In this document: positions 1 through 64,000 of the stretch, piece by piece
Layout of the letters: the number at the start of each line of letters is the position of its first letter
How positions within the stretch are numbered: position 1 is the stretch's first letter
Source: Pseudomonas wuhanensis
Lineage (GTDB): Bacteria; Pseudomonadota; Gammaproteobacteria; Pseudomonadales; Pseudomonadaceae
Direction of reading: 5' to 3'
Length of the DNA stretch: 64,000 nt
Assembly (NCBI RefSeq): GCF_030687395.1
Contig: NZ_CP117430.1
Span: forward strand, 930,001 to 994,000
Notes under the pieces: generated by a model
Database searches by the model: none
What the model saw: only the letters and a program-made list of their open reading frames with translations
What the model was told of the DNA's origin: nothing
Position numbers and translations under genes: made by a program

Positions 1-89
1 ACGTTGGCGCGAACCCGGAGCATCCGGAAATCTGCGGTCGTTGCGTCGACAACATCAGCGGCGCAGGCGAGGTTCGTCACTATGCCTAA
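1..89 (+). CDS. ileS: Isoleucyl-tRNA synthetase, C-terminal end (partial)
   Basis: The reading frame starting at base 3 encodes the last 28 residues of a class I isoleucyl-tRNA synthetase and stops with TAA at 87-89. The fragment contains the ICGRCVDNISG zinc-ribbon segment found at the C-terminus of bacterial IleS, so two of the zinc-binding cysteines are visible. The rest of the gene is left of the window. The stop overlaps the start of lspA by 8 bp, the usual ileS-lspA coupling in gamma-proteobacteria. The fragment is short, but both the motif and the neighbour agree. Confidence 0.9.
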   Translation, partial: VGANPEHPEICGRCVDNISGAGEVRHYA

Positions 90-594
90 CGCCGTTGGCC
101 GTTTCGGACGGCTGAGCTGGCTCTGGTTGAGCTTGCTGGTCCTGGTCATCGACCAGGCCAGCAAGTTCTACTTCGAAAGCTCGCTGAGCATGTACCAGCA
201 AATCGTGGTGATCCCCGATTACTTCAGCTGGACCCTGGCCTACAACACTGGCGCGGCGTTCAGTTTCCTGGCTGACAGCTCCGGCTGGCAGCGCTGGCTG
301 TTCGCCCTGATCGCGGTGGTGGTCAGTGCGGTGCTGGTGGTCTGGCTCAAGCGCCTGGGGCGCAACGAAACCTGGCTGGCAGTCGCTTTGGCGCTGGTGC
401 TGGGTGGCGCGCTGGGTAACCTGTACGACCGCATTGCCCTGGGCCATGTGATCGATTTCATTCTGGTGCATTGGCAGAACCGCTGGTATTTCCCGGCGTT
501 CAACTTTGCCGACAGCGCAATTTCTGTCGGTGCCGTGATGCTTGCACTGGATATGTTCAAAAGTAAAAAGACCGGAGAAACCGTTCATGACTGA
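82..594 (+). CDS. lspA: Lipoprotein signal peptidase (signal peptidase II)
   Basis: Inner-membrane aspartyl protease that removes the signal peptide from diacylglyceryl-modified prolipoproteins; substrates should include the BamD lipoprotein encoded in this window. The ATG at 82 gives 170 residues, the normal size, and overlaps the ileS stop; an in-frame upstream extension would run through ileS. Four hydrophobic segments are visible. The catalytic aspartates are Asp125 in the NLYDRIALGHVIDF block and Asp144 in FNFADS. The stop overlaps the fkpB start, so ileS-lspA-fkpB is probably one transcript with ispH just downstream. Confidence 0.97.
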   Translation: MPNAVGRFGRLSWLWLSLLVLVIDQASKFYFESSLSMYQQIVVIPDYFSWTLAYNTGAAFSFLADSSGWQRWLFALIAVVVSAVLVVWLKRLGRNETWLAVALALVLGGALGNLYDRIALGHVIDFILVHWQNRWYFPAFNFADSAISVGAVMLALDMFKSKKTGETVHD

Positions 595-1039
595 ACAGGT
601 ATTGGCTGAGCAACGCATCGGCCAGAACACGGAAGTCACCTTGCACTTTGCATTGCGTCTGGAGAACGGCGACACCGTCGACAGCACCTTCGACAAAGCC
701 CCGGCGACCTTCAAGGTTGGCGACGGCAGCCTGTTGCCAGGTTTCGAAGCGGCGCTGTTCGGCTTCAAGGTCGGCGACAAACGCACCCTGACCATCGAGC
801 CGGAAAACGCCTTTGGTCAGCCGAACCCGCAAAACGTGCAGATCATCCCGCGCTCGCAGTTCAAGGATATGGAGCTGTCGCCTGGCTTGCTGGTGATCTT
901 CAACGATGCGGCCAATACTGAGCTGCCCGGTGTGGTAAAAGAATTCGATGACACCCAGGTGACGATCGACTTCAACCACCCGCTGGCCGGTAAAACCTTG
1001 ACCTTTGACGTCGAGATCATCAACGTCAAAGCGCTGTAA
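587..1039 (+). CDS. fkpB: FKBP-type peptidyl-prolyl isomerase, SlpA/FkpB type
   Basis: A 150-residue cytoplasmic prolyl cis-trans isomerase of the SlyD/SlpA class, acting as a folding helper. The ATG at 587 has a GGAGA ribosome site at 574-578 and overlaps the lspA stop by 8 bp. The FKBP core is visible as ENGDTVDSTFDKAPATF, GDGSLLPGFEAALFG and the flap region ending NHPLAGKTLTFDVEI. It lacks the long metal-binding tail of SlyD, which points to SlpA/FkpB. Its position between lspA and ispH is the conserved arrangement in Pseudomonas and enterics. Confidence 0.95.
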   Translation: MTEQVLAEQRIGQNTEVTLHFALRLENGDTVDSTFDKAPATFKVGDGSLLPGFEAALFGFKVGDKRTLTIEPENAFGQPNPQNVQIIPRSQFKDMELSPGLLVIFNDAANTELPGVVKEFDDTQVTIDFNHPLAGKTLTFDVEIINVKAL

Positions 1040-1041
1040 CT

Positions 1042-1131
1042 TGTGGGAGCGAGCCTGCTCGCGATGGCGTCATCACATTCAACATCAATGTTGACTGACG
1101 CACCGCTTTCGCGAGCAGGCTCGCTCCCACA
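1042..1131. repeat. REP doublet (REPIN) between fkpB and ispH
   Basis: Two 23-nt arms at 1042-1064 and 1109-1131 are perfect inverted copies starting TGTGGGAGCGAGCC, separated by 44 nt. This is the common Pseudomonas repetitive extragenic palindrome class, usually mobilised in trans by a RAYT transposase. No RAYT gene is visible here. The doublet could form a long hairpin in any fkpB-ispH transcript. Confidence 0.85.
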
Positions 1132-1184
1132 GTAGTTTTTTCACTGTTTTCGCTATCTCTTGCGCGCAAGACACGAGGCACAGC

Positions 1185-2132
1185 ATGCAAATCAAACTCG
1201 CCAACCCCCGTGGCTTCTGCGCCGGTGTGGACCGGGCGATCGAAATCGTCAACCGCGCCCTGGAAGTCTTCGGGCCGCCGATCTACGTGCGCCACGAAGT
1301 GGTCCACAATAAATTCGTCGTCGAAGACCTGCGCGCCCGTGGGGCGATCTTCGTTGAAGAGCTGGATCAGGTGCCGGATGACGTGATCGTGATCTTCAGC
1401 GCCCATGGCGTTTCCCAGGCCGTGCGCACCGAAGCCGCTGGCCGTGGCCTGAAAGTGTTCGACGCTACCTGCCCGCTGGTGACCAAGGTACACATCGAAG
1501 TCGCGCGCTACAGCCGCGACGGCCGTGAATGCATCCTCATCGGCCACGCCGGTCACCCGGAAGTCGAAGGCACCATGGGCCAGTACGATGGCAGCAATGG
1601 TGGCGCGATCTATCTGGTCGAGGACGAGAAAGACGTGGCCGCTTTGCAGGTGAACAACCCTGAAAGACTGGCTTTCGTCACCCAGACTACCCTGTCCATG
1701 GACGATACCAGTCGCGTGATCGACGCCCTGCGTACTCGGTTCCCGGCCATCGGCGGTCCGCGCAAGGACGACATATGCTACGCCACGCAAAACCGTCAGG
1801 ACGCCGTCAAGCAACTGGCGGACGAATGCGACGTGGTGCTGGTGGTCGGCAGCCCGAACAGCTCCAACTCCAATCGCCTGCGTGAACTGGCTGAACGCAT
1901 GGCCACCCCGGCCTATCTGATCGACGGCGCCGAAGACCTGCAAAAGAGCTGGTTCGACGGTGTCGAGCGGATTGGCATCACCGCCGGTGCCTCCGCTCCG
2001 GAAGTACTGGTGCGTGGCGTAATCCAGCAATTGCAGGCCTGGGGCGCCACCGGGGCTGATGAGCTGGCCGGCCGCGAGGAGAACATCACCTTCTCCATGC
2101 CTAAAGAGCTGCGCGTGCGTTCGCTGCTTTAA
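1185..2132 (+). CDS. ispH: 4-hydroxy-3-methylbut-2-enyl diphosphate reductase
   Basis: Last enzyme of the MEP isoprenoid pathway; reduces HMBPP to IPP and DMAPP with a [4Fe-4S] cluster. The 315-residue product has the three cluster cysteines Cys12 (GFCAG), Cys96 (DATCPLV) and Cys198 ([10 protein letters not shown]), and the catalytic Glu126 in [10 protein letters not shown]. Length is typical. The gene follows the REP doublet and its last 32 bp overlap the convergent fimT gene. It is often an essential gene, so no damage is expected and none is seen. Confidence 0.98.
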
Positions 2133-2658
2133 CACTTTTCGCCTTTCGACACAGCGCCTGCTCAGCCTTATCGTTGGCCAGGCGCACTCGACCGCTCGCC
2201 GCCAGCACCACCTGGAGCTGGCTGACCGGCTCGCGAGCCGAGCAAATATGTAGCGTTCCTGCCTGAAACGCCCGCCTGGGCATCAGCGGTTGGCCCAGAC
2301 TGCTGAACCGCACAAAACGCCTGACCCACCAATTGCCGACAATCGGCGTCCGCGCATCACTGGCGCGCTCGACCAGCAGCGGATTACTGCTGTCTTCCGG
2401 CCCTTTGCCGCTGATGTCCAGAATGATTCGCCAGCCCTGGCTCCAATCGCCGTTGATGCCATGAATGACCACGCTCTGGTTTCGGGTGATGGCCAGGGTT
2501 CTGGCGTGCCGGATTCCACTGATCAGCGACTCGGCTGCCTGTTGCCGATGGTTCGATTCGGTAAGCGCGGCAAATGCCGGGCTGACCAGTTGCAGAACAA
2601 TCCCGACAATTGTCAGTCCCATGAGCAGTTCGATCAGGCTGAAACCTTGCTGATGCAT
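2101..2658 (-). CDS. fimT: FimT-like type II pseudopilin (GspH family)
   Basis: A 185-residue minor pilin-like protein. The start at 2658 is preceded by GGAGGGAG and leaves a short leader MHQQG, cleaved by prepilin peptidase before Phe6; the mature N-terminus [17 protein letters not shown] has the conserved Glu5. A GspH/FimT domain follows, with a [10 protein letters not shown] segment typical of the family. An upstream in-frame extension to 2805 has no pilin character. The gene is divergent from fimU and convergent with ispH. FimT proteins have been linked to pilus function and DNA uptake in other bacteria; the role here is inferred. Confidence 0.85.
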
Positions 2659-2789
2659 GTCATCTCCCTCCCTGGAGTGCTGCGGCCCGCACGATCCCTG
2701 CGCGAGTAATGGCAAAACAACCGTACATCCGCCGGTCGAATGTTCTAGCGTGTAGAAGCAGGTATAGCCGACGGCAACGGAGGGCACCG

Positions 2790-3263
2790 ATGGATCATCG
2801 TACAAAAGGTTTCACGCTGATCGAGCTGCTGATTACGCTCGCCGTGTTTCTGATCCTGATCAGCCTGGCTGTTCCGGCGTTTACCCGCTCGGTGCAAAGC
2901 ACCAAGGCCGACACCGAGATCGGCGACCTGCAGCACGCGCTCAATTACGCCCGCCTTGAGGCGATCGACCGGGGCATTACCACCCGGGTTCGTCCGACAG
3001 CAGGAGGGAGTGTCTGGACTGGCGATCTGACCGTTTATGACGGTACTGGCAATTCGGCCAATGTATTGCGGGTTGTTCCAGCGATGAGCAGTGGTGCAAC
3101 TCTGACGCTAACCTCAGGAGTGACCGCCATTGATTTCAACAACCTGGGCGGTTTGTCGGCGCCGTCCACGGCAGTCGTGATCAGTTATGCACTGGGGGCA
3201 CAGAGCAGGACGCTGAATGTGTGTTTGAACGGACGAATTCTATTGGGTGGAAGTTGCGGATGA
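2790..3263 (+). CDS. fimU: Minor pilin FimU-like (GspH domain)
   Basis: First gene of the minor pilin operon. The ATG at 2790 has GGAGG at 2779-2783; leader MDHRTKG is followed by mature FTLIELLITLAVFLILISLAVPAF with Glu5. The 157-residue product then has a GspH-type beta domain and two cysteines in the last 17 residues. FimU is part of the priming complex at the tip of type IV pili and connects other minor pilins to PilE and PilA. The stop overlaps pilV by four bases (ATGA). Confidence 0.88.
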   Translation: MDHRTKGFTLIELLITLAVFLILISLAVPAFTRSVQSTKADTEIGDLQHALNYARLEAIDRGITTRVRPTAGGSVWTGDLTVYDGTGNSANVLRVVPAMSSGATLTLTSGVTAIDFNNLGGLSAPSTAVVISYALGAQSRTLNVCLNGRILLGGSCG

Positions 3264-3709
3264 GGGGTTGGAGCAAGCGTGCACAGGAGGGCATGACGCT
3301 GATCGAGGTACTGGTCGCGTTGTTGGTCCTGGCCGTGGGGTTGTTGGGCGCGGCGGCGATTCAGCTCAATGCGCTGAAGTACACCGACAGCTCGCGGATG
3401 ACCAGCCAGGCGAGTTTTATCGCCTACGACATGATGGACCGCATTCGTGCCAACTCCGGCGCCGATTACACCGTCACGCCACCGACCTCGGGCAACCTGA
3501 GCGTGGCCCGGGATCAGGACCTTTACGACTTCACCAGCAACATCGTCAATTTCGGCGGCGCCACGGCAACCGGTAGCATCACTCGCAATCAGCGGGTGTA
3601 TACCATCACCATTGCCTGGGACGACTCGCGGGCCGCCAATACCGCGGACTCGCGCCGCAGTTTTGTCCTCACCAGTCGCGCCACCGTTGATCCGGCGACG
3701 ACACCATGA
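3260..3709 (+). CDS. pilV: Minor pilin PilV (type IV pilus modification protein)
   Basis: A 149-residue minor pilin. ATGA overlap with fimU sets the start at 3260. The leader MRGWSKRAQEG is followed by mature MTLIEVLVALLVLAVGLLGAAAIQ with Glu5; the conserved continuation is QLNALKYTDSSRMTSQASFIAYDMMDRIRAN. This is the PilV signature seen across pseudomonads. PilV, PilW and PilX form the minor pilin tip complex that carries PilY1. It is translationally coupled on both sides (pilW start at 3706 overlaps its stop). Confidence 0.93.
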   Translation: MRGWSKRAQEGMTLIEVLVALLVLAVGLLGAAAIQLNALKYTDSSRMTSQASFIAYDMMDRIRANSGADYTVTPPTSGNLSVARDQDLYDFTSNIVNFGGATATGSITRNQRVYTITIAWDDSRAANTADSRRSFVLTSRATVDPATTP

Positions 3710-4419
3710 TCAGAGCCAGCAAAGGTTTCGGCCTGATCGAGTTACTGATCGCCCTGGCGTTGAGTCTGGTCGTGGTTCTGGGCGTGGCGCAGATATTCAT
3801 CGCGGCTAAAAACACCTACGTCAGTCAGAACACCGCCGCCGGCATGCAGGAAGATGCACGGTTCGTCCTGAGTAAAATGATTCAGGAAATCCGCATGGTC
3901 GGCATGTTCGGTTGCCTGGGCACGATTGTCGACGCCAGCTCGGCAGGGAATTTCAATGCCAGTCAGATCACGCCGATCAGTTGGGACAATGCCAATCTCA
4001 AATTAACGCTTGTCACCGCCGATGTCGGCGGCAGTGGCGGTGCGCCAACCTGGACAGTAGTTTCGGACTGTCGCAACACCGCAACGGCCTACACCGGACT
4101 AAGAACGCCGACGTCTGGGCAGTTGGCATTTCCGATCCGGCGATTGGTCTACAGCTTCAGCAACAACCAACTGCTGATGGGCTCCGGTGCCGGCACACCG
4201 ACGCAGCAGGTGCTGGTGAACAATGTCAGTGCGTTCAATGTGAGCTTCGGCCTCGCCAGTTCAGCCACGGATACGGCTGCCTCCACCTACAGCAGCAACC
4301 CATCCGATCCGGCACGAATCCGTAGTGTGCGACTCACGCTAACGCTGAGCGACCCGAACAACCGGGTACACGAACAAACCTTCAACGTGGTTGCCGCCTT
4401 GCGCAACCGGTTGCCATGA
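3706..4419 (+). CDS. pilW: Minor pilin PilW
   Basis: A 237-residue minor pilin, leader MIRASKG then FGLIELLIALALSLVVVLGVAQIFIAAKNTY with Glu5. Downstream residues ENTAAGMQEDARFVLSKMIQEIRMVGMFGC are replaced here by a QNTAAGMQEDARF-type block, which is the PilW family core. Two cysteines (around residues 68 and 118) may pair. The start overlaps the pilV stop (ATGA), and the stop overlaps a possible upstream ATG of pilX. It acts with PilV and PilX in priming pilus assembly. Confidence 0.92.
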   Translation: MIRASKGFGLIELLIALALSLVVVLGVAQIFIAAKNTYVSQNTAAGMQEDARFVLSKMIQEIRMVGMFGCLGTIVDASSAGNFNASQITPISWDNANLKLTLVTADVGGSGGAPTWTVVSDCRNTATAYTGLRTPTSGQLAFPIRRLVYSFSNNQLLMGSGAGTPTQQVLVNNVSAFNVSFGLASSATDTAASTYSSNPSDPARIRSVRLTLTLSDPNNRVHEQTFNVVAALRNRLP

Positions 4420-4430
4420 GGGGAGGGCCG

Positions 4431-4910
4431 ATGAGTATTGCTCCCATGATCCCTCACGCCCAGCGCGGCATGGCGCTGTTGGTCAGCCTGGTGTTTCTCC
4501 TGGTGCTGACGTTGATCGGGCTTTCATCGATGCAGAGCGCCACGTTGCAGGAAAAAATGGCCAGCAGCGTGATCCTGCGCAACCAGTCATTCCAAGGCGC
4601 CGAAGCGGCATTGCGAGTCGGCGAAAGCGCGGTGCAACTGAACACCTATTCATTGCCGGTTTGCAGCGGTACCAGCCAATGTGCGCCGCCCACCGAGGCG
4701 TCGATCATTACCGCCGCCGGGTTCAACTCCACCTCGGGGGTGACCTGGATCGCCTCCGGCAGCGGCTTTTACGGGGTGCAGAACATCGGCACCACCCTGA
4801 CGGCCGTGAACGTGCCAAGCAACACGTCGGCAACGCTGTACCGGGTGACCGCCGTGGGCATCGCGGGCAATTCGCGCAGTGTGGTGGAGAGTGTCTATGC
4901 GAAGTACTGA
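4431..4910 (+). CDS. pilX: Minor pilin PilX
   Basis: GspK/PilX-type minor pilin of 159 residues if started at 4431, where GGGGAGGG lies four bases upstream. An alternative ATG at 4416 overlaps the pilW stop and would add MRGGP. The cleavage site is HAQRG before MALLVSLVFLLVLTLIGLSSMQSATLQEKM. As in other PilX proteins, the fifth mature residue is not Glu, consistent with a tip position. The 3' end overlaps pilY1 by 14 bp. Confidence 0.9.
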   Translation: MSIAPMIPHAQRGMALLVSLVFLLVLTLIGLSSMQSATLQEKMASSVILRNQSFQGAEAALRVGESAVQLNTYSLPVCSGTSQCAPPTEASIITAAGFNSTSGVTWIASGSGFYGVQNIGTTLTAVNVPSNTSATLYRVTAVGIAGNSRSVVESVYAKY

Positions 4911-7900
4911 GGCCCGCACAGGCTGGCGCCATTGGATGTTGCAGTTGTTCTGCGGCGCGGCGTTGAGCCTTTATCTGACAGCGCCGACCTATGCCTTCAC
5001 GCCCTCGGATTCGCCGTTGTTGAACGCCGCCGCCGTGGCCCCCAATGTAATGCTGTTACTCGACGACTCGAAGAGTATGAACAGCATTATCTGGGCGCCA
5101 GGCTTCGACCCGACGGTCCCACGCCCCCCGGTGACTATTTGCCTCTCCAATGGTTCGTGCAACAAAGGCCGTGAGCTTGGTACGGCCGATGGCAATATTC
5201 CCTTGTCGAGTTTGACTCATGGAACATGCTCGAAGGCCGGATGGTACGGTTTTTATAAAAGCGCCGGTCTGGATGCGCTTTGCCTGAAACTTCCCGATCC
5301 GGTAGGGAGCGAGGACACGCTTTATACGGCGAATTACCTGTCCTATCTGATAAGCCTGGCCAACAACTCCGAGCGGGATTTCACCGATGGTTCGATTCCC
5401 AATGATTACCGGATGAATGTGGCGCGCAACGTTTCCAAGGCGTTGGTGGCCAGCAACCGCTCGCTGCGCGTCGGTCTGTCGACGTTCAACCTGGCGGTCG
5501 GCAACCATAAGAATGACGGCGGTTATATCGTTCGTACGGTCAGTGATTTGTCGGCCGTCAGCGGCACCGTGACCTCGGCTCAGGCCGATGCCAACTACAA
5601 CGCATTGATCGCTGGAATCGACGAACTGAGCGCGCAGGCGAATACGCCCCTGGCTGAAGCCTATTACGAGATCACCCGCTATTTCCGTGGCATGGCGCCA
5701 TACAACAACTCGACGCCCACCACCTACACCAGTCCGATTCAGTATCGCTGCCAGAGAAATTACGGTGTGGTGATCACCGGTGGTTTGCCGACCTTCGACC
5801 ACACCTTTCCGACCGACGATCCGCTGGGTGGCAGCGCGTTACCGAACTGGGACGGTATCAGCAGTAACGATGGTGCCAACCGCTTCGGCGACAATGAGGG
5901 CGATACCCTGTTCCTGGATGACATCGCCAAGTTCGCCTTCGACATCGACATGCGCTCCACGGGGACCGATGCCACGGGAAAAAGCTGGGATGCCCTGGAT
6001 TTTCCCAAGCAGAACATGAATACCTATACCGTGGGTTTCACCGCGGCAAACCAGATGTTGTCGGACGCAGCGACCTATGGACAGGGAAGGTACTACCAAG
6101 CGACCGACGGCACGGGATTGAACAGCGCACTCTCTTCGGCTCTGAGCGACATCACCGCCAAGGCCGGTTCAGGTGGCAGCGGCGTTACCAGCGGCACGAC
6201 CCTGACCAGCAACTCAACCTACTTCCAGACCACCTACGACCCCAAGGACTGGCGGGGCACCATCAAGTCCTTTGGCTTCACATCGGCGGGCGCGGTTAAC
6301 ACGGACGCGGTGCTATGGACGACCGATACCACGATTGTGCCCGATGCCACTGCGCCGACCTACCAGTCCTGGAATACCCTGACCAACGCCGCTGTCACTC
6401 TGGCCTACGGCAATTTTTCCCCGGCCCAGCAGACTTCCCTCAGCCAGAGCTTACCCATCGGCATCACCGGCAGCGATCTTGTAGAGTGGAGCAAGGGCAC
6501 CCACAAAACCGGGTTGAAAGCGCGTAGCGTGTTGCTCGGCGATATCATCAATTCGCCCCTCGTGCTGGCCGCGCCCACGGACCAGACCGCGTCCGATCTG
6601 GTGGGCGACACCACCTACAGCAGCTACCTGGCCACCAAAGCCGCCAATATGAATGCCAGCCTGGTGGTGAACGCCAACGACGGCTTTGTAAATGTCATCA
6701 ACTCGGCCAACGGTGTCAGGCGTTATGCCTACATGCCTTCCAGCGTGCTGCCATCATTGCGCTATATCGCTGATCCCACCTACATCAACGGTGTAAGCCA
6801 CAAGTTTTTGGTCGACGGTCAGCTCGGTGTGTTCGATGCTCAACTCGATAACGCCTGGAAAACCCTGGCGATTGGCGGAACCGGGGCGGGCGGAAAAACG
6901 TTCTATGCGCTGCAACTGTTCGACGCCTCAGCCGGTAACGTGATCAGGGCGTTATGGGAAATCAGTGCGCCGGCCACGGCCAGTGCGGCGAACGTTTTCA
7001 ATGATCTGGGTTATGCCTATGCGCGCCCGGAAGTGGCACGCTTGGCCGATGGTCGCTGGGCTGCGTTCATTTCCAACGGCTATGGCAGTCACTCTGGAGT
7101 GGCAGCGCTGTATGTGGTGGATATCCGCGATGGCTCGCTGATCAAGAAAATCGTGGTCGATAGCACGGAAACCACCAACGGCTTGTCGTCGGTGAAGCTC
7201 AGGGTCAACTCACAGAATGTAGTGCAGGCCGCCTATGGGGGGGACCTGAAAGGACGGTTGTGGAAGTTCGATTTGAGTGGCACCACCGCCGATACCTGGG
7301 GCGTAGCGTTTTCCGGCAAGCCGTTGTTCACCACCGCAGGCGGTGCAACCCAACCGATCACTGTGCAGCCGCTGCTCGCCGATCACGCATCGGGCGGTAA
7401 GCAAGTGTTGTTCGGTACCGGCAAATTAAATGAAGCCGCCGACAAGACCAACAAGGATCTCCAGGCGTTCTACGCAGTATGGGATGCAGAAGGAGGCGCG
7501 GGTCAAATCACGGTGTCCAGTTTGCAGGCGCAGGCAGTGACCGGCGTTTTTTCGGATAGCACCGGGCAATTCATCACCACCAGCCAGAACGAGGTGACTT
7601 ACCCGGCAGAGAAAGGCTGGTACTTGCCGCTGATATACAACAACGCGCTGACGGGAGAGCGGGTGATCAATCAGGCCACTTTAGTCTCGGAGCGAATCGT
7701 TTTTACCACCGCCAGTATGGACACCACGGACCCCTGTGCCGGCTTCGGCAGCGGCAAACTGGTCGAACTCGATGCGTTCAGCGGTAAGATGCTCAATTAC
7801 GCGGTGCTCGACACCAATGCCGACGGGGAGGTGGACAGCACTGACACGATTTCCAGCGGGGTGATCTTCACTGGCGGCATCCCGACTCTGAACGCGGTGG

Positions 7901-8013
7901 TCAACGATGCCTCCCGCAAGATTGTGAACGACTCCGGTGGCGGCATCAGCACACTGGTAGAAAAATCCGGTGGCGGCAGCGGCCGTCGCATCATGTGGCG
8001 ACAAATACAGTAA
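4897..8013 (+). CDS. pilY1: PilY1-type pilus tip adhesin / mechanosensor
   Basis: A 1038-residue secreted protein. The start at 4897 follows GGTGGAGA and overlaps pilX. A signal peptide (to about TYAF) leads into an N-terminal von Willebrand A-like region with a DDSKSMNS metal-site motif (DxSxS). The C-terminal half, about residue 540 on, matches the PilY1 beta-propeller. Near residue 975, DTNADGEVDSTD has the spacing of a calcium-binding loop (DxNxDG). PilY1 caps the pilus, supports adhesion and twitching and links surface contact to signalling in P. aeruginosa. The N-terminal region is the part that varies between strains. Confidence 0.93.
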   Translation: MRSTEARTGWRHWMLQLFCGAALSLYLTAPTYAFTPSDSPLLNAAAVAPNVMLLLDDSKSMNSIIWAPGFDPTVPRPPVTICLSNGSCNKGRELGTADGNIPLSSLTHGTCSKAGWYGFYKSAGLDALCLKLPDPVGSEDTLYTANYLSYLISLANNSERDFTDGSIPNDYRMNVARNVSKALVASNRSLRVGLSTFNLAVGNHKNDGGYIVRTVSDLSAVSGTVTSAQADANYNALIAGIDELSAQANTPLAEAYYEITRYFRGMAPYNNSTPTTYTSPIQYRCQRNYGVVITGGLPTFDHTFPTDDPLGGSALPNWDGISSNDGANRFGDNEGDTLFLDDIAKFAFDIDMRSTGTDATGKSWDALDFPKQNMNTYTVGFTAANQMLSDAATYGQGRYYQATDGTGLNSALSSALSDITAKAGSGGSGVTSGTTLTSNSTYFQTTYDPKDWRGTIKSFGFTSAGAVNTDAVLWTTDTTIVPDATAPTYQSWNTLTNAAVTLAYGNFSPAQQTSLSQSLPIGITGSDLVEWSKGTHKTGLKARSVLLGDIINSPLVLAAPTDQTASDLVGDTTYSSYLATKAANMNASLVVNANDGFVNVINSANGVRRYAYMPSSVLPSLRYIADPTYINGVSHKFLVDGQLGVFDAQLDNAWKTLAIGGTGAGGKTFYALQLFDASAGNVIRALWEISAPATASAANVFNDLGYAYARPEVARLADGRWAAFISNGYGSHSGVAALYVVDIRDGSLIKKIVVDSTETTNGLSSVKLRVNSQNVVQAAYGGDLKGRLWKFDLSGTTADTWGVAFSGKPLFTTAGGATQPITVQPLLADHASGGKQVLFGTGKLNEAADKTNKDLQAFYAVWDAEGGAGQITVSSLQAQAVTGVFSDSTGQFITTSQNEVTYPAEKGWYLPLIYNNALTGERVINQATLVSERIVFTTASMDTTDPCAGFGSGKLVELDAFSGKMLNYAVLDTNADGEVDSTDTISSGVIFTGGIPTLNAVVNDASRKIVNDSGGGISTLVEKSGGGSGRRIMWRQIQ

Positions 8014-8027
8014 GCGAGAGTTGAGGC

Positions 8028-8429
8028 ATGCGCAGATCCAACCAAGGTTTTACCCTGATCGAAATCATGATAGTGATAGCGATCATCGGGATCGTCATCA
8101 CCATTGGCTATCCAAGCCTCACCGAGTATGTAAAAAAGGGGCGCCGTACCGAAGTGGCTGGTCTGCTTTCCGAACAGGCACAGATCCTTGAGCGCTTCTA
8201 TTCGAAGAATAATGTCTACACCAATGCCACCGGCCTGAGCGCCGGCAATGATTTCTATACCATCACTCCGACCCTGACCGATCAGACCTTTCTGCTGACG
8301 GCCACACGTAAGGCCGGTTCGAGCATGGCGAGCGACAAGTGCGGTGATTTCACTCTCACCAATACCGGCGTCAGAAACATGGTCAATGCGACGTCCGGCC
8401 TGACCACCAAGGATTGCTGGGGGCGCTGA
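8028..8429 (+). CDS. pilE: Minor pilin PilE
   Basis: Last gene of the minor pilin operon, 133 residues, 14 bp after pilY1. Leader MRRSNQG then FTLIEIMIVIAIIGIVITIGYPSLTEYVKKGRRTE, a strong class IVa pilin N-terminus with Glu5. The C-terminal region has a cysteine pair (SDKCGDF and TKDCWGR) that would close the D-loop. The TNTGVRNM segment is typical of PilE minor pilins rather than the major pilin PilA. PilE connects the tip complex to the growing PilA fibre. Confidence 0.92.
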   Translation: MRRSNQGFTLIEIMIVIAIIGIVITIGYPSLTEYVKKGRRTEVAGLLSEQAQILERFYSKNNVYTNATGLSAGNDFYTITPTLTDQTFLLTATRKAGSSMASDKCGDFTLTNTGVRNMVNATSGLTTKDCWGR

Positions 8430-8487
8430 GTTTCTTCTTTTCGGGCGCCCTTTGCGCCTTCTGTCTATTGAACGGTTGGATCAGAAC

Positions 8488-9588
8488 ATGAGCAGGCAAC
8501 AGCAAGTGGTGATTGTCGGTGGCGGGGTGATTGGCCTGCTGACGGCGTTCAATCTCGCGTCCGAAGTGCAGAGCGTGGTGCTGCTGGACCGTTCGAATGT
8601 CGGTCAAGAGTCGTCCTGGGCCGGAGGCGGAATCGTTTCGCCCCTCTACCCATGGCGCTACAGCCCGGCGGTCACTGCGTTGGCTCATTGGTCCCAGGAT
8701 TTTTATCCACAGCTGGCGGAACGCCTGTTCGCCGCCACGGGTGTCGATCCTGAAGTGCACACCACCGGGTTGTACTGGCTGGATCTGGATGACGAAGCCG
8801 AAGCGCTCGCCTGGGCCAAACGGGAAAACCGTCCGCTGAAGGCTGTGGATATCTCTGCGGCCCACGATGCGGTGCCGGTATTGGGCGCCGGTTTTTCGCG
8901 GGCGATCTACATGGCCGATGTGGCCAATGTGCGTAATCCACGGCTGGTGAAATCTCTCAAGGCAGCGTTGCTGGCGCTGCCGAACGTGACGATTCATGAG
9001 CAGTGCGAAGTCAGCGGGTTTATCCATGAAGGCGCTGCGGTGGTCGGGGTACAGACCTCGATGGGGGCCATTGCGGGTGATCAGGTGGTTTTGACGGCAG
9101 GGGCCTGGAGCGGTGACTTGCTGAAAAGCCTGGGCCTGGAGTTGCCGGTCGAACCGGTCAAAGGCCAGATGATTCTCTACAAGTGCGCGGCGGACTTCCT
9201 TCCAAGCATGGTCTTGGCCAAGGGGCGTTATGCCATTCCCCGGCGCGATGGACACATTCTGATCGGCAGTACGCTGGAGCATGAAGGCTTCGACAAGACG
9301 CCGACCGACACCGCGCTGGAAAGCCTGAAGGCCTCGGCGGTGGAGTTGATTCCGGCGCTCGCGGATGCCGAGGTGGTGGGGCATTGGGCCGGGTTGCGGC
9401 CAGGGTCGCCGGAGGGGATTCCCTATATTGGCCGGGTGCCGGGATTTGACGGGCTCTGGCTCAACTGCGGGCATTACCGCAATGGGTTGGTGCTGGCGCC
9501 TGCGTCGTGTCAGTTGTTTGCGGATGTGATGCTAGGGCGGGCGCCGATTATCGATCCTGCGCCGTATGCGCCGGCCGGACGTATCTGA
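8488..9588 (+). CDS. thiO: Glycine oxidase ThiO (FAD-dependent)
   Basis: A 366-residue flavoprotein of the DAO family that oxidises glycine to iminoglyoxylate for the thiazole half of thiamine in aerobes. The dinucleotide-binding motif VVIVGGGVIGLLTAFNLA opens the protein, followed by DRSNVGQESSWAGGGIVSPLYPWRY, the ThiO-specific FAD region. C-terminal GHWAGLRPGSPEGIPYIGRVPG and CGHYRNGLVLAPA are conserved FAD/substrate blocks. The ATG at 8488 removes a short unconvincing extension. It lies alone after pilE, a conserved position in Pseudomonas; the preceding spacing of 58 bp leaves room for its own promoter. Confidence 0.93.
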   Translation: MSRQQQVVIVGGGVIGLLTAFNLASEVQSVVLLDRSNVGQESSWAGGGIVSPLYPWRYSPAVTALAHWSQDFYPQLAERLFAATGVDPEVHTTGLYWLDLDDEAEALAWAKRENRPLKAVDISAAHDAVPVLGAGFSRAIYMADVANVRNPRLVKSLKAALLALPNVTIHEQCEVSGFIHEGAAVVGVQTSMGAIAGDQVVLTAGAWSGDLLKSLGLELPVEPVKGQMILYKCAADFLPSMVLAKGRYAIPRRDGHILIGSTLEHEGFDKTPTDTALESLKASAVELIPALADAEVVGHWAGLRPGSPEGIPYIGRVPGFDGLWLNCGHYRNGLVLAPASCQLFADVMLGRAPIIDPAPYAPAGRI

Positions 9589-9591
9589 CAG

Positions 9592-9690
9592 AAGATCAAA
9601 AGATCGCAGCCTTCGGCAGCTCCTTGTACCGGTTCGATGTCCAGCCGCAATATTTGTGGTGAACGCGATCAATGGAGGAGCGATCTTTTA
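9592..9690. repeat. REP-like sequence between thiO and pilR
   Basis: Contains the AAGATCGCAGCCTTCGGCAGC element widespread in Pseudomonas intergenic DNA at about 9599-9620, and an inverted CGATCTTTT at about 9680-9688 that pairs with AAAAGATCG at 9597-9605. It separates the convergent thiO and pilR genes and may act as a shared transcription stop. Confidence 0.55.
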
Positions 9691-9695
9691 ACGGT

Positions 9696-11036
9696 TCAAT
9701 CCAGCCCCAATTTCTTCAGCCTGTAACGCATCGACCGAAACGACAGATTCAACCGCTGAGCCGCCGCCGTGCGGTTCCAGCGGGTTTCTTCCAGGGCCTG
9801 GAGGATGAGTTTGCGTTCGACGTTTTCCAGATAGGCTTCCAGGTTGTCGATCTGCGTCAGGTCCGGCACGTCGCTGTCCGAATTGCAGTTACCTTCCACC
9901 AATCGTAGGTCGCTGGCTTCGATTTGTTTGTTCTCGCACAAGGTGTGCGCCCGCTCAAGCATGTTCTCCAATTCCCGCACGTTTCCTGGAAAACGATAGC
10001 TTTTCAGTGCGTCGAGGGCTTGCGGATGGAGTTTTGCAGCGGGTTGGCCAGTGCCAGTCGCCAGTCGCTTGAGCATATTGTTGGCCAGAAGCTCAATGTC
10101 GTCGCGGCGTTCGCGCAAGGGCGGCACCCGCAGCTCGATCACGTTCAGACGGTAGTACAAGTCCTGGCGAAAGCGTTCGGCGGTGACTTCGGTATCGAGG
10201 TCTTTGTGGGTGGCGCAGAGGATACGCACATCGACCACGGTTTCCTGCTGCCCACCGATGCTGCGAACGGCTTTCTCCTGAATCGCCCGCAACAGCTTGA
10301 CCTGCATCGCCAGCGGCAGGTCAGCCACTTCGTCGAGGAACAAAGTGCCGCCCTGGGCCGCCTGGAACAGCCCGGGTTTGTCTTCGATGGCGCCGCTGAA
10401 ACTGCCTTTGCGATGGCCGAAAAATTCGCTTTCCATCAATTCCGACGGAATCGCCCCACAGTTCACCGGCACGAATGGTCGGGTGGCGCGTGGGCCTTGA
10501 TCGTGGATCAGTCGAGCGACCAGCTCCTTGCCGCTGCCGGACTCGCCGCTGATGTACACCGGAGCCTGGCTGCGGGCCAGTTTGTCGATTTGCTTGCGCA
10601 GGCTGCGCATTGGCAGTGAGTCGCCCAGTAGACGACGGTCGATGGCACTGCTGGCGCCGCCTGGCGCAGGCAAACTCAGCGCGCAGGTGACCAGTTCGCG
10701 CAGGCGGGTGAGGTCGACCGGTTTGGTCAGAAAGTCGAAGGCGCCAGCCTTGAGGGCGTTGATTGCCGTCTCCAGGCTGCCGTAGGCGGTGATCATCGCC
10801 ACTGGCACTTGCGCATAGCGCTGCTGGATGTGCTGCACCAGCGCCAGACCGGTGCCGTCGGGCAGGCGCATGTCGGTCAGGCACAGGTCGAACGTCTCCC
10901 GTGCCAGCAGTGCTTGCGCTTCTGCGAGGTTGCGGGCGCTGAAGGTGTCGAGTTTCATCCGTCCCAGGGTGATTTCCAGGAGTTCGCGGATATCCGGCTC
11001 ATCATCGACGATCAGGATTTTTTGCCGTGGGCTCAT
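9696..11036 (-). CDS. pilR: Sigma-54 response regulator PilR
   Basis: NtrC-type regulator of 446 residues that activates sigma-54 transcription of pilA. Receiver domain at 1-120 with phospho-acceptor Asp55 (CLTDMRLPDG); AAA+ domain with Walker A GESGSGKE, sigma-54 contact loop GSFSGA (variant of GAFTGA), and Walker B GGTLFLDEVADL; C-terminal Fis-type helix-turn-helix in WNRTAAAQRLNLSFRSMRYRL. The start at 11036 lies two bases after the pilS stop, so the pair is one operon. It is the partner of PilS just upstream. Confidence 0.95.
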   Translation of the reverse strand: MSPRQKILIVDDEPDIRELLEITLGRMKLDTFSARNLAEAQALLARETFDLCLTDMRLPDGTGLALVQHIQQRYAQVPVAMITAYGSLETAINALKAGAFDFLTKPVDLTRLRELVTCALSLPAPGGASSAIDRRLLGDSLPMRSLRKQIDKLARSQAPVYISGESGSGKELVARLIHDQGPRATRPFVPVNCGAIPSELMESEFFGHRKGSFSGAIEDKPGLFQAAQGGTLFLDEVADLPLAMQVKLLRAIQEKAVRSIGGQQETVVDVRILCATHKDLDTEVTAERFRQDLYYRLNVIELRVPPLRERRDDIELLANNMLKRLATGTGQPAAKLHPQALDALKSYRFPGNVRELENMLERAHTLCENKQIEASDLRLVEGNCNSDSDVPDLTQIDNLEAYLENVERKLILQALEETRWNRTAAAQRLNLSFRSMRYRLKKLGLD

Positions 11037-11038
11037 GT

Positions 11039-12649
11039 TCAACTTTGTTTCCGTCCGTGAGCAAAGGTGATGCGAAAGCAGCCGCCGCCTTGGCGTGGTT
11101 TGAAGTCTAGGCGGGCCTGATTGCTTTCGCACAGCTCACGGGACAGATAAAGCCCCAGGCCAGTGCCCTGGCTGCTGGTGGTGAAGAACGGTTCGAACAA
11201 ATGCGAGCGCTGGTCCGGTGCCACGCCGGGGCCATCATCCAGAACTTCAAGGGTCGGCAACTGGCTGTCCGAGTCAATGAACAACTCGAGCCAGGCCTGT
11301 GCCCGATCATGGTTCAGGGCGCTATGGCGCCAGGCGTTGCGCAGCAGATTGTCGAGAATCTGGGTCAGCTGATTCGGATCCATCAGGGTTTTGAAGTCTC
11401 CGGAACCGATGCGCAGGTGAATTTGATGACGTTCGGTCGCTCCTTCGCGGGTTTCAGCGACGAAATGCTCCAACCACGGCCGCAGATCCAGCCGTTGCGG
11501 CACGGTTTGCTGGCGACGGGACAGTTGCAGGACGTTTTCGATTACCCGATTCATTCGCTGAGAGTGGTCTTGAATAATCTGTGTCAGACGCCGATCCGCG
11601 CTGTTCAGTTCCTCGGATTCCTGTAGTAACTGGGCGGCATGACTAATGGCACCCAGTGGATTGCGGATCTCATGGGCAATACCCGCAGTCAGGCGACCGA
11701 GGGCGGCGAGTTTCAGTTGCTGGGCCTGTTGGGCGATTTGGGCGAGGTCTTCGAGAAAAACCAGCGTCTGGTGGTGCGGGCTTTGGTCCAGGGCAATAAA
11801 GCTTGGTTGCAGCTCCAGCCCATTACTGGCGATTTTCAAGCTTTGCGGGCGCAAAGTCGGATTGTTGAACCACAGTTGGAGCCGCTCGACCAACGCCATC
11901 GAATAGTCGTCGATCAACTCGCCATCGAGTTTTTCCTGCCCCAGCAAGGTCAAGGCGCTGTGATTGGCCAGTTGCACACACCGTTGGTCGTCGAGCACCA
12001 GAATGCCTGTGCGCATGCGTTGCAGGATCAGTGCGTTGAGGGCTTCGAGGCCGAGCACTTCGCTAGCCCGCTGCTCGGCGAGGGTTTCGCTGACTTCCAG
12101 CCTTCGGATCAAGCCTTGCACCAACAATGCTGCGGCAAAACACAGGGCGCCGAGAGTGCCGACTTGCAGGTAATCGTTGGGACTGGTGGGGTGGCTGAAG
12201 CTCAGAAGGAAGCTCAACCCCACGATGCCGAGGGCGCCAACTGCCGCAATCAGCAGGCCGATACGCCCGGGCAGCAGGGTATTGCTGATGACCACCGACA
12301 CGATCAACAGGTTGCCGATGGCGCTAGGCATGCCGCCAGCGGCATAGAACAGGCCGCATAGCAGCAGGACATCGACCAGCGCCAGGCTGAACAACTGCGT
12401 CGGGCGCCGGGTGTTCCCCTGAAAGACCACCAGCAGGATATTCAGCACCAGGTACAACCAGCTGCCGTTACGCAGCAAGTCGTCATTGGCGAACGTCAGC
12501 AACTGGTTGTCCATGTTGCTGGAGATCAACAGCACCAAGGTGATGCCGATGCTTAAACGGTAGAGGTGATAGAGGCGCAGCAGCCGCTGGGCCTGTTTGT
12601 TGCCGGGACTGGAGGTCTCAGCGATCACTGGAGCCCGGGCCTTGCTCAA
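11039..12649 (-). CDS. pilS: Sensor histidine kinase PilS
   Basis: Inner-membrane kinase controlling PilR. The N-terminal 180 residues hold about six hydrophobic segments starting LYRLSIGITLVLLIS; a PAS-like region follows, then the HisKA box LTAGIAHEIRNPLGAISHA and a HATPase_c domain with N box DNLLRNAWRHS and GTGLGLYLSRELCE. The start is uncertain: the TTG at 12649 gives 536 residues and overlaps the upstream gene by 32 bp, while GTG at 12628 gives a shorter overlap and matches the N-terminus I recall for P. aeruginosa PilS better. Transcribed with pilR. Confidence 0.93.
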   Translation of the reverse strand: MSKARAPVIAETSSPGNKQAQRLLRLYHLYRLSIGITLVLLISSNMDNQLLTFANDDLLRNGSWLYLVLNILLVVFQGNTRRPTQLFSLALVDVLLLCGLFYAAGGMPSAIGNLLIVSVVISNTLLPGRIGLLIAAVGALGIVGLSFLLSFSHPTSPNDYLQVGTLGALCFAAALLVQGLIRRLEVSETLAEQRASEVLGLEALNALILQRMRTGILVLDDQRCVQLANHSALTLLGQEKLDGELIDDYSMALVERLQLWFNNPTLRPQSLKIASNGLELQPSFIALDQSPHHQTLVFLEDLAQIAQQAQQLKLAALGRLTAGIAHEIRNPLGAISHAAQLLQESEELNSADRRLTQIIQDHSQRMNRVIENVLQLSRRQQTVPQRLDLRPWLEHFVAETREGATERHQIHLRIGSGDFKTLMDPNQLTQILDNLLRNAWRHSALNHDRAQAWLELFIDSDSQLPTLEVLDDGPGVAPDQRSHLFEPFFTTSSQGTGLGLYLSRELCESNQARLDFKPRQGGGCFRITFAHGRKQS

Positions 12650-12851
12650 GATGAGCCTGGCTGCAATACCACTGTTGTTCGAGTTTCAGCGCACGGTCGC
12701 GGGGCAGATGTACGCCGCAATGAGCGCAACGGACCATGGGTGGAGCATCTTGCTCTCGCGGCGAGTTGGCGCCCGAAGCCGGGGCCTTGAACTTGCGCCA
12801 GAGCCATACCGCAGCGGCAATCAGGGCGATCCAGAACAATAAACGAAGCAT
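12618..12851 (-). CDS. PP0621-family small zinc-ribbon membrane protein
   Basis: A 77-residue protein starting at 12851. One N-terminal membrane helix (MLRLLFWIALIAAAVWLWRKF) is followed by a cytoplasmic zinc-ribbon-like motif MVRCAHCGVHLPRDRAL and a second Cys-x-x-His (WYCSQAHLE). This is the short PP0621 family found upstream of pilS in pseudomonads. It overlaps pilS, suggesting co-transcription and perhaps a role linked to PilS. Function is unknown. Confidence 0.85.
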   Translation of the reverse strand: MLRLLFWIALIAAAVWLWRKFKAPASGANSPREQDAPPMVRCAHCGVHLPRDRALKLEQQWYCSQAHLEQGPGSSDR

Positions 12852-12940
12852 GGTGAGCTGCTTTTTGACTAATGATGGGCAGTTAGCCAAGGACGGGTCA
12901 GGCGCACAGCGCAATACGCTCACCCCTGAAATCCGGTAAT

Positions 12941-12968
12941 AAAAAAGGCGCCTCGAAAGGCGCCTTTT
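12941..12968 (-). terminator. Rho-independent terminator after bamD
   Basis: The stem GGCGCC with flanking A/T runs (AAAAAAGGCGCC, loop TCGAAA, GGCGCCTTTT) lies 18 bp past the bamD stop. Read on the minus strand it ends in a T-tract. It separates bamD from the PP0621-pilS-pilR transcript, which starts downstream on the same strand. Confidence 0.85.
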
Positions 12969-12985
12969 CGGCACAACACTCAGCG

Positions 12986-14008
12986 TCAGTCGAACACGCC
13001 GAAGGTCATGTAGCTGAACCACGAGCGGTCGGTGGTATTGGCTTCGGACTCGTGTTCCTCTTCTTCGATCACATCGCCGTTTTCATCTTTAGGCTTGAGC
13101 TCGTTCGGAATCGAGTCCTTGGCATCCTGGAACTGCCTCTGCACGTCCTGGTTGGCGCGGGTTTCACCTGGCGGCAACGGCGGACGGGATTCGATCAGGC
13201 CCAGGGTGGCCTTGCTCAGCCACGAACGGTTGTCGGCTTCGTCCTTCGAGGGCACGAACTGACCGTCTACCAGGCTTGGGTGGTTCGGGTAGTTGAGCTT
13301 CAGGGTTTCGAGGCTGGTTGCGGCCAGTTCGTCCAGGTGCAGGCGCTGGTAGGCTTCAGTCATCACCGCCAGGCCGTCACCGACCGATGGGGTTTCCTGG
13401 AAGTTTTCCACCACGTAACGACCACGGTTCGCGGCGGCGACATAGGCCTGACGGGTCAGGTAGTAGTCAGCAACGTGAATCTCGTAGGAAGCCAGCAGGT
13501 TGCGCAGGTAGATCATGCGCTGCTTGGCGTCCGGCGAGTAGCGGCTGTTCGGGAAGCGGCTGGTCAGCTGCGCGAACTCGTTGTAGGAGTCGCGAGCAGC
13601 GCCTGGGTCACGCTTGGTCATGTCCAGCGGCAGGAAGCGCGCCAGCAGGCCGACGTCCTGGTCGAAGGAGGTCAGACCCTTGAGGTAGTAGGCGTAATCC
13701 ACGTTCGGGTGCTGCGGGTGCAGACGAATGAATCGCTCGGCGGCGGACTTCGCAGCCTCAGGCTCGGAGTTCTTGTAGTTGGCGTAGATGAGCTCGAGTT
13801 GAGCCTGATCGGCGTAGCGACCGAACGGATAACGCGACTCCAGCGCCTTCAGCTTGGCTGTGGCGGCGGTGTAGCTATTGTTGTCCAGATCGTGCTGAGC
13901 CTGCTGGTACAGCTCGACTTCGCTCAGGTTTTCGTCTACGACTTCCTTCGATGAGCAAGCAGCGGTCAATGCGAGGATGGCGATCAGCAGCAGGTGTTTC
14001 ACTTGCAT
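12986..14008 (-). CDS. bamD: Outer membrane assembly lipoprotein BamD (ComL)
   Basis: Essential part of the BAM complex that inserts beta-barrel proteins into the outer membrane. The start at 14008 gives 340 residues with a lipoprotein signal [18 protein letters not shown]; the lipidated residue is Cys18. TPR helices follow ([58 protein letters not shown]). The C-terminal 80 residues are an acidic extension rich in Glu/Asp ending [12 protein letters not shown], seen in Pseudomonas BamD. Divergent from rluD, as is usual. Confidence 0.96.
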
Positions 14009-14160
14009 GGCGGCTTGCGTCCCTATGACGGCCGCTGTCTTGGGCGGGGCCGTCCTGTTATGATGAGCGCCCCGTTGAAAAAGCCTCGGGGCAAAAGACG
14101 CCGTATTTAACCACAAGCGCGCAGCCGAAACCAAAGGCTGTGCCGACGCCTAGTCTGAGC

Positions 14161-15123
14161 ATGTCCGATAAAATTGAACTTCGCGCAGAGGTGCCGTCCG
14201 AATTGGGCGGCCAACGCCTCGATCAAGTCGCCGCACAACTATTCGCTGAGCACTCGCGCTCGCGCCTTTCCGCCTGGATCAAAGACGGCCGCCTGACTGT
14301 GGATGGGGCGGTTATCCGCCCGCGAGACATCGTTCACGGTGGCGCCATTCTTGAACTGACTGCCGAGCAGGAAGCTCAGGGCGAATGGATCGCTCAAGAC
14401 ATCGAGCTGGACATCGTCTATGAAGATGACGACATCCTGGTGATCAACAAGCCTGCGGGCCTGGTGGTGCATCCGGCTGCCGGTCATGCTGACGGCACCT
14501 TGCTCAACGCCTTGCTGCACCACGTGCCGGACATCATCAATGTGCCCCGCGCCGGTATCGTACATCGCCTGGACAAGGACACCACCGGTCTGATGGTGGT
14601 GGCCAAGACCATTCAGGCGCAGACACAGCTTGTCACGCAATTGCAGAGCCGCAGCGTCAGCCGGATCTATGAGTGCATCGTGATCGGTGTGGTGACGGCC
14701 GGCGGCAAGATCAACGCGCCGATCGGTCGCCATGGCCAGCAACGCCAGCGCATGGCCGTGATGGAAGGTGGCAAGCAAGCCGTCAGCCATTACCGCGTGC
14801 TCGAGCGTTTCCGTTCCCACACTCACGTCCGGGTGAAGCTGGAAACCGGTCGTACGCACCAGATTCGCGTGCACATGGCGCACATCAACTACCCGTTGGT
14901 CGGAGATCCTGCCTATGGCGGCCGTTTCCGTATTCCGCCGGCCGCCAGTGTGACCATGGTCGAATCCCTGAAGAATTTCCCGCGTCAGGCGCTGCATGCG
15001 CGGTTCCTGGAGCTGGATCACCCGACCACCGGTAAACGCATGAGCTGGGAATCGCCACTGCCCGACGATTTCGTCTGGTTGCTGACACTGCTCAAGCAAG
15101 ACCGTGAGGCGTTCATCGGATGA
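14161..15123 (+). CDS. rluD: 23S rRNA pseudouridine synthase RluD
   Basis: Makes pseudouridines at 1911, 1915 and 1917 in helix 69 of 23S rRNA. The 320-residue protein has an N-terminal S4 domain (LGGQRLDQVAAQLFAEHSRSRLSAWIKDGRLTVDG) and the RluA-type catalytic domain with GIVHRLDKDTTGLMV, where Asp is the catalytic nucleophile, and RTHQIRVHMAHI. The ATG at 14161 is chosen over an upstream GTG because MSDKIEL is the usual beginning. Its stop overlaps the pgeF start (ATGA). Confidence 0.96.
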   Translation: MSDKIELRAEVPSELGGQRLDQVAAQLFAEHSRSRLSAWIKDGRLTVDGAVIRPRDIVHGGAILELTAEQEAQGEWIAQDIELDIVYEDDDILVINKPAGLVVHPAAGHADGTLLNALLHHVPDIINVPRAGIVHRLDKDTTGLMVVAKTIQAQTQLVTQLQSRSVSRIYECIVIGVVTAGGKINAPIGRHGQQRQRMAVMEGGKQAVSHYRVLERFRSHTHVRVKLETGRTHQIRVHMAHINYPLVGDPAYGGRFRIPPAASVTMVESLKNFPRQALHARFLELDHPTTGKRMSWESPLPDDFVWLLTLLKQDREAFIG

Positions 15124-15845
15124 GTGACTGGCTGATTCCCGACTGGCCTGCGCCTGCCGGGGTGAAAGCCTGCGTTACCACCCGTGCGGGCGGCGTCAGT
15201 CTGGCGCCGTTCGACAGCCTCAACCTGGGCGATCATGTCGACGATAGCCCCGAAGCCGTCGCCGAGAATCGCCGTCGCCTCACCGATCGTTTCTCTATTC
15301 AACCCGCCTGGTTAAAGCAGGTTCACGGCATTGTCGTGGCCCAAGCGGATCCAAGCCTGGTCGCCACCGCTGACGCCAGCTGGACGGCTACACCCGGTAT
15401 CGCTTGCACCGCGATGACCGCCGACTGCCTTCCGGCGCTGTTTTGCGACCGTGCCGGCACCCGCGTCGCTGCCGCCCATGCCGGTTGGCGCGGGTTGGCG
15501 GCGGGTGTGCTGGAAGCGACCCTCGACAGTCTGGCCGTGCCGCCTGAAGACGTGCTGGTCTGGCTTGGCCCGGCCATTGGCCCACAAGCCTTTGAAGTTG
15601 GCCCGGAAGTGCGCGAAACCTTCGTCGAGCAATTGCCTGAAGCCGCCAAAGCCTTTGTGCCGAGCCAAAACGCCGGCAAGTTCATGGCTGACATCTATGA
15701 GTTGGCGCGTTTGCGTCTGGCCGCTCGCGGGGTTACCGCTGTTTATGGTGGCGGTTTCTGCACCGTGACCGATCCACGCTTCTTTTCTTACCGCCGCAGT
15801 CCTCGCACCGGCCGGTTTGCCTCTCTGATCTGGCTCAAGCGCTAG
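15120..15845 (+). CDS. pgeF: Purine nucleoside/peptidoglycan-editing factor PgeF (YfiH, laccase-domain)
   Basis: A 241-residue laccase-domain (DUF152/YfiH) protein. Conserved metal-site motifs are visible: KQVHG near residue 63, MTADCLPALFCD and AAAHAGWRGLAAGVLEAT, and CTVTDPRFFSYRR near the end. The family has been given polyphenol oxidase, purine nucleoside phosphorylase/adenosine deaminase and cell-wall editing roles. It is translationally coupled to rluD and followed by clpB, the standard Pseudomonas order. Confidence 0.93.
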   Translation: MSDWLIPDWPAPAGVKACVTTRAGGVSLAPFDSLNLGDHVDDSPEAVAENRRRLTDRFSIQPAWLKQVHGIVVAQADPSLVATADASWTATPGIACTAMTADCLPALFCDRAGTRVAAAHAGWRGLAAGVLEATLDSLAVPPEDVLVWLGPAIGPQAFEVGPEVRETFVEQLPEAAKAFVPSQNAGKFMADIYELARLRLAARGVTAVYGGGFCTVTDPRFFSYRRSPRTGRFASLIWLKR

Positions 15846-15875
15846 ACTTCTCTGATCTGCATCAACTCCACGACG

Positions 15876-15904
15876 CTTGAATCTCCCAGAATCGACCACA
15901 TCTA
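15876..15904 (+). promoter_or_regulatory. Heat-shock (sigma-32) promoter for clpB
   Basis: CTTGAAT at 15876-15882, a 13-bp spacer and CCACATCTA at 15896-15904 match the sigma-32 consensus (CTTGAAA and CCCCATNTA) with one mismatch in each box. It lies 70 bp upstream of the clpB start, the expected place for a heat-shock promoter. Confidence 0.8.
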
Positions 15905-15974
15905 TAGCGGTATCTGGCAGGTTTCTTCATTCAGGATGTTTATAGGTCCGGCCTGCTCAAAAGGAAGGTGACCC

Positions 15975-18539
15975 ATGCGTATAGACCGTTTAACCAGCAA
16001 GTTGCAGTTAGCCTTGTCCGACGCCCAATCTCTGGCCGTCGGCCTCGATCATCCGGCCATTGAGCCGGCGCATTTGATGCAGGCCATGCTTGAACAGCAG
16101 GGTGGTTCGATCAAACCCCTGCTGATGCAGGTGGGTTTTGACGTCAACAGCTTGCGTAAAGAGCTGACCAAAGCCCTCGATCAGCTGCCGAAAATCCAGA
16201 ACCCCACCGGCGACGTGAACATGTCGCAGGATCTGGCGCGCCTGCTCAATCAGGCTGACCGCCTGGCCCAGCAGAAGGGTGATCAATTCATCTCCAGCGA
16301 ACTGGTGTTGCTCGCCGCCATGGATGAGAACAGCAAGCTCGGCAAATTGTTGCTGGGCCAGGGCGTTAGCAAGAAAGCCCTGGAAAACGCGATCAACAAC
16401 CTGCGCGGTGGAGAGGCAGTCAATGATGCCAACCACGAAGAGTCACGCCAGGCGCTCGACAAGTACACCATTGACCTGACCAAGCGCGCCGAAGAAGGCA
16501 AGCTCGATCCAGTGATCGGCCGTGACGACGAAATTCGCCGCACCATTCAGGTCCTGCAACGCCGCACCAAGAACAACCCGGTACTGATCGGTGAGCCTGG
16601 CGTGGGTAAAACCGCCATCGCCGAAGGCCTGGCCCAGCGCATCATCAACGGCGAAGTGCCGGATGGCCTGAGAGGCAAGCGTCTGTTGTCCCTCGACATG
16701 GGCGCTTTGATTGCCGGTGCCAAATACCGCGGCGAGTTCGAAGAGCGCCTCAAATCCCTGCTCAACGAACTGTCGAAGCAGGAAGGGCAGATCATTCTGT
16801 TCATCGACGAACTGCACACCATGGTCGGCGCCGGTAAAGGCGAAGGCTCGATGGACGCCGGCAACATGCTCAAGCCTGCCTTGGCTCGTGGTGAACTGCA
16901 CTGCGTCGGCGCGACCACGCTCAACGAGTACCGCCAATATATAGAGAAGGACGCGGCTCTCGAGCGGCGCTTCCAGAAAGTCTTGGTGGATGAACCGAGC
17001 GAAGAAGACACCATCGCCATCCTGCGTGGCCTGAAAGAGCGTTACGAGGTTCACCACAAGGTGGCGATCACCGACGGCGCGATCATCGCCGCGGCCAAGC
17101 TCAGTCATCGCTACATCACCGACCGTCAGCTGCCGGACAAAGCCATCGACCTGATCGACGAAGCCGCCAGCCGCATCCGCATGGAGATCGACTCCAAGCC
17201 GGAAGTGCTGGACCGTCTGGAGCGTCGCCTGATTCAGCTGAAGGTGGAATCCCAGGCGCTGAAGAAAGAAAGCGACGACGCGGCGAAGAAACGTCTGGAG
17301 AAATTGCAGGAAGAAATCGTTCGTCACGAGCGTGAATATTCGGACCTCGAAGAAATCTGGAACTCGGAAAAAGCCGAAGTCCAGGGTTCGGCACAGATCC
17401 AGCAAAAGATCGAACAGTCCCGTCAGGAGCTGGAAGCCGCACGCCGTAAGGGCGACTTGAATCGCATGGCCGAGTTGCAATACGGGGTGATCCCGGACCT
17501 GGAGCGCAGCCTGCAAATGGTCGATCAGCATGGCAAAAGCGAAAACCAGCTACTGCGCAGCAAGGTAACTGAAGAAGAGATCGCCGAAGTCGTGTCGAAG
17601 TGGACCGGCATCCCCGTGGCGAAAATGCTCGAGGGCGAGCGCGAAAAACTGATGAAGATGGAAAGCCTGCTGCACCAGCGTGTGATCGGCCAGGACGAAG
17701 CAGTGATCGCGGTCTCCAACGCAGTGCGGCGTTCCCGTGCCGGGTTGTCCGATCCGAATCGCCCGAGCGGTTCGTTCATGTTCCTCGGCCCGACTGGTGT
17801 CGGTAAAACCGAGTTGTGCAAGGCGCTGGCCGAGTTCCTGTTCGATACCGAAGAGGCGATGGTGCGGATCGACATGTCCGAGTTCATGGAGAAACATTCC
17901 GTGGCTCGACTGATCGGCGCGCCACCGGGCTACGTGGGCTATGAAGAGGGCGGTTACCTGACCGAGGCGGTGCGTCGCAAGCCTTATTCGGTGATCCTCC
18001 TGGACGAGGTCGAGAAGGCCCACCCGGATGTGTTCAACATTTTGCTGCAAGTGCTCGAAGATGGCCGTTTGACCGACAGCCATGGCCGCACGGTGGATTT
18101 CAAAAATACCGTGATCGTCATGACCTCCAACCTCGGTTCGGTGCAGATTCAGGAGCTGGTAGGGGATCGCGAAGCGCAGCGCGCGGCGGTGATGGATGCG
18201 ATTTCCACGCACTTCCGGCCGGAGTTCATCAACCGGGTCGACGAAGTGGTGATTTTCGAGCCGCTGGCTCGGGATCAGATCGCCGGCATTACCGAGATCC
18301 AGTTGGGTCGCCTGCGTAGTCGCCTGACCGAGCGTGAGCTGAAGCTTGAGCTGAGTCCGGAAGCGATGGATAAGCTGATCGCCGTCGGTTACGACCCGGT
18401 CTATGGCGCACGGCCGCTCAAACGGGCGATCCAGCGCTGGATCGAGAACCCGTTGGCACAGCTGATTCTGTCGGGTCGATTCATGCCCGGGGAGACCGCC
18501 AAAGGTGTGGTGGAGAACGACGAAATCGTCTTTGTCTGA
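15975..18539 (+). CDS. clpB: ATP-dependent disaggregase ClpB (Hsp104 family)
   Basis: An 854-residue AAA+ chaperone that pulls proteins out of aggregates with DnaK. N-terminal Clp_N repeats (1-150), AAA1 with Walker [10 protein letters not shown] and arginine-finger region, a coiled-coil middle domain (about 410-520) that contacts DnaK, AAA2 with GPTGVGKTE and Walker [14 protein letters not shown], and a C-terminal D2-small domain. Pore-loop [12 protein letters not shown] and GYVGYEEGG are present. The RBS is AAGGAAGGTG before ATG 15975. Single-gene transcript with the sigma-32 promoter upstream and a terminator downstream. Confidence 0.98.
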
Positions 18540-18564
18540 TCCACGGCGGCAACAAAATGAAAGA

Positions 18565-18590
18565 GGCCTCGCATTGCGAGGCCTTTTTTT
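18565..18590 (+). terminator. Rho-independent terminator after clpB
   Basis: Stem GGCCTCGC / GCGAGGCC with a three-base loop is followed by seven Ts, 26 bp past the clpB stop codon. Confidence 0.92.
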
Positions 18591-18723
18591 CGCCAGGCTG
18601 TTGAACTCAAAGGAAAAGGCTTGTAAAGTGCGCCCCGCAGTAAGTCACCCCAAGGGGTTTCTGCTCCCCAAGCAGGAATCTGAAATAAGTTGCAAATCAT
18701 TAACTTGAAAGCAATTTAGGGGG

Positions 18724-18751
18724 TTGACAGAGGTGCTTAAGATTGTAGAAT
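18724..18751 (+). promoter_or_regulatory. Sigma-70 promoter of the tRNA operon
   Basis: TTGACA at 18724-18729 and TAGAAT at 18746-18751 are 16 bp apart. A GC-rich discriminator (AGCGCGCC) follows directly, as in stringently controlled stable RNA promoters. The first tRNA starts about 80 bp downstream. Confidence 0.8.
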
Positions 18752-18837
18752 AGCGCGCCTCAGACACACGAACGCAGCGATGCGAACGGGTCGAAGAGGT
18801 GAAGCAAGCTTCACAGTTGTAAATTGAAATATGTAGT

Positions 18838-18913
18838 TCCGTGATAGCTCAGTCGGTAGAGCAAATGACTGTTAATCATTGGGTCCCAGGTTCGAGTCCT
18901 GGTCACGGAGCCA
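18838..18913 (+). tRNA. tRNA-Asn (GTT)
   Basis: A 76-nt cloverleaf with acceptor stem TCCGTGA/TCACGGA, anticodon loop CTGTTAA (anticodon GTT), T-loop GGTTCGAGTCC and an encoded CCA end. First gene of a four-tRNA cluster. Confidence 0.97.
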
Positions 18914-18922
18914 ATTTCAAAC

Positions 18923-18999
18923 CGGGGTATAGCGCAGTCCGGTAGCGCGCCTGCTTTGGGAGCAGGATGTCAGGAGTTCGAATCCCCTTACCCCGACCA
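18923..18999 (+). tRNA. tRNA-Pro (TGG), copy 1
   Basis: A 77-nt cloverleaf with acceptor CGGGGTA/TACCCCG, anticodon loop TTTGGGA (anticodon TGG), T-loop AGTTCGAATCC and encoded CCA. Identical to the second copy at 19176. Confidence 0.97.
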
Positions 19000-19004
19000 T
19001 TTTT

Positions 19005-19080
19005 GGGTCGTTAGCTCAGTTGGTAGAGCAGTTGGCTTTTAACCAATTGGTCGTAGGTTCGAATCCCACACGACCCACCA
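19005..19080 (+). tRNA. tRNA-Lys (TTT)
   Basis: A 76-nt cloverleaf with acceptor GGGTCGT/ACGACCC, anticodon loop CTTTTAA (anticodon TTT), T-loop GGTTCGAATCC and encoded CCA. Only five bases separate it from the preceding tRNA-Pro. Confidence 0.97.
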
Positions 19081-19144
19081 TTTTTGAAACCAGTTAGCGC
19101 TGGAATCGAATCTTAAGATCAGACGCCAAAAGCTCTGTTCGCAG

Positions 19145-19173
19145 AAGGCGCCTTTCAAAGGTGCCTTTTTTTT
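19145..19173 (+). terminator. Terminator after the Asn-Pro-Lys tRNA operon
   Basis: Hairpin AAGGCGCCTTT / AAAGGTGCCTT followed by eight Ts. It ends the first tRNA transcript immediately before the second tRNA-Pro gene, whose 5' end is only three bases from the T-tract. Confidence 0.8.
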
Positions 19174-19175
19174 AC

Positions 19176-19252
19176 CGGGGTATAGCGCAGTCCGGTAGCG
19201 CGCCTGCTTTGGGAGCAGGATGTCAGGAGTTCGAATCCCCTTACCCCGACCA
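19176..19252 (+). tRNA. tRNA-Pro (TGG), copy 2
   Basis: A 77-nt tRNA identical in sequence to the copy at 18923-18999, with anticodon TGG and encoded CCA. It lies directly behind a terminator hairpin, so it is either made by read-through or has an unrecognised promoter. Confidence 0.97.
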
Positions 19253-19256
19253 TATT

Positions 19257-19293
19257 AAAAATCCTCGTATCGAAAGATACGGGGATTTTTTTT
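19257..19293 (+). terminator. Terminator after tRNA-Pro copy 2
   Basis: Stem ATCCTCGTATC / GATACGGGGAT with a GAAA tetraloop, one G-T pair, followed by eight Ts. Confidence 0.88.
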
Positions 19294-19308
19294 GCCTGCT
19301 GCAAATGC

Positions 19309-19344
19309 AAAAAAGCCCTGCTTCTCGATGGAGAGGCAGGGCTT
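19309..19344 (-). terminator. Terminator after the EF-hand gene
   Basis: Read on the minus strand, AGCCCTGCCTCTC pairs with GAGAAGCAGGGCT around an ATCGA-type loop and runs into six Ts. It lies 15 bp past the stop of the minus-strand EF-hand gene. Confidence 0.85.
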
Positions 19345-19358
19345 GGGCCTTCAGAGGC

Positions 19359-19754
19359 TTAACTATTGTCTTTCAGGTGCTCGAACAAGCCCTTCGGCAT
19401 TTTTTTGCCATTGGCTTCGTAGTTGGTTTTCACGTTATCAAAAGCCTCTTGTTCGTCGATTTGGCCATCATGGTTGGTGTCGATCTTGTCGAAGTCAGCT
19501 TTGGGCGCCACTTTCAAAAATTCCGCGCGGGATACCTTGCCGTCATCATCGGTATCGGTTTTCGCCATCGAAGCATCGCCGCACTTGCCTTCGCCACATT
19601 TACCTTCCGGCGTCTTCACGGCCTGTTCCGCCGAGGCCAGCAGGTAGCCCTGGGTCAGCGGCTGCGAAGCGAATACGGAACCGGACAACATCATGCCTGC
19701 GGCCAGGACAGCACCGAGCAGGCCGACGGTGTTTTTGCTGAGAGTACGGGGCAT
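19359..19754 (-). CDS. Exported EF-hand protein with EGKCGEGKCG motif
   Basis: A 131-residue predicted periplasmic protein. The start at 19754 has AGGAGA upstream; a signal peptide (KNTVGLLGAVLAAGMMLSGSVFA) ends near residue 30. Next is a low-complexity segment EGKCGEGKCG, then two EF-hand loops DTDDDGKVSRAEF and DTNHDGQIDEQEAF with normal calcium ligands. The EGKCG repeat is characteristic of HvfA/bufferin-type copper-binding RiPP precursors, but no hvfB/hvfC maturation genes adjoin. Calcium and possibly metal binding are inferred; the physiological role is unknown. Confidence 0.85.
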   Translation of the reverse strand: MPRTLSKNTVGLLGAVLAAGMMLSGSVFASQPLTQGYLLASAEQAVKTPEGKCGEGKCGDASMAKTDTDDDGKVSRAEFLKVAPKADFDKIDTNHDGQIDEQEAFDNVKTNYEANGKKMPKGLFEHLKDNS

Positions 19755-19977
19755 TACAAATCTCCTGGGTTGCACGACACAACCGCTCGATAAAGGACGC
19801 CACGTGAGTGCGGCGATGACCGAAGCAGGCAGTGCCTTGCTCGGGTGTGGCCATTTAGCGGGCGTGGTGTATCGCTACTGTGTCGCGCAAGGGGGGGCTT
19901 TGTAAGCGAAGGGGCGCAATCGGGGAGAGGGATACAGTGAGACACGGAAGTGTCCGCAGGTTAGACCGAGGCGCCTG

Positions 19978-20070
19978 CATCGCGGGCAAGCCACGCTCCC
20001 ACAGATTATGTGTCGGTCCCAGATTCCGTGGTTGACCCATAACCTGTGGGAGCGTGGCTTGCCCGCGATG
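19978..20070. repeat. REP doublet (REPIN) between the EF-hand gene and ndh
   Basis: Perfect 27-nt inverted arms at 19978-20004 and 20044-20070 (core GTGGGAGCGTGGCTTGCCCG) with a 39-nt spacer. It is a different subtype from the doublet at 1042. The rest of the 339-bp gene-free stretch 19755-20093 holds only the presumed promoter of the EF-hand gene. Confidence 0.85.
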
Positions 20071-20093
20071 AGGCCCTGACAGACGCCGAAAAC

Positions 20094-21392
20094 TTAGTGC
20101 AGCTTCAGCCGCGGCTCAGTCCCGCGCCCAATCTTGCTGCCCAGCATCAACATCGCCGTGCGGAACGCGCCATACAGCGCCATCTGGTGCATGCGATACA
20201 GCGACACGTAAAACATCCGTGCCAGCCAGCCCTCGAGCATCACGCTACCGGTGAGGTTGCCCATCAAGTTACCCACGGCCGAAAAACGCGACAGCGAAAT
20301 CAGCGAGCCATAATCGGTGTATTTGTACTCCGGCAGGGCTTTGTCTTCGATCCGCAGTTTCAGCGATTTGGCCAGCAACGAAGCCTGCTGATGCGCAGCC
20401 TGGGCGCGCGGCGGCACATTGCGGTCGGTGCCCGGTTGCGGGCAGGCTGCGCAGTCACCGAAGGCGAAGATGTTCTCGTCGCGGGTGGTTTGCAGGGTCG
20501 GCAGCACTTGCAGTTGATTGATACGGTTGGTTTCCAGGCCATCGATGTCCTTGAGGAAGCCCGGGGCACGAATCCCGGCGGCCCAGACTTTCAGGCTCGC
20601 ATTGATCACTTTGCCGTCGGCGGTAATCAAGCTGTCAGCCGTCACTTCGCTGACCGCCGCATTGGTCATCACGTTGACCCCGAGTTTCTCCAGGGTTTTA
20701 TGCACAGGCCCGCCGATTCGTTCCGGCAGGGCAGGCAGCACCCGTGGCCCGGCTTCGATCAGGGTGATGTGCATGTTTTCCGGTTTGATCCGGTCCAGGC
20801 CGTAGGCCGCGAGTTCATGGGCGGCGTTGTGCAGTTCCGCTGCCAGTTCGACCCCGGTGGCCCCGGCGCCGACGATGGCCACGCTGATCTGCTGAACTGC
20901 GTCAGTTTGCCCGGCGTGGGCGCGCAGATAGTGATTGAGCAATTGCTGATGGAAGCGCTCGGCCTGTTTGCGGGTATCGAGGAACAAGCAGTGCTGCGCC
21001 GCGCCTTGCGTGCCGAAATCGTTGGTGGTGCTGCCGACGGCAATCACCAGCGAGTCGTAAGCTACTTCGCGCGCCGGCACCAGTTCCAGACCGGCCTCGT
21101 CGTAGGTGGCGGCCAGCTGGATCTTCTTCTGTGCGCGATCGAGCCCGCTCATGCGCCCCAGCTGGAACTCGAAGTGGTTCCATTTTGCCTGGGCAACATA
21201 GTTGAGTTCGTCTTCGGAAGAGTTCAGGGAACCTGCCGCCACTTCGTGCAACAACGGTTTCCAGATGTGGGTCAGGTTCGCGTCGACCAGCATCACACTG
21301 GCCGTGCCGCGCTTGCCCAGAGTCTTACCCAGACGGGTAGCCAACTCCAGACCGCCGGCGCCGCCGCCAACGATGACAATACGATGAGTCAT
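20094..21392 (-). CDS. ndh: Type II NADH dehydrogenase (NDH-2)
   Basis: A 432-residue peripheral membrane flavoenzyme passing electrons from NADH to quinone without proton pumping. FAD motif IVIVGGGAGGLELATRLG at the N-terminus; NAD motif VAIVGAGATGVELAAELH near residue 170; FAD block ENIFAFGDCAACPQPG near 300; quinone-site-like AAHQQASLLAK. The C-terminal amphipathic region LTGSVMLEGWLARMFYVSLYRMHQMALYG should anchor it. Start 21392 removes a 12-residue extension. Downstream of the DUF3094 gene on the same strand. Confidence 0.95.
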   Translation of the reverse strand: MTHRIVIVGGGAGGLELATRLGKTLGKRGTASVMLVDANLTHIWKPLLHEVAAGSLNSSEDELNYVAQAKWNHFEFQLGRMSGLDRAQKKIQLAATYDEAGLELVPAREVAYDSLVIAVGSTTNDFGTQGAAQHCLFLDTRKQAERFHQQLLNHYLRAHAGQTDAVQQISVAIVGAGATGVELAAELHNAAHELAAYGLDRIKPENMHITLIEAGPRVLPALPERIGGPVHKTLEKLGVNVMTNAAVSEVTADSLITADGKVINASLKVWAAGIRAPGFLKDIDGLETNRINQLQVLPTLQTTRDENIFAFGDCAACPQPGTDRNVPPRAQAAHQQASLLAKSLKLRIEDKALPEYKYTDYGSLISLSRFSAVGNLMGNLTGSVMLEGWLARMFYVSLYRMHQMALYGAFRTAMLMLGSKIGRGTEPRLKLH

Positions 21393-21452
21393 GGGGATAT
21401 CTCGCAAGGCTAAAAGAAATCGGTGCAATTACCCGAGCGAGCGCGATGCAGC

Positions 21453-21626
21453 TCATAGCGTCAGGTAACTGATAAAACGGCTCAACAGGCCTAAACCAAT
21501 GGTCACTGCCAACACCACCACCAGGAGCATCCACGGCCGGAAAGGCCGGCGCTCGACTTGGTGCTGGGACAGGCGCAGGTACTCTTCGACATGCTTCTGG
21601 TCGTCCGGGTTCAGGCGGCTGGTCAT
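21453..21626 (-). CDS. DUF3094-type small membrane protein
   Basis: A 57-residue protein from ATG 21626 to TGA 21453. It begins MTSRLNPDDQKHVEEYLRLS and has one C-terminal transmembrane helix (WMLLVVVLAVTIGLGLL). I recognise it as the DUF3094 family, which sits between ndh and a MOSC gene in other pseudomonads. Function unknown. It lies 60 bp upstream of ndh and may share its transcript. Confidence 0.85.
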   Translation of the reverse strand: MTSRLNPDDQKHVEEYLRLSQHQVERRPFRPWMLLVVVLAVTIGLGLLSRFISYLTL

Positions 21627-21659
21627 ATTGGGCCTCGTCAGGTAGACGTTGCTGAATGT

Positions 21660-21792
21660 TTAGAAGCTACAGTGGGGGAGATCCTGCGTTGAACGGAGCA
21701 TAGTCGCTGGCTGGAATGGCTCGACATGTACCGTATCGTCCAGGCGAATGATTCCACTTTGTAACACTCGGCCAGCAACTCCTGCAACGGAC
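21660..21792 (-). pseudogene. C-terminal remnant of a MOSC-domain gene
   Basis: Directly after the DUF1780 stop, the minus strand can be read as SVAGVAGRVLQSGIIRLDDT then VHVEPFQ, resembling the last beta-strands of a MOSC domain (molybdenum cofactor sulfurase C-terminal type). No start codon or upstream MOSC sequence remains. As I recall, P. putida and relatives have a full MOSC gene here between the DUF1780 and DUF3094 genes. The call rests on a short match and gene order. Confidence 0.5.
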
Positions 21793-22440
21793 TCACAGGC
21801 TGATCCCTACGTCGAAAACGATGCTGCGACCCAGATTGCTGCGCAAGAAATCTGGAGCATCCGGGTGGGCGAATAACACTCGGGCGAAGGTCGGGCCGAC
21901 CAGTGACAACGAGCGCCAGCCCTGACGCAGGTACTCGGTGGGAGGAGGAAAGTGGCTGTTGAGGTCCAGCACTTCGCGCTTGAGGCTGGCGAAGGCGATG
22001 ATGTCCAGCTCCCCCAGGTCCATGCCGCGCTCTTTATAGTTGTGGGCTTTTTTGCGCAAGGTCGGCGCCAGTCTCAGCAGAAATTCATTGGCCGGGATGC
22101 GCCGGGGCTTGGCCTCGCGACGCACCAGCTGGCTCAGGGAAAACGCGCTGCGTCGACGTTGCAGCTCGTCACGCCATTCGTCGTTGAGGCGCCGGCCTTC
22201 GTCGAGTACGAAAAACACCTCGAAATTCGCGTCGCGGAACAACACGTCCGGCGGCTCCCCCGCGGGGGCAAATTCGTCGGCGCGATAGGGAATGTTCAAG
22301 CCTTGTAGCAGGCGCTGACAAACCCAACGCTCACGCTCCCATTTGCGGGCATTGGAGAGGAACGTGTTGGCTTGCTCGGCCGCAATGGTCAGCAGGCGTA
22401 AATAATCTGAGTCATCCATAGGCCCAAGCTTAGCGTTCAT
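21793..22440 (-). CDS. DUF1780 family protein (putative nuclease fold)
   Basis: A 215-residue protein if started at 22440, or 208 from the ATG at 22419 (MDDSDYLRLL), which I consider equally likely. Motifs include NARKWERERWVCQRLLQGLN, EPPDVLFRDANFEVFFVLDEGRR and DLGELDIIAFASLKREVLDLNS; the PDVLF...FEVFFVL pattern resembles a PD-(D/E)xK nuclease core. This is DUF1780 of pseudomonads, of unknown function. Its 5' end is the last core sequence before the island: foreign DNA begins at or just before position 22442, so its native promoter or upstream operon is cut off. Confidence 0.85.
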   Translation of the reverse strand: MNAKLGPMDDSDYLRLLTIAAEQANTFLSNARKWERERWVCQRLLQGLNIPYRADEFAPAGEPPDVLFRDANFEVFFVLDEGRRLNDEWRDELQRRRSAFSLSQLVRREAKPRRIPANEFLLRLAPTLRKKAHNYKERGMDLGELDIIAFASLKREVLDLNSHFPPPTEYLRQGWRSLSLVGPTFARVLFAHPDAPDFLRSNLGRSIVFDVGISL

Positions 22441-22795
22441 TTGTGATCCTTAAGAATAAAGTCGGTCGCAAAATAAAAAAGTCTGGCGCGATTTCGAGTC
22501 GTACTGCGAGACGTGGGTAAGGGAGGAGCTGGCTGAATGCTTCCTTGGCAGCAGATCATTGGTGGTGGGCGCTCGTTCGCCTGGATGAGATCATTTTCAC
22601 ACCATCCCCTTTCTGCGGGGGGAAGGCTGGCTGTGTATGGAGGTTGAGAGTCTTTGATCACGCCATCTTCAGATGGCCGCGTGGAGGTTAGATGTAAAAA
22701 TGGTGATGGTAATTGGAGTTAACTCGACGTTAGATAGACTTTGCGTATTTGTTATTGTATTTTTTTGAGCCTTGGTTTTGATGTGAGGCAATGTC

Positions 22796-23794
22796 GTGGT
22801 TGATGCCGTTAAATTTCTATTGTCTTCGTTTCCTGATGAAAGCTTAGCGTCTCTTCTCTCTCGTTATCACGTTGTCTCCGGTGGGTATTCAGTCACTGAA
22901 ACAATTTTGGACCTGTTTGGAAAGAAAGCATCTAACCTGTCGTCATTAAGTGTTGATGATGTTAGGGGGGTGTTGAGTCGATTTGGTGATAAAAGTATAG
23001 AAGTTGCTCAAGGCCTGATATACAGCAATAGTATGCTCCCATTATATGCAGCCTTTGTTGCTCGTAATGTCAGATTTTTGGACGGTTTAGTGGGCGGTGA
23101 AGAGATATACTCGTCGAAGTCTATCTCAGGTGAGGAAAATAAAGTTTGGGTTTGTCCTGAATGTTTGGAGGAGGATCGTAAGAAATATGGAGTGGCTTAT
23201 TTGCATCGTTCTCACCAAATCCCCGGTGTGTATTCATGTTGGAAGCACGGTATAAGAGTTTTCAGTGCGTGCCCAGACTGCTCTAGTGGTTTTTTGAAAA
23301 GAGCTGAGGTGTTAAATGTACATATCGCCGGATGCGATTGTGGATGGCGTGGCTCAATTTCAGTCGAAGAGCGAGATATAACTGGCCAGTTATTCTCAGT
23401 TTTTTCAAGAGAATTTATGATTGCCAATCTAGCGCCTATACCTAGTAAGGTTCTAGCTAGAGCTTTTAACAAAGCTATAGGAGAGCGAGTTTTAGGGCGT
23501 GGGTGTGGATTGGATGATATAAACGATTATATTTATTCGAGTTTTGATGGCGGCTTTTTGAGTAAGGTTCTTGGTGGATGGCGAAATCCTTCAACAAGAA
23601 TAATTTTCCCTAGAAATAATGTAGCAGCAGCTCCGCTATCCAGAAAGCTTTTAACTGGATTCTGTTTGTTTGATACCTTCGAAAAATTCTTGGCGGCTAT
23701 TCAATGTGAATATGAGCGCTTAAGTGATAATGAGTCGAAACACAGGTTGAGAGTTGACGGGCGTCAAAGACTCTATGAAGAGCTGAGTTTATGA
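22796..23794 (+). CDS. tniQ: TniQ-family transposon targeting protein
   Basis: A 332-residue TniQ protein that would link TnsC to a target. GTG start at 22796 with GAGG upstream; the ATG five bases before is in another frame and stops quickly. Residues 13-23 (PDESLASLLSR) are the TniQ opening motif. Zinc ligands: Cys120/Cys123 (VCPECLEED), Cys148/His151 (YSCWKHG) and Cys159/Cys162 (CPDC), with LHRSHQIPGV between. The C-terminal half is unassigned. AT-rich codon use sets it apart from the core genome. It is next to the transposon end and convergent with tnsD. Confidence 0.88.
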   Translation: MVDAVKFLLSSFPDESLASLLSRYHVVSGGYSVTETILDLFGKKASNLSSLSVDDVRGVLSRFGDKSIEVAQGLIYSNSMLPLYAAFVARNVRFLDGLVGGEEIYSSKSISGEENKVWVCPECLEEDRKKYGVAYLHRSHQIPGVYSCWKHGIRVFSACPDCSSGFLKRAEVLNVHIAGCDCGWRGSISVEERDITGQLFSVFSREFMIANLAPIPSKVLARAFNKAIGERVLGRGCGLDDINDYIYSSFDGGFLSKVLGGWRNPSTRIIFPRNNVAAAPLSRKLLTGFCLFDTFEKFLAAIQCEYERLSDNESKHRLRVDGRQRLYEELSL

Positions 23795-23832
23795 AGTGAG
23801 AGGTATAAATAGGCAGAAAGTGGTTGCAGTGC

Positions 23833-25536
23833 TCAAGGTTTGCTAATGATGTTACTAGCAGTTAAAACTTCGTAGGTTTTTGGTAGCTTTCCCAGATTTC
23901 TAATGTGTTTTTTAAGTCTAGGTACTCGATTGAATATATTGGACAGGGATAGACATTTGTTCTCTTGCAGCGATTGTATAGCGGGAAGCAGCAAGGCCAA
24001 TAGCGCGTTGTCCCTGGTTTTCCAGAGTGAAAGCCTGTTATTGGTTGTGTGTTTTGTTCTCGTTTTGTTGATGTTTTTAAGCCATTTTTGATCATGCCTA
24101 TAGAGCCATGTGTAAGCCTGGCTATCGAGCTCTCGGAGTTCTCTTATGGTTTCGTTTTTGTGCAGCTGAATGTTAAGGGTCCAACGCTGACGATATGATT
24201 TAATAAGGGTTTTATGCTTTTCTGTCCTATGTGCCAGATAAATTTCAGGGTTAGCCCTTAGCAAAATCTTTAAGGTCTTTATGGACACTTGATATAGATC
24301 TGAGATTTTTTGTAAGTCGATGCATTTGCCTAATTCATTTAGGATTGAGGCACGTATCAGAGGCGTAAGTTTCTTCGGTCTTTTGGGGTACGGTACTCCG
24401 CAACGCTCTGCATGGATGATGAGTGTTTCAATGTTAATCCCTAATATTTTTGATGCTTCTTTACTACTACATTTTACGGTGTTTTTTAATGCTAATATTT
24501 TTGCACTTAGGTTCGATTTGGTCTTCGAGGTGGAAACTGCTCCTGCTGAAGAACGGAGCGCAGAAATGGGATGATTGTTTATGATGTTTCTGTTGTAGGC
24601 TTTCCAAAAGGTTTCCCATGAGCCATATAAAAAATAGACAAAACAAAGATGACGAAGTGGGTGTGTGTTTGAGGCTCTTTTTTTGAACAGTGTTGCTAAT
24701 TGTGATTTTGCTTCTTGTGCTGTCAAGGGTAACACGGAAAGCTCTGGTATATTGATTAGGTCGCGTATTGCAAGGCAGTAGCTATGCGAGAGGTCTGTTA
24801 ACAGCAGCTTTGAGTTAGCTCTGAGTGTTAAGAATTCCAACGCTTTATAATGTGTTTTTAGCACTGTTTCTTGGTCGAGTGATATTTCTAAAGAAAGCCT
24901 GCCGTAGGTTTCGCATATTGAACTCAGTCTTGAGACACTGGTGAGTGGCTCGGTGTTTATTAAGGTATGTCCTTCCGTGTTTAGAGGTAGCAGGGTATTA
25001 AGGGATGGCAGCTGCCAGATTTTTATTCGAAATAGTTCAGCGTCGACTGAATGTTCTTGTAGTAGTAGCTTGTGCACCTTGCAGTACCAGACCCCCGGAT
25101 ATTGATGCGAAAGATGCCAATAGGGGGTTGAGTATTTTTCTAAGTCTGCCTTTATACAAGCTGAGCACGCTTTGAGAGGCAGTCTTGAGGGAAAGCTACT
25201 GCTCATTAATCCTAATCTATATTTCGCAGATACTACGGCTTTTGTACTTGAAACTAATGCTGCATGTAGTATCTGTGATTTAAATTGCTCTGATTGCCAG
25301 TGCAGAAAGAACGGAAGCACTGAGTGGTTATTGATGATTTCCTGCGGTGAGCCTAGAACACCTTTGCTATTCCTCGTGAGCGCATCAAGGCGTGCGGGAA
25401 AGTCAGTCCGGCTTCCCACGTATGGGTGATCGAAAAGGCTTACGCATGTGTCAGCGTGGGAGGTATTTCCGCTAACGCAGTGCTCGCGGCAACAGAGGCT
25501 ATACAGCGTTTCATCGGGCAGCCATTTCAGGGGCAT
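23833..25536 (-). CDS. tnsD: TnsD-like targeting protein (TniQ domain plus DNA-binding C-terminus)
   Basis: A 567-residue protein, the size of TnsD, on the opposite strand. The start at 25536 gives MPLKWLPDETLYSLCCREH, a TniQ opening. The zinc-finger block is ACSACIKADLEKYSTPYWHLSHQ, then YPGVWYCKVHKLLL. Later segments (CSSKEASKILGINIETLI near residue 380 and CIDLQKISDLYQVSIKTLKILL near 435) look like helix-turn-helix units, matching the role of TnsD in reading a fixed chromosomal site. It is convergent with tniQ. The attachment site it recognises is unknown; location suggests the DUF1780/yacG region. Confidence 0.85.
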   Translation of the reverse strand: MPLKWLPDETLYSLCCREHCVSGNTSHADTCVSLFDHPYVGSRTDFPARLDALTRNSKGVLGSPQEIINNHSVLPFFLHWQSEQFKSQILHAALVSSTKAVVSAKYRLGLMSSSFPSRLPLKACSACIKADLEKYSTPYWHLSHQYPGVWYCKVHKLLLQEHSVDAELFRIKIWQLPSLNTLLPLNTEGHTLINTEPLTSVSRLSSICETYGRLSLEISLDQETVLKTHYKALEFLTLRANSKLLLTDLSHSYCLAIRDLINIPELSVLPLTAQEAKSQLATLFKKRASNTHPLRHLCFVYFLYGSWETFWKAYNRNIINNHPISALRSSAGAVSTSKTKSNLSAKILALKNTVKCSSKEASKILGINIETLIIHAERCGVPYPKRPKKLTPLIRASILNELGKCIDLQKISDLYQVSIKTLKILLRANPEIYLAHRTEKHKTLIKSYRQRWTLNIQLHKNETIRELRELDSQAYTWLYRHDQKWLKNINKTRTKHTTNNRLSLWKTRDNALLALLLPAIQSLQENKCLSLSNIFNRVPRLKKHIRNLGKLPKTYEVLTASNIISKP

Positions 25537-26141
25537 CTCAAGGCTCCTAATTAAATCGCGTGCAACACATGCTGACAGATGGCAGGTCAACGGCTTTGGG
25601 CTGGAAGTCCACCTGTCAGGTGTCCCTAGGCAGTGCAAGGCGCAAAGAGTTGCGTTGGCTGCGCTGAGCACGTCCTTCGACTACGGATTTTGCAAACTGA
25701 AATCGAAGGCCAGGACAGCATTTCGGATACTGGTAGATTTACGGGAGGCAGTTTCAGAGGCTGTTCGCTGCCGTCGGTCGAGCTCGCAAACAACTATCAA
25801 TACCTCGATGGGAGACTCATTACCTTCAGGGCAGTGAATGCAGATTCGGTGAGGACCGTACTCCCTGCATTGTGCTCTATGCAACAAGTAGTCCTAGCTT
25901 AAACATCTGTCGTGCCTAGATTCGAGTGCTCTCCTCCAACAGAGTATAGACAGAAAATAAAATGATCTGAGGGGAGCTGATGTTGAGGTTTTCGCTAGAA
26001 GAAAAGCGTGGCGTGTTGGGTCCTAACGTTGCAGATTGTAATTATTGGTACGCGCGATGTATCGCTACGAAAGTTGATTACGCATACGAGATAAGAGTTA
26101 AAAGTTTAACTAAGAGGATTGTCTTGATTTTTAACGAAAGA
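25537..26141. other. 605-bp gene-poor stretch between tnsD and the regulator gene
   Basis: Should hold the promoters of tnsD (minus) and of the regulator/tnsABC (plus). A GC-richer patch at about 25,540-25,890 carries a minus-strand 68-codon frame with CREYGPHRICIHCPEGNE, vaguely zinc-finger-like, but no homologue or RBS convinces me. A plus-strand ATG at 25980 would extend the regulator by 54 residues of unlikely composition. Confidence 0.4.
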
Positions 26142-26393
26142 ATGAGTAATTATAAAAAAATTAGACAAATTTTAAGGGCGCTTATCATGGACATACCTCG
26201 TGAAAAGCTGGAGCTTAGACGTGCTGAGTTTGCAGAGAGTGGCATGACTGTAAGCGCTTGGGCCGATGCGCACGGGTTTTCACGGGTAGACGTGTATGCA
26301 GTGTTAAGCGGACGCTCAAGGTGCCTTAGAGGTAAGGCACATGCAATTGCTGTAGCACTCGGGTTGAGGAACCCACCCAAGAGCAAGCCCTGA
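26142..26393 (+). CDS. Small helix-turn-helix regulator (Ner/Xre-like)
   Basis: An 83-residue DNA-binding protein if started at 26142; 26187 (MDIPREKLELRR) and 25980 are alternatives. The core AESGMTVSAWADAHGFSRVD followed by VYAVLSGRSRCLRGKAHAIAVALGL is the pattern of short phage-type regulators that bind DNA through a lambda-repressor-like helix-turn-helix. It sits just upstream of tnsA, where Tn7-like and CRISPR-associated transposons often carry a small Xre-type regulator; control of tnsABC is my inference. Confidence 0.78.
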   Translation: MSNYKKIRQILRALIMDIPREKLELRRAEFAESGMTVSAWADAHGFSRVDVYAVLSGRSRCLRGKAHAIAVALGLRNPPKSKP

Positions 26394-26478
26394 CGCATTT
26401 GCTCGGCGGCAATCAGAGAATCTGAAGAAGGTCAAAAAATGAAGACAAAATAAGCTGAAGGGTATTCAAGAAAACAGA

Positions 26479-26504
26479 AAGCCCGAGGGTGGGACCTCGG
26501 GCTT
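26479..26504 (+). promoter_or_regulatory. Hairpin in the tnsA leader
   Basis: AAGCCCGAGG and CCTCGGGCTT pair perfectly around a six-base loop, 200 bp before the likely tnsA start. No T-tract follows on the plus strand. It could be an attenuator or the end of the regulator transcript. Apart from this, 26394-26701 shows no gene I accept. Confidence 0.5.
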
Positions 26505-26701
26505 CCGTGGAGCTATCAGATTGCGTCCTGATAACTCCATTCTGTGTCTCTGAGCGGCGGACGTCAAGTCCGGCGGTATACCCATTCGTCCATGAAATTG
26601 TTCGGCCTGAAAACCCACGGGTGATCAGGCGGAAAGAAGGTGCTGTGCACGAAAAAAAGTGCGGGCGGGATGTGCATCGTGGGTATTCGAGGCATAACGA
26701 G

Positions 26702-27658
26702 ATGAAAGCCAACTTAAATAATCTATTGAAGATATATGCCCGTCAAAAAACAAGGATGTTTGGGGCCGATTATACTCCCGCCATACAGGCTACGAAATTC
26801 GAGGCTCCCCGTATTTCCTGGGCAACAATAATGAGAAGTGAGCGGCTAGGTCGATCGCTGCATCTTCTATCCTCTGCCGAGAAACAGGCCGCGCTGTTAG
26901 CTCTCTATAACCCTTCTGTTTTTGATCTACATGAGCAAAAAATGCTGTGGGCGACACCCTCGGAGCACCCCTTGTATGGTCATCACGCAAGCGCTGGAAT
27001 GCTGCTTAAAAGTTTTGAGGGAACATTGAAAGTGTGCGAACGAATGGGCGATGTGAAATGGCATCATGGGTTTTATTTGCCTAAGAGTGAAGGCGGGGAA
27101 AGGATGGCGTTTCCATATATAGGCGATCTTTTGCTTTTCTGTATGGGGGACGAAAATTATCCATACTGTGTCAATTGGACAGTGAAAAAATATCGTGAAG
27201 ACTTTTCAGAAAAGGACTACGGAAAGGTGAAAGGCCCTTTGAAGAAGCAAAGGGATATACTTGCTGCTGAATTTAGGCACGAATTAGAAGAGCGCTATTA
27301 CAGCGGTGCAGGAATACGAACAGTAAGGTTCGTGCCGGACGACATCGATGTGCAGGTACTAGTTAACTTGGATTTGTTGTTTTCATGGCACCACAGGTCG
27401 ATACCTCTTGAAAAGAATTTAGTTGCGGACCTGATAGAAGACCTGAATTTTGGTGTTGTTAAGGGTGATACTCCTTTTTCTATAATTAATCGATATCTAA
27501 TGTATGCCAATAGGGAGCATTTATTGCGTGTGTTTTACAATGCGGTCTGGACACGCCAGTTGAGAGTTAGCCTCTTTGATCCGGTACTTGTTGATAAGCC
27601 TATGAGAGAGGAGAAGCGGGATGTCATGAGTGTTTATCAGTATCTGTTTGCCGAGTAA
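26702..27658 (+). CDS. tnsA: TnsA-like heteromeric transposase endonuclease subunit
   Basis: Restriction-enzyme-like subunit that nicks the 5' transposon ends, allowing cut-and-paste with TnsB. From ATG 26702 it has 318 residues; 26756 is another possible start. Candidate nuclease residues are Glu77 (VFDLHEQKML), Asp142 (YIGDLLLFC) and Lys162 (YCVNWTVKKY), in the E...D...xK order of TnsA. The YNPSVFDLHE...HPLYGH segment is typical of a TnsA branch in Proteobacteria. Six bases separate it from tnsB. AT-rich like its neighbours. Confidence 0.85.
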   Translation: MKANLNNLLKIYARQKTRMFGADYTPAIQATKFEAPRISWATIMRSERLGRSLHLLSSAEKQAALLALYNPSVFDLHEQKMLWATPSEHPLYGHHASAGMLLKSFEGTLKVCERMGDVKWHHGFYLPKSEGGERMAFPYIGDLLLFCMGDENYPYCVNWTVKKYREDFSEKDYGKVKGPLKKQRDILAAEFRHELEERYYSGAGIRTVRFVPDDIDVQVLVNLDLLFSWHHRSIPLEKNLVADLIEDLNFGVVKGDTPFSIINRYLMYANREHLLRVFYNAVWTRQLRVSLFDPVLVDKPMREEKRDVMSVYQYLFAE

Positions 27659-27664
27659 AAAAAT

Positions 27665-29680
27665 ATGAACGTTGGAGTGCAGTTGATAAGTGAGCGTGGG
27701 TATAACGGACTTCTGGCTGGTGAAACTTACTATTTTTTATCAAATGATCAGGAGCAAATGCGCGTAAATTTAGTGTTCTTTTCATTAGGAAAGGACCCGA
27801 AATCAATTTTGCTCTCGATGAACGCCTTGGATTTTGAGAATGGGCTTTTGAGTGGGCGTATAGTTTGTGCTGAAAAACAATGGAGCCTCCCTCCATGGCT
27901 TCGTGATTATGAAGGAACAAATTTTTACCAACTCGAGCGGCAACGAAAGTCCAAAGTTATTTCATACACAGATAGAGTTGTTCATCGGTTTATGTACATA
28001 TCTGGTGCGTTAGAATCATTTGAAGGAAATTTAGGTGATCCTGGTTTGGATTCAAGGCTCAATAAATATGCAAGGGAATTAAGTCCCTCTCAGCATGCAA
28101 AACGAATTAGGCTTTGGTTTTATACGTATATATTATTTGGCAGAAATATTTGGTCGTTGATGCCGAAATTCTCAAGCATAGGTCATTGGGACCGGCAGGA
28201 GGTTTCCAAAATGAAAAAGCTCGGTAGAAAACCATTGCATGAAGGAGGGCAAGAATACGGAGTGACAAAAGAAATGTTGGATATGATTACTGAGGGGTAT
28301 GCTCTGTATAGTAAGCAATTAAATGGTATGGAGAAAATATATGGAAGGGTAGTGTGTAACGTGTTTGGCTGTGAATCAATTGTGGTGTCAAGGGGGGAGT
28401 TTAAATATATTCAGAAGGAGGGTAAACCTTTTCCAAGTCTTCCGCAGTTTAGATATCATGTCACCAAGAGCTTTTCTCAGAAGTCTCGGCAAATACTGAG
28501 TTTTGGGGAGGAGGCAGTACGAACAAAGATCAGTGGGAGTGTAGGTAAGTTCTCAGAAAGGCTATCTAGCCTTTTGCAACGGGTTGAATTAGACGCTTAT
28601 TACAGCAAGGCGCGACCTGTTGGGCTTATAGAAGGAAACGTTATGGATCCTCTCTGTGTTGTTAGAGCGGTCTGCAGTGTGTCCGGCTATCTCGTTGGTA
28701 TAGGGTTCTCCTTCGACAAGGAAGATATGAGTGGGTACCTAATGGCGTTGTTTTCGATGGCAATCAAGAAGTCAGAGTTTTTTAGGCTTTTTGGAATGAG
28801 TGATTTAGACGATGACGATTGGCAAAGCACTGGGTTGTCCACAAATATCATAGTTGATCGAGGTCCTGGCGCTGCTAAAGATCTATTCGATGACTGCAAA
28901 TGGATCAACTCGCGAGATCTCCCTCCCTCATACTCCGGCCAATCCAAGGCTTCGATCGAGTCTTCTCATCCTCGAGTTAAATCTATAGAAGGACGGCCAA
29001 AATACAGGCAGAGTAATTTGAATGTCGTTCAGATGGCAAAGAACGAGATAAAAGACTTAGTAGAGAGTAATTGGACCTCTGATGCCACTGCTAGATGTAC
29101 TCCAGAGATGATAAACCATGGGGTAAGCACTACTCCTGCCGGTATCTATGGTTTTTTGGATTCGCGAGCGCGTACGGACGCTTACCCAATGAGTTTTGAG
29201 GAGGCAGTGAGGAATTTTCTGAAACCAATTAAAGTTTCTTTGCGGCAAGATGCAGTTTACTTCCATCATCGACGATTTAACTCGGTAGAGCTTCAGCAGA
29301 CAGGGATATTTGATGGCGTTGGGAAGAGCGACGGTGTTGAGGTGGACGCATATCTTTTAGAGATGTGTGTCCGGCATTTATGGGTCGAAATAAATGGCCG
29401 ATTGTATGAGCTTGATGCTCTCTTGCCGATCCGCGATGATACCAGTCAATTGTATGTTTCATTGGCTGATCTGTGTGCTGAGGAGCATGTTTTGAAAGTA
29501 ACTCATTCAAAGCTAAGGCAGAGCAAGCCGGCAGTCGCCAGTTATTACGATCAAAAATTTGAGGCGGCGACGGGGAAAGCATCCGGTGCCGTAAAGCTTC
29601 AGGAGGGTGTTCCTTCCAAAGGCGATGGATATAAGCGAGAGGTTGCTGATTTAAAACGGAATTTGAGCGGGAAGTCTTAG
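27665..29680 (+). CDS. tnsB: TnsB-like DDE transposase
   Basis: The 671-residue catalytic transposase that cuts the 3' ends and joins them to target DNA. RNase-H-fold triad: Asp310 (VELDAYYSKARP), Asp398 (NIIVDRGPG) and Glu432 (KASIESSHPR), with the region before Asp310 likely forming the end-binding helices. A C-terminal tail of about 60 residues (after 610) is Lys/Ser-rich and could contact TnsC. Start ATG 27665 lies six bases after tnsA. Length and order match Tn7-like systems. Confidence 0.9.
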   Translation: MNVGVQLISERGYNGLLAGETYYFLSNDQEQMRVNLVFFSLGKDPKSILLSMNALDFENGLLSGRIVCAEKQWSLPPWLRDYEGTNFYQLERQRKSKVISYTDRVVHRFMYISGALESFEGNLGDPGLDSRLNKYARELSPSQHAKRIRLWFYTYILFGRNIWSLMPKFSSIGHWDRQEVSKMKKLGRKPLHEGGQEYGVTKEMLDMITEGYALYSKQLNGMEKIYGRVVCNVFGCESIVVSRGEFKYIQKEGKPFPSLPQFRYHVTKSFSQKSRQILSFGEEAVRTKISGSVGKFSERLSSLLQRVELDAYYSKARPVGLIEGNVMDPLCVVRAVCSVSGYLVGIGFSFDKEDMSGYLMALFSMAIKKSEFFRLFGMSDLDDDDWQSTGLSTNIIVDRGPGAAKDLFDDCKWINSRDLPPSYSGQSKASIESSHPRVKSIEGRPKYRQSNLNVVQMAKNEIKDLVESNWTSDATARCTPEMINHGVSTTPAGIYGFLDSRARTDAYPMSFEEAVRNFLKPIKVSLRQDAVYFHHRRFNSVELQQTGIFDGVGKSDGVEVDAYLLEMCVRHLWVEINGRLYELDALLPIRDDTSQLYVSLADLCAEEHVLKVTHSKLRQSKPAVASYYDQKFEAATGKASGAVKLQEGVPSKGDGYKREVADLKRNLSGKS

Positions 29681-29681
29681 G

Positions 29682-31013
29682 ATGGGGAGCACCCGACTAA
29701 TTGACAGGTTTTCACCATATACAAGCTTACGTGATATTCGCGAAGCCAGTATTGTTAAACCTGATCCAGTTTGTGGTCTTGAGACTATGTCCGCCAACAT
29801 GGCTTCGGCTTCACTTGTGGATACATTGAGAGCTATCTATATTCCCAGTGAGTCTGCATGCGGTTTAATCGGTGAGCTGCTTGAAATAGCATTGCGTCAT
29901 TCTACGGGCTCATATCCAAGTAATGATGCCTATCTTCGGGGAATCTATTCAGGGGAGTATTCTGACGTGTTTCCCTTGTGCCTGTCTGGAGTGGCAGGAG
30001 TAGGTAAAAGCCAACTGATTAAAGCTCTTCGGCGTTTAATGCCAGTGGATGGATCTTTCGACCCGGGACCCGGCGTTTCGGATATGGCGTTTACCTCCAT
30101 GTGGGAGATTAATGTAAAAGATAAGAAAGGCATTATTCCGATGCTGACCAAATTCCTGCCACCGGAAAAACAAGGTGAAAACAGAAGAAAAACAGTTGAT
30201 CAGGTGATGGCATACTGTAGAAAAAAAGCATTTCGAGAAGGTGTTTCACTGCTTGTTGCTGATGAATTTCAATTTTATACAAGTGGAGACGCGAGCGCTA
30301 AATTGGCTGAGGCATTACTGAACCTGTCAACTTTGGGTGTGCCTATGCTGTATGTGGCTAATTATAGTATGCTTCAAAAGCTACTAGGACGCCCCCAGCA
30401 GGATCGACAACGCTTAATGGTGAATCCAAGACTCTTGTTGCCAGACTTATTGGGTGATGATAGCTGGCGCGAGTATGTTGAGGAGTGCGTTAGGGTGTCC
30501 AGTGGGGCAATTAATATTGAAATAGATGCTTTCTGCGAAACTCTTCATGTGTATACCGCGGGCATCAAGCGTCTGTGTATTTTGCTTCTGGGGATCGCTT
30601 ACAAGCACTCTCGAGCTAGAGGGGCGGTTCATATTGGTTTGCATGATCTAAAGTCTGCTTACCAGTCAACTGAATATGCGGTAAATAAGGTGGATGTGGA
30701 AATCATCTGTCGTCAAAACATTACAGGGAAAAGTGGAAGGGCTGACTTATGGTGTCCGCTGGCGCTTCCACAATCCACAGCCCTAGCGTTTACAGCTTCC
30801 TCTGAGAAAAAGCGAGACGAGGTCGTGTCTGAACAGTTGGTTAGATCTTCACTCACTCTCAAAGAGAAAAATGCAGTAAAAGCATTGGAAGGCAGTCACG
30901 TAAAAAAATCTGTAAATAGTGGCGACGTGATAAAGTTAAGAGAGCCACGCAAGGCGCCCACCGTGGAAAGTCTCACTGCATCGCTTCAGCGGTTAATAGA
31001 GCGTGATAAGTAG
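29682..31013 (+). CDS. tnsC: TnsC-like AAA+ target-selection ATPase
   Basis: A 443-residue AAA+ regulator that links TniQ/TnsD-marked targets to TnsAB. Walker A at 103-110 (GVAGVGKS), Walker B ending Asp194-Glu195 (SLLVADEFQFY), then a sensor region GVPMLYVANYSML. The C-terminal 100 residues are Lys/Ser-rich and probably touch TnsA or TnsB. ATG 29682 overlaps nothing but follows the tnsB stop by one base, so tnsA-tnsB-tnsC are one operon. Last gene of the module. Confidence 0.88.
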   Translation: MGSTRLIDRFSPYTSLRDIREASIVKPDPVCGLETMSANMASASLVDTLRAIYIPSESACGLIGELLEIALRHSTGSYPSNDAYLRGIYSGEYSDVFPLCLSGVAGVGKSQLIKALRRLMPVDGSFDPGPGVSDMAFTSMWEINVKDKKGIIPMLTKFLPPEKQGENRRKTVDQVMAYCRKKAFREGVSLLVADEFQFYTSGDASAKLAEALLNLSTLGVPMLYVANYSMLQKLLGRPQQDRQRLMVNPRLLLPDLLGDDSWREYVEECVRVSSGAINIEIDAFCETLHVYTAGIKRLCILLLGIAYKHSRARGAVHIGLHDLKSAYQSTEYAVNKVDVEIICRQNITGKSGRADLWCPLALPQSTALAFTASSEKKRDEVVSEQLVRSSLTLKEKNAVKALEGSHVKKSVNSGDVIKLREPRKAPTVESLTASLQRLIERDK

Positions 31014-31111
31014 CTACAGGCCTCCTTATCCAGCTAAGATTCGCAAGGAGCGAGGGGGCAACCAGGCGGCCATAACGAATGGTCAGTAGGCTTTAATGAA
31101 AGGGATACGGC

Positions 31112-31660
31112 ATGACCAATGATGAGCTTTATGTTTCCGTCGACGTCGAAACTTCCGGGCCTATACCTGGTGAATACAGTCTGCTTTCCATCGGGGCTTG
31201 CCTTGTAGCCCAACCTGCAACGTCCATTTATCTCGAACTCCAACCTGACAGTCCGAAACATGACCCAGAAGCACTTGCTGTATCCGGGCTGACTCTGGAA
31301 AAGCTGGAGCGCGAGGGCCTAGCGCCACGAGAAGCAATGCACAAGTTTGATCAATGGCTGAAATCGTCTTGTACCACGGGGCAGAAAGTTGTTTTCGTGG
31401 GGCTCAACGCACCGTTTGACTGGTCATTTGTTAATTTCTACTTCCACAAGTATTTGGAAACCAACCCTTTTGGCTTCACCGCGATCGACATGAAGGCCTA
31501 TTTCATGGGCGCTTACGGTTGCACCTGGAAAGAAACAAAGTCCTCTCAGATGACTGTCACGCTAAAGCCGCGTAGCGCTCCGAGCCACAATGCATTGGAT
31601 GACGCGCGCTTTCAGGCAGAACTCTTTGCGCTAATGTTGGCAGAGCGAGGCAAGCGCTGA
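31112..31660 (+). CDS. DEDDh-type 3'-5' exonuclease (DnaQ/RNase T-like)
   Basis: A 182-residue exonuclease-fold protein. Catalytic motifs: DVETSGP near residue 11 (ExoI, D and E), LNAPFDWSF near 101 (ExoII) and SHNALDDARFQAEL near 161 (ExoIII with the DEDDh His and Asp). It stands alone as a single domain, like RNase T or small proofreading-like enzymes. It lies 98 bp after tnsC on the plus strand and is convergent with the CBASS operon, 23 bp from the cap3 stop. Whether it belongs with CBASS is not known. Confidence 0.85.
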   Translation: MTNDELYVSVDVETSGPIPGEYSLLSIGACLVAQPATSIYLELQPDSPKHDPEALAVSGLTLEKLEREGLAPREAMHKFDQWLKSSCTTGQKVVFVGLNAPFDWSFVNFYFHKYLETNPFGFTAIDMKAYFMGAYGCTWKETKSSQMTVTLKPRSAPSHNALDDARFQAELFALMLAERGKR

Positions 31661-31683
31661 CCCGTCTATTTTTCATGCAGCGT

Positions 31684-32193
31684 TTACCTGAGCCAGGTTG
31701 CCTCGACATACTTGCCGTCCCGAAATGACCAAGCCTTGATACCTTCTGGCTTTTCGGACTTGCCGACGATAATGGCGATTGGGTGCGGCAAGTCTTGCGT
31801 GTAGCGGGCAGCAAATCTGGAGAAGCTGGCTACATCAGCAGGAGAAATTACTGGAACCGATTGGGGATGCGTATGCCAGTACCCCACCAGCCTTAATCCT
31901 TTTTCATTGGCATCTTGAATTTCTTGCCGGCAACGTCCCGCATCCAACTCTAGCCAATACCAGCCTGACCGATCGGACCGATGGGGTGGCGTCGCCAAGG
32001 CCAGCAACAAGCCAGCCGGGTTAACAGGATCGACGAATAACTGTCCCCCTCTCTCCACGCTCAAAAGACCTTGGCGGTGTCTATCCAAAATGTCGGCTAC
32101 GGTTTGCGACACCAAGAGTTCAGAGTTGACTCCTGGCCATCTCCAGCGCCAAGCGATATCCGTCACGCCATTACTTCCTTGTGTTCTGGCCAT
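31684..32193 (-). CDS. cap3: CBASS Cap3, JAB/MPN isopeptidase
   Basis: A 169-residue metalloprotease that removes Cap2-made conjugates from the CD-NTase. The JAMM motif is visible: an N-terminal Glu in SVERGGQLF, HTHP in LVGYWHTHPQSVPVISPADV and the downstream Ser and Asp. ATG 32193 overlaps the cap2 3' end by 31 bp. Last gene of the operon. Cap3 in type II CBASS antagonises Cap2 by deconjugation. Confidence 0.9.
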   Translation of the reverse strand: MARTQGSNGVTDIAWRWRWPGVNSELLVSQTVADILDRHRQGLLSVERGGQLFVDPVNPAGLLLALATPPHRSDRSGWYWLELDAGRCRQEIQDANEKGLRLVGYWHTHPQSVPVISPADVASFSRFAARYTQDLPHPIAIIVGKSEKPEGIKAWSFRDGKYVEATWLR

Positions 32194-33947
32194 CCACGTT
32201 CCAGCAGGATTTGTTGTGCCCCATCAGGCAGCTCAGGACCGTGGTATTCACCCCCTAGGATTGGCACGTCATTAGGCCTGTAGATACTGCTGACCCAAGT
32301 TGCATTTTCAATATTTCCGGTCAGCGAACGCAGAGCTGTGTGCGCGACCATCGATGCGATGTTCGTCATCCCCAGAGATCCGCCTGGAATGAAGCTCTCC
32401 CCGCAGGCGGGAAGTGGAACGACACCTCCTCCCGGCCATTCGGTGAACTTATGCTTAAAATCGCCGCTGTCCGTGAATAAATGCGTGCCATCAAAGGCAC
32501 CCTTTGGCGCGAAAAGCGCGTGCCCCACCTGAGTGTGTGGTTCGCTCCAGGCTTGTATCAGCCCCCAGGAGGCGCCGCTGGACTTGGCTCGCCAAACCGT
32601 AACTTCTGATTGCCAGTCGGCTGTCGTAATCACGACAAGATCCGCAGAATCGAATACTTCTGGTTTGCTGCTCATCACAACTTCAGCGAACGTCGGATAA
32701 GCAGTGCATTCTGTAGTCGGAAGATCTCTAAGAATTTTGTCCCGCAAAGCTGTTGCCTTCAGGCTTCCTAGGCTATCCGCTCCTAGGGCGTGTCGACCAA
32801 GGTTGGCTGATACCAAGGTGTCGGGATCGATGAGGGCAAGATGGCCGACCCCGGATCGCGCCAACTGCATTGCCACCGCACTGCCTAATGAGCCAACGCC
32901 GACACAAACTACCCGAGCATTCTCAAGGTGCTTTGCAGTGCCGCTTACATCGCGGGACAAAATAGATGCCCGATCAAGCACGTCCAAGGCGGTTGTCAGG
33001 ACAAGCGCCGGGGCATGTGCGCCTGCCATCGCTGGACGGCGGCGCGCAGTGCGCAATCCAAACCTTGCCCCTCGCTCTGCCTGTACGCCATAGGAGCGAA
33101 CATTGAGGCAATAGATCGGAGCGTCTATACCCCCGGGAAGCTCCATGACGATCCATCGACTAGCCAGTGTTCCGTGCAGGTCAAACCATGCCAGCAGTTG
33201 CTTGGCATCATCTGGCTGAAGGTGAGGCGTAAGCCAGGGCAACAACTCCTCTGGATCAGGAGTACGAATATCCGGATAACTTTGAAGCTTGACGTAAAAC
33301 CCCGGAGTTTCGGCCGCGCGAATTACAGTGGAGCGTCCGACTGCCCGTCTGTAATGTTCTTTCAATGCTGCTGCGTTCGAGGCCATCCAAACCGTTTCCT
33401 GGCCGGATGGCAAAGCCCGCCGCGGATCGCTGAGAGCAAACAATTCCGAGGCAGCTCTAGGTCGATCCAAAAGTAAGAGGTTTTGGAATGAATTGCCGTG
33501 CTGAAGAGACCAGTAAGTAGTGATTTCATTTTGGAATTCGATATCGCGCTTCGCTTGGCTTGATCCCATCTCAGATAAAGAAACTATCTTGGCCAAACGA
33601 GCAAGGCTGTCCTCTACTATGACTTCTGGGGCGCCCATGATGGGGCGCTCCTGAAAGCCGTGAAGGCAAAGTCCAGACTTCGTGGCATGCGGCCAGACCA
33701 ACCATGGTGATGGTTCGACATTGAGCCGCAAAGGACCGCGGGGGAAATTGGAGGGAAACCCAATACGCAACCGCCGCTCTCGCCCCGTGTAATCGATCGG
33801 TAGAGGAAAGTGAAAGGACGCAGCTTCATCAGCCCGCATTGGTGCGGGCTGAAGCAGTGCATCAGCAGCATCCTGACCTAAGACATTTCGCAGCGCGGAG
33901 ATTCCGCGCTGTAATGGCGTTTTAATTGGATCAGCCAAGGCGTCCAA
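32163..33947 (-). CDS. cap2: CBASS Cap2, E2-E1 fusion (ubiquitin-transferase-like)
   Basis: A 594-residue protein with an N-terminal E2-like domain (LRIGFPSNFPRGPLRL, WPHATKSGLCLHG with the probable E2 cysteine) and a C-terminal ThiF/E1 adenylation domain (ARVVCVGVGSLGSAVAMQLARSGV, IDPDTLVSANLGRHALG) with a further cysteine in PLPACGESFIPGG. Cap2 conjugates the CD-NTase C-terminus to targets and primes it for phage sensing. The start is the TTG at 33947, overlapping the CD-NTase stop by 17 bp; no ATG or GTG is nearby. Confidence 0.92.
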   Translation of the reverse strand: MDALADPIKTPLQRGISALRNVLGQDAADALLQPAPMRADEAASFHFPLPIDYTGRERRLRIGFPSNFPRGPLRLNVEPSPWLVWPHATKSGLCLHGFQERPIMGAPEVIVEDSLARLAKIVSLSEMGSSQAKRDIEFQNEITTYWSLQHGNSFQNLLLLDRPRAASELFALSDPRRALPSGQETVWMASNAAALKEHYRRAVGRSTVIRAAETPGFYVKLQSYPDIRTPDPEELLPWLTPHLQPDDAKQLLAWFDLHGTLASRWIVMELPGGIDAPIYCLNVRSYGVQAERGARFGLRTARRRPAMAGAHAPALVLTTALDVLDRASILSRDVSGTAKHLENARVVCVGVGSLGSAVAMQLARSGVGHLALIDPDTLVSANLGRHALGADSLGSLKATALRDKILRDLPTTECTAYPTFAEVVMSSKPEVFDSADLVVITTADWQSEVTVWRAKSSGASWGLIQAWSEPHTQVGHALFAPKGAFDGTHLFTDSGDFKHKFTEWPGGGVVPLPACGESFIPGGSLGMTNIASMVAHTALRSLTGNIENATWVSSIYRPNDVPILGGEYHGPELPDGAQQILLERGWPEHKEVMA

Positions 33948-35184
33948 CTGGCTTTACGCTCGACTGAGGGTTTCCACCACCGCTGGCTCCGCCGAAAAGC
34001 GCGCCCATCGAAGCGGCGTTTCGCGTAGTGCCATCCGGTCGACCGGGCATCGTCCAGTTGGCTGGGATCTCATTGTTCACTGCCGTGATGAACGCCGGTG
34101 CCATACCGAAGTTCTCTTTCACTGCCTTGGCAAAGGAGTCCGTGGACTCGAAGCTCTCCAAGCCTAAAGACACCGATGCACTGGCGTCAGCGTGCCACTT
34201 GGCGAATGCCTGGCGGTAGCCTTGGCCCTCGCCAGGCCTGTTCCACTTCTCTGCAAAATTCTCCCCGGTGTCAGCGGGGTTGCAAACAAAGCAGTCAGTG
34301 CCTCTTTTAGCAATATGCTCCGGCATCCTGCGGACAATCTCCAGAATCGCATCTAGCGGCGGCAGCGGTTTCGACTTGGATTCTTTCACGACATCTAGGT
34401 AGGCATGGGTCGCTAGGGTCGTGATAACCGCCGATATGGGGCGGGTATCCGCGCTCTTGGTTTTGATTGCCCATTCGTCACGATGTCGTTTTAGAAGCTT
34501 GATGGTCGCGCGCAGCGGATCCTGATCGATATAGTCCTCGTATTGCGGAAGCGGAGCCTGTGTCGCCTCATCAAGCATCCGCTGACTTTTGGCAATGACG
34601 AGGCTCTCCTCCAGAGAAATTACCTGGGCAGAGGCAACCTGTAACCAATTCGAGTAGGGAATAGGACTACTTGCTTTCCAACCTGTGACCCGATCCGGCA
34701 CTTCGAGCTTCCCCTCGCCGTTTCCTTTGCCATTTCCGAGAATCGCTCGGGCAGGCGTGACATCGATATGGAAGCCGGGATTTTCATCAGAGTAAACGAT
34801 CCGAATGCCGCGACGGAGTTGCTTAATCTCTTCCTGAACGCGAGAACCTTTCCTGAACCGTTCTTCAATCGCGTCGAGAATCTCTTTTGCACTGGCGCCT
34901 TGAGCATGAGGCAGCCAGATGATTGCGTCCGCATCAATGGTGTCAAGATCCGCAGGCGCGCCTGGAATTGGCTTGATGGTTGTCTTCAGGCGCATAGAGC
35001 CCTGAACGAAAATATGGGCCTCAGCAAGCAGTGGATTGTCGGAAGCCGAAAGGATTTTTTCCAGCTGTGAGTAGCGATCGTTGATCTTTTCGTACTGCGC
35101 TTCCGACAGTGAGATATCCCGCGCGGCGCGAAGCAGAAAATACTCCCAGCTGTTGCGCTTGGTCTGTTCGTTGCTCAAAAGCAT
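33931..35184 (-). CDS. cdn: CBASS CD-NTase (cyclic oligonucleotide synthase)
   Basis: A 417-residue cGAS/DncV-like nucleotidyltransferase that makes a cyclic oligonucleotide alarm signal on infection. The GS motif is in HIFVQGSMRLKTTIKP, the paired acidic residues in ADLDTIDADAIIWLP, and a third acid in FHIDVTPARA. The C-terminus ends GRLG, a terminal Gly as needed for Cap2-mediated conjugation. Start overlaps the cap5 stop by one base. I cannot assign a CD-NTase clade or product from sequence alone. Confidence 0.92.
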   Translation of the reverse strand: MLLSNEQTKRNSWEYFLLRAARDISLSEAQYEKINDRYSQLEKILSASDNPLLAEAHIFVQGSMRLKTTIKPIPGAPADLDTIDADAIIWLPHAQGASAKEILDAIEERFRKGSRVQEEIKQLRRGIRIVYSDENPGFHIDVTPARAILGNGKGNGEGKLEVPDRVTGWKASSPIPYSNWLQVASAQVISLEESLVIAKSQRMLDEATQAPLPQYEDYIDQDPLRATIKLLKRHRDEWAIKTKSADTRPISAVITTLATHAYLDVVKESKSKPLPPLDAILEIVRRMPEHIAKRGTDCFVCNPADTGENFAEKWNRPGEGQGYRQAFAKWHADASASVSLGLESFESTDSFAKAVKENFGMAPAFITAVNNEIPANWTMPGRPDGTTRNAASMGALFGGASGGGNPQSSVKPVGRLG

Positions 35185-36350
35185 TACTTGGCCTCCCGGG
35201 CCTCGAGGCCCAAATGCAGTGTTTGCGTAAACCGATTTTGGTTTTCTCTGTCCCGATCAAAAATCAGGTATTGATGCTGATGCTGTGTGGTCAGCAATGC
35301 GCCAAACTCGATGGCCAATGCTGCAGGGATTGCCGAAAAGACGTGGATAGGGTTCGGAGTCATAGCTTCAAGTTGACTCAGTCGAATCTGAAGCGCATCG
35401 CGAAAGGCATGAATCACCCGGCGGTTCTGAACCATCGAGTAGCTTGGTTCTGGAATCGTCAGCTCCGCGATACGCGCACCTGGTAGAACATCGGTCACGT
35501 CGCGAATTGGAATTTGCGCAGAAATGGAAAGCACCAGCGCCAGTGGACCATCGCCGTCCGACGGTGGAGTAAACAAAAACTCGGGGGGCTCAGCGGATTG
35601 ATCGGGCCAGCGCAGAAGATGCTCTCGGCTAAAAGAGAAGGTCAAACGCTTGGAGCGGTCGCCGATAGTCTGCCCCAACAGCATCAGCGCAGGAATATCG
35701 GCTAAGCCCACTACCGCCAGTGCAGGCGCGTCGCCATAGGTGCCACCACGACGAGTGATTTGCTGCTCCAACCGATGCTGGATGCTGTCCGTGATGTTCT
35801 GCCAATAGGTCGCATCTCTACCTCGTGGTCCGGGCGCAGGGAAAGTGATCTTGATGCCATGGTCGAATGCGGTTAATCCCTCAGCAGACATAGCGGTCAA
35901 TAGATCGCGAACGGGAATGTCGTTGATCGTCTGGAAATGCTGGCTTTGTACGATTAAGGGAATGGCTCTGCCGCCATCGGGGGTCGTTGCGGCGAGTCGG
36001 ATGCGTTCTAGGTACGCTTGGTGCAAACCGCTCAAATCTTTTTCAGGGTAGCCATCTGCGTCACGATCAATTTTGTCGTGACAGCCTGGGCACAGAAGCA
36101 TCAGGTTGGCGGTATCGTTCGTATGCGCCTCAGCATCGTGATCCGTGCGTCCACGGGGGCCTCTCGGACTGGCTGGCAGAATATGAGCCACCTCGCCCCA
36201 TTTCATCGGATTGCCAGCACGATAGTCGAAGGTAAGATCTGTGCCGCAAAGTTCGCAGTGGCCGGCAGTCTGGATCCATACGATCCGCTTCGTTTCATCG
36301 TTAGTGTTGAAACGCCCATTCGCAGGCTTAGATTCTTCTTTTTCTGCCAT
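35184..36350 (-). CDS. cap5: CBASS effector Cap5: HNH nuclease fused to SAVED
   Basis: A 388-residue effector. Start 36350 is preferred over 36374 because GGGGAAAGG precedes it. An N-terminal HNH domain has HCELCGTDL, WGEVAHILPAS and NLMLLCPGCHDKID; the remainder is a SAVED domain (IPVRDLLTAM through the LALEFG-type end, here AALAIEFGALL) that binds the cyclic nucleotide. On activation this effector class degrades DNA and stops growth. First gene of the operon cap5-cdn-cap2-cap3, a type II CBASS. Confidence 0.92.
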   Translation of the reverse strand: MAEKEESKPANGRFNTNDETKRIVWIQTAGHCELCGTDLTFDYRAGNPMKWGEVAHILPASPRGPRGRTDHDAEAHTNDTANLMLLCPGCHDKIDRDADGYPEKDLSGLHQAYLERIRLAATTPDGGRAIPLIVQSQHFQTINDIPVRDLLTAMSAEGLTAFDHGIKITFPAPGPRGRDATYWQNITDSIQHRLEQQITRRGGTYGDAPALAVVGLADIPALMLLGQTIGDRSKRLTFSFSREHLLRWPDQSAEPPEFLFTPPSDGDGPLALVLSISAQIPIRDVTDVLPGARIAELTIPEPSYSMVQNRRVIHAFRDALQIRLSQLEAMTPNPIHVFSAIPAALAIEFGALLTTQHQHQYLIFDRDRENQNRFTQTLHLGLEAREAK

Positions 36351-36445
36351 TCGACCTTTCCCCAGAGAATCCATGTTTAAAACTGATAGTGGCCAGATAT
36401 AATCATATTGAGATCATTTTGTGCGATTTCAAGAAGGGCACATTA

Positions 36446-36490
36446 GGGTCTAAATTTGGGCCCTTTTTTTGGCCGCCTTTGTCGGCGGCC
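36446..36490. terminator. Two adjacent hairpins between CBASS and the Cas2-fold gene
   Basis: GGGTCTAAA/TTTGGGCCC (with G-U pairs) at 36446-36463 followed by seven Ts reads as a plus-strand terminator. GGCCGCC/GGCGGCC at 36471-36490 adds a second strong stem. No plus-strand gene ends just upstream, so their role is unclear; they may insulate cap5 from neighbouring transcription. Confidence 0.55.
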
Positions 36491-36517
36491 GCGTCAATAT
36501 TAGGCGCTAGGTGCGAG

Positions 36518-36790
36518 CTATCGAGAGGGCGGATTTTTTGCGATCCAGGCATTTGTACCAGCCATAGCGTTTGAATAATGATGGTTCCTCGTGAGTTCAG
36601 AAACCCAAATTCTGTCATCGCTATCTACAAACTTTTTAAGATGGTCATGCAATTCCTTAGCCGTATTATTAACCGCTATCAGCCAGAAGGATTCTTGCGT
36701 CCGATGTCCGCCAAGACGTGTCAGCTCATCTAATAGCAGCTGATAGTTTTTGTTTCTAACGAGATCATACGACACGGTATAGCTTGTCAT
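36518..36790 (-). CDS. Cas2-fold small protein (SinR/VapD-like)
   Basis: A 90-residue protein; ATG 36790 has GGAGG five bases upstream. MTSYTVSYDLVRNKNYQLLLDELTRLGGHR is the first beta-alpha unit of a Cas2/VapD-like ferredoxin fold, and ESFWLIAVNNTAKELHDHLKKFVDSDDRIWVSEL the second. No Cas1, repeats or other cas genes are nearby, so this is a solitary Cas2-like protein rather than part of a CRISPR adaptation module. Such stand-alone relatives include nuclease toxins; its activity here is not known. Confidence 0.68.
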   Translation of the reverse strand: MTSYTVSYDLVRNKNYQLLLDELTRLGGHRTQESFWLIAVNNTAKELHDHLKKFVDSDDRIWVSELTRNHHYSNAMAGTNAWIAKNPPSR

Positions 36791-36850
36791 TCTTACCTCC
36801 AAGCAAGAACATTGTGGCCTATCGCAGTGAACGGGCTGCTATCGAGCGCT

Positions 36851-37186
36851 TTAGGTGAGGTCGACAATCGGAGCATTTTTCCCGTATGTTTTTACTGCGG
36901 CGATGCCCTGGTCTCGAGCGTAAGTCGAACTGTAGGTCTGACTAGTGCCAATTATCTGATTGTTCGCTGCGCGCAATACAAAGTACGGGCGCTGGTTTTG
37001 TGCGGTTCGTTTTTCGTAGTACTGGTCGAAGGGCGAGTGAGTTTTGCATGAGGCAATCCCGTTCTCGCAGCCTGATTTTTGAAGGTAGCCCTCGCTAGCG
37101 AGAATGATCTCGTTATTAGGCGCCCTCAGACGGAAGTAATACTGCTGATTCTGAGTAGAGCGGAAGATCTCGTAACGTTCGGTCAT
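36851..37186 (-). CDS. YegP-like protein with tandem DUF1508 repeats
   Basis: A 111-residue protein made of two similar halves: YEIFRSTQNQQYYFRLRAPN with NEIILASEGYLQKSGCENGI, and YYEKRTAQNQRPYFVLRAAN with NQIIGTSQTYSSTYARDQGI. This is the duplicated DUF1508/YegP fold. It lies 60 bp upstream of the Cas2-fold gene on the same strand, with GAGAGG before its ATG. Function unknown; often found in accessory DNA and stress-related loci. Confidence 0.85.
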   Translation of the reverse strand: MTERYEIFRSTQNQQYYFRLRAPNNEIILASEGYLQKSGCENGIASCKTHSPFDQYYEKRTAQNQRPYFVLRAANNQIIGTSQTYSSTYARDQGIAAVKTYGKNAPIVDLT

Positions 37187-37204
37187 GGTGAAACCTCTCT
37201 TTTG

Positions 37205-37423
37205 GCCTCAACGCGTTGAGGCTATGTATAGATTGATCCAACGCTTTAGCGACGCATTGGTCTCGGCCGGCTTGATGGCTTGAACTCAAGGCTACGCAAC
37301 GAGTCGTTAGGGTTGAAGCTCGCAACAATTGGATCCAGACACTCGCGTTAGCATGTGTAGCGGATTTCCAGATTTTTGTGAGCAAACGCAAGATTCCAAC
37401 CTCTAACGTGAGCAAACACTCAC
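37205..37423. promoter_or_regulatory. Probable control region of the two-component system
   Basis: Part of the 304-bp gap 37187-37490. It contains a perfect 18-bp palindrome GCCTCAACGCGTTGAGGC at 37205-37222, a direct repeat GTGAGCAAAC at 37379-37388 and 37408-37417 (29 bp apart), and GTGAG-N6-CTCAC at 37408-37423, about 70 bp before the regulator start. These could bind the response regulator. No promoter boxes are clear. Confidence 0.45.
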
Positions 37424-37490
37424 GAAGGCAGAGAGCCGTAGGGGGGGCATAACTGGTACCCTTCCCCAATATGCGCACGAGGTAAAAAGC

Positions 37491-38180
37491 ATGAGAAAGA
37501 TCGCCATCATTGAAGACTCTGTTGACACGAACAACGCGTTGGCTGGCTTCTGCAGAAGCATCGGGAAGGACATTGTTGTAGAGCAGTTCTATGATAGAGA
37601 AAGCGCCGAAAAAGCTATTGTTGAGTCAAGCTATAGTTTGATTGTATTAGATATTGAGTTGTCGCCCGAAAGAAATGCTGGAGTCGGCATACTTCGTACA
37701 AACATCATTAATCACAAAACTCCCGTAATGGTAGTGTCAGGGCTTGATCCATCTCTTTATCGAGGGGTAATGCGTCAGTTGGACGTATGGGATTACATGG
37801 AAAAGCCGATTCCACCTGATGGACAAGAGTTCATCGAGATGGTGCTTCAAGTATTGCGGAATAACGGCGCCCCAAATACGGAAGATAAGGAAGCACTAAT
37901 AACCTACGATCATTCGACTGGGAAAATGCGATTCAAAGATAAGCCTTTGAATATTCCGCAAACGGCCAAAAGCATCCTGTGGCGAATTTATGACCGTAGA
38001 GGATCCTACGTACCATACGCCGGATTTTATGAGCTCGTAAAATCCGGAAGAAATCCAGAAGCGATTCGCCAGCACGTCAAGATTATACGAGACGCTCTGG
38101 AAGAAGTAGGTGAGTCGCCAGAACATGTTGTTGTGATTAGGATGAAAGGTGTTCAGTGGCAAGACTTGGTCAATCCCTAA
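37491..38180 (+). CDS. Response regulator with C-terminal winged-helix-like output
   Basis: A 229-residue regulator with GAGG before ATG 37491. Receiver at 1-125: acidic pair IIEDS near 8-9, phospho-acceptor Asp54 (IVLDIELS), and Lys in MEKPIPP. The C-terminal 90 residues (TAKSILWRIYDRRGSYVPYAGFYELV, then SGRNPEAIRQHVKIIRDALEEVG and VIRMKGVQW) follow the OmpR-type winged-helix plan. The 3' end overlaps the kinase by 25 bp, so they form a pair. Target genes unknown. Confidence 0.87.
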   Translation: MRKIAIIEDSVDTNNALAGFCRSIGKDIVVEQFYDRESAEKAIVESSYSLIVLDIELSPERNAGVGILRTNIINHKTPVMVVSGLDPSLYRGVMRQLDVWDYMEKPIPPDGQEFIEMVLQVLRNNGAPNTEDKEALITYDHSTGKMRFKDKPLNIPQTAKSILWRIYDRRGSYVPYAGFYELVKSGRNPEAIRQHVKIIRDALEEVGESPEHVVVIRMKGVQWQDLVNP

Positions 38181-40237
38181 TTAATCTCAAAGCTAATCTG
38201 CGAAAAGCTAAGGCTCGTATACTCATAGTTGGGATTATGAGTCTTATGGTTTTAGTTTTGTTCGTTGGTACGATAGCTGTCCTTAGATATAGCTATGTGC
38301 CGGTGGCCCGGCAGTACCAAGGCACAGTCCAAAGAACACTGCAGCGTGTTGCAGCTGAATTTGAGAGTTTAGATGGGAAAATAGCGTTCGCTAATGTTAA
38401 TGAGCAGATTTCTGATGGCTATGGAATTCCTTTAGCTAAACTGCCGCTAGAGTTTTTTAATGTCATTCCAGGGCATATAGAGGAAATTAAACCTCTCCGC
38501 GCTTGCAGTTTTTCGACTGTGGCAGTTCCAGATAATCAGCTATGCGCTGGCGTTTTGGAAAACCGAGCTTATGGAACGCTTGTCTACTTGCGCGGAAAAT
38601 TCCAGATCAACGGTACTCTGACGTCGCCAATTTATGCAAAGTCCCCGTTCACTGCGCACCACTTCAGTATCGCGATTACGGCGAAAGGCAATACAAGCTA
38701 CTTTTTAGCTACCTTCGATCCAGTTCGTCGCGCTAACGTCCCAGAGAAAGGAATTTTTTCTCCTGCATGGAGCATCGCGGGGTTTAAAACCCAAGTAGAG
38801 GGGGCCGGACGCTTTACTCGTGAGCCTGATATTAAAGGGCGCGTATTAGCCCATGGGGCCTCATTGACGGAGGCAGGTGCTTACGAGTTCATACTGCAAG
38901 TACCACTATATGCCTATAGTGAAGGCGCGAATGTCACCAGCAGCACATGGCCTCCCGAGGACATATCGAAAGCGCGCGTGATCTTGAAGCTAGTTGGCCC
39001 AGACGGTGATGGCCCTGGGCAAGTACTTATGGACGGTTCGACAATGAACCCAAAGGCCATATTTTCTTTTGAGTCGATGGGGCAATACCTCGCGCCAGGG
39101 GAAAGCCTTAAATTTTTCCCTCCAGGTCACGATTTACCAGTCGAGGTATTCGCAAATGGCAGTAGCAGCGTACGAGATGGAAATCGGTCGGCACTAAGCA
39201 AGTTGGCAAGCATAATAGTAGAGTTGGTCACTCCCGCCGTCTCAACTCAGAAAGCTATACAGCTTTCAAATGGGGGTAAAATTGAATTGCAAGGAAATCC
39301 TGCGTTGGTGCTTGGTGGTTGGAGTGCAGCAGCGAAAGCAATTATAGCATTTGCCTTTATTTTTGGCGTGATCCTTGTACTCAGCGGCTTTGCAATTTAC
39401 TACTTTGTCGTGGCCCCACTCAATCACGTACGACGTAACACTATCTATATGCGTGGGCGTTATTCGGATGCTGAAGATTTCAAGTTGCCCCATACCATCT
39501 CCAATCGTCATGATGAAATTGGCGTGTTGTGGGTTAGCATTGAGGACTTGCACAGATCAATCACCACCTATGGGCGGGAAGCATTGGAGCATGCGAAGAA
39601 AGAGAGTGACCTTCTTCGCGCCATAGGGCATGAGATTAAATCTCCCCTACAAGACCTTTTGCTACGGCACAACAACGTTGACGATCCAAGCGCGAAAAGT
39701 TTGAAGCGAATTTCCTATGCGCTAAAAACATTGTCTAATACGTACTCTGGTCAGAGCTCGGAAAAAGTTGTGGGGCCTAAAGAAGCCATTAGTTCATCAC
39801 GCGGAAATATTACCAAGGAAGACGTTTCCGAATACTTGGAGAATGCTGCTGAGTCCAGCGATGGAATCATTACGTTCAACAAGTCCCCAAGCGTGCTGTA
39901 CGTCAGCGCCGATGGCGACATGTTGGAAGCTTCGCTGATGGCAGTATTAAATAACGCGAAAGAATTTCGAAAAGCGGATACGAATATCGTTTTACAGATT
40001 TTCTCTGACTCCAATTGGGTCTTAATACACATCAGCAACCAAGGTCCACACATCCCTTTTTATCCTATTGAAGAAGTGTTCGAATATGGCGTGAGCAGTC
40101 GGGATGTAGCAGGAGACCATCAGGGCTTAGGTCTATTTATCGCAAAACAGTACATCACAAAGATGGGGGGGGATATTGCTGTTAAGAACGTCAAGGATGG
40201 TGTGCGGTTCGAAATTAAACTAGCCAGAGCGCATTAA
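38156..40237 (+). CDS. Membrane sensor histidine kinase
   Basis: A 693-residue kinase from GTG 38156. One N-terminal helix (about 22-44), a large extracytoplasmic region of about 340 residues with no domain I recognise, a second helix (about 393-416), then HAMP, a dimerisation box RAIGHEIKSPLQDLL with His near 492, N box NNAKEFRKAD near 600 and G2 box GDHQGLGLFIAKQYITKMGG near 655. The D box is degenerate. It is the partner of the overlapping response regulator. The sensed signal is unknown; the large outer domain suggests an envelope or external cue. Confidence 0.88.
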   Translation: MARLGQSLINLKANLRKAKARILIVGIMSLMVLVLFVGTIAVLRYSYVPVARQYQGTVQRTLQRVAAEFESLDGKIAFANVNEQISDGYGIPLAKLPLEFFNVIPGHIEEIKPLRACSFSTVAVPDNQLCAGVLENRAYGTLVYLRGKFQINGTLTSPIYAKSPFTAHHFSIAITAKGNTSYFLATFDPVRRANVPEKGIFSPAWSIAGFKTQVEGAGRFTREPDIKGRVLAHGASLTEAGAYEFILQVPLYAYSEGANVTSSTWPPEDISKARVILKLVGPDGDGPGQVLMDGSTMNPKAIFSFESMGQYLAPGESLKFFPPGHDLPVEVFANGSSSVRDGNRSALSKLASIIVELVTPAVSTQKAIQLSNGGKIELQGNPALVLGGWSAAAKAIIAFAFIFGVILVLSGFAIYYFVVAPLNHVRRNTIYMRGRYSDAEDFKLPHTISNRHDEIGVLWVSIEDLHRSITTYGREALEHAKKESDLLRAIGHEIKSPLQDLLLRHNNVDDPSAKSLKRISYALKTLSNTYSGQSSEKVVGPKEAISSSRGNITKEDVSEYLENAAESSDGIITFNKSPSVLYVSADGDMLEASLMAVLNNAKEFRKADTNIVLQIFSDSNWVLIHISNQGPHIPFYPIEEVFEYGVSSRDVAGDHQGLGLFIAKQYITKMGGDIAVKNVKDGVRFEIKLARAH

Positions 40238-40720
40238 TGCTTTCATCTAGAGGCTGAGGTGTCCCGAGGCAGCGATTCAGTCAGGAGATGATTGCCCCTA
40301 CGTGGCGTTTGAAGCAGGAACAGCATAGGTCAGGTGCCTGGCAGGAAACGTTCAGGATTTCTGTCAAGTAGGAGGATTTTGCAGACAATGTTTATCCAGC
40401 ATTGTCTCTCTTATCGAACAGAAGTTTTGGGCCGAGCTCAAGCCCTTGGGAGAGTCAGCAACCGGTTCAAGTGGACGCTCGGTGGGTCAGCGCAGGTACA
40501 CTTAAGCTTCTTTTCTTTACAAGCCGTTGAGTGGTGGTTTTCGGGGAGCCGCCTTTTGTGCTGTGGCCAGGCTACAGGATGCTTGTACCACCTAAAGCGG
40601 TGAGTCGTTGCCATTGCGGTAGTGCCAGAAAAACCACAGAATTGAACACAGTTGGATTTGTGGGACTGTCGAAGCGATGCCGTATAGCCAACCATGACAA
40701 GAAGCAAAAATGGAGTTTTT
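40238..40720. other. 483-bp stretch without an accepted gene
   Basis: Between the kinase and the next small membrane protein. A 126-codon minus-strand frame at 40438-40818 overlaps the next gene and has no credible domain, so I reject it. No terminator or promoter stands out, apart from RBS-like GGAG at 40713 for the following gene. Confidence 0.4.
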
Positions 40721-41092
40721 ATGCACTGGGGAACCTGGCTGATAGCGCCTAAAACGAGGGCTTCAATCAATTTGGTGCTGACCATTTTGATCGGATTAAT
40801 ATCGAGCATATTGGCCACCCAAATAATGCCTCAGGGGCAGTTGAATTGGAAACTTCTTCATACAGCATCCGCATTTTGGGCTTTAATCGTAGCAGCAGCA
40901 GTGCTCCTTAAGTTTCAGTGGTATTGCATTGGTTTCGATGAAGATGTAACAAAATTTGGTGATTCCGCACATTGCATAGCTTACATTCGGAAGGCTCAAC
41001 TGGAAGGAGCCGCACGGCATATCCGTAAAAATCCAGAACAGGCAATGCTGATGGATGCAAAAGACCTCCTTAAGAAAATGGGGATCAAATGA
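40721..41092 (+). CDS. Small two-helix membrane protein, partner of a RelE-like protein
   Basis: A 123-residue protein; ATG 40721 has GGAG spaced correctly, while an ATG at 40694 does not. Two transmembrane helices (ASINLVLTILIGLISSILA and LLHTASAFWALIVAAAVLL) are followed by a soluble tail with conserved-looking acidic and basic residues (GFDEDVTKFGDSAHCIAYIRKAQLEGAARHI). I do not recognise the family. Its stop overlaps the ATG of the following RelE-like gene by four bases, so the two are tightly coupled. Confidence 0.72.
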   Translation: MHWGTWLIAPKTRASINLVLTILIGLISSILATQIMPQGQLNWKLLHTASAFWALIVAAAVLLKFQWYCIGFDEDVTKFGDSAHCIAYIRKAQLEGAARHIRKNPEQAMLMDAKDLLKKMGIK

Positions 41093-41337
41093 AAGTACTT
41101 GTCTCGAAAAAATTCCAAGATAAGGCAGAGCGACCAGAAACCCTCATTCGCTTTTCCTTCGAAAAAATGGTTTCAACATTGGAACGCCTAAGCCCAAGCG
41201 GTTTAGAAAGAAGTGGGAGTGTGCAACGTGTACGCGGTGTGAGCGAAGAGATATATGTAACGAGGGTCGATAACTTCCGTGTTTTTTTCACGCGTCAAAA
41301 CGACAAACTTGTGCTGCTAGATGCTGAGCTGGTTTAG
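41089..41337 (+). CDS. RelE/ParE-like small protein
   Basis: An 82-residue protein. The C-terminal half VRGVSEEIYVTRVDNFRVFFTRQND followed by KLVLLDAEL has the strand pattern of RelE/ParE-fold toxins (a basic residue in the central strand, then -F-Y/F-). The start overlaps the upstream membrane protein gene (ATGA). No classical antitoxin gene adjoins; the membrane protein would be the only candidate partner, which would be unusual. Toxin activity is an inference from fold-like pattern only. Confidence 0.6.
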   Translation: MKVLVSKKFQDKAERPETLIRFSFEKMVSTLERLSPSGLERSGSVQRVRGVSEEIYVTRVDNFRVFFTRQNDKLVLLDAELV

Positions 41338-41465
41338 TTGTCGACGACGAATTACAAGGCCCGTTGTAGAATCTCTTTATGGGTTAAGGCTCGAAAAATT
41401 GTCATTTAGTTGGAGCGGGCTTTGAAAAAGTGGAGATTTATTTCCCATGAGTTGGCGTATGTACC

Positions 41466-42029
41466 GTGTGGTGGATGTGGCTCCTGATACTTGGTATTCC
41501 CACTCTATGGCTTATGGTCGGGGTGTTTGTCCACTTCGGTGTTCTTGATAAAGACAGTCCAGGCTGGGTGCAGGCAATTGGCTCGATTGCTGCCATCTTC
41601 GTGGCGGTATTGATCACGCACAGACAGGGTGAGCAGCAGACTATGGAGCGTCGCAATAAGGACCGAGTTGTATCCAACCTAATTGTTGGGGTCGCTACGC
41701 GCGCGGCGGCAGTTGCAAGCTTATTGTTCCATAGTTTCAATGATTTGCAGCTGCAAGTGCAGGAGACAAATGAGGAAATCCTTACCACTGTCGAGTCGCA
41801 GGTGCTTGCACTGCGGGGAATTAACCCTATGGATCTTCCGAGACCAGAGATGGTCGAGCCATTCCTCAGAATTAGAGCGATCATGGAGCAGAGCTATGTG
41901 ATGGCCGGCTTGCTGGCGAAGGGGCGAGACGGCTACGTCGACCGGCTTCGCTGTGCAACTGTCTTTGCGCACAACTCCCAGGCTGCTCGTATAGCTGCAG
42001 AGGAGTTGCAACAAGCGGCTCTAGACTGA
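41466..42029 (+). CDS. Membrane protein of unknown function
   Basis: A 187-residue protein from GTG 41466. Two hydrophobic segments at the N-terminus (WLLILGIPTLWLMVGVFVHFG and AIGSIAAIFVAVLITH) are followed by a cytoplasmic helical tail with many Gln/Glu/Arg residues (HRQGEQQTMERRNKDRVVSNL). The arrangement resembles anchored helical proteins common on genomic islands. I do not recognise the family. It is 128 bp after the RelE-like gene and ends before the shared terminator at 42081. Confidence 0.65.
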   Translation: MWWMWLLILGIPTLWLMVGVFVHFGVLDKDSPGWVQAIGSIAAIFVAVLITHRQGEQQTMERRNKDRVVSNLIVGVATRAAAVASLLFHSFNDLQLQVQETNEEILTTVESQVLALRGINPMDLPRPEMVEPFLRIRAIMEQSYVMAGLLAKGRDGYVDRLRCATVFAHNSQAARIAAEELQQAALD

Positions 42030-42080
42030 GCGGGAGTGCCGCTATCCGGAAAGCTAAATCAGATCAAGTAAGAGTTACAT

Positions 42081-42106
42081 AAAAAAGGCCCCTAAGTGGG
42101 CCTTTT
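42081..42106. terminator. Bidirectional terminator between a membrane gene and mvaT
   Basis: AAAAAAGGCCC and GGGCCTTTT pair around CTAAGT and carry A- and T-tracts on the two sides, so it can serve both converging transcripts. Confidence 0.85.
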
Positions 42107-42121
42107 CTAATTAGAGAGAAG

Positions 42122-42487
42122 TTACTTGGAGAGCCAGGACTCGACGGTGGCTGAGTCGTATTTTGCTTTCCACTCCTTCAATGTTTTGTGATTGCCGCCC
42201 TTGGTTTCAACGACTTCACCAGTGTGAGGGTTCTTATAGACCTTCACCTGCCGAGGTTTACGAGTGCCGATTTTGGATTGCGCAGCAGGCGCGCGACGAA
42301 CTGCGTGCGGATCAAGCAGGGTGATCACATTTTGCAAGCTATAACCGTACTCTGCGAGCAAGGCGCGCAGCTTCGACTCGAATTCAATTTCCTTCTTGAG
42401 ACCAGCATCACCCTTCAGCGCTTCGAGAGCTTGGAGTTGCTCTGCGAGGTGTTTTTCAAGCTGGCGGAACTCTGCGAGTTTAGACAT
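42122..42487 (-). CDS. mvaT: MvaT/MvaU-family H-NS-like silencer (island copy)
   Basis: A 121-residue xenogeneic silencer of the Pseudomonas MvaT family. N-terminal coiled coil for oligomerisation (SKLAEFRQLEKHLAEQLQALEAL, continuing to about 45), a basic linker, and the C-terminal AT-hook-like domain KNPHTGEVVETKGGNHKTLKEWKAKY ending VESWLSK, which contacts AT-rich minor grooves. This copy sits on the island, so it probably supplements chromosomal MvaT and may silence the AT-rich genes around it. Confidence 0.92.
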   Translation of the reverse strand: MSKLAEFRQLEKHLAEQLQALEALKGDAGLKKEIEFESKLRALLAEYGYSLQNVITLLDPHAVRRAPAAQSKIGTRKPRQVKVYKNPHTGEVVETKGGNHKTLKEWKAKYDSATVESWLSK

Positions 42488-42941
42488 GACGAATCTCTTT
42501 CCAATAGATGCCTAACAGTATATTGCAAAATTGAGCCATCACACTCAATTAGCCATGAGCGCAATGGACGCAATCCCATATTCTTTCCTTTGTCGTACCC
42601 AGTAGCGTACGAGCGAAATCACTCGGAGCGAGTACGTTCCCCACAAACAGCACAACTGTCAGGGCCAGTGGTAACCGTTCTTATCCACAGTTGGTGAGAG
42701 CTGTGGCCGTCACCGGGTGGCCAGGTTGATGCGTCTTGAAGGTTTACGCTCTCAAACTGGGTATCGACGGAGGCCGGGGAAACATGGCGGTAAACCAGCC
42801 GTTGCCTCACCGAACTTACTGAAGCGCCAATTCGATGTCAGAGAGCCCAACAAAGTCTGGGTCACAGACATTACCTACATCCGAACAGATGAAGGCTGGC
42901 TGTATTTGGCCGTAGTGCTCGATTTGTTTTCACGCCAGATC

Positions 42942-42949
42942 ATTGGTTG
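42942..42949. repeat. 8-bp target site duplication, left copy
   Basis: ATTGGTTG here is repeated exactly at 45842-45849, just outside the IS66 ends. Eight base pairs is the expected IS66 duplication length. Confidence 0.93.
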
Positions 42950-43099
42950 GTAAGCGGGCGGTGAACACATCTTGCGTTTTATCGTCGTGAGTTGCAGCTC
43001 CAGGGATAGGCAAGCAGACCTATCATCAGGCACGACAAAATGGCTTAAGATCATCGAAGACTGTAATGGAACATTTCGACTAAAAGGACGCGACATCTT

Positions 43100-43465
43100 A
43101 TGGAAATCCCCCTTGCTCAAATCAGGGAGCGTTTGAACAATCGCCGATTTACGGTAGCGGGTAACGCCCACGGGCTATCCGGTGCTGGCACAGTATTTCA
43201 CTACCATGTCGAAGAAGATTCCATTTGGGGTACTTATCAAGGTGGCCGGATCCGTATGGGTCATCAAGTCGGACGCGTGACTGGCCCCGATACCATTGAG
43301 CTTCTTTATCATTGCTTAACTACGGATGGTGAGATTCTTGCTGGCTGGTCTCGTGGCACGGTAGGCGTTGATCACGCAGGACGTACCACTCTGATGTTCG
43401 TATGGGGTTGGTTGTCGGGCGCGACTGGAGGTGGGGAGTCTAGCTACGTTGAGCTTGCTGCGTAG
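43100..43465 (+). CDS. IS66 passenger gene, small beta-barrel-like protein
   Basis: A 121-residue protein carried inside the IS66 element on the strand opposite to the transposition genes. The pattern FTVAGNAHGLSGAGTVFHYH, then EDSIWGTYQGGRIRMGHQVG, resembles the small proteins that pipelines label N-acetylglutamate synthase, a name I do not trust. It lacks the AG-kinase and GNAT motifs of that enzyme. It is convergent with tnpC and ends 17 bp from it. Real role unknown. Confidence 0.75.
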   Translation: MEIPLAQIRERLNNRRFTVAGNAHGLSGAGTVFHYHVEEDSIWGTYQGGRIRMGHQVGRVTGPDTIELLYHCLTTDGEILAGWSRGTVGVDHAGRTTLMFVWGWLSGATGGGESSYVELAA

Positions 43466-43481
43466 TGGTTAAGCTTTTTGA

Positions 43482-45029
43482 TTACGCTCGCGTCCATCTG
43501 TGCGGTAGCAACTCGGAAATCTCACTGGACTGCTGCGTCGGCAGGCGCGTGAGAACATCCTTTAGATAGGCGTACGGGTCATGCCCGTTGAGCCGCGCCG
43601 ACTGGATCAAGCTCATGATCGCCGCAGCCCGTTTTCCGCTGCGTAGCGATCCTGCGAAGAGCCAGTTTTTGCGGCCAAGAGCCCATGGTCGGATCTGATT
43701 CTCTGCCCAATTATTATCAATGGGTACGGCCCCGTCATCGAGGTAGCGTGACAGCGCTTCCCAGCGTTTCAGGCTGTAATCGAGTGCTCTGCTAATAGCC
43801 GAACCTTCGGGCACAAGATCACGCTGGGCGATCATCCAGGCATGCAGCCTATCCATCACGGGTACGGCTTTTTCTTGCCGTATTCGGCATCGTAAATTCG
43901 GCTCCAGGTCGCGCACTTCGCTCTCGATTTCGTACAGCAACTGGATGTAACGCAGGGCCTGCTCGGCGAGCTGGCTTTTGTTCGTGGCGTGCAGTTCGAA
44001 GAACTTGCGCCGCGCATGGGCCATGCAGCCGATTTCGGTAACACCAAGTTCGAAACTGGCTTTGTAGCCGCCAAAATCATCGCAGACCAACTTACCTTTC
44101 CAGCCTTGCAGGAAGTTGCGAGCATGCTCACCGGCGCGGCTGGGGCTGAAGTCGTAGACGACAGCGGCTGCTTCGCAGAATTGGCTGGTGGCGTAAGCCC
44201 AAACATAAGAACGGTGGGTTTTCTTCGAGCCCGGAGCAAGCATTTGCACGGGTGTTTCATCCGCGTGCACGACCTGCTGCCCGATCACTACGTCACGCAG
44301 GGCATCGACCAAGGGCTGCAACTGCACGCCTGTAACACCCACCCATTGAGCCAAAGTGGAGCGTGGAATCGCCAAGCCGGCACGACCAAAAATCGATTCC
44401 TGACGGTAAAGCGGAAGATGATCAGCGAACTTCGCGATCATGACGTGGGCAAGTAATCCGGCAGTCGGGATGCCCTTGTCGATGACCTGCGCCGGTACCG
44501 GTGCCTGGATCAGCGTTTCGCAGTCATCGCAAACCCACTTGCCACGAATATGGCGTTCAACGGTAAACACGCCCGGCGTATAGTCCAGCTTTTCGCTGAC
44601 ATCTTCACCGATGCGCTTGAGTGCGCAACCGCATAGGCAGTGGGTGTTGTCCGGTTCGTGGTGGATCAACGTGCGTGGGAACTCTGACGGCAATGCCGTG
44701 CGCTTGGGCTTTTGCTTTTTCTCGATCGCCGCTGGCGCTATTTGCAAGGCTTGAAGCTCGGCCTCAATCGCCGCGATATCGGTATCGATCAGGTCATCAA
44801 GCAGGCTGGCCTGCTCAGGATTCATCTGCTCGCTGCGCTTGGCAAACTTCAAGCGCTTGAGTTGTGCGATCTCGTGGGTCAGCTTCTCGATCACCGTTTG
44901 ATCGCGGTTGATCTTCTTGCCCAGTGTTTCGACCGTCTTGCCCATGGTCTCGACCTGCGACAGCAACTGCGCAGCGAATGCACGCAGTTGATCGGGGGGC
45001 ATTTGATCGAGATTGGGCGAGGAAGTCAT
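43482..45029 (-). CDS. tnpC: IS66 transposase TnpC
   Basis: The 515-residue IS66 transposase. N-terminal leucine-zipper-like helix (MDQLRAF-like, to about residue 80), zinc-finger segment (HCLCGCALKRIGEDV, CDDCETLI), then the catalytic domain with VVHADETPVQML, SYVWAYAT, KGKLVCDDFGGYKASFELG, HARRKFFELHA and NWAENQIRPWALGRKNWLFAGS. All appear intact. It is the largest gene of the element and follows tnpB. Confidence 0.95.
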   Translation of the reverse strand: MTSSPNLDQMPPDQLRAFAAQLLSQVETMGKTVETLGKKINRDQTVIEKLTHEIAQLKRLKFAKRSEQMNPEQASLLDDLIDTDIAAIEAELQALQIAPAAIEKKQKPKRTALPSEFPRTLIHHEPDNTHCLCGCALKRIGEDVSEKLDYTPGVFTVERHIRGKWVCDDCETLIQAPVPAQVIDKGIPTAGLLAHVMIAKFADHLPLYRQESIFGRAGLAIPRSTLAQWVGVTGVQLQPLVDALRDVVIGQQVVHADETPVQMLAPGSKKTHRSYVWAYATSQFCEAAAVVYDFSPSRAGEHARNFLQGWKGKLVCDDFGGYKASFELGVTEIGCMAHARRKFFELHATNKSQLAEQALRYIQLLYEIESEVRDLEPNLRCRIRQEKAVPVMDRLHAWMIAQRDLVPEGSAISRALDYSLKRWEALSRYLDDGAVPIDNNWAENQIRPWALGRKNWLFAGSLRSGKRAAAIMSLIQSARLNGHDPYAYLKDVLTRLPTQQSSEISELLPHRWTRA

Positions 45030-45091
45030 TCCGTGGATTTTACCAAAGCAGATCGCTTGCGGCAGTAGGCCAAGGCGCTAATTACAGCTTC

Positions 45092-45427
45092 TTAAAGCAG
45101 TGTGATTGCACCGCCTGCTCCAACGCGTTGCCAAGGTAGACCGAGCACCAAGGCCTGAAGTTGCTCGTTATCCAGCTCCATTTCGTAGCCTTGTCGAATG
45201 CCAGGCCAATGAAACTTGCCTTGGTTCAATCGGCGTGCAGCCAGCCAAACGCCAATGCCATCATGTACCAGCACTTTCATGCGGGTAGCGCGGCGATTGG
45301 CAAACAGATAAGCGCAGTGCGGCTTCGCCGCACCGAACACCCCAATCACTCTGGCCAGCGCAGTTTCAGTGCCTGCACGCATGTCCATGGGCTCAGTGGC
45401 GAGCCATATGGCATCGATACGAATCAT
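45092..45427 (-). CDS. tnpB: IS66 accessory protein TnpB
   Basis: A 111-residue IS66 Orf2 protein, start 45427 (MIRIDAIWLATEPMDMRAGT). The family block ALARVIGVFGAAKPHCAYLFANRRATRMKVLVHDG is intact. TnpB of IS66 is needed for transposition in some elements but is not the unrelated RNA-guided TnpB nuclease. It overlaps tnpA by four bases. Confidence 0.95.
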   Translation of the reverse strand: MIRIDAIWLATEPMDMRAGTETALARVIGVFGAAKPHCAYLFANRRATRMKVLVHDGIGVWLAARRLNQGKFHWPGIRQGYEMELDNEQLQALVLGLPWQRVGAGGAITLL

Positions 45428-45741
45428 TGCGTGAGCCCACGGACAAAGCGGGCGCATCCTTCAGGATCAGAAGTTGGCCATTTCACTGTGATCGATTGAT
45501 CGCCAAACGGCAGATCGATTACCGCCGACGTTTCACTCTGCCGTTTTGGCGTAGATTTCACTGGAATAAAAGCAGGTAGCACCGCTGGCGGCTGATCCCG
45601 GTACAGCGGCATCCACTTTCGAATGACGTTGGCGTTGATGCCATGACTGATGGCGACACCGGAGATCGTCGCGCCTGGTTGCAGACATTCCTGAACAACC
45701 TGGGCTTTGAACGATTTGGGATAAGAGCTTCGTTGGCGCAT
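45424..45741 (-). CDS. tnpA: IS66 accessory protein TnpA
   Basis: A 105-residue IS66 Orf1 protein with a helix-turn-helix near its N-terminus (QRSSYPKSFKAQVVQECLQP, GVAISHGINANVIRKWM). Its 3' end overlaps tnpB by four bases. First gene of the tnpA-tnpB-tnpC operon; about 100 bp separate its start from the right inverted repeat. Confidence 0.95.
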   Translation of the reverse strand: MRQRSSYPKSFKAQVVQECLQPGATISGVAISHGINANVIRKWMPLYRDQPPAVLPAFIPVKSTPKRQSETSAVIDLPFGDQSITVKWPTSDPEGCARFVRGLTQ

Positions 45742-45841
45742 GGAATTCCTGACGTTAAGGGCGATAGCGTCCGCTTAAAAATACGCGGACACCATCGTCC
45801 TTAATGCTGGAGTTCGGAAGGTGTGTTCGCCGGCCCCTTAC

Positions 45842-45849
45842 ATTGGTTG
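45842..45849. repeat. 8-bp target site duplication, right copy
   Basis: Exact copy of ATTGGTTG at 42942-42949. Reading across it rejoins the interrupted IS3 transposase: the frame continues SRQIIGW then SMKSQMTSD. Confidence 0.93.
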
Positions 45850-46287
45850 GTCAATGAAGTCGCAGATGACCAGCGACATAGCCATTGATGCACTGCTGGG
45901 CGGTTTGGAGACGTAAGCCGAAGCAAGAGGTGATGATTCACTCGGATCAAGGCAGTCAGGGCAGCTCAGACTGGCGAAGCTTCTTGAAAGCTAACAACCT
46001 GGTAGCCAGCATGAGTCGTCGAGGTAACTGCCACGACAATGCTGTGGCGGAGAGCTTTTCCAGTTGCTAAAGCGGGAACGGATCAAGCGTAAAATCTACA
46101 CTACACGTCAGGATGCTCGGGATGATGTGTTCGATTACATCGAAATGTTTTACAACCCAAAGCGACGTCAAAGTTTCAACAATCAGCTGTCACCGGTAGA
46201 GTTTGAAAAGCGTTACGCAGCGAGCCTGGAGAGTGTCTAGAAAACCCGGGGCGATTCACTCAGCGATTTCAACTTCAAAAGGATTCT

Positions 46288-47640
46288 ATGGAGACTAGAC
46301 TCGATCAAATCTTCCATCCCGTAGGGCACGGAACATTTCTCACCGGCAGAGCTCACTCTCGAGATGGGCAGAGCTCCTTCACTTGGGCTTATGACTGCGG
46401 ATCCAAGCGGCCAAACCGTATCAAGGCGGCGATAGATGGTCTAGCTTCAGGTCAATGGGGACGGCATTGGGCGCAGGGCAAGGATATTAATCTGTTTGTT
46501 CTCTCCCATTTCGACGATGACCATGTGAATGGTGTAGAGAAGTTTCTAACGACATGGACAATTAGATGGCTGGCTCTTCCATTCACGGATTTGGCCCAAA
46601 AATTAGCTGTAGCTGCAGGTTTAACTGGTGAATCCTGTTCATCCTCTACTGCTCTCTTTCAGCTTTACCCCAGTCATTGGCTGGCGGTTAGAGGACTGGC
46701 TGAACGTGTTGAAACGATTTTAGAGGTTGAAGGAGGCATAGCCAAAGACCTCCCAAACGATCCTGAACGTGGTGGTTCAAGGCAAGATCTTAATCCACCC
46801 AGAGATGCAGGCGGTCCTTTCGAAGAACACACCCCTAGACGCGAAGCACGTCGAGACTTGGAGCAAAACTGGGCAACCGATCTTGGATCGCAAATCGTAC
46901 CATTATCAATGGGCCCTTTATCTAAAGATGCTGGTCCGCTAGTTGCGAAGCTCAATCACAGCCGTCCTTTTCGTGTGATCAATACAAACTTGGAGTTTAT
47001 GTTTTACAACTCTGACCAGCCGGATGTTTGTAGAAGCCTACCGACAGGAGAGCGTGTTGCGCGTCGCTCTGGCGCTACGATGTCAGCGGTTGACTCCGAG
47101 ATCCAAGATATTGTTAAACGCTATCGGGTGGGGTTACCTAACCACAAGCCTAAACCGCATTGGCGCGATAAGCTGCGTAGCATTTATGACAAGCATTTTG
47201 GGCAGTCAGCTAAAGCGAGGAATAACATTTCTCTGTGCCTACTGACGCGCATGATCCGACCATGTGATTACTTCTGTCCTCTTTGTGCTGTCCATGGCAC
47301 TAGGCACCCCCAACCTCATGTCGCAACCTTGCTTTTGGGAGATTTGAAGGTGGACTCACTGACAATCCAGTCCATGGCGAAGCATTTTGGCTCGCAGCGT
47401 TGGAGACGCTTGAGTGTTGTCCAGGTACCCCACCACGGATCTGCTCTTTCCTGGAAGCCTGGGAACGCTAGGCTTTTGCAAGCAGCGACATATGTGCAAT
47501 GCGTTCCAGATACCTCACCGTATCACCCGCACAAGGATGTTGTTGCTGACATCGGTGCGCGTCGAATAAAGCGTGCAGACTATCGTAGTGGTTTACTCCT
47601 TAGCTATCACCGCTGCCGCTTCTTAATTTACGACATCTGA
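46288..47640 (+). CDS. ComEC-type metallo-beta-lactamase-fold protein
   Basis: A 450-residue protein; AGGA precedes ATG 46288. Metal-site motif HFDDDH at 74-79 (H-x-D-x-D-H, as in ComEC/Rec2-type hydrolases), then LLLGDLKVDSL near 345 and VPHHGSALSWKPGNA near 375. A region of about 200 residues between the first and later motifs has a highly charged linker (DLPNDPERGGSRQDLNPPRD). No membrane segments, so it is a free hydrolase. The position before the nitrilase-SMC pair, 566 bp away, suggests a defence context; function is an inference. Confidence 0.8.
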   Translation: METRLDQIFHPVGHGTFLTGRAHSRDGQSSFTWAYDCGSKRPNRIKAAIDGLASGQWGRHWAQGKDINLFVLSHFDDDHVNGVEKFLTTWTIRWLALPFTDLAQKLAVAAGLTGESCSSSTALFQLYPSHWLAVRGLAERVETILEVEGGIAKDLPNDPERGGSRQDLNPPRDAGGPFEEHTPRREARRDLEQNWATDLGSQIVPLSMGPLSKDAGPLVAKLNHSRPFRVINTNLEFMFYNSDQPDVCRSLPTGERVARRSGATMSAVDSEIQDIVKRYRVGLPNHKPKPHWRDKLRSIYDKHFGQSAKARNNISLCLLTRMIRPCDYFCPLCAVHGTRHPQPHVATLLLGDLKVDSLTIQSMAKHFGSQRWRRLSVVQVPHHGSALSWKPGNARLLQAATYVQCVPDTSPYHPHKDVVADIGARRIKRADYRSGLLLSYHRCRFLIYDI

Positions 47641-48206
47641 CAAAATCTGACGTTGGGATTGGTCTATAAATCCTGTTTAATTCAAGGGAAGCTGGTGTCA
47701 CCAGCTTCCTCGCCTTCGTGCGGACGATGTCGGTTGGAGACATCGAGGCGGGGATACGATTCTTCATGCCCTGTGAGAGGCGTTCGATACACACCCACTA
47801 CTGCGCTATGCGTACGTTATTCAGGCCCTATCAGTACACCAAATCAGGGCGAATTTTCAGCTTGGCATCACGCAGCTTGCGAAAGTTTTTGATGGTCAGA
47901 TCAGCGAGGTGATTGGAGGTCTTCACCCTTGTTTTACGGATGAAAACCTTTTCGAATTGATATGCGCAATAGGGCGTTACGTTAGACGAATATATCCGTA
48001 ATGCGCACACGCTTCTTCCAGAGTGCTCCTGCCATCGGCCACCACTCGGCGCCGTCGGCGTGGCCAGTTTATTTAACGTGTTGTTTGATGCACGCGTCAT
48101 CTAGCCATTACCTAAACCTTGTTGTCTTCTCTTCACCGAGTTAGTGGCAAGCTGCTACGATGCGGCCGGCAAAAGAAGCAGGCGATAGCCGCTGCAGGGA
48201 GGCGTT
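47641..48206. other. 566-bp gap with an inverted repeat and a gene remnant
   Basis: GGAAGCTGGTG/CACCAGCTTCC at 47687-47709 is a perfect 11-bp inverted repeat 47 bp after the metallo-hydrolase stop; it lacks a T-tract. A minus-strand ATPase remnant follows at 47831-47926. The last 100 bases hold the RBS GGGAGG of the next gene. No plus-strand gene is seen. Confidence 0.55.
47831..47926 (-). pseudogene. 5' remnant of an AAA/OLD-type ATPase gene
   Basis: From GTG 47926 the minus strand reads VKTSNHLADLTIKNFRKLRD, then AKLKIRPDLVY, and stops. LTIKNFRKLRDAKLKI is the typical first strand-turn of OLD and RecF-like ATPases, just before the P-loop, which is missing. I read it as the start of a gene cut off by rearrangement. 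The match is short. Confidence 0.4.
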
Positions 48207-49964
48207 ATGACTATTTCCATCCGTGACGTGGAAGGCGTGCTCCAAGCCCGCTTGCTCAGAAATCCATCTCTCGATGCGCTGAACCCGAACGACCAGTCGT
48301 ATCGCGCGCTTTTACTTCAGCCTTCCGGTCCAATATTGGCTGACAACACCCGCATCGGTCCGCTCGACCTTGCGTTCGCCGATAAGCAGGCTACGAATTT
48401 CCTTGAGCTGGCCTCAGAGAAAGGACACCACCTCGTTGTAACCCCGGAGTACTACCTCCCAATCGAGACTCTGGTGAAGTGTGTTCAGGGCCCCACATTC
48501 CCCGCTGTCGGAGCCCTTTGGGTGCTGGGTTGTGAAAGCATGACGCCAGCTCAACTCGAGAGGTTCGAAACCGACTGCAATGGCTACTGCGATGTCATCT
48601 TCGAGAAAGACACATCTGCGGCCATTCAGGGTATCTACTACGATCCCGTCGCCTTCTGCTTCGTAACGAAGGACGCTGATGGGAAGGACCGGCGCGTGGT
48701 CCTCTTGCAGTTCAAGACGATTTCCTCGAGGGATCTGCACTTTTTCGAAAACAAGAACCTTCGCTGCGGTACTGTCATCTATCAATTCAAGGGGGTGGAT
48801 GAAGAGCTCTCGCTCGCAACCATCATCTGCTCAGACTCCTTCAAGGTCTCACCCGACGAAACGCTTCGCAGGAAACTCTCACGCAACGCGACGCTGCTAC
48901 ACATTCAGCTGAATCCGAAGCCTAAGCACACCGGTTACATGCGCTATCGCGTCGACACGTTCAACAAAAGTAAGGACCTAAACAACTGCGACATCGTCTG
49001 CTTGAATTGGGCAGAGAACATGGTCCAGGTTGATGAGCCCGGCGGCAATAGCGAAGCATGGAAGAACGAGAGCGGGTCCGCCTGGTACATCTCGGAACAT
49101 CGCTGTTCATCTAACGATGATGAGGTTGAGAAAAACGAACAATGCGGTCTTTATTTTTCGCGTCACGTTAACCAGCGGCATGTGCTCCACTTTCACTTCG
49201 GCGCAGCTGCGTTTGAATTGACCGTCGCTAAGATTGTTCAACTGGGCCACCGCGTGCACGACAACCATCTCGGACCAAAGATGGATGTTCGGTACACCTG
49301 GCATGATGACCATCAGGCCTGGATGCCCAACGCAGAAAACCCTGACCCGGGCTTGTCAAATCTCTTCGCACTTTCGCTTGATGTGACGTCGGCGTTCTCA
49401 AGCCTGAAGACAGTGAATAGCCGACTACAGGTGGAGCGTGCAATTGCGCTTTCCTGCGGTCTCTCGAAGTGCAAGGAAACCTGGTTCAAGGCTGGCGAAC
49501 TTGACGCATGCAAACTGGGCGAGGACGAAGTTGTGCGACGCGTGACTCTCGCTCTGGACCGCGATGTAGCTGCGCGCAATGCCCGTGAAAACAGCATCAA
49601 GAAGGTTGCGGCTCTGAACAAAATCTTGGCCACGAAGAAGCTACCGCGTCAGATTCACGACCTCGGTGGCGGTGAAGCTCGCATCATGTGGCGACCAGAC
49701 TCACCGCATGTGAACGTCTTCAAAGATGGGAAGCAGCCGGCCTTGGTCGCTTATCTAGGAATGGATCCGAGCTCAGAGATGATTAAAAACGTGAGTGACG
49801 CTGCGTTTGAGTTGCTGCGCCGAGAGAACAACGATAACCACAAGCACCGCATCGCGGTCTGCTATCACACGATAGATGGGCAAGCCGAGTTCGCACCAAT
49901 TTCCAAACTCACTGACATCACCCATGGGGGCGGCAGCGCTACCTCCATTGCAGAGGCGGACTAA
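48207..49964 (+). CDS. Nitrilase-fold (carbon-nitrogen hydrolase-like) protein, partner of an SMC ATPase
   Basis: A 585-residue protein, RBS GGGAGG before ATG 48207. The N-terminal 330 residues follow the nitrilase plan: Glu81 (VVTPEYYLP), Lys170 (LLQFKTIS) and Cys208 (ATIICSDSF), with spacing suitable for the E-K-C triad. The C-terminal 250 residues are unassigned. The stop is directly followed by the ATG of the SMC gene (TAAATG), so they are co-translated. I infer a defence effector acting on a nucleotide, amide or protein target; this is not shown. Confidence 0.8.
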   Translation: MTISIRDVEGVLQARLLRNPSLDALNPNDQSYRALLLQPSGPILADNTRIGPLDLAFADKQATNFLELASEKGHHLVVTPEYYLPIETLVKCVQGPTFPAVGALWVLGCESMTPAQLERFETDCNGYCDVIFEKDTSAAIQGIYYDPVAFCFVTKDADGKDRRVVLLQFKTISSRDLHFFENKNLRCGTVIYQFKGVDEELSLATIICSDSFKVSPDETLRRKLSRNATLLHIQLNPKPKHTGYMRYRVDTFNKSKDLNNCDIVCLNWAENMVQVDEPGGNSEAWKNESGSAWYISEHRCSSNDDEVEKNEQCGLYFSRHVNQRHVLHFHFGAAAFELTVAKIVQLGHRVHDNHLGPKMDVRYTWHDDHQAWMPNAENPDPGLSNLFALSLDVTSAFSSLKTVNSRLQVERAIALSCGLSKCKETWFKAGELDACKLGEDEVVRRVTLALDRDVAARNARENSIKKVAALNKILATKKLPRQIHDLGGGEARIMWRPDSPHVNVFKDGKQPALVAYLGMDPSSEMIKNVSDAAFELLRRENNDNHKHRIAVCYHTIDGQAEFAPISKLTDITHGGGSATSIAEAD

Positions 49965-52900
49965 ATGTTGGAACTTCAGTCAGTTCGAGAGAAAGTCTTC
50001 GCACTGCTCAGTGACGTTCAGAATATCGATGATGCGGTGGTACGAGGCGAGCGCTGCCACGAAGGCAAGTGCTACGCCATCGCCTATGTGGATCTTGCCG
50101 ATAACGTGGTTGGTCGCGCTGGCGAACTATACGACTTTCAGGAGCGAATCCTGGGCGACGATTTCTTCGGCACGCCTGGCGACTTGCGATGGAACAAGTA
50201 CCTTTACATCGTTGCCGGCCCGAAATCGCTACGCCATGATGACTTTGAAAAAGCGAAGGCGACTATTGAGTCGGACAAAGAGTACGCACGCAAGCGCGTC
50301 GTCTCCGAAGAAGAGCTTGAAGCGTTGCTTGGCGCCGCCCAGTACTTCACACCAACCGACACTGGCAAGGACTTCAACGTCGTTGGCGAATGGGAAAAGC
50401 GCCTCGCCGCCGCAGATTTGGATGAATTGCTCGATCGACCTACACGAAAGGACGTTGTTGAGCGCATCGGCACCCGGTCAGCCAAACGCGTACCCGTCGC
50501 AGACAAGACCCTGACGCTAAATCCATCCGACGCCCTTCTTACTCAGAAATGGCTCGCATCCATCTCGATCGATCAGTTCCGTCCAGTTCACGACGGGAAG
50601 TCGTACACCTTTGGCCAGGTAACCCTCATCGTTGGAGCCAACGGTACTGGTAAGACATCGTTGCTTGAAGCTGTCGAATATTTCTACTGTGGTCATAACC
50701 GTAGGCAGGGGAACGCGGTCATTCCGAAAATCTCCGGCTCATTGGTTGGTAAGACTGAGGCGCTGGTAGCCTCGGCAGAGGCCGGTCGAATCAGAGCTCG
50801 CTGCTTCAGTTGGTATAATCGGGACGAACGACTTGCAAAGTCGATTCTGAGTGCATTCACTCGATACAACTTTCTCGATACAGATGCGGCATTCAGAATC
50901 TCGACAGAATTAGAACCATCAGAAATACCAAGTGATTTGAGCCGATTGCTTGTCGGTGCGGATGCCTCAATGATCTGGGACTATCTCGGCAAGATTTCGC
51001 CTGAGATCGAAACCGCCCATGAGCGTTCAATCATGCGAGTCGACGAAAGTCGGCAGAGGCTAGAGATTGCTCAGAAGGAGCTTGAGGACACTCAGAGTCG
51101 CCCCTCGGACGGCAAAGCTCTCACAGAGGCATTTCGCGTAGCCTTGGAAGGGCTTAATTGGAAAGCTCAAAAGGTAACGGCGCCGCTAGTCACAGAAGAA
51201 GAAGCAAATGGCCTCGCGGAGGCACTCGGCCATCTGAAATCTGTACTTTCGGCGGGTTCAGCCGTGGTGTCTATTGACGCGATTTCGACGCGCGGCAAAG
51301 AGATAAACCAGGCATTGGCGCTTGCTATTCCGCTCGAAGCGGATCGAACAAAATATGTGCAGGAAATGAATCGGCTTGCTAAACATGCAGCTGCCTGCGA
51401 AGAGGCTTGTGAAACCCTAGATCGCTGGCTGACCTACGTGAATAGTGGCTTCGCCATCGCCTATGCTCGTGGCAAGAAGGCCAATACAGCGGTAGAAATC
51501 GCCCAGGGCCGATTGGGCCTGTACGCGACAGGCGATATTCCCAAAGTACCTCAAGGGTATGCAGCCGAAACGCTGGAGTCTGCAATTCGCGACGCAACCT
51601 TGGATGTCCAGGACTGCATTGATCAAGTGATCAGTTTGGATAATCTGGCTGACAGCTTTGGAAAGGCAGCATCCGCTCGAGCGCTAGCTGCACGTCAACT
51701 ACGATCCGCTGCAGTGGCATCGTTCAACGCTGGCCATCCGGAAGACGATTGTCCCATTTGCCGGGCCAAATATTCACCCCAGAAGTTGGCCGATCTTGTT
51801 GAGCAAATCACACAAACATTAGAAGAGACCAACGAGCTCACAGAGGTCACTTCTAAACTTTCCGAAGCTCAGGAACAGCTCGATTTTTTTCAAGATAAAG
51901 TCCGCCTCATTGAGAACCTGCAGCGAATAGCAAGTGCCATTGACCTAGCACCAGATGCGCTTTGCTCTGAGGTTCCCGCCCGACTGGCAGAACTGCAATT
52001 CGAGTTGGCGAGTGCTGAGCAAGAACTTGCCTCCGCCAGAATTGACTGGAAGGAGCTAGCCAACTCAAAGTTGACGGCACGCGAGCACGACGACCTTCGG
52101 GACATTGTCACAACGCTTCTGCTCACGTCTGAAACAGAGTTCGATACGGTAGCTATTGATGAAGCACGAGCTTCGTTTCGCGAAGCCGCTGCTGCAGCTC
52201 ATAAACTTATAACTCAGAATTTCGAACTGCATAACTCCCTTGAAAAACAGCTTTCTGGTCTCAGTGCTGCTGCCACCGTCGAAGGTTGGCAAACACGAGC
52301 CCGACCCAATGCAGGTATAGAATCTCTAATAACTATGCAAGGTGAAATCGAATCGATTCAGACCCGAATTGATGGTTTACAAAGTTTTTTGGATATAGAT
52401 GACAGCGCAAACTTTGCTGATTTAAGTATCGGGATAATTGGCGCCACTCGGATCCATTCTGAAGCGATGGAGGCCGTCAAAATGGAAAACATGGCGTCTA
52501 GCAAAATTTCCACACTTGTCGAGCAGATTGAGCACCTGAACCGGCAGCTGAACGAAAACTTGGAAAAGGCGGAAAACTATCAGGTCGCCAAAGAAACTCT
52601 GGAGCTGCTTCGCAATGAGTGCTCTCTTGAACACGCAACGCAAGAATCGTTGAGCGCCATCAGCTCGCAGATAAATGAAATTTTCAGTCGCATCCATGCG
52701 CCGAACGAATATGAATATGTTGGCCAGGGAGAGGCACTCCTCCAGACATCGGGCTCACATGAGAAACGTACGCTGGAGCAAATAAGCACAGGGCAACGTG
52801 CAGCGTTTGCGCTCTCTGTATTTTTGTCGATGAATCGTAACGCAAGCAAGGCACCGCCGGTCCTTCTGATTGACGACCCGATCGCGCATATCGACGATTT

Positions 52901-53072
52901 AAACGCACTGTCCTTCCTAGACTATCTACGCGATTTGGCCGTGAACTCCAGTCGACAGATTTTTTTTGCTACAGCAGATACTCGTATCGCAGCGCTCTTT
53001 GCTCGGAAATTTAGCTTTCTTGGAGAATCGTTTCAGAGCATTCAACTAGAGCGCGGGGTGGATGGGGGCTAA
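49965..53072 (+). CDS. Rad50/SMC-like ATPase with zinc hook
   Basis: A 1035-residue ABC-type ATPase. An extra N-terminal region of about 190 residues (GRAGELYDFQERILGDDFFG, WNKYLYIVAGPKS) precedes the Walker A GANGTGKT at 224-231. Long coiled coils flank a Rad50-like hook Cys596-Pro-Ile-Cys599. The signature-like ISTGQRAAFALS lies near 940 and Walker B VLLIDDPIAHIDD near 965-980, so both head halves are present. It is coupled to the nitrilase gene and probably senses DNA ends or invading DNA. Comparable SMC subunits occur in Lamassu-type defence; the N-terminal region is unlike those I know. Confidence 0.88.
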   Translation: MLELQSVREKVFALLSDVQNIDDAVVRGERCHEGKCYAIAYVDLADNVVGRAGELYDFQERILGDDFFGTPGDLRWNKYLYIVAGPKSLRHDDFEKAKATIESDKEYARKRVVSEEELEALLGAAQYFTPTDTGKDFNVVGEWEKRLAAADLDELLDRPTRKDVVERIGTRSAKRVPVADKTLTLNPSDALLTQKWLASISIDQFRPVHDGKSYTFGQVTLIVGANGTGKTSLLEAVEYFYCGHNRRQGNAVIPKISGSLVGKTEALVASAEAGRIRARCFSWYNRDERLAKSILSAFTRYNFLDTDAAFRISTELEPSEIPSDLSRLLVGADASMIWDYLGKISPEIETAHERSIMRVDESRQRLEIAQKELEDTQSRPSDGKALTEAFRVALEGLNWKAQKVTAPLVTEEEANGLAEALGHLKSVLSAGSAVVSIDAISTRGKEINQALALAIPLEADRTKYVQEMNRLAKHAAACEEACETLDRWLTYVNSGFAIAYARGKKANTAVEIAQGRLGLYATGDIPKVPQGYAAETLESAIRDATLDVQDCIDQVISLDNLADSFGKAASARALAARQLRSAAVASFNAGHPEDDCPICRAKYSPQKLADLVEQITQTLEETNELTEVTSKLSEAQEQLDFFQDKVRLIENLQRIASAIDLAPDALCSEVPARLAELQFELASAEQELASARIDWKELANSKLTAREHDDLRDIVTTLLLTSETEFDTVAIDEARASFREAAAAAHKLITQNFELHNSLEKQLSGLSAAATVEGWQTRARPNAGIESLITMQGEIESIQTRIDGLQSFLDIDDSANFADLSIGIIGATRIHSEAMEAVKMENMASSKISTLVEQIEHLNRQLNENLEKAENYQVAKETLELLRNECSLEHATQESLSAISSQINEIFSRIHAPNEYEYVGQGEALLQTSGSHEKRTLEQISTGQRAAFALSVFLSMNRNASKAPPVLLIDDPIAHIDDLNALSFLDYLRDLAVNSSRQIFFATADTRIAALFARKFSFLGESFQSIQLERGVDGG

Positions 53073-53250
53073 GGATAGTGAGCGCAGCCAGAATCTCCTC
53101 ACCGCGGGCGGCGATGTCCAGTTATGGATACCATAGCCTTTAATGCAGTATGTACAGTTGATGCGGTGAGCCGAGTCGTTGATTTGAGCGAATAGGATTA
53201 ATTCAAGATGATGCCTATACCACTCAGTAGTGTCTATTTGATATCATCAG

Positions 53251-53284
53251 CCCCTCGTACTCTCAAGTGCTTAGTACGAGGGGG
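53251..53284. promoter_or_regulatory. Inverted repeat after the SMC gene
   Basis: CCCCTCGTACT pairs with AGTACGAGGGG around a 12-base loop. It is 180 bp after the SMC stop, without a T-tract. It may be a transcription stop or a protein-binding site. The rest of the 326-bp gap 53073-53398 shows no gene. Confidence 0.5.
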
Positions 53285-53398
53285 GAGGTCTGCACATTCA
53301 GGGGTGTGTCTCTGTAATAAGCAGCAGGCACGATGCGCCCTCCCTTAATAATATGTTGAAGCGGAATTTCACCTATTAGTAAGTTTAGGAGAGCAAAA

Positions 53399-53911
53399 AT
53401 TTTAAAATATCTTATTGCCCTGGTGCCTTCAATTCTTGTGTGCGGATGCGTAGCTCAAACGTCTGACAATTCCGGTCTGTCTAGTCGAGGAATTGGGAAG
53501 TGGCAGGCAGAGGTAGTCTGCAAGAAGATGGGAGTGGATACACGTGATACTATCATGTTCAAACTCAGCCCCGGCGAGCTTCCATATTCCCAGCACGGAC
53601 TTATGGTATTCCACAGTCGAGATGAAAGTGGTCGTAACCTTGGGTTTTCTACATATTTTGTTCTTGTTAAAACGACTCCGTTGACAGGTGGAATAGCAAT
53701 TGATGCAGATCACCGGATAGTTAAAAACGGCCCTGATGTAGATACTTTTTTTACAAAAATGGCTGGTGAGGATCAGCGGAAACGGGGAGAGTTCACCGGC
53801 CCTGACACTATGAAACTCAATATGTGTGGTCGTGTAGAAAAATTTTACCGAATTGCGAACTACACTCGACTTGATCAGCCGCCACCGCTAGAAAGAGTTG
53901 ATTATAATTAG
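53399..53911 (+). CDS. Predicted lipoprotein, possibly with an ATT start
   Basis: A 170-residue protein if translation begins at the ATT of 53399, which follows AGGAGAG with five bases between. This gives a complete lipoprotein signal (K-rich start, LIALVPSILVCGCVA) with the lipidated Cys near 16-18. A GTG at 53423 would truncate the signal. The mature part has no domain I recognise (WQAEVVCKKMGVDTRDTIMF, GPDTMKLNMCGRVEKFY). No canonical ATG is present upstream in frame. Confidence 0.6.
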   Translation: MLKYLIALVPSILVCGCVAQTSDNSGLSSRGIGKWQAEVVCKKMGVDTRDTIMFKLSPGELPYSQHGLMVFHSRDESGRNLGFSTYFVLVKTTPLTGGIAIDADHRIVKNGPDVDTFFTKMAGEDQRKRGEFTGPDTMKLNMCGRVEKFYRIANYTRLDQPPPLERVDYN

Positions 53912-54036
53912 CAGATAAGCCAGCGCTGCTATCGGACCTGCATTCACCCTCGATTCTTTTCGCTAGGTCTTGATCCTATACGGACCAATAAAAGGTCTTC
54001 ACGCCAACGCTCCATTTAGTAATATTATTAAGAGAT

Positions 54037-55002
54037 ATGATAAAAGTCGAACAGCAACTCGAGAGCATTCATCAGGAACTTCGTGGAAGTGTGCAGGACC
54101 TGACTCAGGAAGAGCAAAAATCGTTGAAGTACTATATTCGCGACATTCATCAGCGCTTAAGCGAATGGCTGAGCGTACAGGGGAATGAAAAAGACGAACG
54201 CAGTTATGAAATCAGTTGGGCTCTTGGCCTGGTCGGTACTGTCGGTGTCCTTCTGGCGATCACTCGATCCGCTGGCAGCGATATTGATTGGGTGCGCGAG
54301 CACACTTTGGCATTTAGGCTCTGGGCGGTAGTACTGTGCACCCTTTTCGTTGGGGTGTCATTGGAGCGCTCCGCGGTGGTGAGGTCCCTGTGGGGTTTTA
54401 CCATTACCAAGTTTTTGGTTTCGATTATTCTTTCCGGTGTGGTGCTCTACGCCCGAGGCAAAGCTGCGGGCTACATCAATGGAGTATTTCACATAGATGC
54501 TTCCGCGTTGCCCTTCACATTTGTGTTTACCACCGCACTGTTGGTGCTTAAGTTGTTGTTGCCGTTCGTACTTACTGTGGCATTGATTTTTTTACTGGTT
54601 CACGCTCTGATTGTAGCCGGCTGGTTGAAGGGTAAAGTTGATGGTAATACTGCTACTGCGGCCCCGCTTTTCTCGTTACTGTCCGCTTTTGTGTTCGGTG
54701 TAATTCTCTATTTCGGGTGGAGCTGGTCCGGTAATCAGATAGCCGACTCCCGGGTGCCGGAAAAAGTCTATTTGATGGCTCATACGCTGGACTTTAATTA
54801 CTCGCACGAATGCGCCAATGTGGCAGCGACTCGGCCGGTACTCTTCCTCGGACCTGCTCAGGAGTCCGTGCTGGTTGCCCCCGAAAAGCTGGCTGATTTC
54901 AGTTTTACCGATTTCTTTGAAGGGGGAGTGAAAGTACCGACTAGCTTCGTGCGTCAACGATGCGACTACAAACCGGCGTGGGCTGTGGATGAGTCGAATT
55001 AG
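54037..55002 (+). CDS. Multi-helix membrane protein of unknown function
   Basis: A 321-residue inner-membrane protein. An N-terminal soluble coil (KVEQQLESIHQELRGSVQDL) is followed by about five hydrophobic helices (starting SYEISWALGLVGTVGVLLAI, LWAVVLCTLFVGVSL, FLVSIILSGVVLYA, LLPFVLTVALIFLLVHALI and LFSLLSAFVFGVILYFGW) and a C-terminal soluble segment with Cys pair-like residues (SHECANV and RQRCDYK). I do not recognise it. It lies 125 bp after the lipoprotein gene. Confidence 0.72.
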   Translation: MIKVEQQLESIHQELRGSVQDLTQEEQKSLKYYIRDIHQRLSEWLSVQGNEKDERSYEISWALGLVGTVGVLLAITRSAGSDIDWVREHTLAFRLWAVVLCTLFVGVSLERSAVVRSLWGFTITKFLVSIILSGVVLYARGKAAGYINGVFHIDASALPFTFVFTTALLVLKLLLPFVLTVALIFLLVHALIVAGWLKGKVDGNTATAAPLFSLLSAFVFGVILYFGWSWSGNQIADSRVPEKVYLMAHTLDFNYSHECANVAATRPVLFLGPAQESVLVAPEKLADFSFTDFFEGGVKVPTSFVRQRCDYKPAWAVDESN

Positions 55003-55074
55003 GATTGTGCTGAGTCCGTTTGTTGTATCGGTCGTTGAGTCCACAGCGGCCGTTCGCTAGCCGTTGCGAATGTG

Positions 55075-55240
55075 TCACTCCGGCGTCATGAGCATCGCAA
55101 GCACCATGTTGATGAACTCCTCGTTCTTGCCGATTGTATCCAAGGCACCGCGTACGTTGGCTGTCACCTCCGTAGCCCCTAACTGGCCAAGCAATTGTCC
55201 GATCAGCCTATCATCGTCTCTGACACGTTCTGGCAAGATC
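55075..55240 (-). pseudogene. C-terminal gene remnant on the minus strand
   Basis: The minus strand reads ERVRDDDRLIGQLLGQLGAT, then EVTANVRGALDTIGKNEEFI and NMVLAMLMTPE, followed by a stop at 55075-55077. It has coding character and no start, and runs into the IS66-type remnant at 55247. It looks like the 3' end of a gene interrupted there. The family is not recognised. Confidence 0.45.
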
Positions 55241-55246
55241 GGCGCC

Positions 55247-55513
55247 ATGACTTCGCTGCCCGACCTCGATCAACTGACCCCCGAACAACTGCGCGCTCTG
55301 GCTGCACAGTTGTTTTTTCAGGTCGGCGCTATGGACAAGAAATCCCAGCACGACAAAACGCTCATCGAGGAACTCACCCACGAGATCACGCAGCTCAAAC
55401 GCTTTAAGTTCACCAAGCGTAGCGAGCAGATGAGCCTGGAGCAGGACAGTTTGCTCGATGATCTGATCGATACTGATATCACGGCCATCGAAGCTGAGCT
55501 GGAGTCATTGTAA
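55247..55513 (+). pseudogene. Truncated IS66 TnpC N-terminus
   Basis: ATG 55247 starts an 88-residue frame MTSLPDLDQLTPEQLRALAA, FFQVGAMDKKSQ, LKRFKFTKRSEQMSLEQDSL, DTDITAIEAELESL, then TAA. It matches the N-terminal helix of IS66 TnpC, including the copy at 43482-45029, but differs at many residues, so it came from another IS66 relative. The catalytic part is missing. Confidence 0.8.
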
Positions 55514-55855
55514 ACAGTTCCAGCATCGGCCCAGATATTAACTGATTACGTCTGGCCACAATCGGTATCGCCATAGTAGAGGTCTTCACAACCGAAGGAG
55601 AGTGGGAGGGATCCAGACGGTGTTCGTTGTCGCAGAAGCTTTGAATAGCGAATTGCTAATCTCTAGGCGCAAAACGCCGCCTTAATAAAGCTGCGAGGCT
55701 GTAGTACACACCGAGGAAAATCTCGACTTGCTTTAGCTCTGAGAGATAATTTTCTTATTTCGTTATGTGCTGATGACAACATTGCAATGAGCTAATCTCA
55801 GTTCCGTGCATAAAACGTGAATGAGCGTTTTTCTTAACTAAGCTGAGGGAATGAT

Positions 55856-56080
55856 ATGAAAAATATTACGAGTATCGATCACCGCAAAGTGATGCAGTCT
55901 GCCCAGACGCTAAAAGCCAATCCCCCACTCCCATCCGAGATCACCAAAGACCCGATTGCATTTCTTGAGGCACAAGGCATTACTGTTGGCGCGGACATCG
56001 AAGCGATGATCAAAGCCAAAGGTATGTTTCCTCTCGCGAAAGCGCCAAGACAAGCGGGCATATTACACATCGATATTTAG
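55856..56080 (+). CDS. RiPP precursor peptide, copy 1
   Basis: A 74-residue peptide; GAGG precedes ATG 55856 by eight bases. It has a helical leader (SIDHRKVMQSAQTLKA), a central block (SEITKDPIAFLEAQGITVGA) and a C-terminal tail KAPRQAGILHIDI. No Cys and no Ser or Thr in the last 40 residues except Thr43, so lanthipeptide or thioether chemistry is unlikely; C-methylation, epimerisation or carbon crosslinks by radical SAM enzymes fit better. It is followed by a near-copy and then by the modifying enzymes. Precursor role is inferred from size, duplication and context. Confidence 0.8.
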   Translation: MKNITSIDHRKVMQSAQTLKANPPLPSEITKDPIAFLEAQGITVGADIEAMIKAKGMFPLAKAPRQAGILHIDI

Positions 56081-56243
56081 TGGCACCCATAAATAAAAAC
56101 CGAGGGAAATCTCTGCTTGCTTTGGCTCTGAGAGAAATTTTCTTATTCTATTATGTGCTGGTGACAACATTTTAATGAGCTAAGATCAGTTCAATGCGCA
56201 ACACGTGGATGAGCGTTTTCTTTAACTAAACAGAGGGAATGAT

Positions 56244-56468
56244 ATGAATAATATTACGAGTATCGATCACAGCAAAGTGATGCAGGCTGCCCAAGCGCTA
56301 AAAGCCAAACCCCCACTCCCATCCGAGATCACCAAAGACCCGATTGCATTTCTTGAGGCACAAGGCATCACTGTTGACGCGGACATCGAAGCGATGATCA
56401 AAGCCAAAGGTGTGTTCCCCATCGCGAAAGCGCCAAGACAAGCGGGCATAGTACACATCGATATTTAG
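56244..56468 (+). CDS. RiPP precursor peptide, copy 2
   Basis: A 74-residue paralogue of copy 1 with nine substitutions (K2N, R10S, S15A, T18A, N22K, G45D, M57V, L60I, L70V). The C-terminal 12 residues differ only by Leu70 to Val, giving KAPRQAGIVHIDI. All are conservative in the presumed core. The RBS and upstream region are also copied. Both copies keep the same stop and tail, suggesting both make product. Confidence 0.8.
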   Translation: MNNITSIDHSKVMQAAQALKAKPPLPSEITKDPIAFLEAQGITVDADIEAMIKAKGVFPIAKAPRQAGIVHIDI

Positions 56469-56491
56469 TGGCACCTATATGTAGATCGGCG

Positions 56492-56542
56492 AAAAAACTG
56501 GCTGTTCTGAAGAGGTCCGTTTGTACAGGTCGGCCAGTTTTT
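56492..56542 (+). terminator. Inverted repeat (possible attenuator) between precursors and enzymes
   Basis: AAAAAACTGGC at 56492-56502 pairs with GCCAGTTTTT at 56533-56542 around a 30-base loop; the descending arm ends in a T-tract. Placement between precursor copy 2 and the first radical SAM gene suggests partial termination, giving more precursor than enzyme mRNA. Confidence 0.6.
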
Positions 56543-56568
56543 GCTTGTAACGAATACGGAGCAACGCC

Positions 56569-57564
56569 ATGGAAACGCTGCCCGCAGCTCTGGTCATCAA
56601 CGTTACACTTCAATGTCCCTTAAAGTGTGCTCATTGCTGTTATTCGTCCGATATGTTCAAGGCTGGTCATCTGTCATTTGAACAGATAGCGCTAGCCATT
56701 TCACAAGCTGCCGGCATCCAAGCGTTCCGGGCAGTCCACTTTGTCGGCGGCGACCCTTTGCTGCATCCCGACCTGCTAGCCGATGCAATCGCGCTAGCTG
56801 CCGGACTAGGACTTAGCACCGGTATCACAACCAGCGCTTTCTGGGCGAAGTCCCCGGGCCACGCTCAGAAGGTCGTCGACAAGCTATGCGATGCTGGATT
56901 GAGCGAAATAACTGTATCTTACGATGATGCCCATGCCGCTTTCCTAGGCCTGCATTACATCGCTAATGCGGTGGCTGCCGCAGTCCTGCGTTCTCTCAAG
57001 TTAAGAATCGCCGTAGTGGTCGAACCTGGCGCCGCGATCACCGCCGCGACGCTGCGCGCGCAATTAGGACTGCAAGAGGCGAGCGCCATTCAAATTTACG
57101 AAACGGCTGTGAACTCAACCGGCCGGGCCGCTGCCGTAGACGAAGTCCGCCTTCACACACGCACCGAGCATGCAGAGGTCTATCGGGGGGCCTGCCAGTC
57201 GGTGTTTCGGAACGTCCAAATCGATCCACAAGGTAACGTGATCCCCTGTTGCGGTGTCTTGCCTCACCACTCCTCAATGGTGGTTGGAAACCTAGTGGAT
57301 GATGGCTTGGAGATTGCGGTAGCGCGGGCCCAGCAAGACCCTTTATATCGTTGGATCAGCAAGGACGGGCCGGTGGCAATCCTGGCCGACATTACCGCTG
57401 CCGATACGGCGCCGATGCGCACCACGGATTTCGATGGTATCTGCACGGCTTGCGACCGCATGTTTTCCTCCCCTTTGTTGCTAAGACGGGCGCGACACAC
57501 GGCCGCCGCCAGGTGCGCCGAGGGCCAGTCGGAGAATGTCGTGTTGAAATGGGTGACAACATGA
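56569..57564 (+). CDS. Radical SAM enzyme with SPASM/twitch-like C-terminus (RiPP maturase)
   Basis: A 331-residue radical SAM protein, GGAGC before ATG 56569. The [4Fe-4S]-SAM cluster ligands are Cys16, Cys20 and Cys23 (CPLKCAHC), and GGDPLLHPDLL at 60-70 replaces the GGE SAM-binding motif. Further cysteines at 209, 227, 228, 292 and 295 (GACQ, IPCCG, ICTAC) suggest an auxiliary cluster as in SPASM or twitch enzymes. The stop overlaps the next start (ATGA). It is expected to modify the precursor tail; the reaction is unknown. Confidence 0.85.
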   Translation: METLPAALVINVTLQCPLKCAHCCYSSDMFKAGHLSFEQIALAISQAAGIQAFRAVHFVGGDPLLHPDLLADAIALAAGLGLSTGITTSAFWAKSPGHAQKVVDKLCDAGLSEITVSYDDAHAAFLGLHYIANAVAAAVLRSLKLRIAVVVEPGAAITAATLRAQLGLQEASAIQIYETAVNSTGRAAAVDEVRLHTRTEHAEVYRGACQSVFRNVQIDPQGNVIPCCGVLPHHSSMVVGNLVDDGLEIAVARAQQDPLYRWISKDGPVAILADITAADTAPMRTTDFDGICTACDRMFSSPLLLRRARHTAAARCAEGQSENVVLKWVTT

Positions 57565-59438
57565 CGACTGACGTTTTGCTAGTGTCGGCCCCGGTTATGT
57601 CGGTGCTGCGGCCTTCGGCCGCACTCGGGCTACTGCAGTCGGCGCTCACGGCCATTGGGGTACGCACCGAATCCCTCTACTTGAATCTGATGTTCGCCGA
57701 GATGATTGGTATTGACCTGAACGAACGCCTTGGCGAGACTTTGCCAAGCCATCTCCTCGCTGGCGAATGGCTATTCGAACAGCCAGCACCGGCCGTAAAT
57801 GCAAAAAATCGAGCCGTCTTCGAGGGACAACTCAACACGGCCTTAGAGCAACATAAGTTCGACGATCTAGAGGCCATCAAATCCAAGACGGCACCCGCAT
57901 TTATCCTGCAGGCAGCGCAAGCTATCCTCAGGCGCAAGCCACGCATCTTGGGTTTCACTACCATGTTCCAACAGACCATGGCATCGCTGGAGATCGCGGC
58001 TTCCGTCAAACGTGCTGCACCGGAAATCATCATTTGCTTCGGTGGCGCAAATTGCCACGGTCCGATGGGGGCCGTGCTGATCCAACATTACCCACAGATC
58101 GACTATGTATTTACAGGCGAGGCCGACGCATTATTCCCTGATTTCGTCAAAGCCTTGCTAGCCGGACGTTCGCCCCGCCGCACCCAAGGCTGGCTGGGAC
58201 GTATGTCGGGTACGCACCCGCTGTCCCAACCGGTCCGCGAACTCGATGACTTGCCGATCCCGGACTACAGCGACTACTTCAGCCAACTGGCCAGAATGTC
58301 TGAAGCACACCGGATACGCAGCAGCGTGCCGTTCGAATCCTCGCGAGGTTGCTGGTGGGGGCAAAAAAACCACTGTACTTTCTGTGGGCTCAATGCCACA
58401 AGCATGGTATTCAGAGAGAAAAGCGGGAACCGCGTACTGCGCGAACTGGGAGTTTTGGCGCGTGCATACGGCATCAAACGTTTTTCCGCATGCGACAATA
58501 TCCTGAGCATGGGGCACGTCGACCGCGTAATTGCCGAACTAGACGGCAACGTGCAGCAATACCGCTTTTTTTACGAAATCAAGTCAAACCTTGATGAAGC
58601 GAAGCTGCGCATACTTGGCAAGGCCGGTGTGGTGTGGATACAACCAGGCATTGAAAGCCTCTCTGACCCTGTACTCAAGTTGATGCGCAAAGGTGTCGAC
58701 CGCATGCTCAATCTGCGCCTGCTACGCAATTGCCGCGAATTTGGCATGTGCGCGATCTGGTCGATGCTGTACGGCTTTCCTGGGGAGGCCGCAGCGGATT
58801 TTGACGATGTGGCCCGCATCGTTCCAATGTTAGAGCATTTGCAGCCGCCAGTCGGATGCGGCCGGATCCGACTCGATCGTTTCAGCCCCAACTTCGAGCA
58901 AGCGGAGGCAATCGGTTTTACCGACGTACAGCCGGTAAGCTCATATGGCGCAATTTTCAACCTCCCTGCCGATGCGCTTTTTGGCTTGGCCTATTTCTTC
59001 GATGGCTATGCGCCACGGGCAGCCAGCGAATCCGACCTGATTCCCCTAAAACAAGCTATCGCGGCTTGGCGCAGTGCCTGGCTACCCGGGACTACTCCGC
59101 CTCGCCTGGTCGCGCTTCCATGCGAAGGCCGCTGCTTGATCGAAGATACCCGCCGGTGTGCCATCGAGCGCTTCTTTGTCGCTAGCGAACTCGAAACCGC
59201 CATCATCGGGCATTGCCGATCGGCGCGCGCGATCGCCAAATTCGACATCTTGACCGACAGGTGGAGCCCGAGCGAAATCGAAGCAGCTCTTGGCAACCTG
59301 CTCTACCGCAATTATCTGTTAACCGATCAGGACCGGGTGATTTCGCTGATAGTTACCAGCGGGAACGAGCTATTTAGCGATGAGGATCGGGCCGACCTGC
59401 CTTTTGGGTACGTTGCGTCAAGCAGCGTCCAGATATAA
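57561..59438 (+). CDS. B12-type radical SAM, bacteriocin-maturation C-methyltransferase family
   Basis: A 625-residue protein, start set by the ATGA overlap. N-terminal 190 residues resemble the cobalamin-binding domain (LLVSAPVMSVLRPSAALGLL, IICFGGANCHGPMGAVL, DYVFTGEADALFPDF). The radical SAM cluster is the rare Cys264-x7-Cys272-x2-Cys275 (ESSRGCWWGQKNHCTFCGLN), the hallmark of the RiPP maturation radical SAM C-methyltransferase family (TIGR03975). The C-terminal region holds the conserved IWSMLYGFPGE and VGCGRIRLDRFSPNF. It probably methylates unactivated carbon in the precursor. Confidence 0.9.
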   Translation: MTTDVLLVSAPVMSVLRPSAALGLLQSALTAIGVRTESLYLNLMFAEMIGIDLNERLGETLPSHLLAGEWLFEQPAPAVNAKNRAVFEGQLNTALEQHKFDDLEAIKSKTAPAFILQAAQAILRRKPRILGFTTMFQQTMASLEIAASVKRAAPEIIICFGGANCHGPMGAVLIQHYPQIDYVFTGEADALFPDFVKALLAGRSPRRTQGWLGRMSGTHPLSQPVRELDDLPIPDYSDYFSQLARMSEAHRIRSSVPFESSRGCWWGQKNHCTFCGLNATSMVFREKSGNRVLRELGVLARAYGIKRFSACDNILSMGHVDRVIAELDGNVQQYRFFYEIKSNLDEAKLRILGKAGVVWIQPGIESLSDPVLKLMRKGVDRMLNLRLLRNCREFGMCAIWSMLYGFPGEAAADFDDVARIVPMLEHLQPPVGCGRIRLDRFSPNFEQAEAIGFTDVQPVSSYGAIFNLPADALFGLAYFFDGYAPRAASESDLIPLKQAIAAWRSAWLPGTTPPRLVALPCEGRCLIEDTRRCAIERFFVASELETAIIGHCRSARAIAKFDILTDRWSPSEIEAALGNLLYRNYLLTDQDRVISLIVTSGNELFSDEDRADLPFGYVASSSVQI

Positions 59439-59450
59439 CAGGAGAACGCT

Positions 59451-60611
59451 ATGAGTGTCGAAGTGCGACCGCTTGGCGATAAATGCAATATCGGCTGTAC
59501 ATATTGCTATCAGGAAGGTACCCGTGCCAGTAGCACCGCTGGTAATCGTTATGAGATTTCGAAGATCATCGAAGTACTGAACGAACTCGATGAGCCGTTC
59601 ACGTTGTTTGGCGGCGAGATTATGCTGACCAAGCGACGCGATTTAGAGCACCTTCTGGAGTTCGGCCAGCGCCGCTATGGCCAGGTAGGCCTTCAAACGA
59701 ACGGCACCTTGGTCAAGGAACGCGATATCGACCTGTTCCTTGAACATAACGTAAAGGTAGGAGTCTCGATCGATGGCCCCGGCGAATTGAACGATGCGCG
59801 CTGGGCCGGCAGCCTTCGCGCGACCCGTCGCGCTACGGCGATGACTGAGGCGGTGATCGAAACCATGTGTCGGACAGGCGCGCCGCCGGGGGTCATCGTC
59901 ACGCTTCACCGTTTGAATGCGGTTGGTGAACGGCTCGCCCACCTCTGCGGCTGGTTGCAGTTTCTCGACACTTTGGGTGTAACGCGCGTGCGCCTACACC
60001 TGCTCGAAAACGATAATGCCGGGCCAGCCGAGGATCTGGTGCTGACTACGGAGCAGGCGCTGCTGGCCATGCGCCGCCTGCGCGCACTCGAACGGACGCT
60101 GGTATGCATGCGATTCGATTTGTTCCGCGAACTAGAGTCGATGCTTCTTGGGCAAGACGATGAAGCGTCCTGCGTGTTTCGGGCATGCGACCCCTATCTG
60201 ACCCGCGCCGTCATAGGTGTCGAAGGGGATGGCCGGCGATCCAATTGTGGCCGCACAAACAAGGATGGCATTGCATATACACCTGCCACAGTCAATGGCT
60301 ACGAACGCCAGCTCGGACTGTACGCAATGCCGCAGGAGGAAGGCGGATGCAAGGGTTGCCGGTTCTTTCTAATGTGCAAGGGAAACTGTCCGGGCACCGC
60401 GATTGACGGCGACTGGCGCCTTCGTTCCGTTGATTGTTTGGTGTGGTTCGGACTCTTCGAAGATACCGAAGCCCGTCTCCTGTCCGAAGGTAGGGCGGTA
60501 CTGAGCCAGTCGCCTCAGCGTACCGCAGTCGAAGCCATCATTGTCGAGGGTTGGCGGGATGGTCACGACCGGTTATTGCGCGAAGCCTGCGATCTGGTTG
60601 GCGGACTATGA
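59451..60611 (+). CDS. Radical SAM/SPASM peptide maturase
   Basis: A 386-residue protein, GGAG before ATG 59451, 12 bp after the B12 enzyme. Cluster ligands Cys12, Cys16 and Cys19 (CNIGCTYCYQ), GGE motif FTLFGGEIML, and a C-terminal SPASM set (RACDPY, SNCGRTN, GGCKGCRFFLMCKGNCPG, SVDC) for two auxiliary clusters. SPASM enzymes of this shape make thioether, carbon-carbon or other crosslinks on peptides. With no Cys in the precursors, a carbon-based crosslink or epimerisation is more likely here. The stop overlaps the next gene. Confidence 0.88.
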   Translation: MSVEVRPLGDKCNIGCTYCYQEGTRASSTAGNRYEISKIIEVLNELDEPFTLFGGEIMLTKRRDLEHLLEFGQRRYGQVGLQTNGTLVKERDIDLFLEHNVKVGVSIDGPGELNDARWAGSLRATRRATAMTEAVIETMCRTGAPPGVIVTLHRLNAVGERLAHLCGWLQFLDTLGVTRVRLHLLENDNAGPAEDLVLTTEQALLAMRRLRALERTLVCMRFDLFRELESMLLGQDDEASCVFRACDPYLTRAVIGVEGDGRRSNCGRTNKDGIAYTPATVNGYERQLGLYAMPQEEGGCKGCRFFLMCKGNCPGTAIDGDWRLRSVDCLVWFGLFEDTEARLLSEGRAVLSQSPQRTAVEAIIVEGWRDGHDRLLREACDLVGGL

Positions 60612-61939
60612 TGCTCGATGCCGTATCGCGGTCTTGGCCGAGTGCGGGATCCGGACCTGCGGATGGCGCCGCGCGCGCGCGCGGACGTCTTAGTTTCGCC
60701 GCATCGGAAGAAGGGGACCAATGGCGAAGCCAAATTCCAGGCATGGTCCACGCCTCCTTGGTCACCGATCTTGCCGACGTCAAGCACGGCGGGCTGGCAT
60801 GGATGCGCTTCTGGGCTCCATATCGCGCTCTTGCCGAAACGCTCGAATGGGTTCAGGAGATGAGCTTGAAGGCAACCGTGTGCGACTGCGCGTTCGATGA
60901 GGGCGCCCCCGTCTCTCCCGTGCTTGTCGCAGGCGAGGCGCTCGACCCACGCACCCGCATCACCTATGCATTGGAGGTGACGGGGCGCAATGCCGTATTT
61001 CCGCTTCACAGCGCTGCCAGCCCGGTGCCTCCATGTTGCGCCTTGGCCCGCGAATCTACGAGTGACCGGCTCCTGCTTAATGGCGGAAACGGTCCCTTAC
61101 ACGCATATGTAGCGCTCGCGCCGCTTGGCCTCACGCCACTGCGGCACGCACCGTGCTCACTCGACTGCCCTGCCACTGTCGAAATTGTGAACGCCTTTAT
61201 TGTGCGAGCGCTCGCCCTTGGCTTCAATGACGCGGCCCAGGCGTGGAAAACACTACAACACGTCCAGCCAAGTGCCACGCTGCGTGCAGGCCTAATGGAA
61301 GTAAAGATGCCGGGTTTACGCTTTGCTTACCGAACGGCACTGCACGAACGTAGCAATCGCATTGCCGTAACGATGCATAAACCCTGGATGCTATCGCCAG
61401 AGATCGACACCTTCATCCACACGGACCCTTCGTTCGCCAGTGAGTTTGCTCGCCGTTCGCGTTTCGCGACAATCCTGTGGGAACAAGAGGCGGTCATAAA
61501 GCGCGCACGAGGACCGATCGTCCACCTCGGCTGTGGCGATGGGCTGCTGTTGGATCTGCTAAAAATTGCCAAGCCGAACGCCGTGCTGCACGGAGTACAA
61601 AGCAATGCAGCGCCGGTCGAAGTCGGAGTATGCGTTCAGGACAATAGCGCGCCTGCCGTTCACGCAGAAAAGTGGGAAGTGGAGCTGAAAGCGATCATGG
61701 CTTCCGGGAAGAAACCCGATCTCCTTCTGTTTGACCCCATCCATCTGCTGGCGCTAGGGGCGGTCGAGCGCCAAATGCTTGTCTCCGCTATGCATGCATC
61801 AGCGGCCGCGGTCGTTGCCTACGCCACCGACGCAAGCTTAAAGCGCTATGGCGACCTCGCCGAGTTGGCTCGGGCGGCTGGAATAGGGCTGGTACAGGGG
61901 CGACGGCTTCGGGTGTCGGCGTTGTTAGCAGCTCCCTGA
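60608..61939 (+). CDS. Methyltransferase-like protein with unusual Cys-containing middle region
   Basis: A 443-residue protein; the start ATGATG overlaps the previous stop. The C-terminal third has a Rossmann-type SAM motif (IVHLGCGDGLLLDLL at about 305-320) and a motif-IV-like LLLFDPIHLL. The first 250 residues carry HAPCSLDCPATVEIVNAF near 180-200 and CCALARES, suggesting metal or substrate binding; I recall similar PCS-x-x-C segments in DUF483-type proteins. It is the last gene of the RiPP operon. Likely a second methylation or tailoring step; unproven. Confidence 0.7.
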   Translation: MMLDAVSRSWPSAGSGPADGAARARGRLSFAASEEGDQWRSQIPGMVHASLVTDLADVKHGGLAWMRFWAPYRALAETLEWVQEMSLKATVCDCAFDEGAPVSPVLVAGEALDPRTRITYALEVTGRNAVFPLHSAASPVPPCCALARESTSDRLLLNGGNGPLHAYVALAPLGLTPLRHAPCSLDCPATVEIVNAFIVRALALGFNDAAQAWKTLQHVQPSATLRAGLMEVKMPGLRFAYRTALHERSNRIAVTMHKPWMLSPEIDTFIHTDPSFASEFARRSRFATILWEQEAVIKRARGPIVHLGCGDGLLLDLLKIAKPNAVLHGVQSNAAPVEVGVCVQDNSAPAVHAEKWEVELKAIMASGKKPDLLLFDPIHLLALGAVERQMLVSAMHASAAAVVAYATDASLKRYGDLAELARAAGIGLVQGRRLRVSALLAAP

Positions 61940-61944
61940 TCACC

Positions 61945-62238
61945 TCATTTTGTAAGGGCGGAATTCGCATCGGTACACCATAGTGTTTGCTCAACATCCC
62001 ATGCATCGTCGAGCTGCGTGAAGAAAAACTCTTTATCGATAAGTTTTTGATCGCCGTGACCACCATACGCCATGCGATCAACCAGGCTAGCCGTGGTCGT
62101 GAAGCCAATTTTGTATAAAAGACCCTGTTGAGAGTTTAGCCGTACGTAATTGACATTAGCTGCAGGGTCACTAGGCCTGCGGAACCAGCGCTTGAATCTC
62201 GTATACAGTGATGCATGTAGCTTGGCCATTCCCTTCAC
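61945..62238 (-). CDS. GIY-YIG/T5orf172-like small protein
   Basis: A 97-residue minus-strand protein, convergent with the RiPP operon and only 5 bp from its end. VRLNSQQGLLYKIGFTTTAS, then LVDRMAYGGHGD, and FFTQLDDAWDVEQTL follow the GIY-YIG relative T5orf172 (YKIGxT...R...A...E). The C-terminus is short for the family, so it may be truncated. Nuclease activity cannot be judged. Confidence 0.6.
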   Translation of the reverse strand: MKGMAKLHASLYTRFKRWFRRPSDPAANVNYVRLNSQQGLLYKIGFTTTASLVDRMAYGGHGDQKLIDKEFFFTQLDDAWDVEQTLWCTDANSALTK

Positions 62239-62407
62239 AAATCCCGATAAATCCTCCGCTGGGACATCCTACAGTGGTGGCAATAAGCCGCTCACCTCAG
62301 CCTTGCATCTCCCCGGACACGTGAGACGGTAATTCCAGTTAGTGCTGCAGACCAGGAACTGCCGCACCTGCCCAGAGATCATGGCTTGTCTCACAAACGG
62401 AAAGGCT

Positions 62408-62872
62408 ATGGCAAAAATTCCTCCGAGTAAGCTTCCAAAAAAACGTGGCCGGTCTCGGTTAGAGACGCTGTTCGCTCGGTATGAAATACAGATCATAAGC
62501 TGGGATTTTAGCTGGTCGTTCTACCTATCTCGGCCTACGGACCGGTGGCAAGGGAAGAGCCACTTTAAGGAGATGGCCACCTTGACCTTGGTGGGGCGTG
62601 TTACCTCTCCAGAGGAATTCAAATATCCAGAAGCACTTCTGCGTTTAGTAGCCGATCCATGGCTGGATACCTTGGTAGAGCAACCAGCGGCCATCGGCTC
62701 CCTCCACATCAATGACAAACAGTTGACGGGTTATGTGTGTATTCCCAGCCATCAAATGCCCATGCTTGTGAACGCAGCAAATCGATTGTTATTTATCGAG
62801 CTCAATGGAACACCGTTGCGGTATCGCAAAGCTCTAATTAGAGATCTCCATTTGAGTACGGCCCCTGAGTAA
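62408..62872 (+). CDS. Hypothetical protein
   Basis: A 154-residue frame from ATG 62408 (AAAGG upstream); 62342 is an alternative. No motif recognised: SRLETLFARYEIQIISWDFS, KEMATLTLVGRVTSPEEFKY, HINDKQLTGYVCIPSHQMPM. The beta-rich pattern and steady composition make it a plausible real gene. No close neighbour suggests a role. Confidence 0.6.
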   Translation: MAKIPPSKLPKKRGRSRLETLFARYEIQIISWDFSWSFYLSRPTDRWQGKSHFKEMATLTLVGRVTSPEEFKYPEALLRLVADPWLDTLVEQPAAIGSLHINDKQLTGYVCIPSHQMPMLVNAANRLLFIELNGTPLRYRKALIRDLHLSTAPE

Positions 62873-63464
62873 CTGACTCACCCCCGAATCTGTTCCACCT
62901 ATCCAGGTCAATTACATCGCTGCGGTGATCATAGTGTTGGCGGATCGCCACCGTTGACCACTACGACTGTCGAGATGCCCTTTGGCGAGTCACTGAAGGG
63001 CATGCCCAGTTTTACTAACATGAGCAGTTGCCTTCTTTCACCATGGATGCGCTTTGCGATCTTCAGTCCGGCCGTTACCTCGTCATGGGAATGAAGAACG
63101 AAGAGGAGCGCGCCTGGAATTTTGATGACAAGCCGCAAGAGCGGGAGTTCGCGCCCGCGGCCATTAGGCAGTCCTCTAGTCCGACGACTCCCCAGGCCAA
63201 CCAAATATAGGAAGGTCTAGCGATGTCTAGCGAATTTTGCTAAATCTCACTAGATTCGCGCAAAAGTCGATCGCAGCCATGCGCGATACGCTGGCTACGT
63301 TGGAGGGTTGGATACTTCGTAGCTGAGGGACGGGGTTTGTTTGATCTCTCAGACTTCACGTAGGAACACGTTGTCTTGAACCAGAGCGCTTTTGACGGTT
63401 TTCACCTTGACCTGCGCTCAACCTCGCACCGACAAGGAGTAGCCATCTGGCTACACATGGGACT
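62873..63464. other. 592-bp stretch without an accepted gene
   Basis: A plus-strand 60-codon frame at 63028-63210 exists but has no RBS or recognised domain. The direct repeat at 63215 lies here. The presumed promoter of the toxin-antitoxin operon would be in 63,380-63,460, but no clear boxes are seen. Confidence 0.4.
63215..63233. repeat. Direct repeat GTCTAGCGA with nearby related sequences
   Basis: GTCTAGCGA occurs at 63215-63223 and 63225-63233; CTAGATTCGCGC at 63250-63261 resembles the second copy with its following bases. The clustering of CTAG-centred repeats could be a recombination or binding site. No adjacent integrase is in the window. Confidence 0.4.
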
Positions 63465-63782
63465 ATGATCAATAAGAAAAAAACATGCGAGATCCACCAA
63501 ACGCCCGAGTTTGAGGATTGGCTTGACGGTGTGAAGGATGTTCAAGGAAAAGCGGCCATCTTGGCCCGCCTGGATCGCGCCGGAGACGGCAATTTTGGAG
63601 ATTGCGAACCGGTAGGCGATGGGGTGAGCGAAATGCGTGTTTTTGTAGGACCAGGGTACAGAATTTACTTTGTACGCTCGGGGAAAGCTGAGTTCTTGAT
63701 GCTCAGCGGAAGCGATAAAACGGATCAAAAGCGAGGTATCAAGCGAGCTAAAACGATCCTCGATGCGCTGAGAGGCCAATGA
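63465..63782 (+). CDS. higB: HigB-type toxin (RelE superfamily, HI1419-like)
   Basis: A 105-residue toxin. The family pattern TPEFEDWLDGVKDVQGKAAILARLDRAGDGNFGD, GVSEMRVFVGPGYRIYFVR and KRGIKRAKTILDAL matches the addiction-module killer type (PF05973). It lies upstream of its antitoxin with the toxin first, normal for this class. The stop at 63780-63782 is 1 bp before the antitoxin ATG. RNase activity is inferred from the family. Confidence 0.88.
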   Translation: MINKKKTCEIHQTPEFEDWLDGVKDVQGKAAILARLDRAGDGNFGDCEPVGDGVSEMRVFVGPGYRIYFVRSGKAEFLMLSGSDKTDQKRGIKRAKTILDALRGQ

Positions 63783-63783
63783 T

Positions 63784-64000
63784 ATGAGCGATACGAAATT
63801 CAACCCCGGGGATATGCCGATCCTCAGCCTCAACGCTTCTGGTACGACTCGTTATGAAGCTTCGCGCTTTCTCGACAGCCCGGAAGCTATGGCGGCTTAT
63901 TTGGCTGAAAGTATGAAAGCCGGTGATACGGAAGGTCTCATTCATGCTTTGGCAGAAGTCGCAAAAGCTAAAGGCGTAAATAAGGTCGCCAAGGATGCTG
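63784..64000 (+). CDS. higA: HigA-type antitoxin, 5' part (runs off the window)
   Basis: ATG 63784 opens MSDTKFNPGDMPILSLNASG, then EASRFLDSPEAMAAYLAES and EGLIHALAEVAKAKGVNKVA, the start of an HI1420-type antitoxin. The helix-turn-helix that would bind the operator begins near the right edge; the rest is outside the window. Translation is coupled to higB (1 bp apart). Confidence 0.85.
   Translation, partial: MSDTKFNPGDMPILSLNASGTTRYEASRFLDSPEAMAAYLAESMKAGDTEGLIHALAEVAKAKGVNKVAKDA

Follow-up and report, generated by a model that had tools for sequence, protein, structure and literature searches.

Crosslinks from His C2 to Ala or Arg, and from Trp or Tyr to Asp, have been reported (PMC11002830). 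In the epimerase EpeE, Cys223 is the proposed hydrogen donor (PMC8326336), and a Cx7Cx2C motif has been reported for PoyC, a C-beta-methylating enzyme that acts on Ile and Val (PMC11285071). The characterised aKG-HExxH enzyme ChlH hydroxylates Asp and His and requires a preinstalled cyclophane (PMC12636437). The stretch of Pseudomonas wuhanensis DNA analysed here (64,000 nucleotides; the window) carries two precursor genes and four coupled genes, designated E1 to E4 (Table 1), which together form a genuine gene cluster that is rare yet conserved in bacteria. We regard it as almost certainly a RiPP cluster, and its product, judged from sequence, is very probably a heavily modified short peptide with a His-x-Asp end, made with three radical enzymes.

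Table 1. Features of the cluster at 55711..61939, in window coordinates
Feature	Position	Strand	Description
Upstream region of precursor 1	55711..55855	+	repeated before precursor 2 at about 56095-56243; 24 differences in 150 aligned positions
Precursor 1	55856..56080	+	74 aa; core end QAGILHIDI; H71-I72-D73 at 56066-56074
Precursor 2	56244..56468	+	74 aa; core end QAGIVHIDI; H-I-D at 56454-56462
E1	56569..57564	+	radical SAM enzyme resembling EpeE/YydG, probably a peptide epimerase; PCC at 57244-57252 (Cys227-Cys228)
E2	57561..59438	+	probable B12-type radical SAM C-methyltransferase; Cx7Cx2C at 58350-58385
PqqD/RRE-like winged-helix region of E2, residues 537-586	59169..59318	+	hhalign
E3	59451..60611	+	radical SAM/SPASM enzyme, candidate crosslinking enzyme
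E4	60608..61939	+	Cys-rich domain (P.CC ... H.PC...C) at the N-terminus, joined to a methyltransferase-like, degenerate-looking domain

Gene order, correlated divergence, conservation of leader and core, and a PqqD-like region support the original prediction of a RiPP pathway that comprises two precursors and three radical SAM enzymes. Its description of genes on one strand with overlapping or close junctions agrees with the ORF coordinates: ATGA overlaps join E1 to E2 and E3 to E4, and 12 bases separate E2 from E3. The transporter and protease that it found missing are likewise absent from the eight proteins that we scanned between 54037 and 62872. The cluster has no recognisable gene for a peptidase, an exporter or an immunity protein, and an Rfam scan of 53000-63000 gave no match.

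Both predicted precursors are open reading frames, with products 88% identical. They had been described as an unrecognised family, and we found no significant NCBIfam match for the family and none in Pfam for the window pair. Models of NHLP or Nif11 leaders had no match at E up to 1 in any of 19 aligned precursors (17 from relatives plus the window pair), and the precursor of an outgroup locus (L029) gave a weak match to NHLP-clan models (3e-4, 20.7 bits, cut-off 40). A precursor search among 5.8 billion sequences returned two proteins only, the window's own, and one in 194 genomes gave three weak, chance-like matches (E 0.03-0.10). The alignment shows conserved leader and core parts, with D...L...G in the leader and, in the core, an aromatic-x-acceptor motif as in triceptides. 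In the window and its relatives the precursors end in [I/V/L]-H-[I/V/L/F]-D plus one to three residues. Of the 402 six-frame ORFs in the window that are 40-130 aa long, the pattern [IVLST]H[IVLF]D.{0,3}end picks out 2, both of them the claimed precursors. In 20 relative loci it picks out 19 of 1937 ORFs in this size range, each lying a short way upstream of E1 and on its strand; the rows are related rather than independent, since 11 of the 20 loci are ten Bradyrhizobium and their nearest kin. An H-x-D end is present in 18 of the 19 precursors found by BLAST, the exception being that of L029, which has no E3, as well as in both window precursors and in an extra precursor of L023 that was detected by the motif itself, outside the BLAST-found set.

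Among the ten Bradyrhizobium precursors pN/pS is 0.15, which indicates purifying selection. Between the two window precursors there are 13 differences in 222 coding positions versus 24 in the 150 aligned upstream positions (Fisher p 0.002), and pN (0.052) and pS (0.081) are little informative with 13 changes. None of the 19 aligned precursors has a Cys in its last 14 residues. The claim that the tail also lacks Ser and Thr is correct for the window but not for the relatives, as all 17 carry Ser or Thr within this segment, at non-conserved places. With no conserved Cys or Ser/Thr in the core of the 19 precursors, thioether- and lanthionine-type classes (sactipeptides, ranthipeptides and lanthipeptides) remain unlikely, as had been argued.

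Relatives were located through an E1 alignment, where the precursor search alone found none. At 17 of 20 public-genome loci the three radical SAM genes follow a precursor in the same order, and E4 is present in 16 of these 17, the contig ending in the other. The loci include ten Bradyrhizobium, Paraburkholderia, Sphingomonas, Tahibacter and two MAGs, and the cassette is sporadic across the genomes searched. Divergence of all five genes is correlated, with r of 0.87-0.98 over 8-13 loci. Two loci (L029 and L071) have E1-like and E2-like genes with no E3 in the available stretch and no ORF ending in H-x-D. The negative side of the pairing between E3 and H-x-D consists of these two loci, and the precursor of L071 was not recognised. 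No E1 relatives were found in viral contigs, plasmids searched with E1 yielded nothing closer than distant SPASM enzymes (<=31% identical), and plasmid searches with the E4 protein and the cluster DNA had no match. Among the flanking genes, identified in part, none was widely shared beyond the cassette and a hydroxylase gene; a TonB receptor, M16 or S8 peptidase and MFS transporter were excluded as pathway parts because they are limited to single loci or to Bradyrhizobium.

The first SPASM enzyme can be described more precisely than by its earlier SPASM label, since its sequence is EpeE-like. E1 matches TIGR04078 (YydG/EpeE) with an E-value of 3.7e-24 and 85.8 bits, below the curated cut-off of 300. 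EpeE is also its best solved relative, aligned with the E1 profile (A1) along the enzyme's length at 1e-31; the next, PqqE, matches the N-terminal part only (5e-9). Cys228 is invariant in 36 of 36 aligned sequences, window included, and is aligned to EpeE Cys223, which the EpeE variant chain 8ai3, with PCA for PCC, places at the second Cys of the motif. The residue aligned with EpeE Asp210 is not conserved. E1 probably epimerises residues of the peptide. For E2, the assignment to the B12-type radical SAM C-methyltransferases of the bacteriocin-maturation family is upheld by a score of 587.8 bits against TIGR03975 (cut-off 281.85), and C-methylation is its likely activity. The Cx7Cx2C motif is found in all 13 aligned rows, and the Pfam B12 domain PF02310 matches at 2.4e-6 with 27.8 bits (gathering score 32.1). 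A C-terminal segment, picked by eye, resembles PqqD with hhalign probabilities of 54% and 90% in two settings (E 1.8e-5 and 1.8e-6), compared with 0.1% or less for six control profiles.

E3 has the full SPASM pattern, its motifs CX3CX2C and CX14GX4C..CX2CX5CX3C..C being invariant in 11 of 11 aligned sequences. DynA, AmcB and AnSME are its best NCBIfam matches, all far under cut-off, and it is not a member of a known cyclophane-forming family, scoring 60 bits or less against DynA, AmcB and YhhB, whose cut-offs are 425-450. In the tree E3 groups with two haloarchaeal proteins (92/99), outside GrrM, XyeB and AmcB-like enzymes. Neither the tree nor the NCBIfam ranking is decisive for its placement. 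When 398 genomes of the phylum were searched for AmcB, a single locus (L060) came up, with a score under the cut-off; its precursor has Asn-Phe repeats and is no near counterpart. An E3-like ORF of 168 aa also lies near a contig end in genome G535. No ORF within 15 kb of the haloarchaeal E3-like genes ends in H-x-D, and E3-like enzymes can thus have other substrates.

The N-terminal Cys-rich domain of E4 is a separate gene adjoining E3-like enzymes in two haloarchaeal plasmids. A likeness of its Cys motif to DUF483 was not supported by any Pfam match. The original label of methyltransferase-like protein holds through the relatives, in which alone profiles detect the domain; the window protein itself has no significant Pfam or NCBIfam match, with one Pfam match at chance level (E 0.11). 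The domain looks degenerate in the window sequence, where the acid after strand beta-2 seems to have been lost (alignment A4, by eye). An aKG-HExxH beta-hydroxylase gene adjoins E4 in 13 of the 17 relatives, while in the whole genome of the window no protein matches TIGR04267 at E up to 0.01.

From the genes, conservation, motifs and pairing that we observe, we infer a pathway in which the reactions, their order, leader removal, export and biological role are all to be read as conditional. Our best overall model, to which we give a probability of about 0.5, is that aliphatic residues are epimerised and C-methylated and His is crosslinked to Asp. The leader, with its conserved D...L...G part, would probably be held by the PqqD-like region of E2. 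E1 would invert at least one aliphatic residue close to the C-terminus, the C-alpha radical being quenched by Cys228, and E2 would methylate unactivated carbons, most likely C-beta of Ile or Val. E3, aided by the Cys-rich domain of E4, would crosslink the invariant His with the equally invariant Asp at position i+2, most likely from His C2 to Asp C-beta, giving a three-residue cyclophane; at the sequence level, H-x-D has the i to i+2 spacing of such cyclophanes. We put the His-Asp bond itself at a little under an even chance. In most relatives the aKG-HExxH enzyme would afterwards hydroxylate His or Asp.

There is a considerable chance that the cluster makes a RiPP with another E3-catalysed crosslink or oxidation, for example a dynobactin-like bond from a His nitrogen to a beta-carbon or a cyclopropane on an aliphatic residue, H-x-D being kept for enzyme recognition or metal binding. 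Related enzymes have varied chemistry, as in the C-beta(Tyr)-N(His) link of dynobactin (PMC11002830) and the cyclopropylglycine of TvgB (PMC9062424); E3 stands phylogenetically apart, with DynA as near as any named family, and its haloarchaeal counterparts lack H-x-D precursors. However, in 13 of 17 relatives H-x-D is conserved together with a hydroxylase of a type that acts on His and Asp, which favours the His-Asp crosslink.

The remaining readings concern the purpose and state of the pathway. If the cluster turned its peptide into a small cofactor or metal-binding factor, much as PQQ or mycofactocin is made, the core would be near-invariant and no exporter would be needed; in keeping with this, the short C-terminal H-x-D is kept across several proteobacterial orders with no widely shared flanking gene beyond the cassette and hydroxylase. 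This reading is unlikely, as the residues around H-x-D and the tail are variable, the window, L023 and L024 each carry duplicate precursors, and the sporadic cassette is unlike one for a housekeeping cofactor. It is also unlikely that the pathway no longer works in this genome, as a decaying island cassette with a degenerate E4 and a lost hydroxylase. Although the surroundings are of lower GC (0.49-0.52) with transposition genes, the enzyme genes are at 0.56-0.61, near the 0.59 of the adjoining core genome; the radical SAM cysteines are all intact, reading frames are open and coupled, and the precursor is more conserved than its upstream DNA.

If the preferred model of epimerisation, C-methylation and a His-Asp bond is true, three radical SAM enzymes of one operon act on a single short tail, with a carbon-carbon crosslink as the third modification, and the operon would be a compact system in which to study substrate sharing among such enzymes. 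Related clusters could then be sought in a new way, through the Cys-rich domain that partners the crosslinking enzyme, and the 17 relatives, ten in Bradyrhizobium, are alternative sources. We tentatively suggest a RiPP class in which D-configured and C-beta-methylated aliphatic residues flank a His-x-Asp cyclophane at the end of the product. Three radical SAM enzymes would make it together, and the crosslinker may be two-component, with a previously unnamed Cys-rich partner domain common to bacteria and haloarchaea. A literature search of titles and abstract openings found no description of this cassette, and the cluster, whose three-radical-enzyme combination is new within the material compared, to which the triceptide survey and MIBiG do not belong, is a good candidate for novel peptide chemistry.

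Among known systems, the epipeptides (EpeX/EpeE, formerly YydF/YydG) share an enzyme that E1 matches over its length, hydrogen-donor Cys included, but E1 is under the family cut-off and the precursors here match no family. E2 resembles the polytheonamide-type C-methyltransferases (PoyC; TIGR03975) in its above-cut-off score and Cx7Cx2C motif; in contrast, the precursors have no proteusin leader match and E2 is accompanied by two SPASM-type enzymes. Aminopyruvatides (apy) have in common an RRE-carrying B12 radical SAM enzyme, a methyltransferase and a conserved C-terminal Asp, whereas the cluster here has no MNIO or P450 among its genes, its Asp is not the last residue, and the likeness of E4 to ApyS is only weak (2.7e-5 in one relative). 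Triceptides, with the three-residue cyclophane-forming enzymes XncB, OscB/GrrM, HaaB, YhhB and ChlB, likewise pair a SPASM enzyme with a precursor bearing aromatic-x-acceptor residues, and have the HExxH hydroxylase companion found here in most relatives. In contrast to these, E3 lies outside the named families, H-x-D is single and C-terminal, and epimerase-like and C-methylase genes and a Cys-rich partner domain are added.

The cluster represents a real, conserved RiPP family of Pseudomonadota, which we did not find described in searches of an open-access library without the main triceptide survey. ORF coordinates bear out the gene positions of the original prediction: two precursors are followed by an EpeE/YydG-like radical SAM enzyme (E1), a B12 radical SAM C-methyltransferase (E2), a radical SAM/SPASM enzyme (E3) and a Cys-rich domain fused to a methyltransferase-like domain (E4), with ATGA overlaps at the E1/E2 and E3/E4 junctions. 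The window precursors are 88% identical, and the tandem duplication spans both ORFs plus ~150 bases of upstream DNA. Neither the precursors nor the window's E4 has a significant match in NCBIfam and Pfam (best E-values 0.08 and 0.11, chance level). As in the original prediction, no transporter or protease is among the eight proteins scanned at 54037-62872; no exporter, peptidase or immunity gene was recognised in the cluster.

Locations of the cluster genes, their surroundings and related loci (window positions unless a locus is named)
Feature	Location	Strand	Description
Precursor 1	55856-56080	+	ORF, 74 aa
Precursor 2	56244-56468	+	ORF, 74 aa
E1	56569-57564	+	ORF
E2	57561-59438	+	ORF
E3	59451-60611	+	ORF
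E4	60608-61939	+	ORF
tRNA run, then Tn7-like module	18838-31013		tRNA-Pro TGG twice, at 18923 and 19176
Type II CBASS-like operon	31684-36374		PADLOC: JAB, E1-E2, CD-NTase, SAVED-HNH proteins
Lamassu-like pair	46288-53072		LmuA-like 7e-13, LmuB-like 2e-29
Haloarchaeal plasmid pairs	L034:7001-9206, L035:6980-9498		E3-like SPASM and protein homologous to E4 N-terminal Cys-rich domain
L029 related system	928-4248		E1-like and E2-like enzymes only
L071 related system	6318-9507		E1-like and E2-like enzymes only; 262-aa ORF upstream
Second B12 radical SAM protein	L012:16493-18226		DUF4070 type
MFS exporter	L012:18231-19667		EmrB-like

Searching 5.8 billion proteins with the precursors gave nothing beyond the window's own two, and among 194 genomes only the window's own gave a convincing match. 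For E1, 57 further homologues were found at E ≤1e-10 among 8000 candidates scored, and a scan of one genome per species with an alignment of 36 E1 sequences (including the window's) gave 58 stretches with a pattern match and 20 confirmed loci. Precursor, E1, E2 and E3 are consecutive in 17 of these (L012-L028: 10 Bradyrhizobium, two Sphingomonas, two Tahibacter, one Paraburkholderia, one Caulobacterales MAG and one Lysobacterales MAG); E4 comes next in 16, the contig of L025 stopping ~560 bases past E3. Of the other three loci, L029 and L030 carry genes like E1 and E2, and L031 only one like E1. For the precursor and E1-E4, pairwise distances increase in step (r 0.87 to 0.98; 8 to 13 loci). 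The family is sporadic. At 1e-60, E2 has matches in 6 of 390 genomes of the order, with 30-36% identity in the five apart from the window's own; at 1e-50, E3 has matches in 2 of 369 genomes of the class, one being a 168-aa ORF near a contig end; and at 1e-25, E1 has matches in 6 of 398 genomes from the phylum, where the five besides the window's share 24-29% identity with it.

The precursors share a C-terminal His-x-Asp (H-x-D). BLAST with the window precursors found 19 ORFs in L012-L029; 18 end in this motif, and the exception is the one in L029. A motif scan of six-frame ORFs of 40-130 aa retrieved 19 of 1937 in the 20 loci, all shortly upstream of E1, one of them an additional precursor in L023; the same scan of the window gave 2 of 402. 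D32, L37, G41, H71 and D73 are invariant in 19 aligned precursors (two from the window, 17 from relatives). The ends read, for instance, QAGILHIDI (window), QAGTIHIDIL (Bradyrhizobium), HAAIIHIDV (Paraburkholderia) and ASVVHVDV (Lysobacterales); His is preceded always by I or V in relatives and by L or V in the window, and one to three residues follow Asp. The rows behind these counts are kin to one another and not independent. Bradyrhizobium precursors have a pN/pS of 0.15. Between the two window precursors, 13 of 222 coding positions differ, against 24 of 150 in the DNA upstream of them (p 0.002); the pair's own pN of 0.052 and pS of 0.081 say little.

The E1 profile (36 sequences) matches EpeE/YydG over the enzyme length (1e-31), followed among structures by PqqE over the N-terminal part only (5e-9); YydG is also the closest NCBIfam model (85.8 bits, under the cut-off of 300). 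The CxxxCxxC cysteines are present in all 34 rows reaching that far, and Cys209, 227, 228, 292 and 295 in 36/36. One EpeE variant chain has PCA in place of the PCC of other chains. With a numbering offset of 25, based on a chain of 344 residues and a native protein that we take to be 319 residues long, the altered residue of this chain is Cys223. The other variant has its change at position 235 of the chain, which corresponds to residue 210, where the Asp of EpeE is not kept in E1. EpeE Cys223, which aligns with E1 Cys228, is the proposed H-atom donor according to PMC8326336.

Judged by model score, E2 alone can be assigned to a known family, TIGR03975 (587.8 bits, where the model requires 281.85); the Pfam B12 domain scores under its gathering threshold. 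All 13 E2 rows keep Cx7Cx2C, a motif called unique to PoyC in a review, where PoyC is a C-beta-methylating enzyme targeting Ile3 and Val5, 10 and 21 (PMC11285071). E2 residues 537-586, a segment picked by eye, match PqqD in hhalign (15 of 21 PqqD matches used) with probabilities of 54% and 90% in two settings (E 1.8e-5 and 1.8e-6); six control profiles (E2 N-terminus, E4 N-terminus, E4 middle, whole E4, E1 and E3) gave ≤0.1%.

E3 has eight cysteines past CX3CX2C that are invariant in 11/11 members and fit the SPASM pattern CX9-15GX4C..CX2CX5CX3C..C. Its closest NCBIfam models, AmcB, DynA and AnSME, reach E ≤1e-10 for each of the 11 members (best 3e-18, 3.1e-18 and 2.3e-17), all far under their cut-offs, and the nearest solved structures are AnSME (1e-12) and ChlB (6.5e-8). 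A tree of 21 rows, which includes 7 of the 11 E3 members, groups E3 with two haloarchaeal proteins (support 92/99, below the level that the tool marks with a star) and keeps them separate from GrrM with an AmcB-like enzyme, from XyeB and from AnSME. E3 is therefore not assigned to a known cyclophane family. E3 would join His to Asp of H-x-D as a cyclophane, a proposal based on its substrate and on i/i+2 links elsewhere: PMC11002830 reports bonds from C2 of His to the beta-carbon of Ala or Arg, and from Trp or Tyr to that of Asp.

Loci lacking E3 bear on this proposal. In the available stretches of L029 (Palleronia) and L071, E1-like and E2-like genes occur with no E3 and no ORF of at least 25 aa ending in H-x-D; the L029 precursor is a distant relation (E 1.8e-4) with a Val/Ala-rich tail. 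L030, whose contig stops after E2, also has no H-x-D. This agrees, if thinly, with the expected direction. An S8 peptidase lies downstream in L029. Only two plasmid records, from Halorussus and Halomicrococcus, match E3 over 80% of its length, and the gene directly behind each has a match to the first 270 residues of E4 (9e-13 and 5e-18; best of 1000 shuffled copies 0.38). The Halomicrococcus protein finds these two records only among 72,556 plasmids by tblastn. Neither pair has a recognisable precursor nearby or an H-x-D ORF within 15 kb. Because E3 and the Cys-rich domain thus occur together without methyltransferase and without H-x-D, these pairs support a role of the domain as putative E3 partner and argue against H-x-D as the sole possible target of E3-like enzymes.

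E4 keeps P.CC and H.PC...C, with P140, C142, C143, H179, C182 and C186 invariant in 12 rows. The predicted methyltransferase likeness is visible by profile only (3jwi, 9e-6). PF08242 matches 10 members out of 12 (E ≤0.1); the window's E4 is not among them and has no significant match of its own. Methyltransferase activity of the latter is doubtful, since by eye both it and its nearest relative, P0004, have lost the acid that follows strand beta-2.

An aKG-HExxH protein, a candidate hydroxylase, lies directly behind E4 in 13 of the 17 relatives; three were scanned (TIGR04267, 70-90 bits against a cut-off of 40) and the remainder identified by tblastn match to these. It was not found in the window, L023, L026, L027 or L025 (contig ends), and TIGR04267 is absent from the whole own genome at E ≤0.01. 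According to PMC12636437, ChlH, the characterised enzyme of this type, acts on Asp and His and needs a cyclophane to be in place already, a specificity that fits an H-x-D core. In nine Bradyrhizobium loci two further genes come after the hydroxylase, one for another protein of the B12 radical SAM type and one for a divergent MFS exporter, with families assigned in L012 only.

The surroundings of the cluster have a lower GC (0.49-0.52); this region follows tRNA genes and also carries Tn7-like transposition genes and defence systems. GC falls from 0.59 to ~0.50 after the tRNA run, and is 0.45 in the precursor region and 0.56-0.61 in the enzyme genes. The Tn7-like module comprises TniQ, TnsD/TniQ, a protein whose weak AAA match stays under the cut-off, and a putative nuclease of the DUF1780 type; a 585-aa protein between the LmuA-like and LmuB-like proteins has no Pfam or PADLOC match. 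Just upstream of the precursors, a fragment (55064-55513) resembles by eye the N-terminus of the IS66-type transposase at 43482-45029.

Antimicrobial, signalling and metal-binding roles of the product are all possible. ApyD of the aminopyruvatides is, according to PMC11117315, likewise an RRE-containing B12 radical SAM enzyme, as E2 would be. The proposed working of the cluster is that of a triceptide pathway extended by two enzymes, an epimerase of the epipeptide type and a methylase like PoyC.
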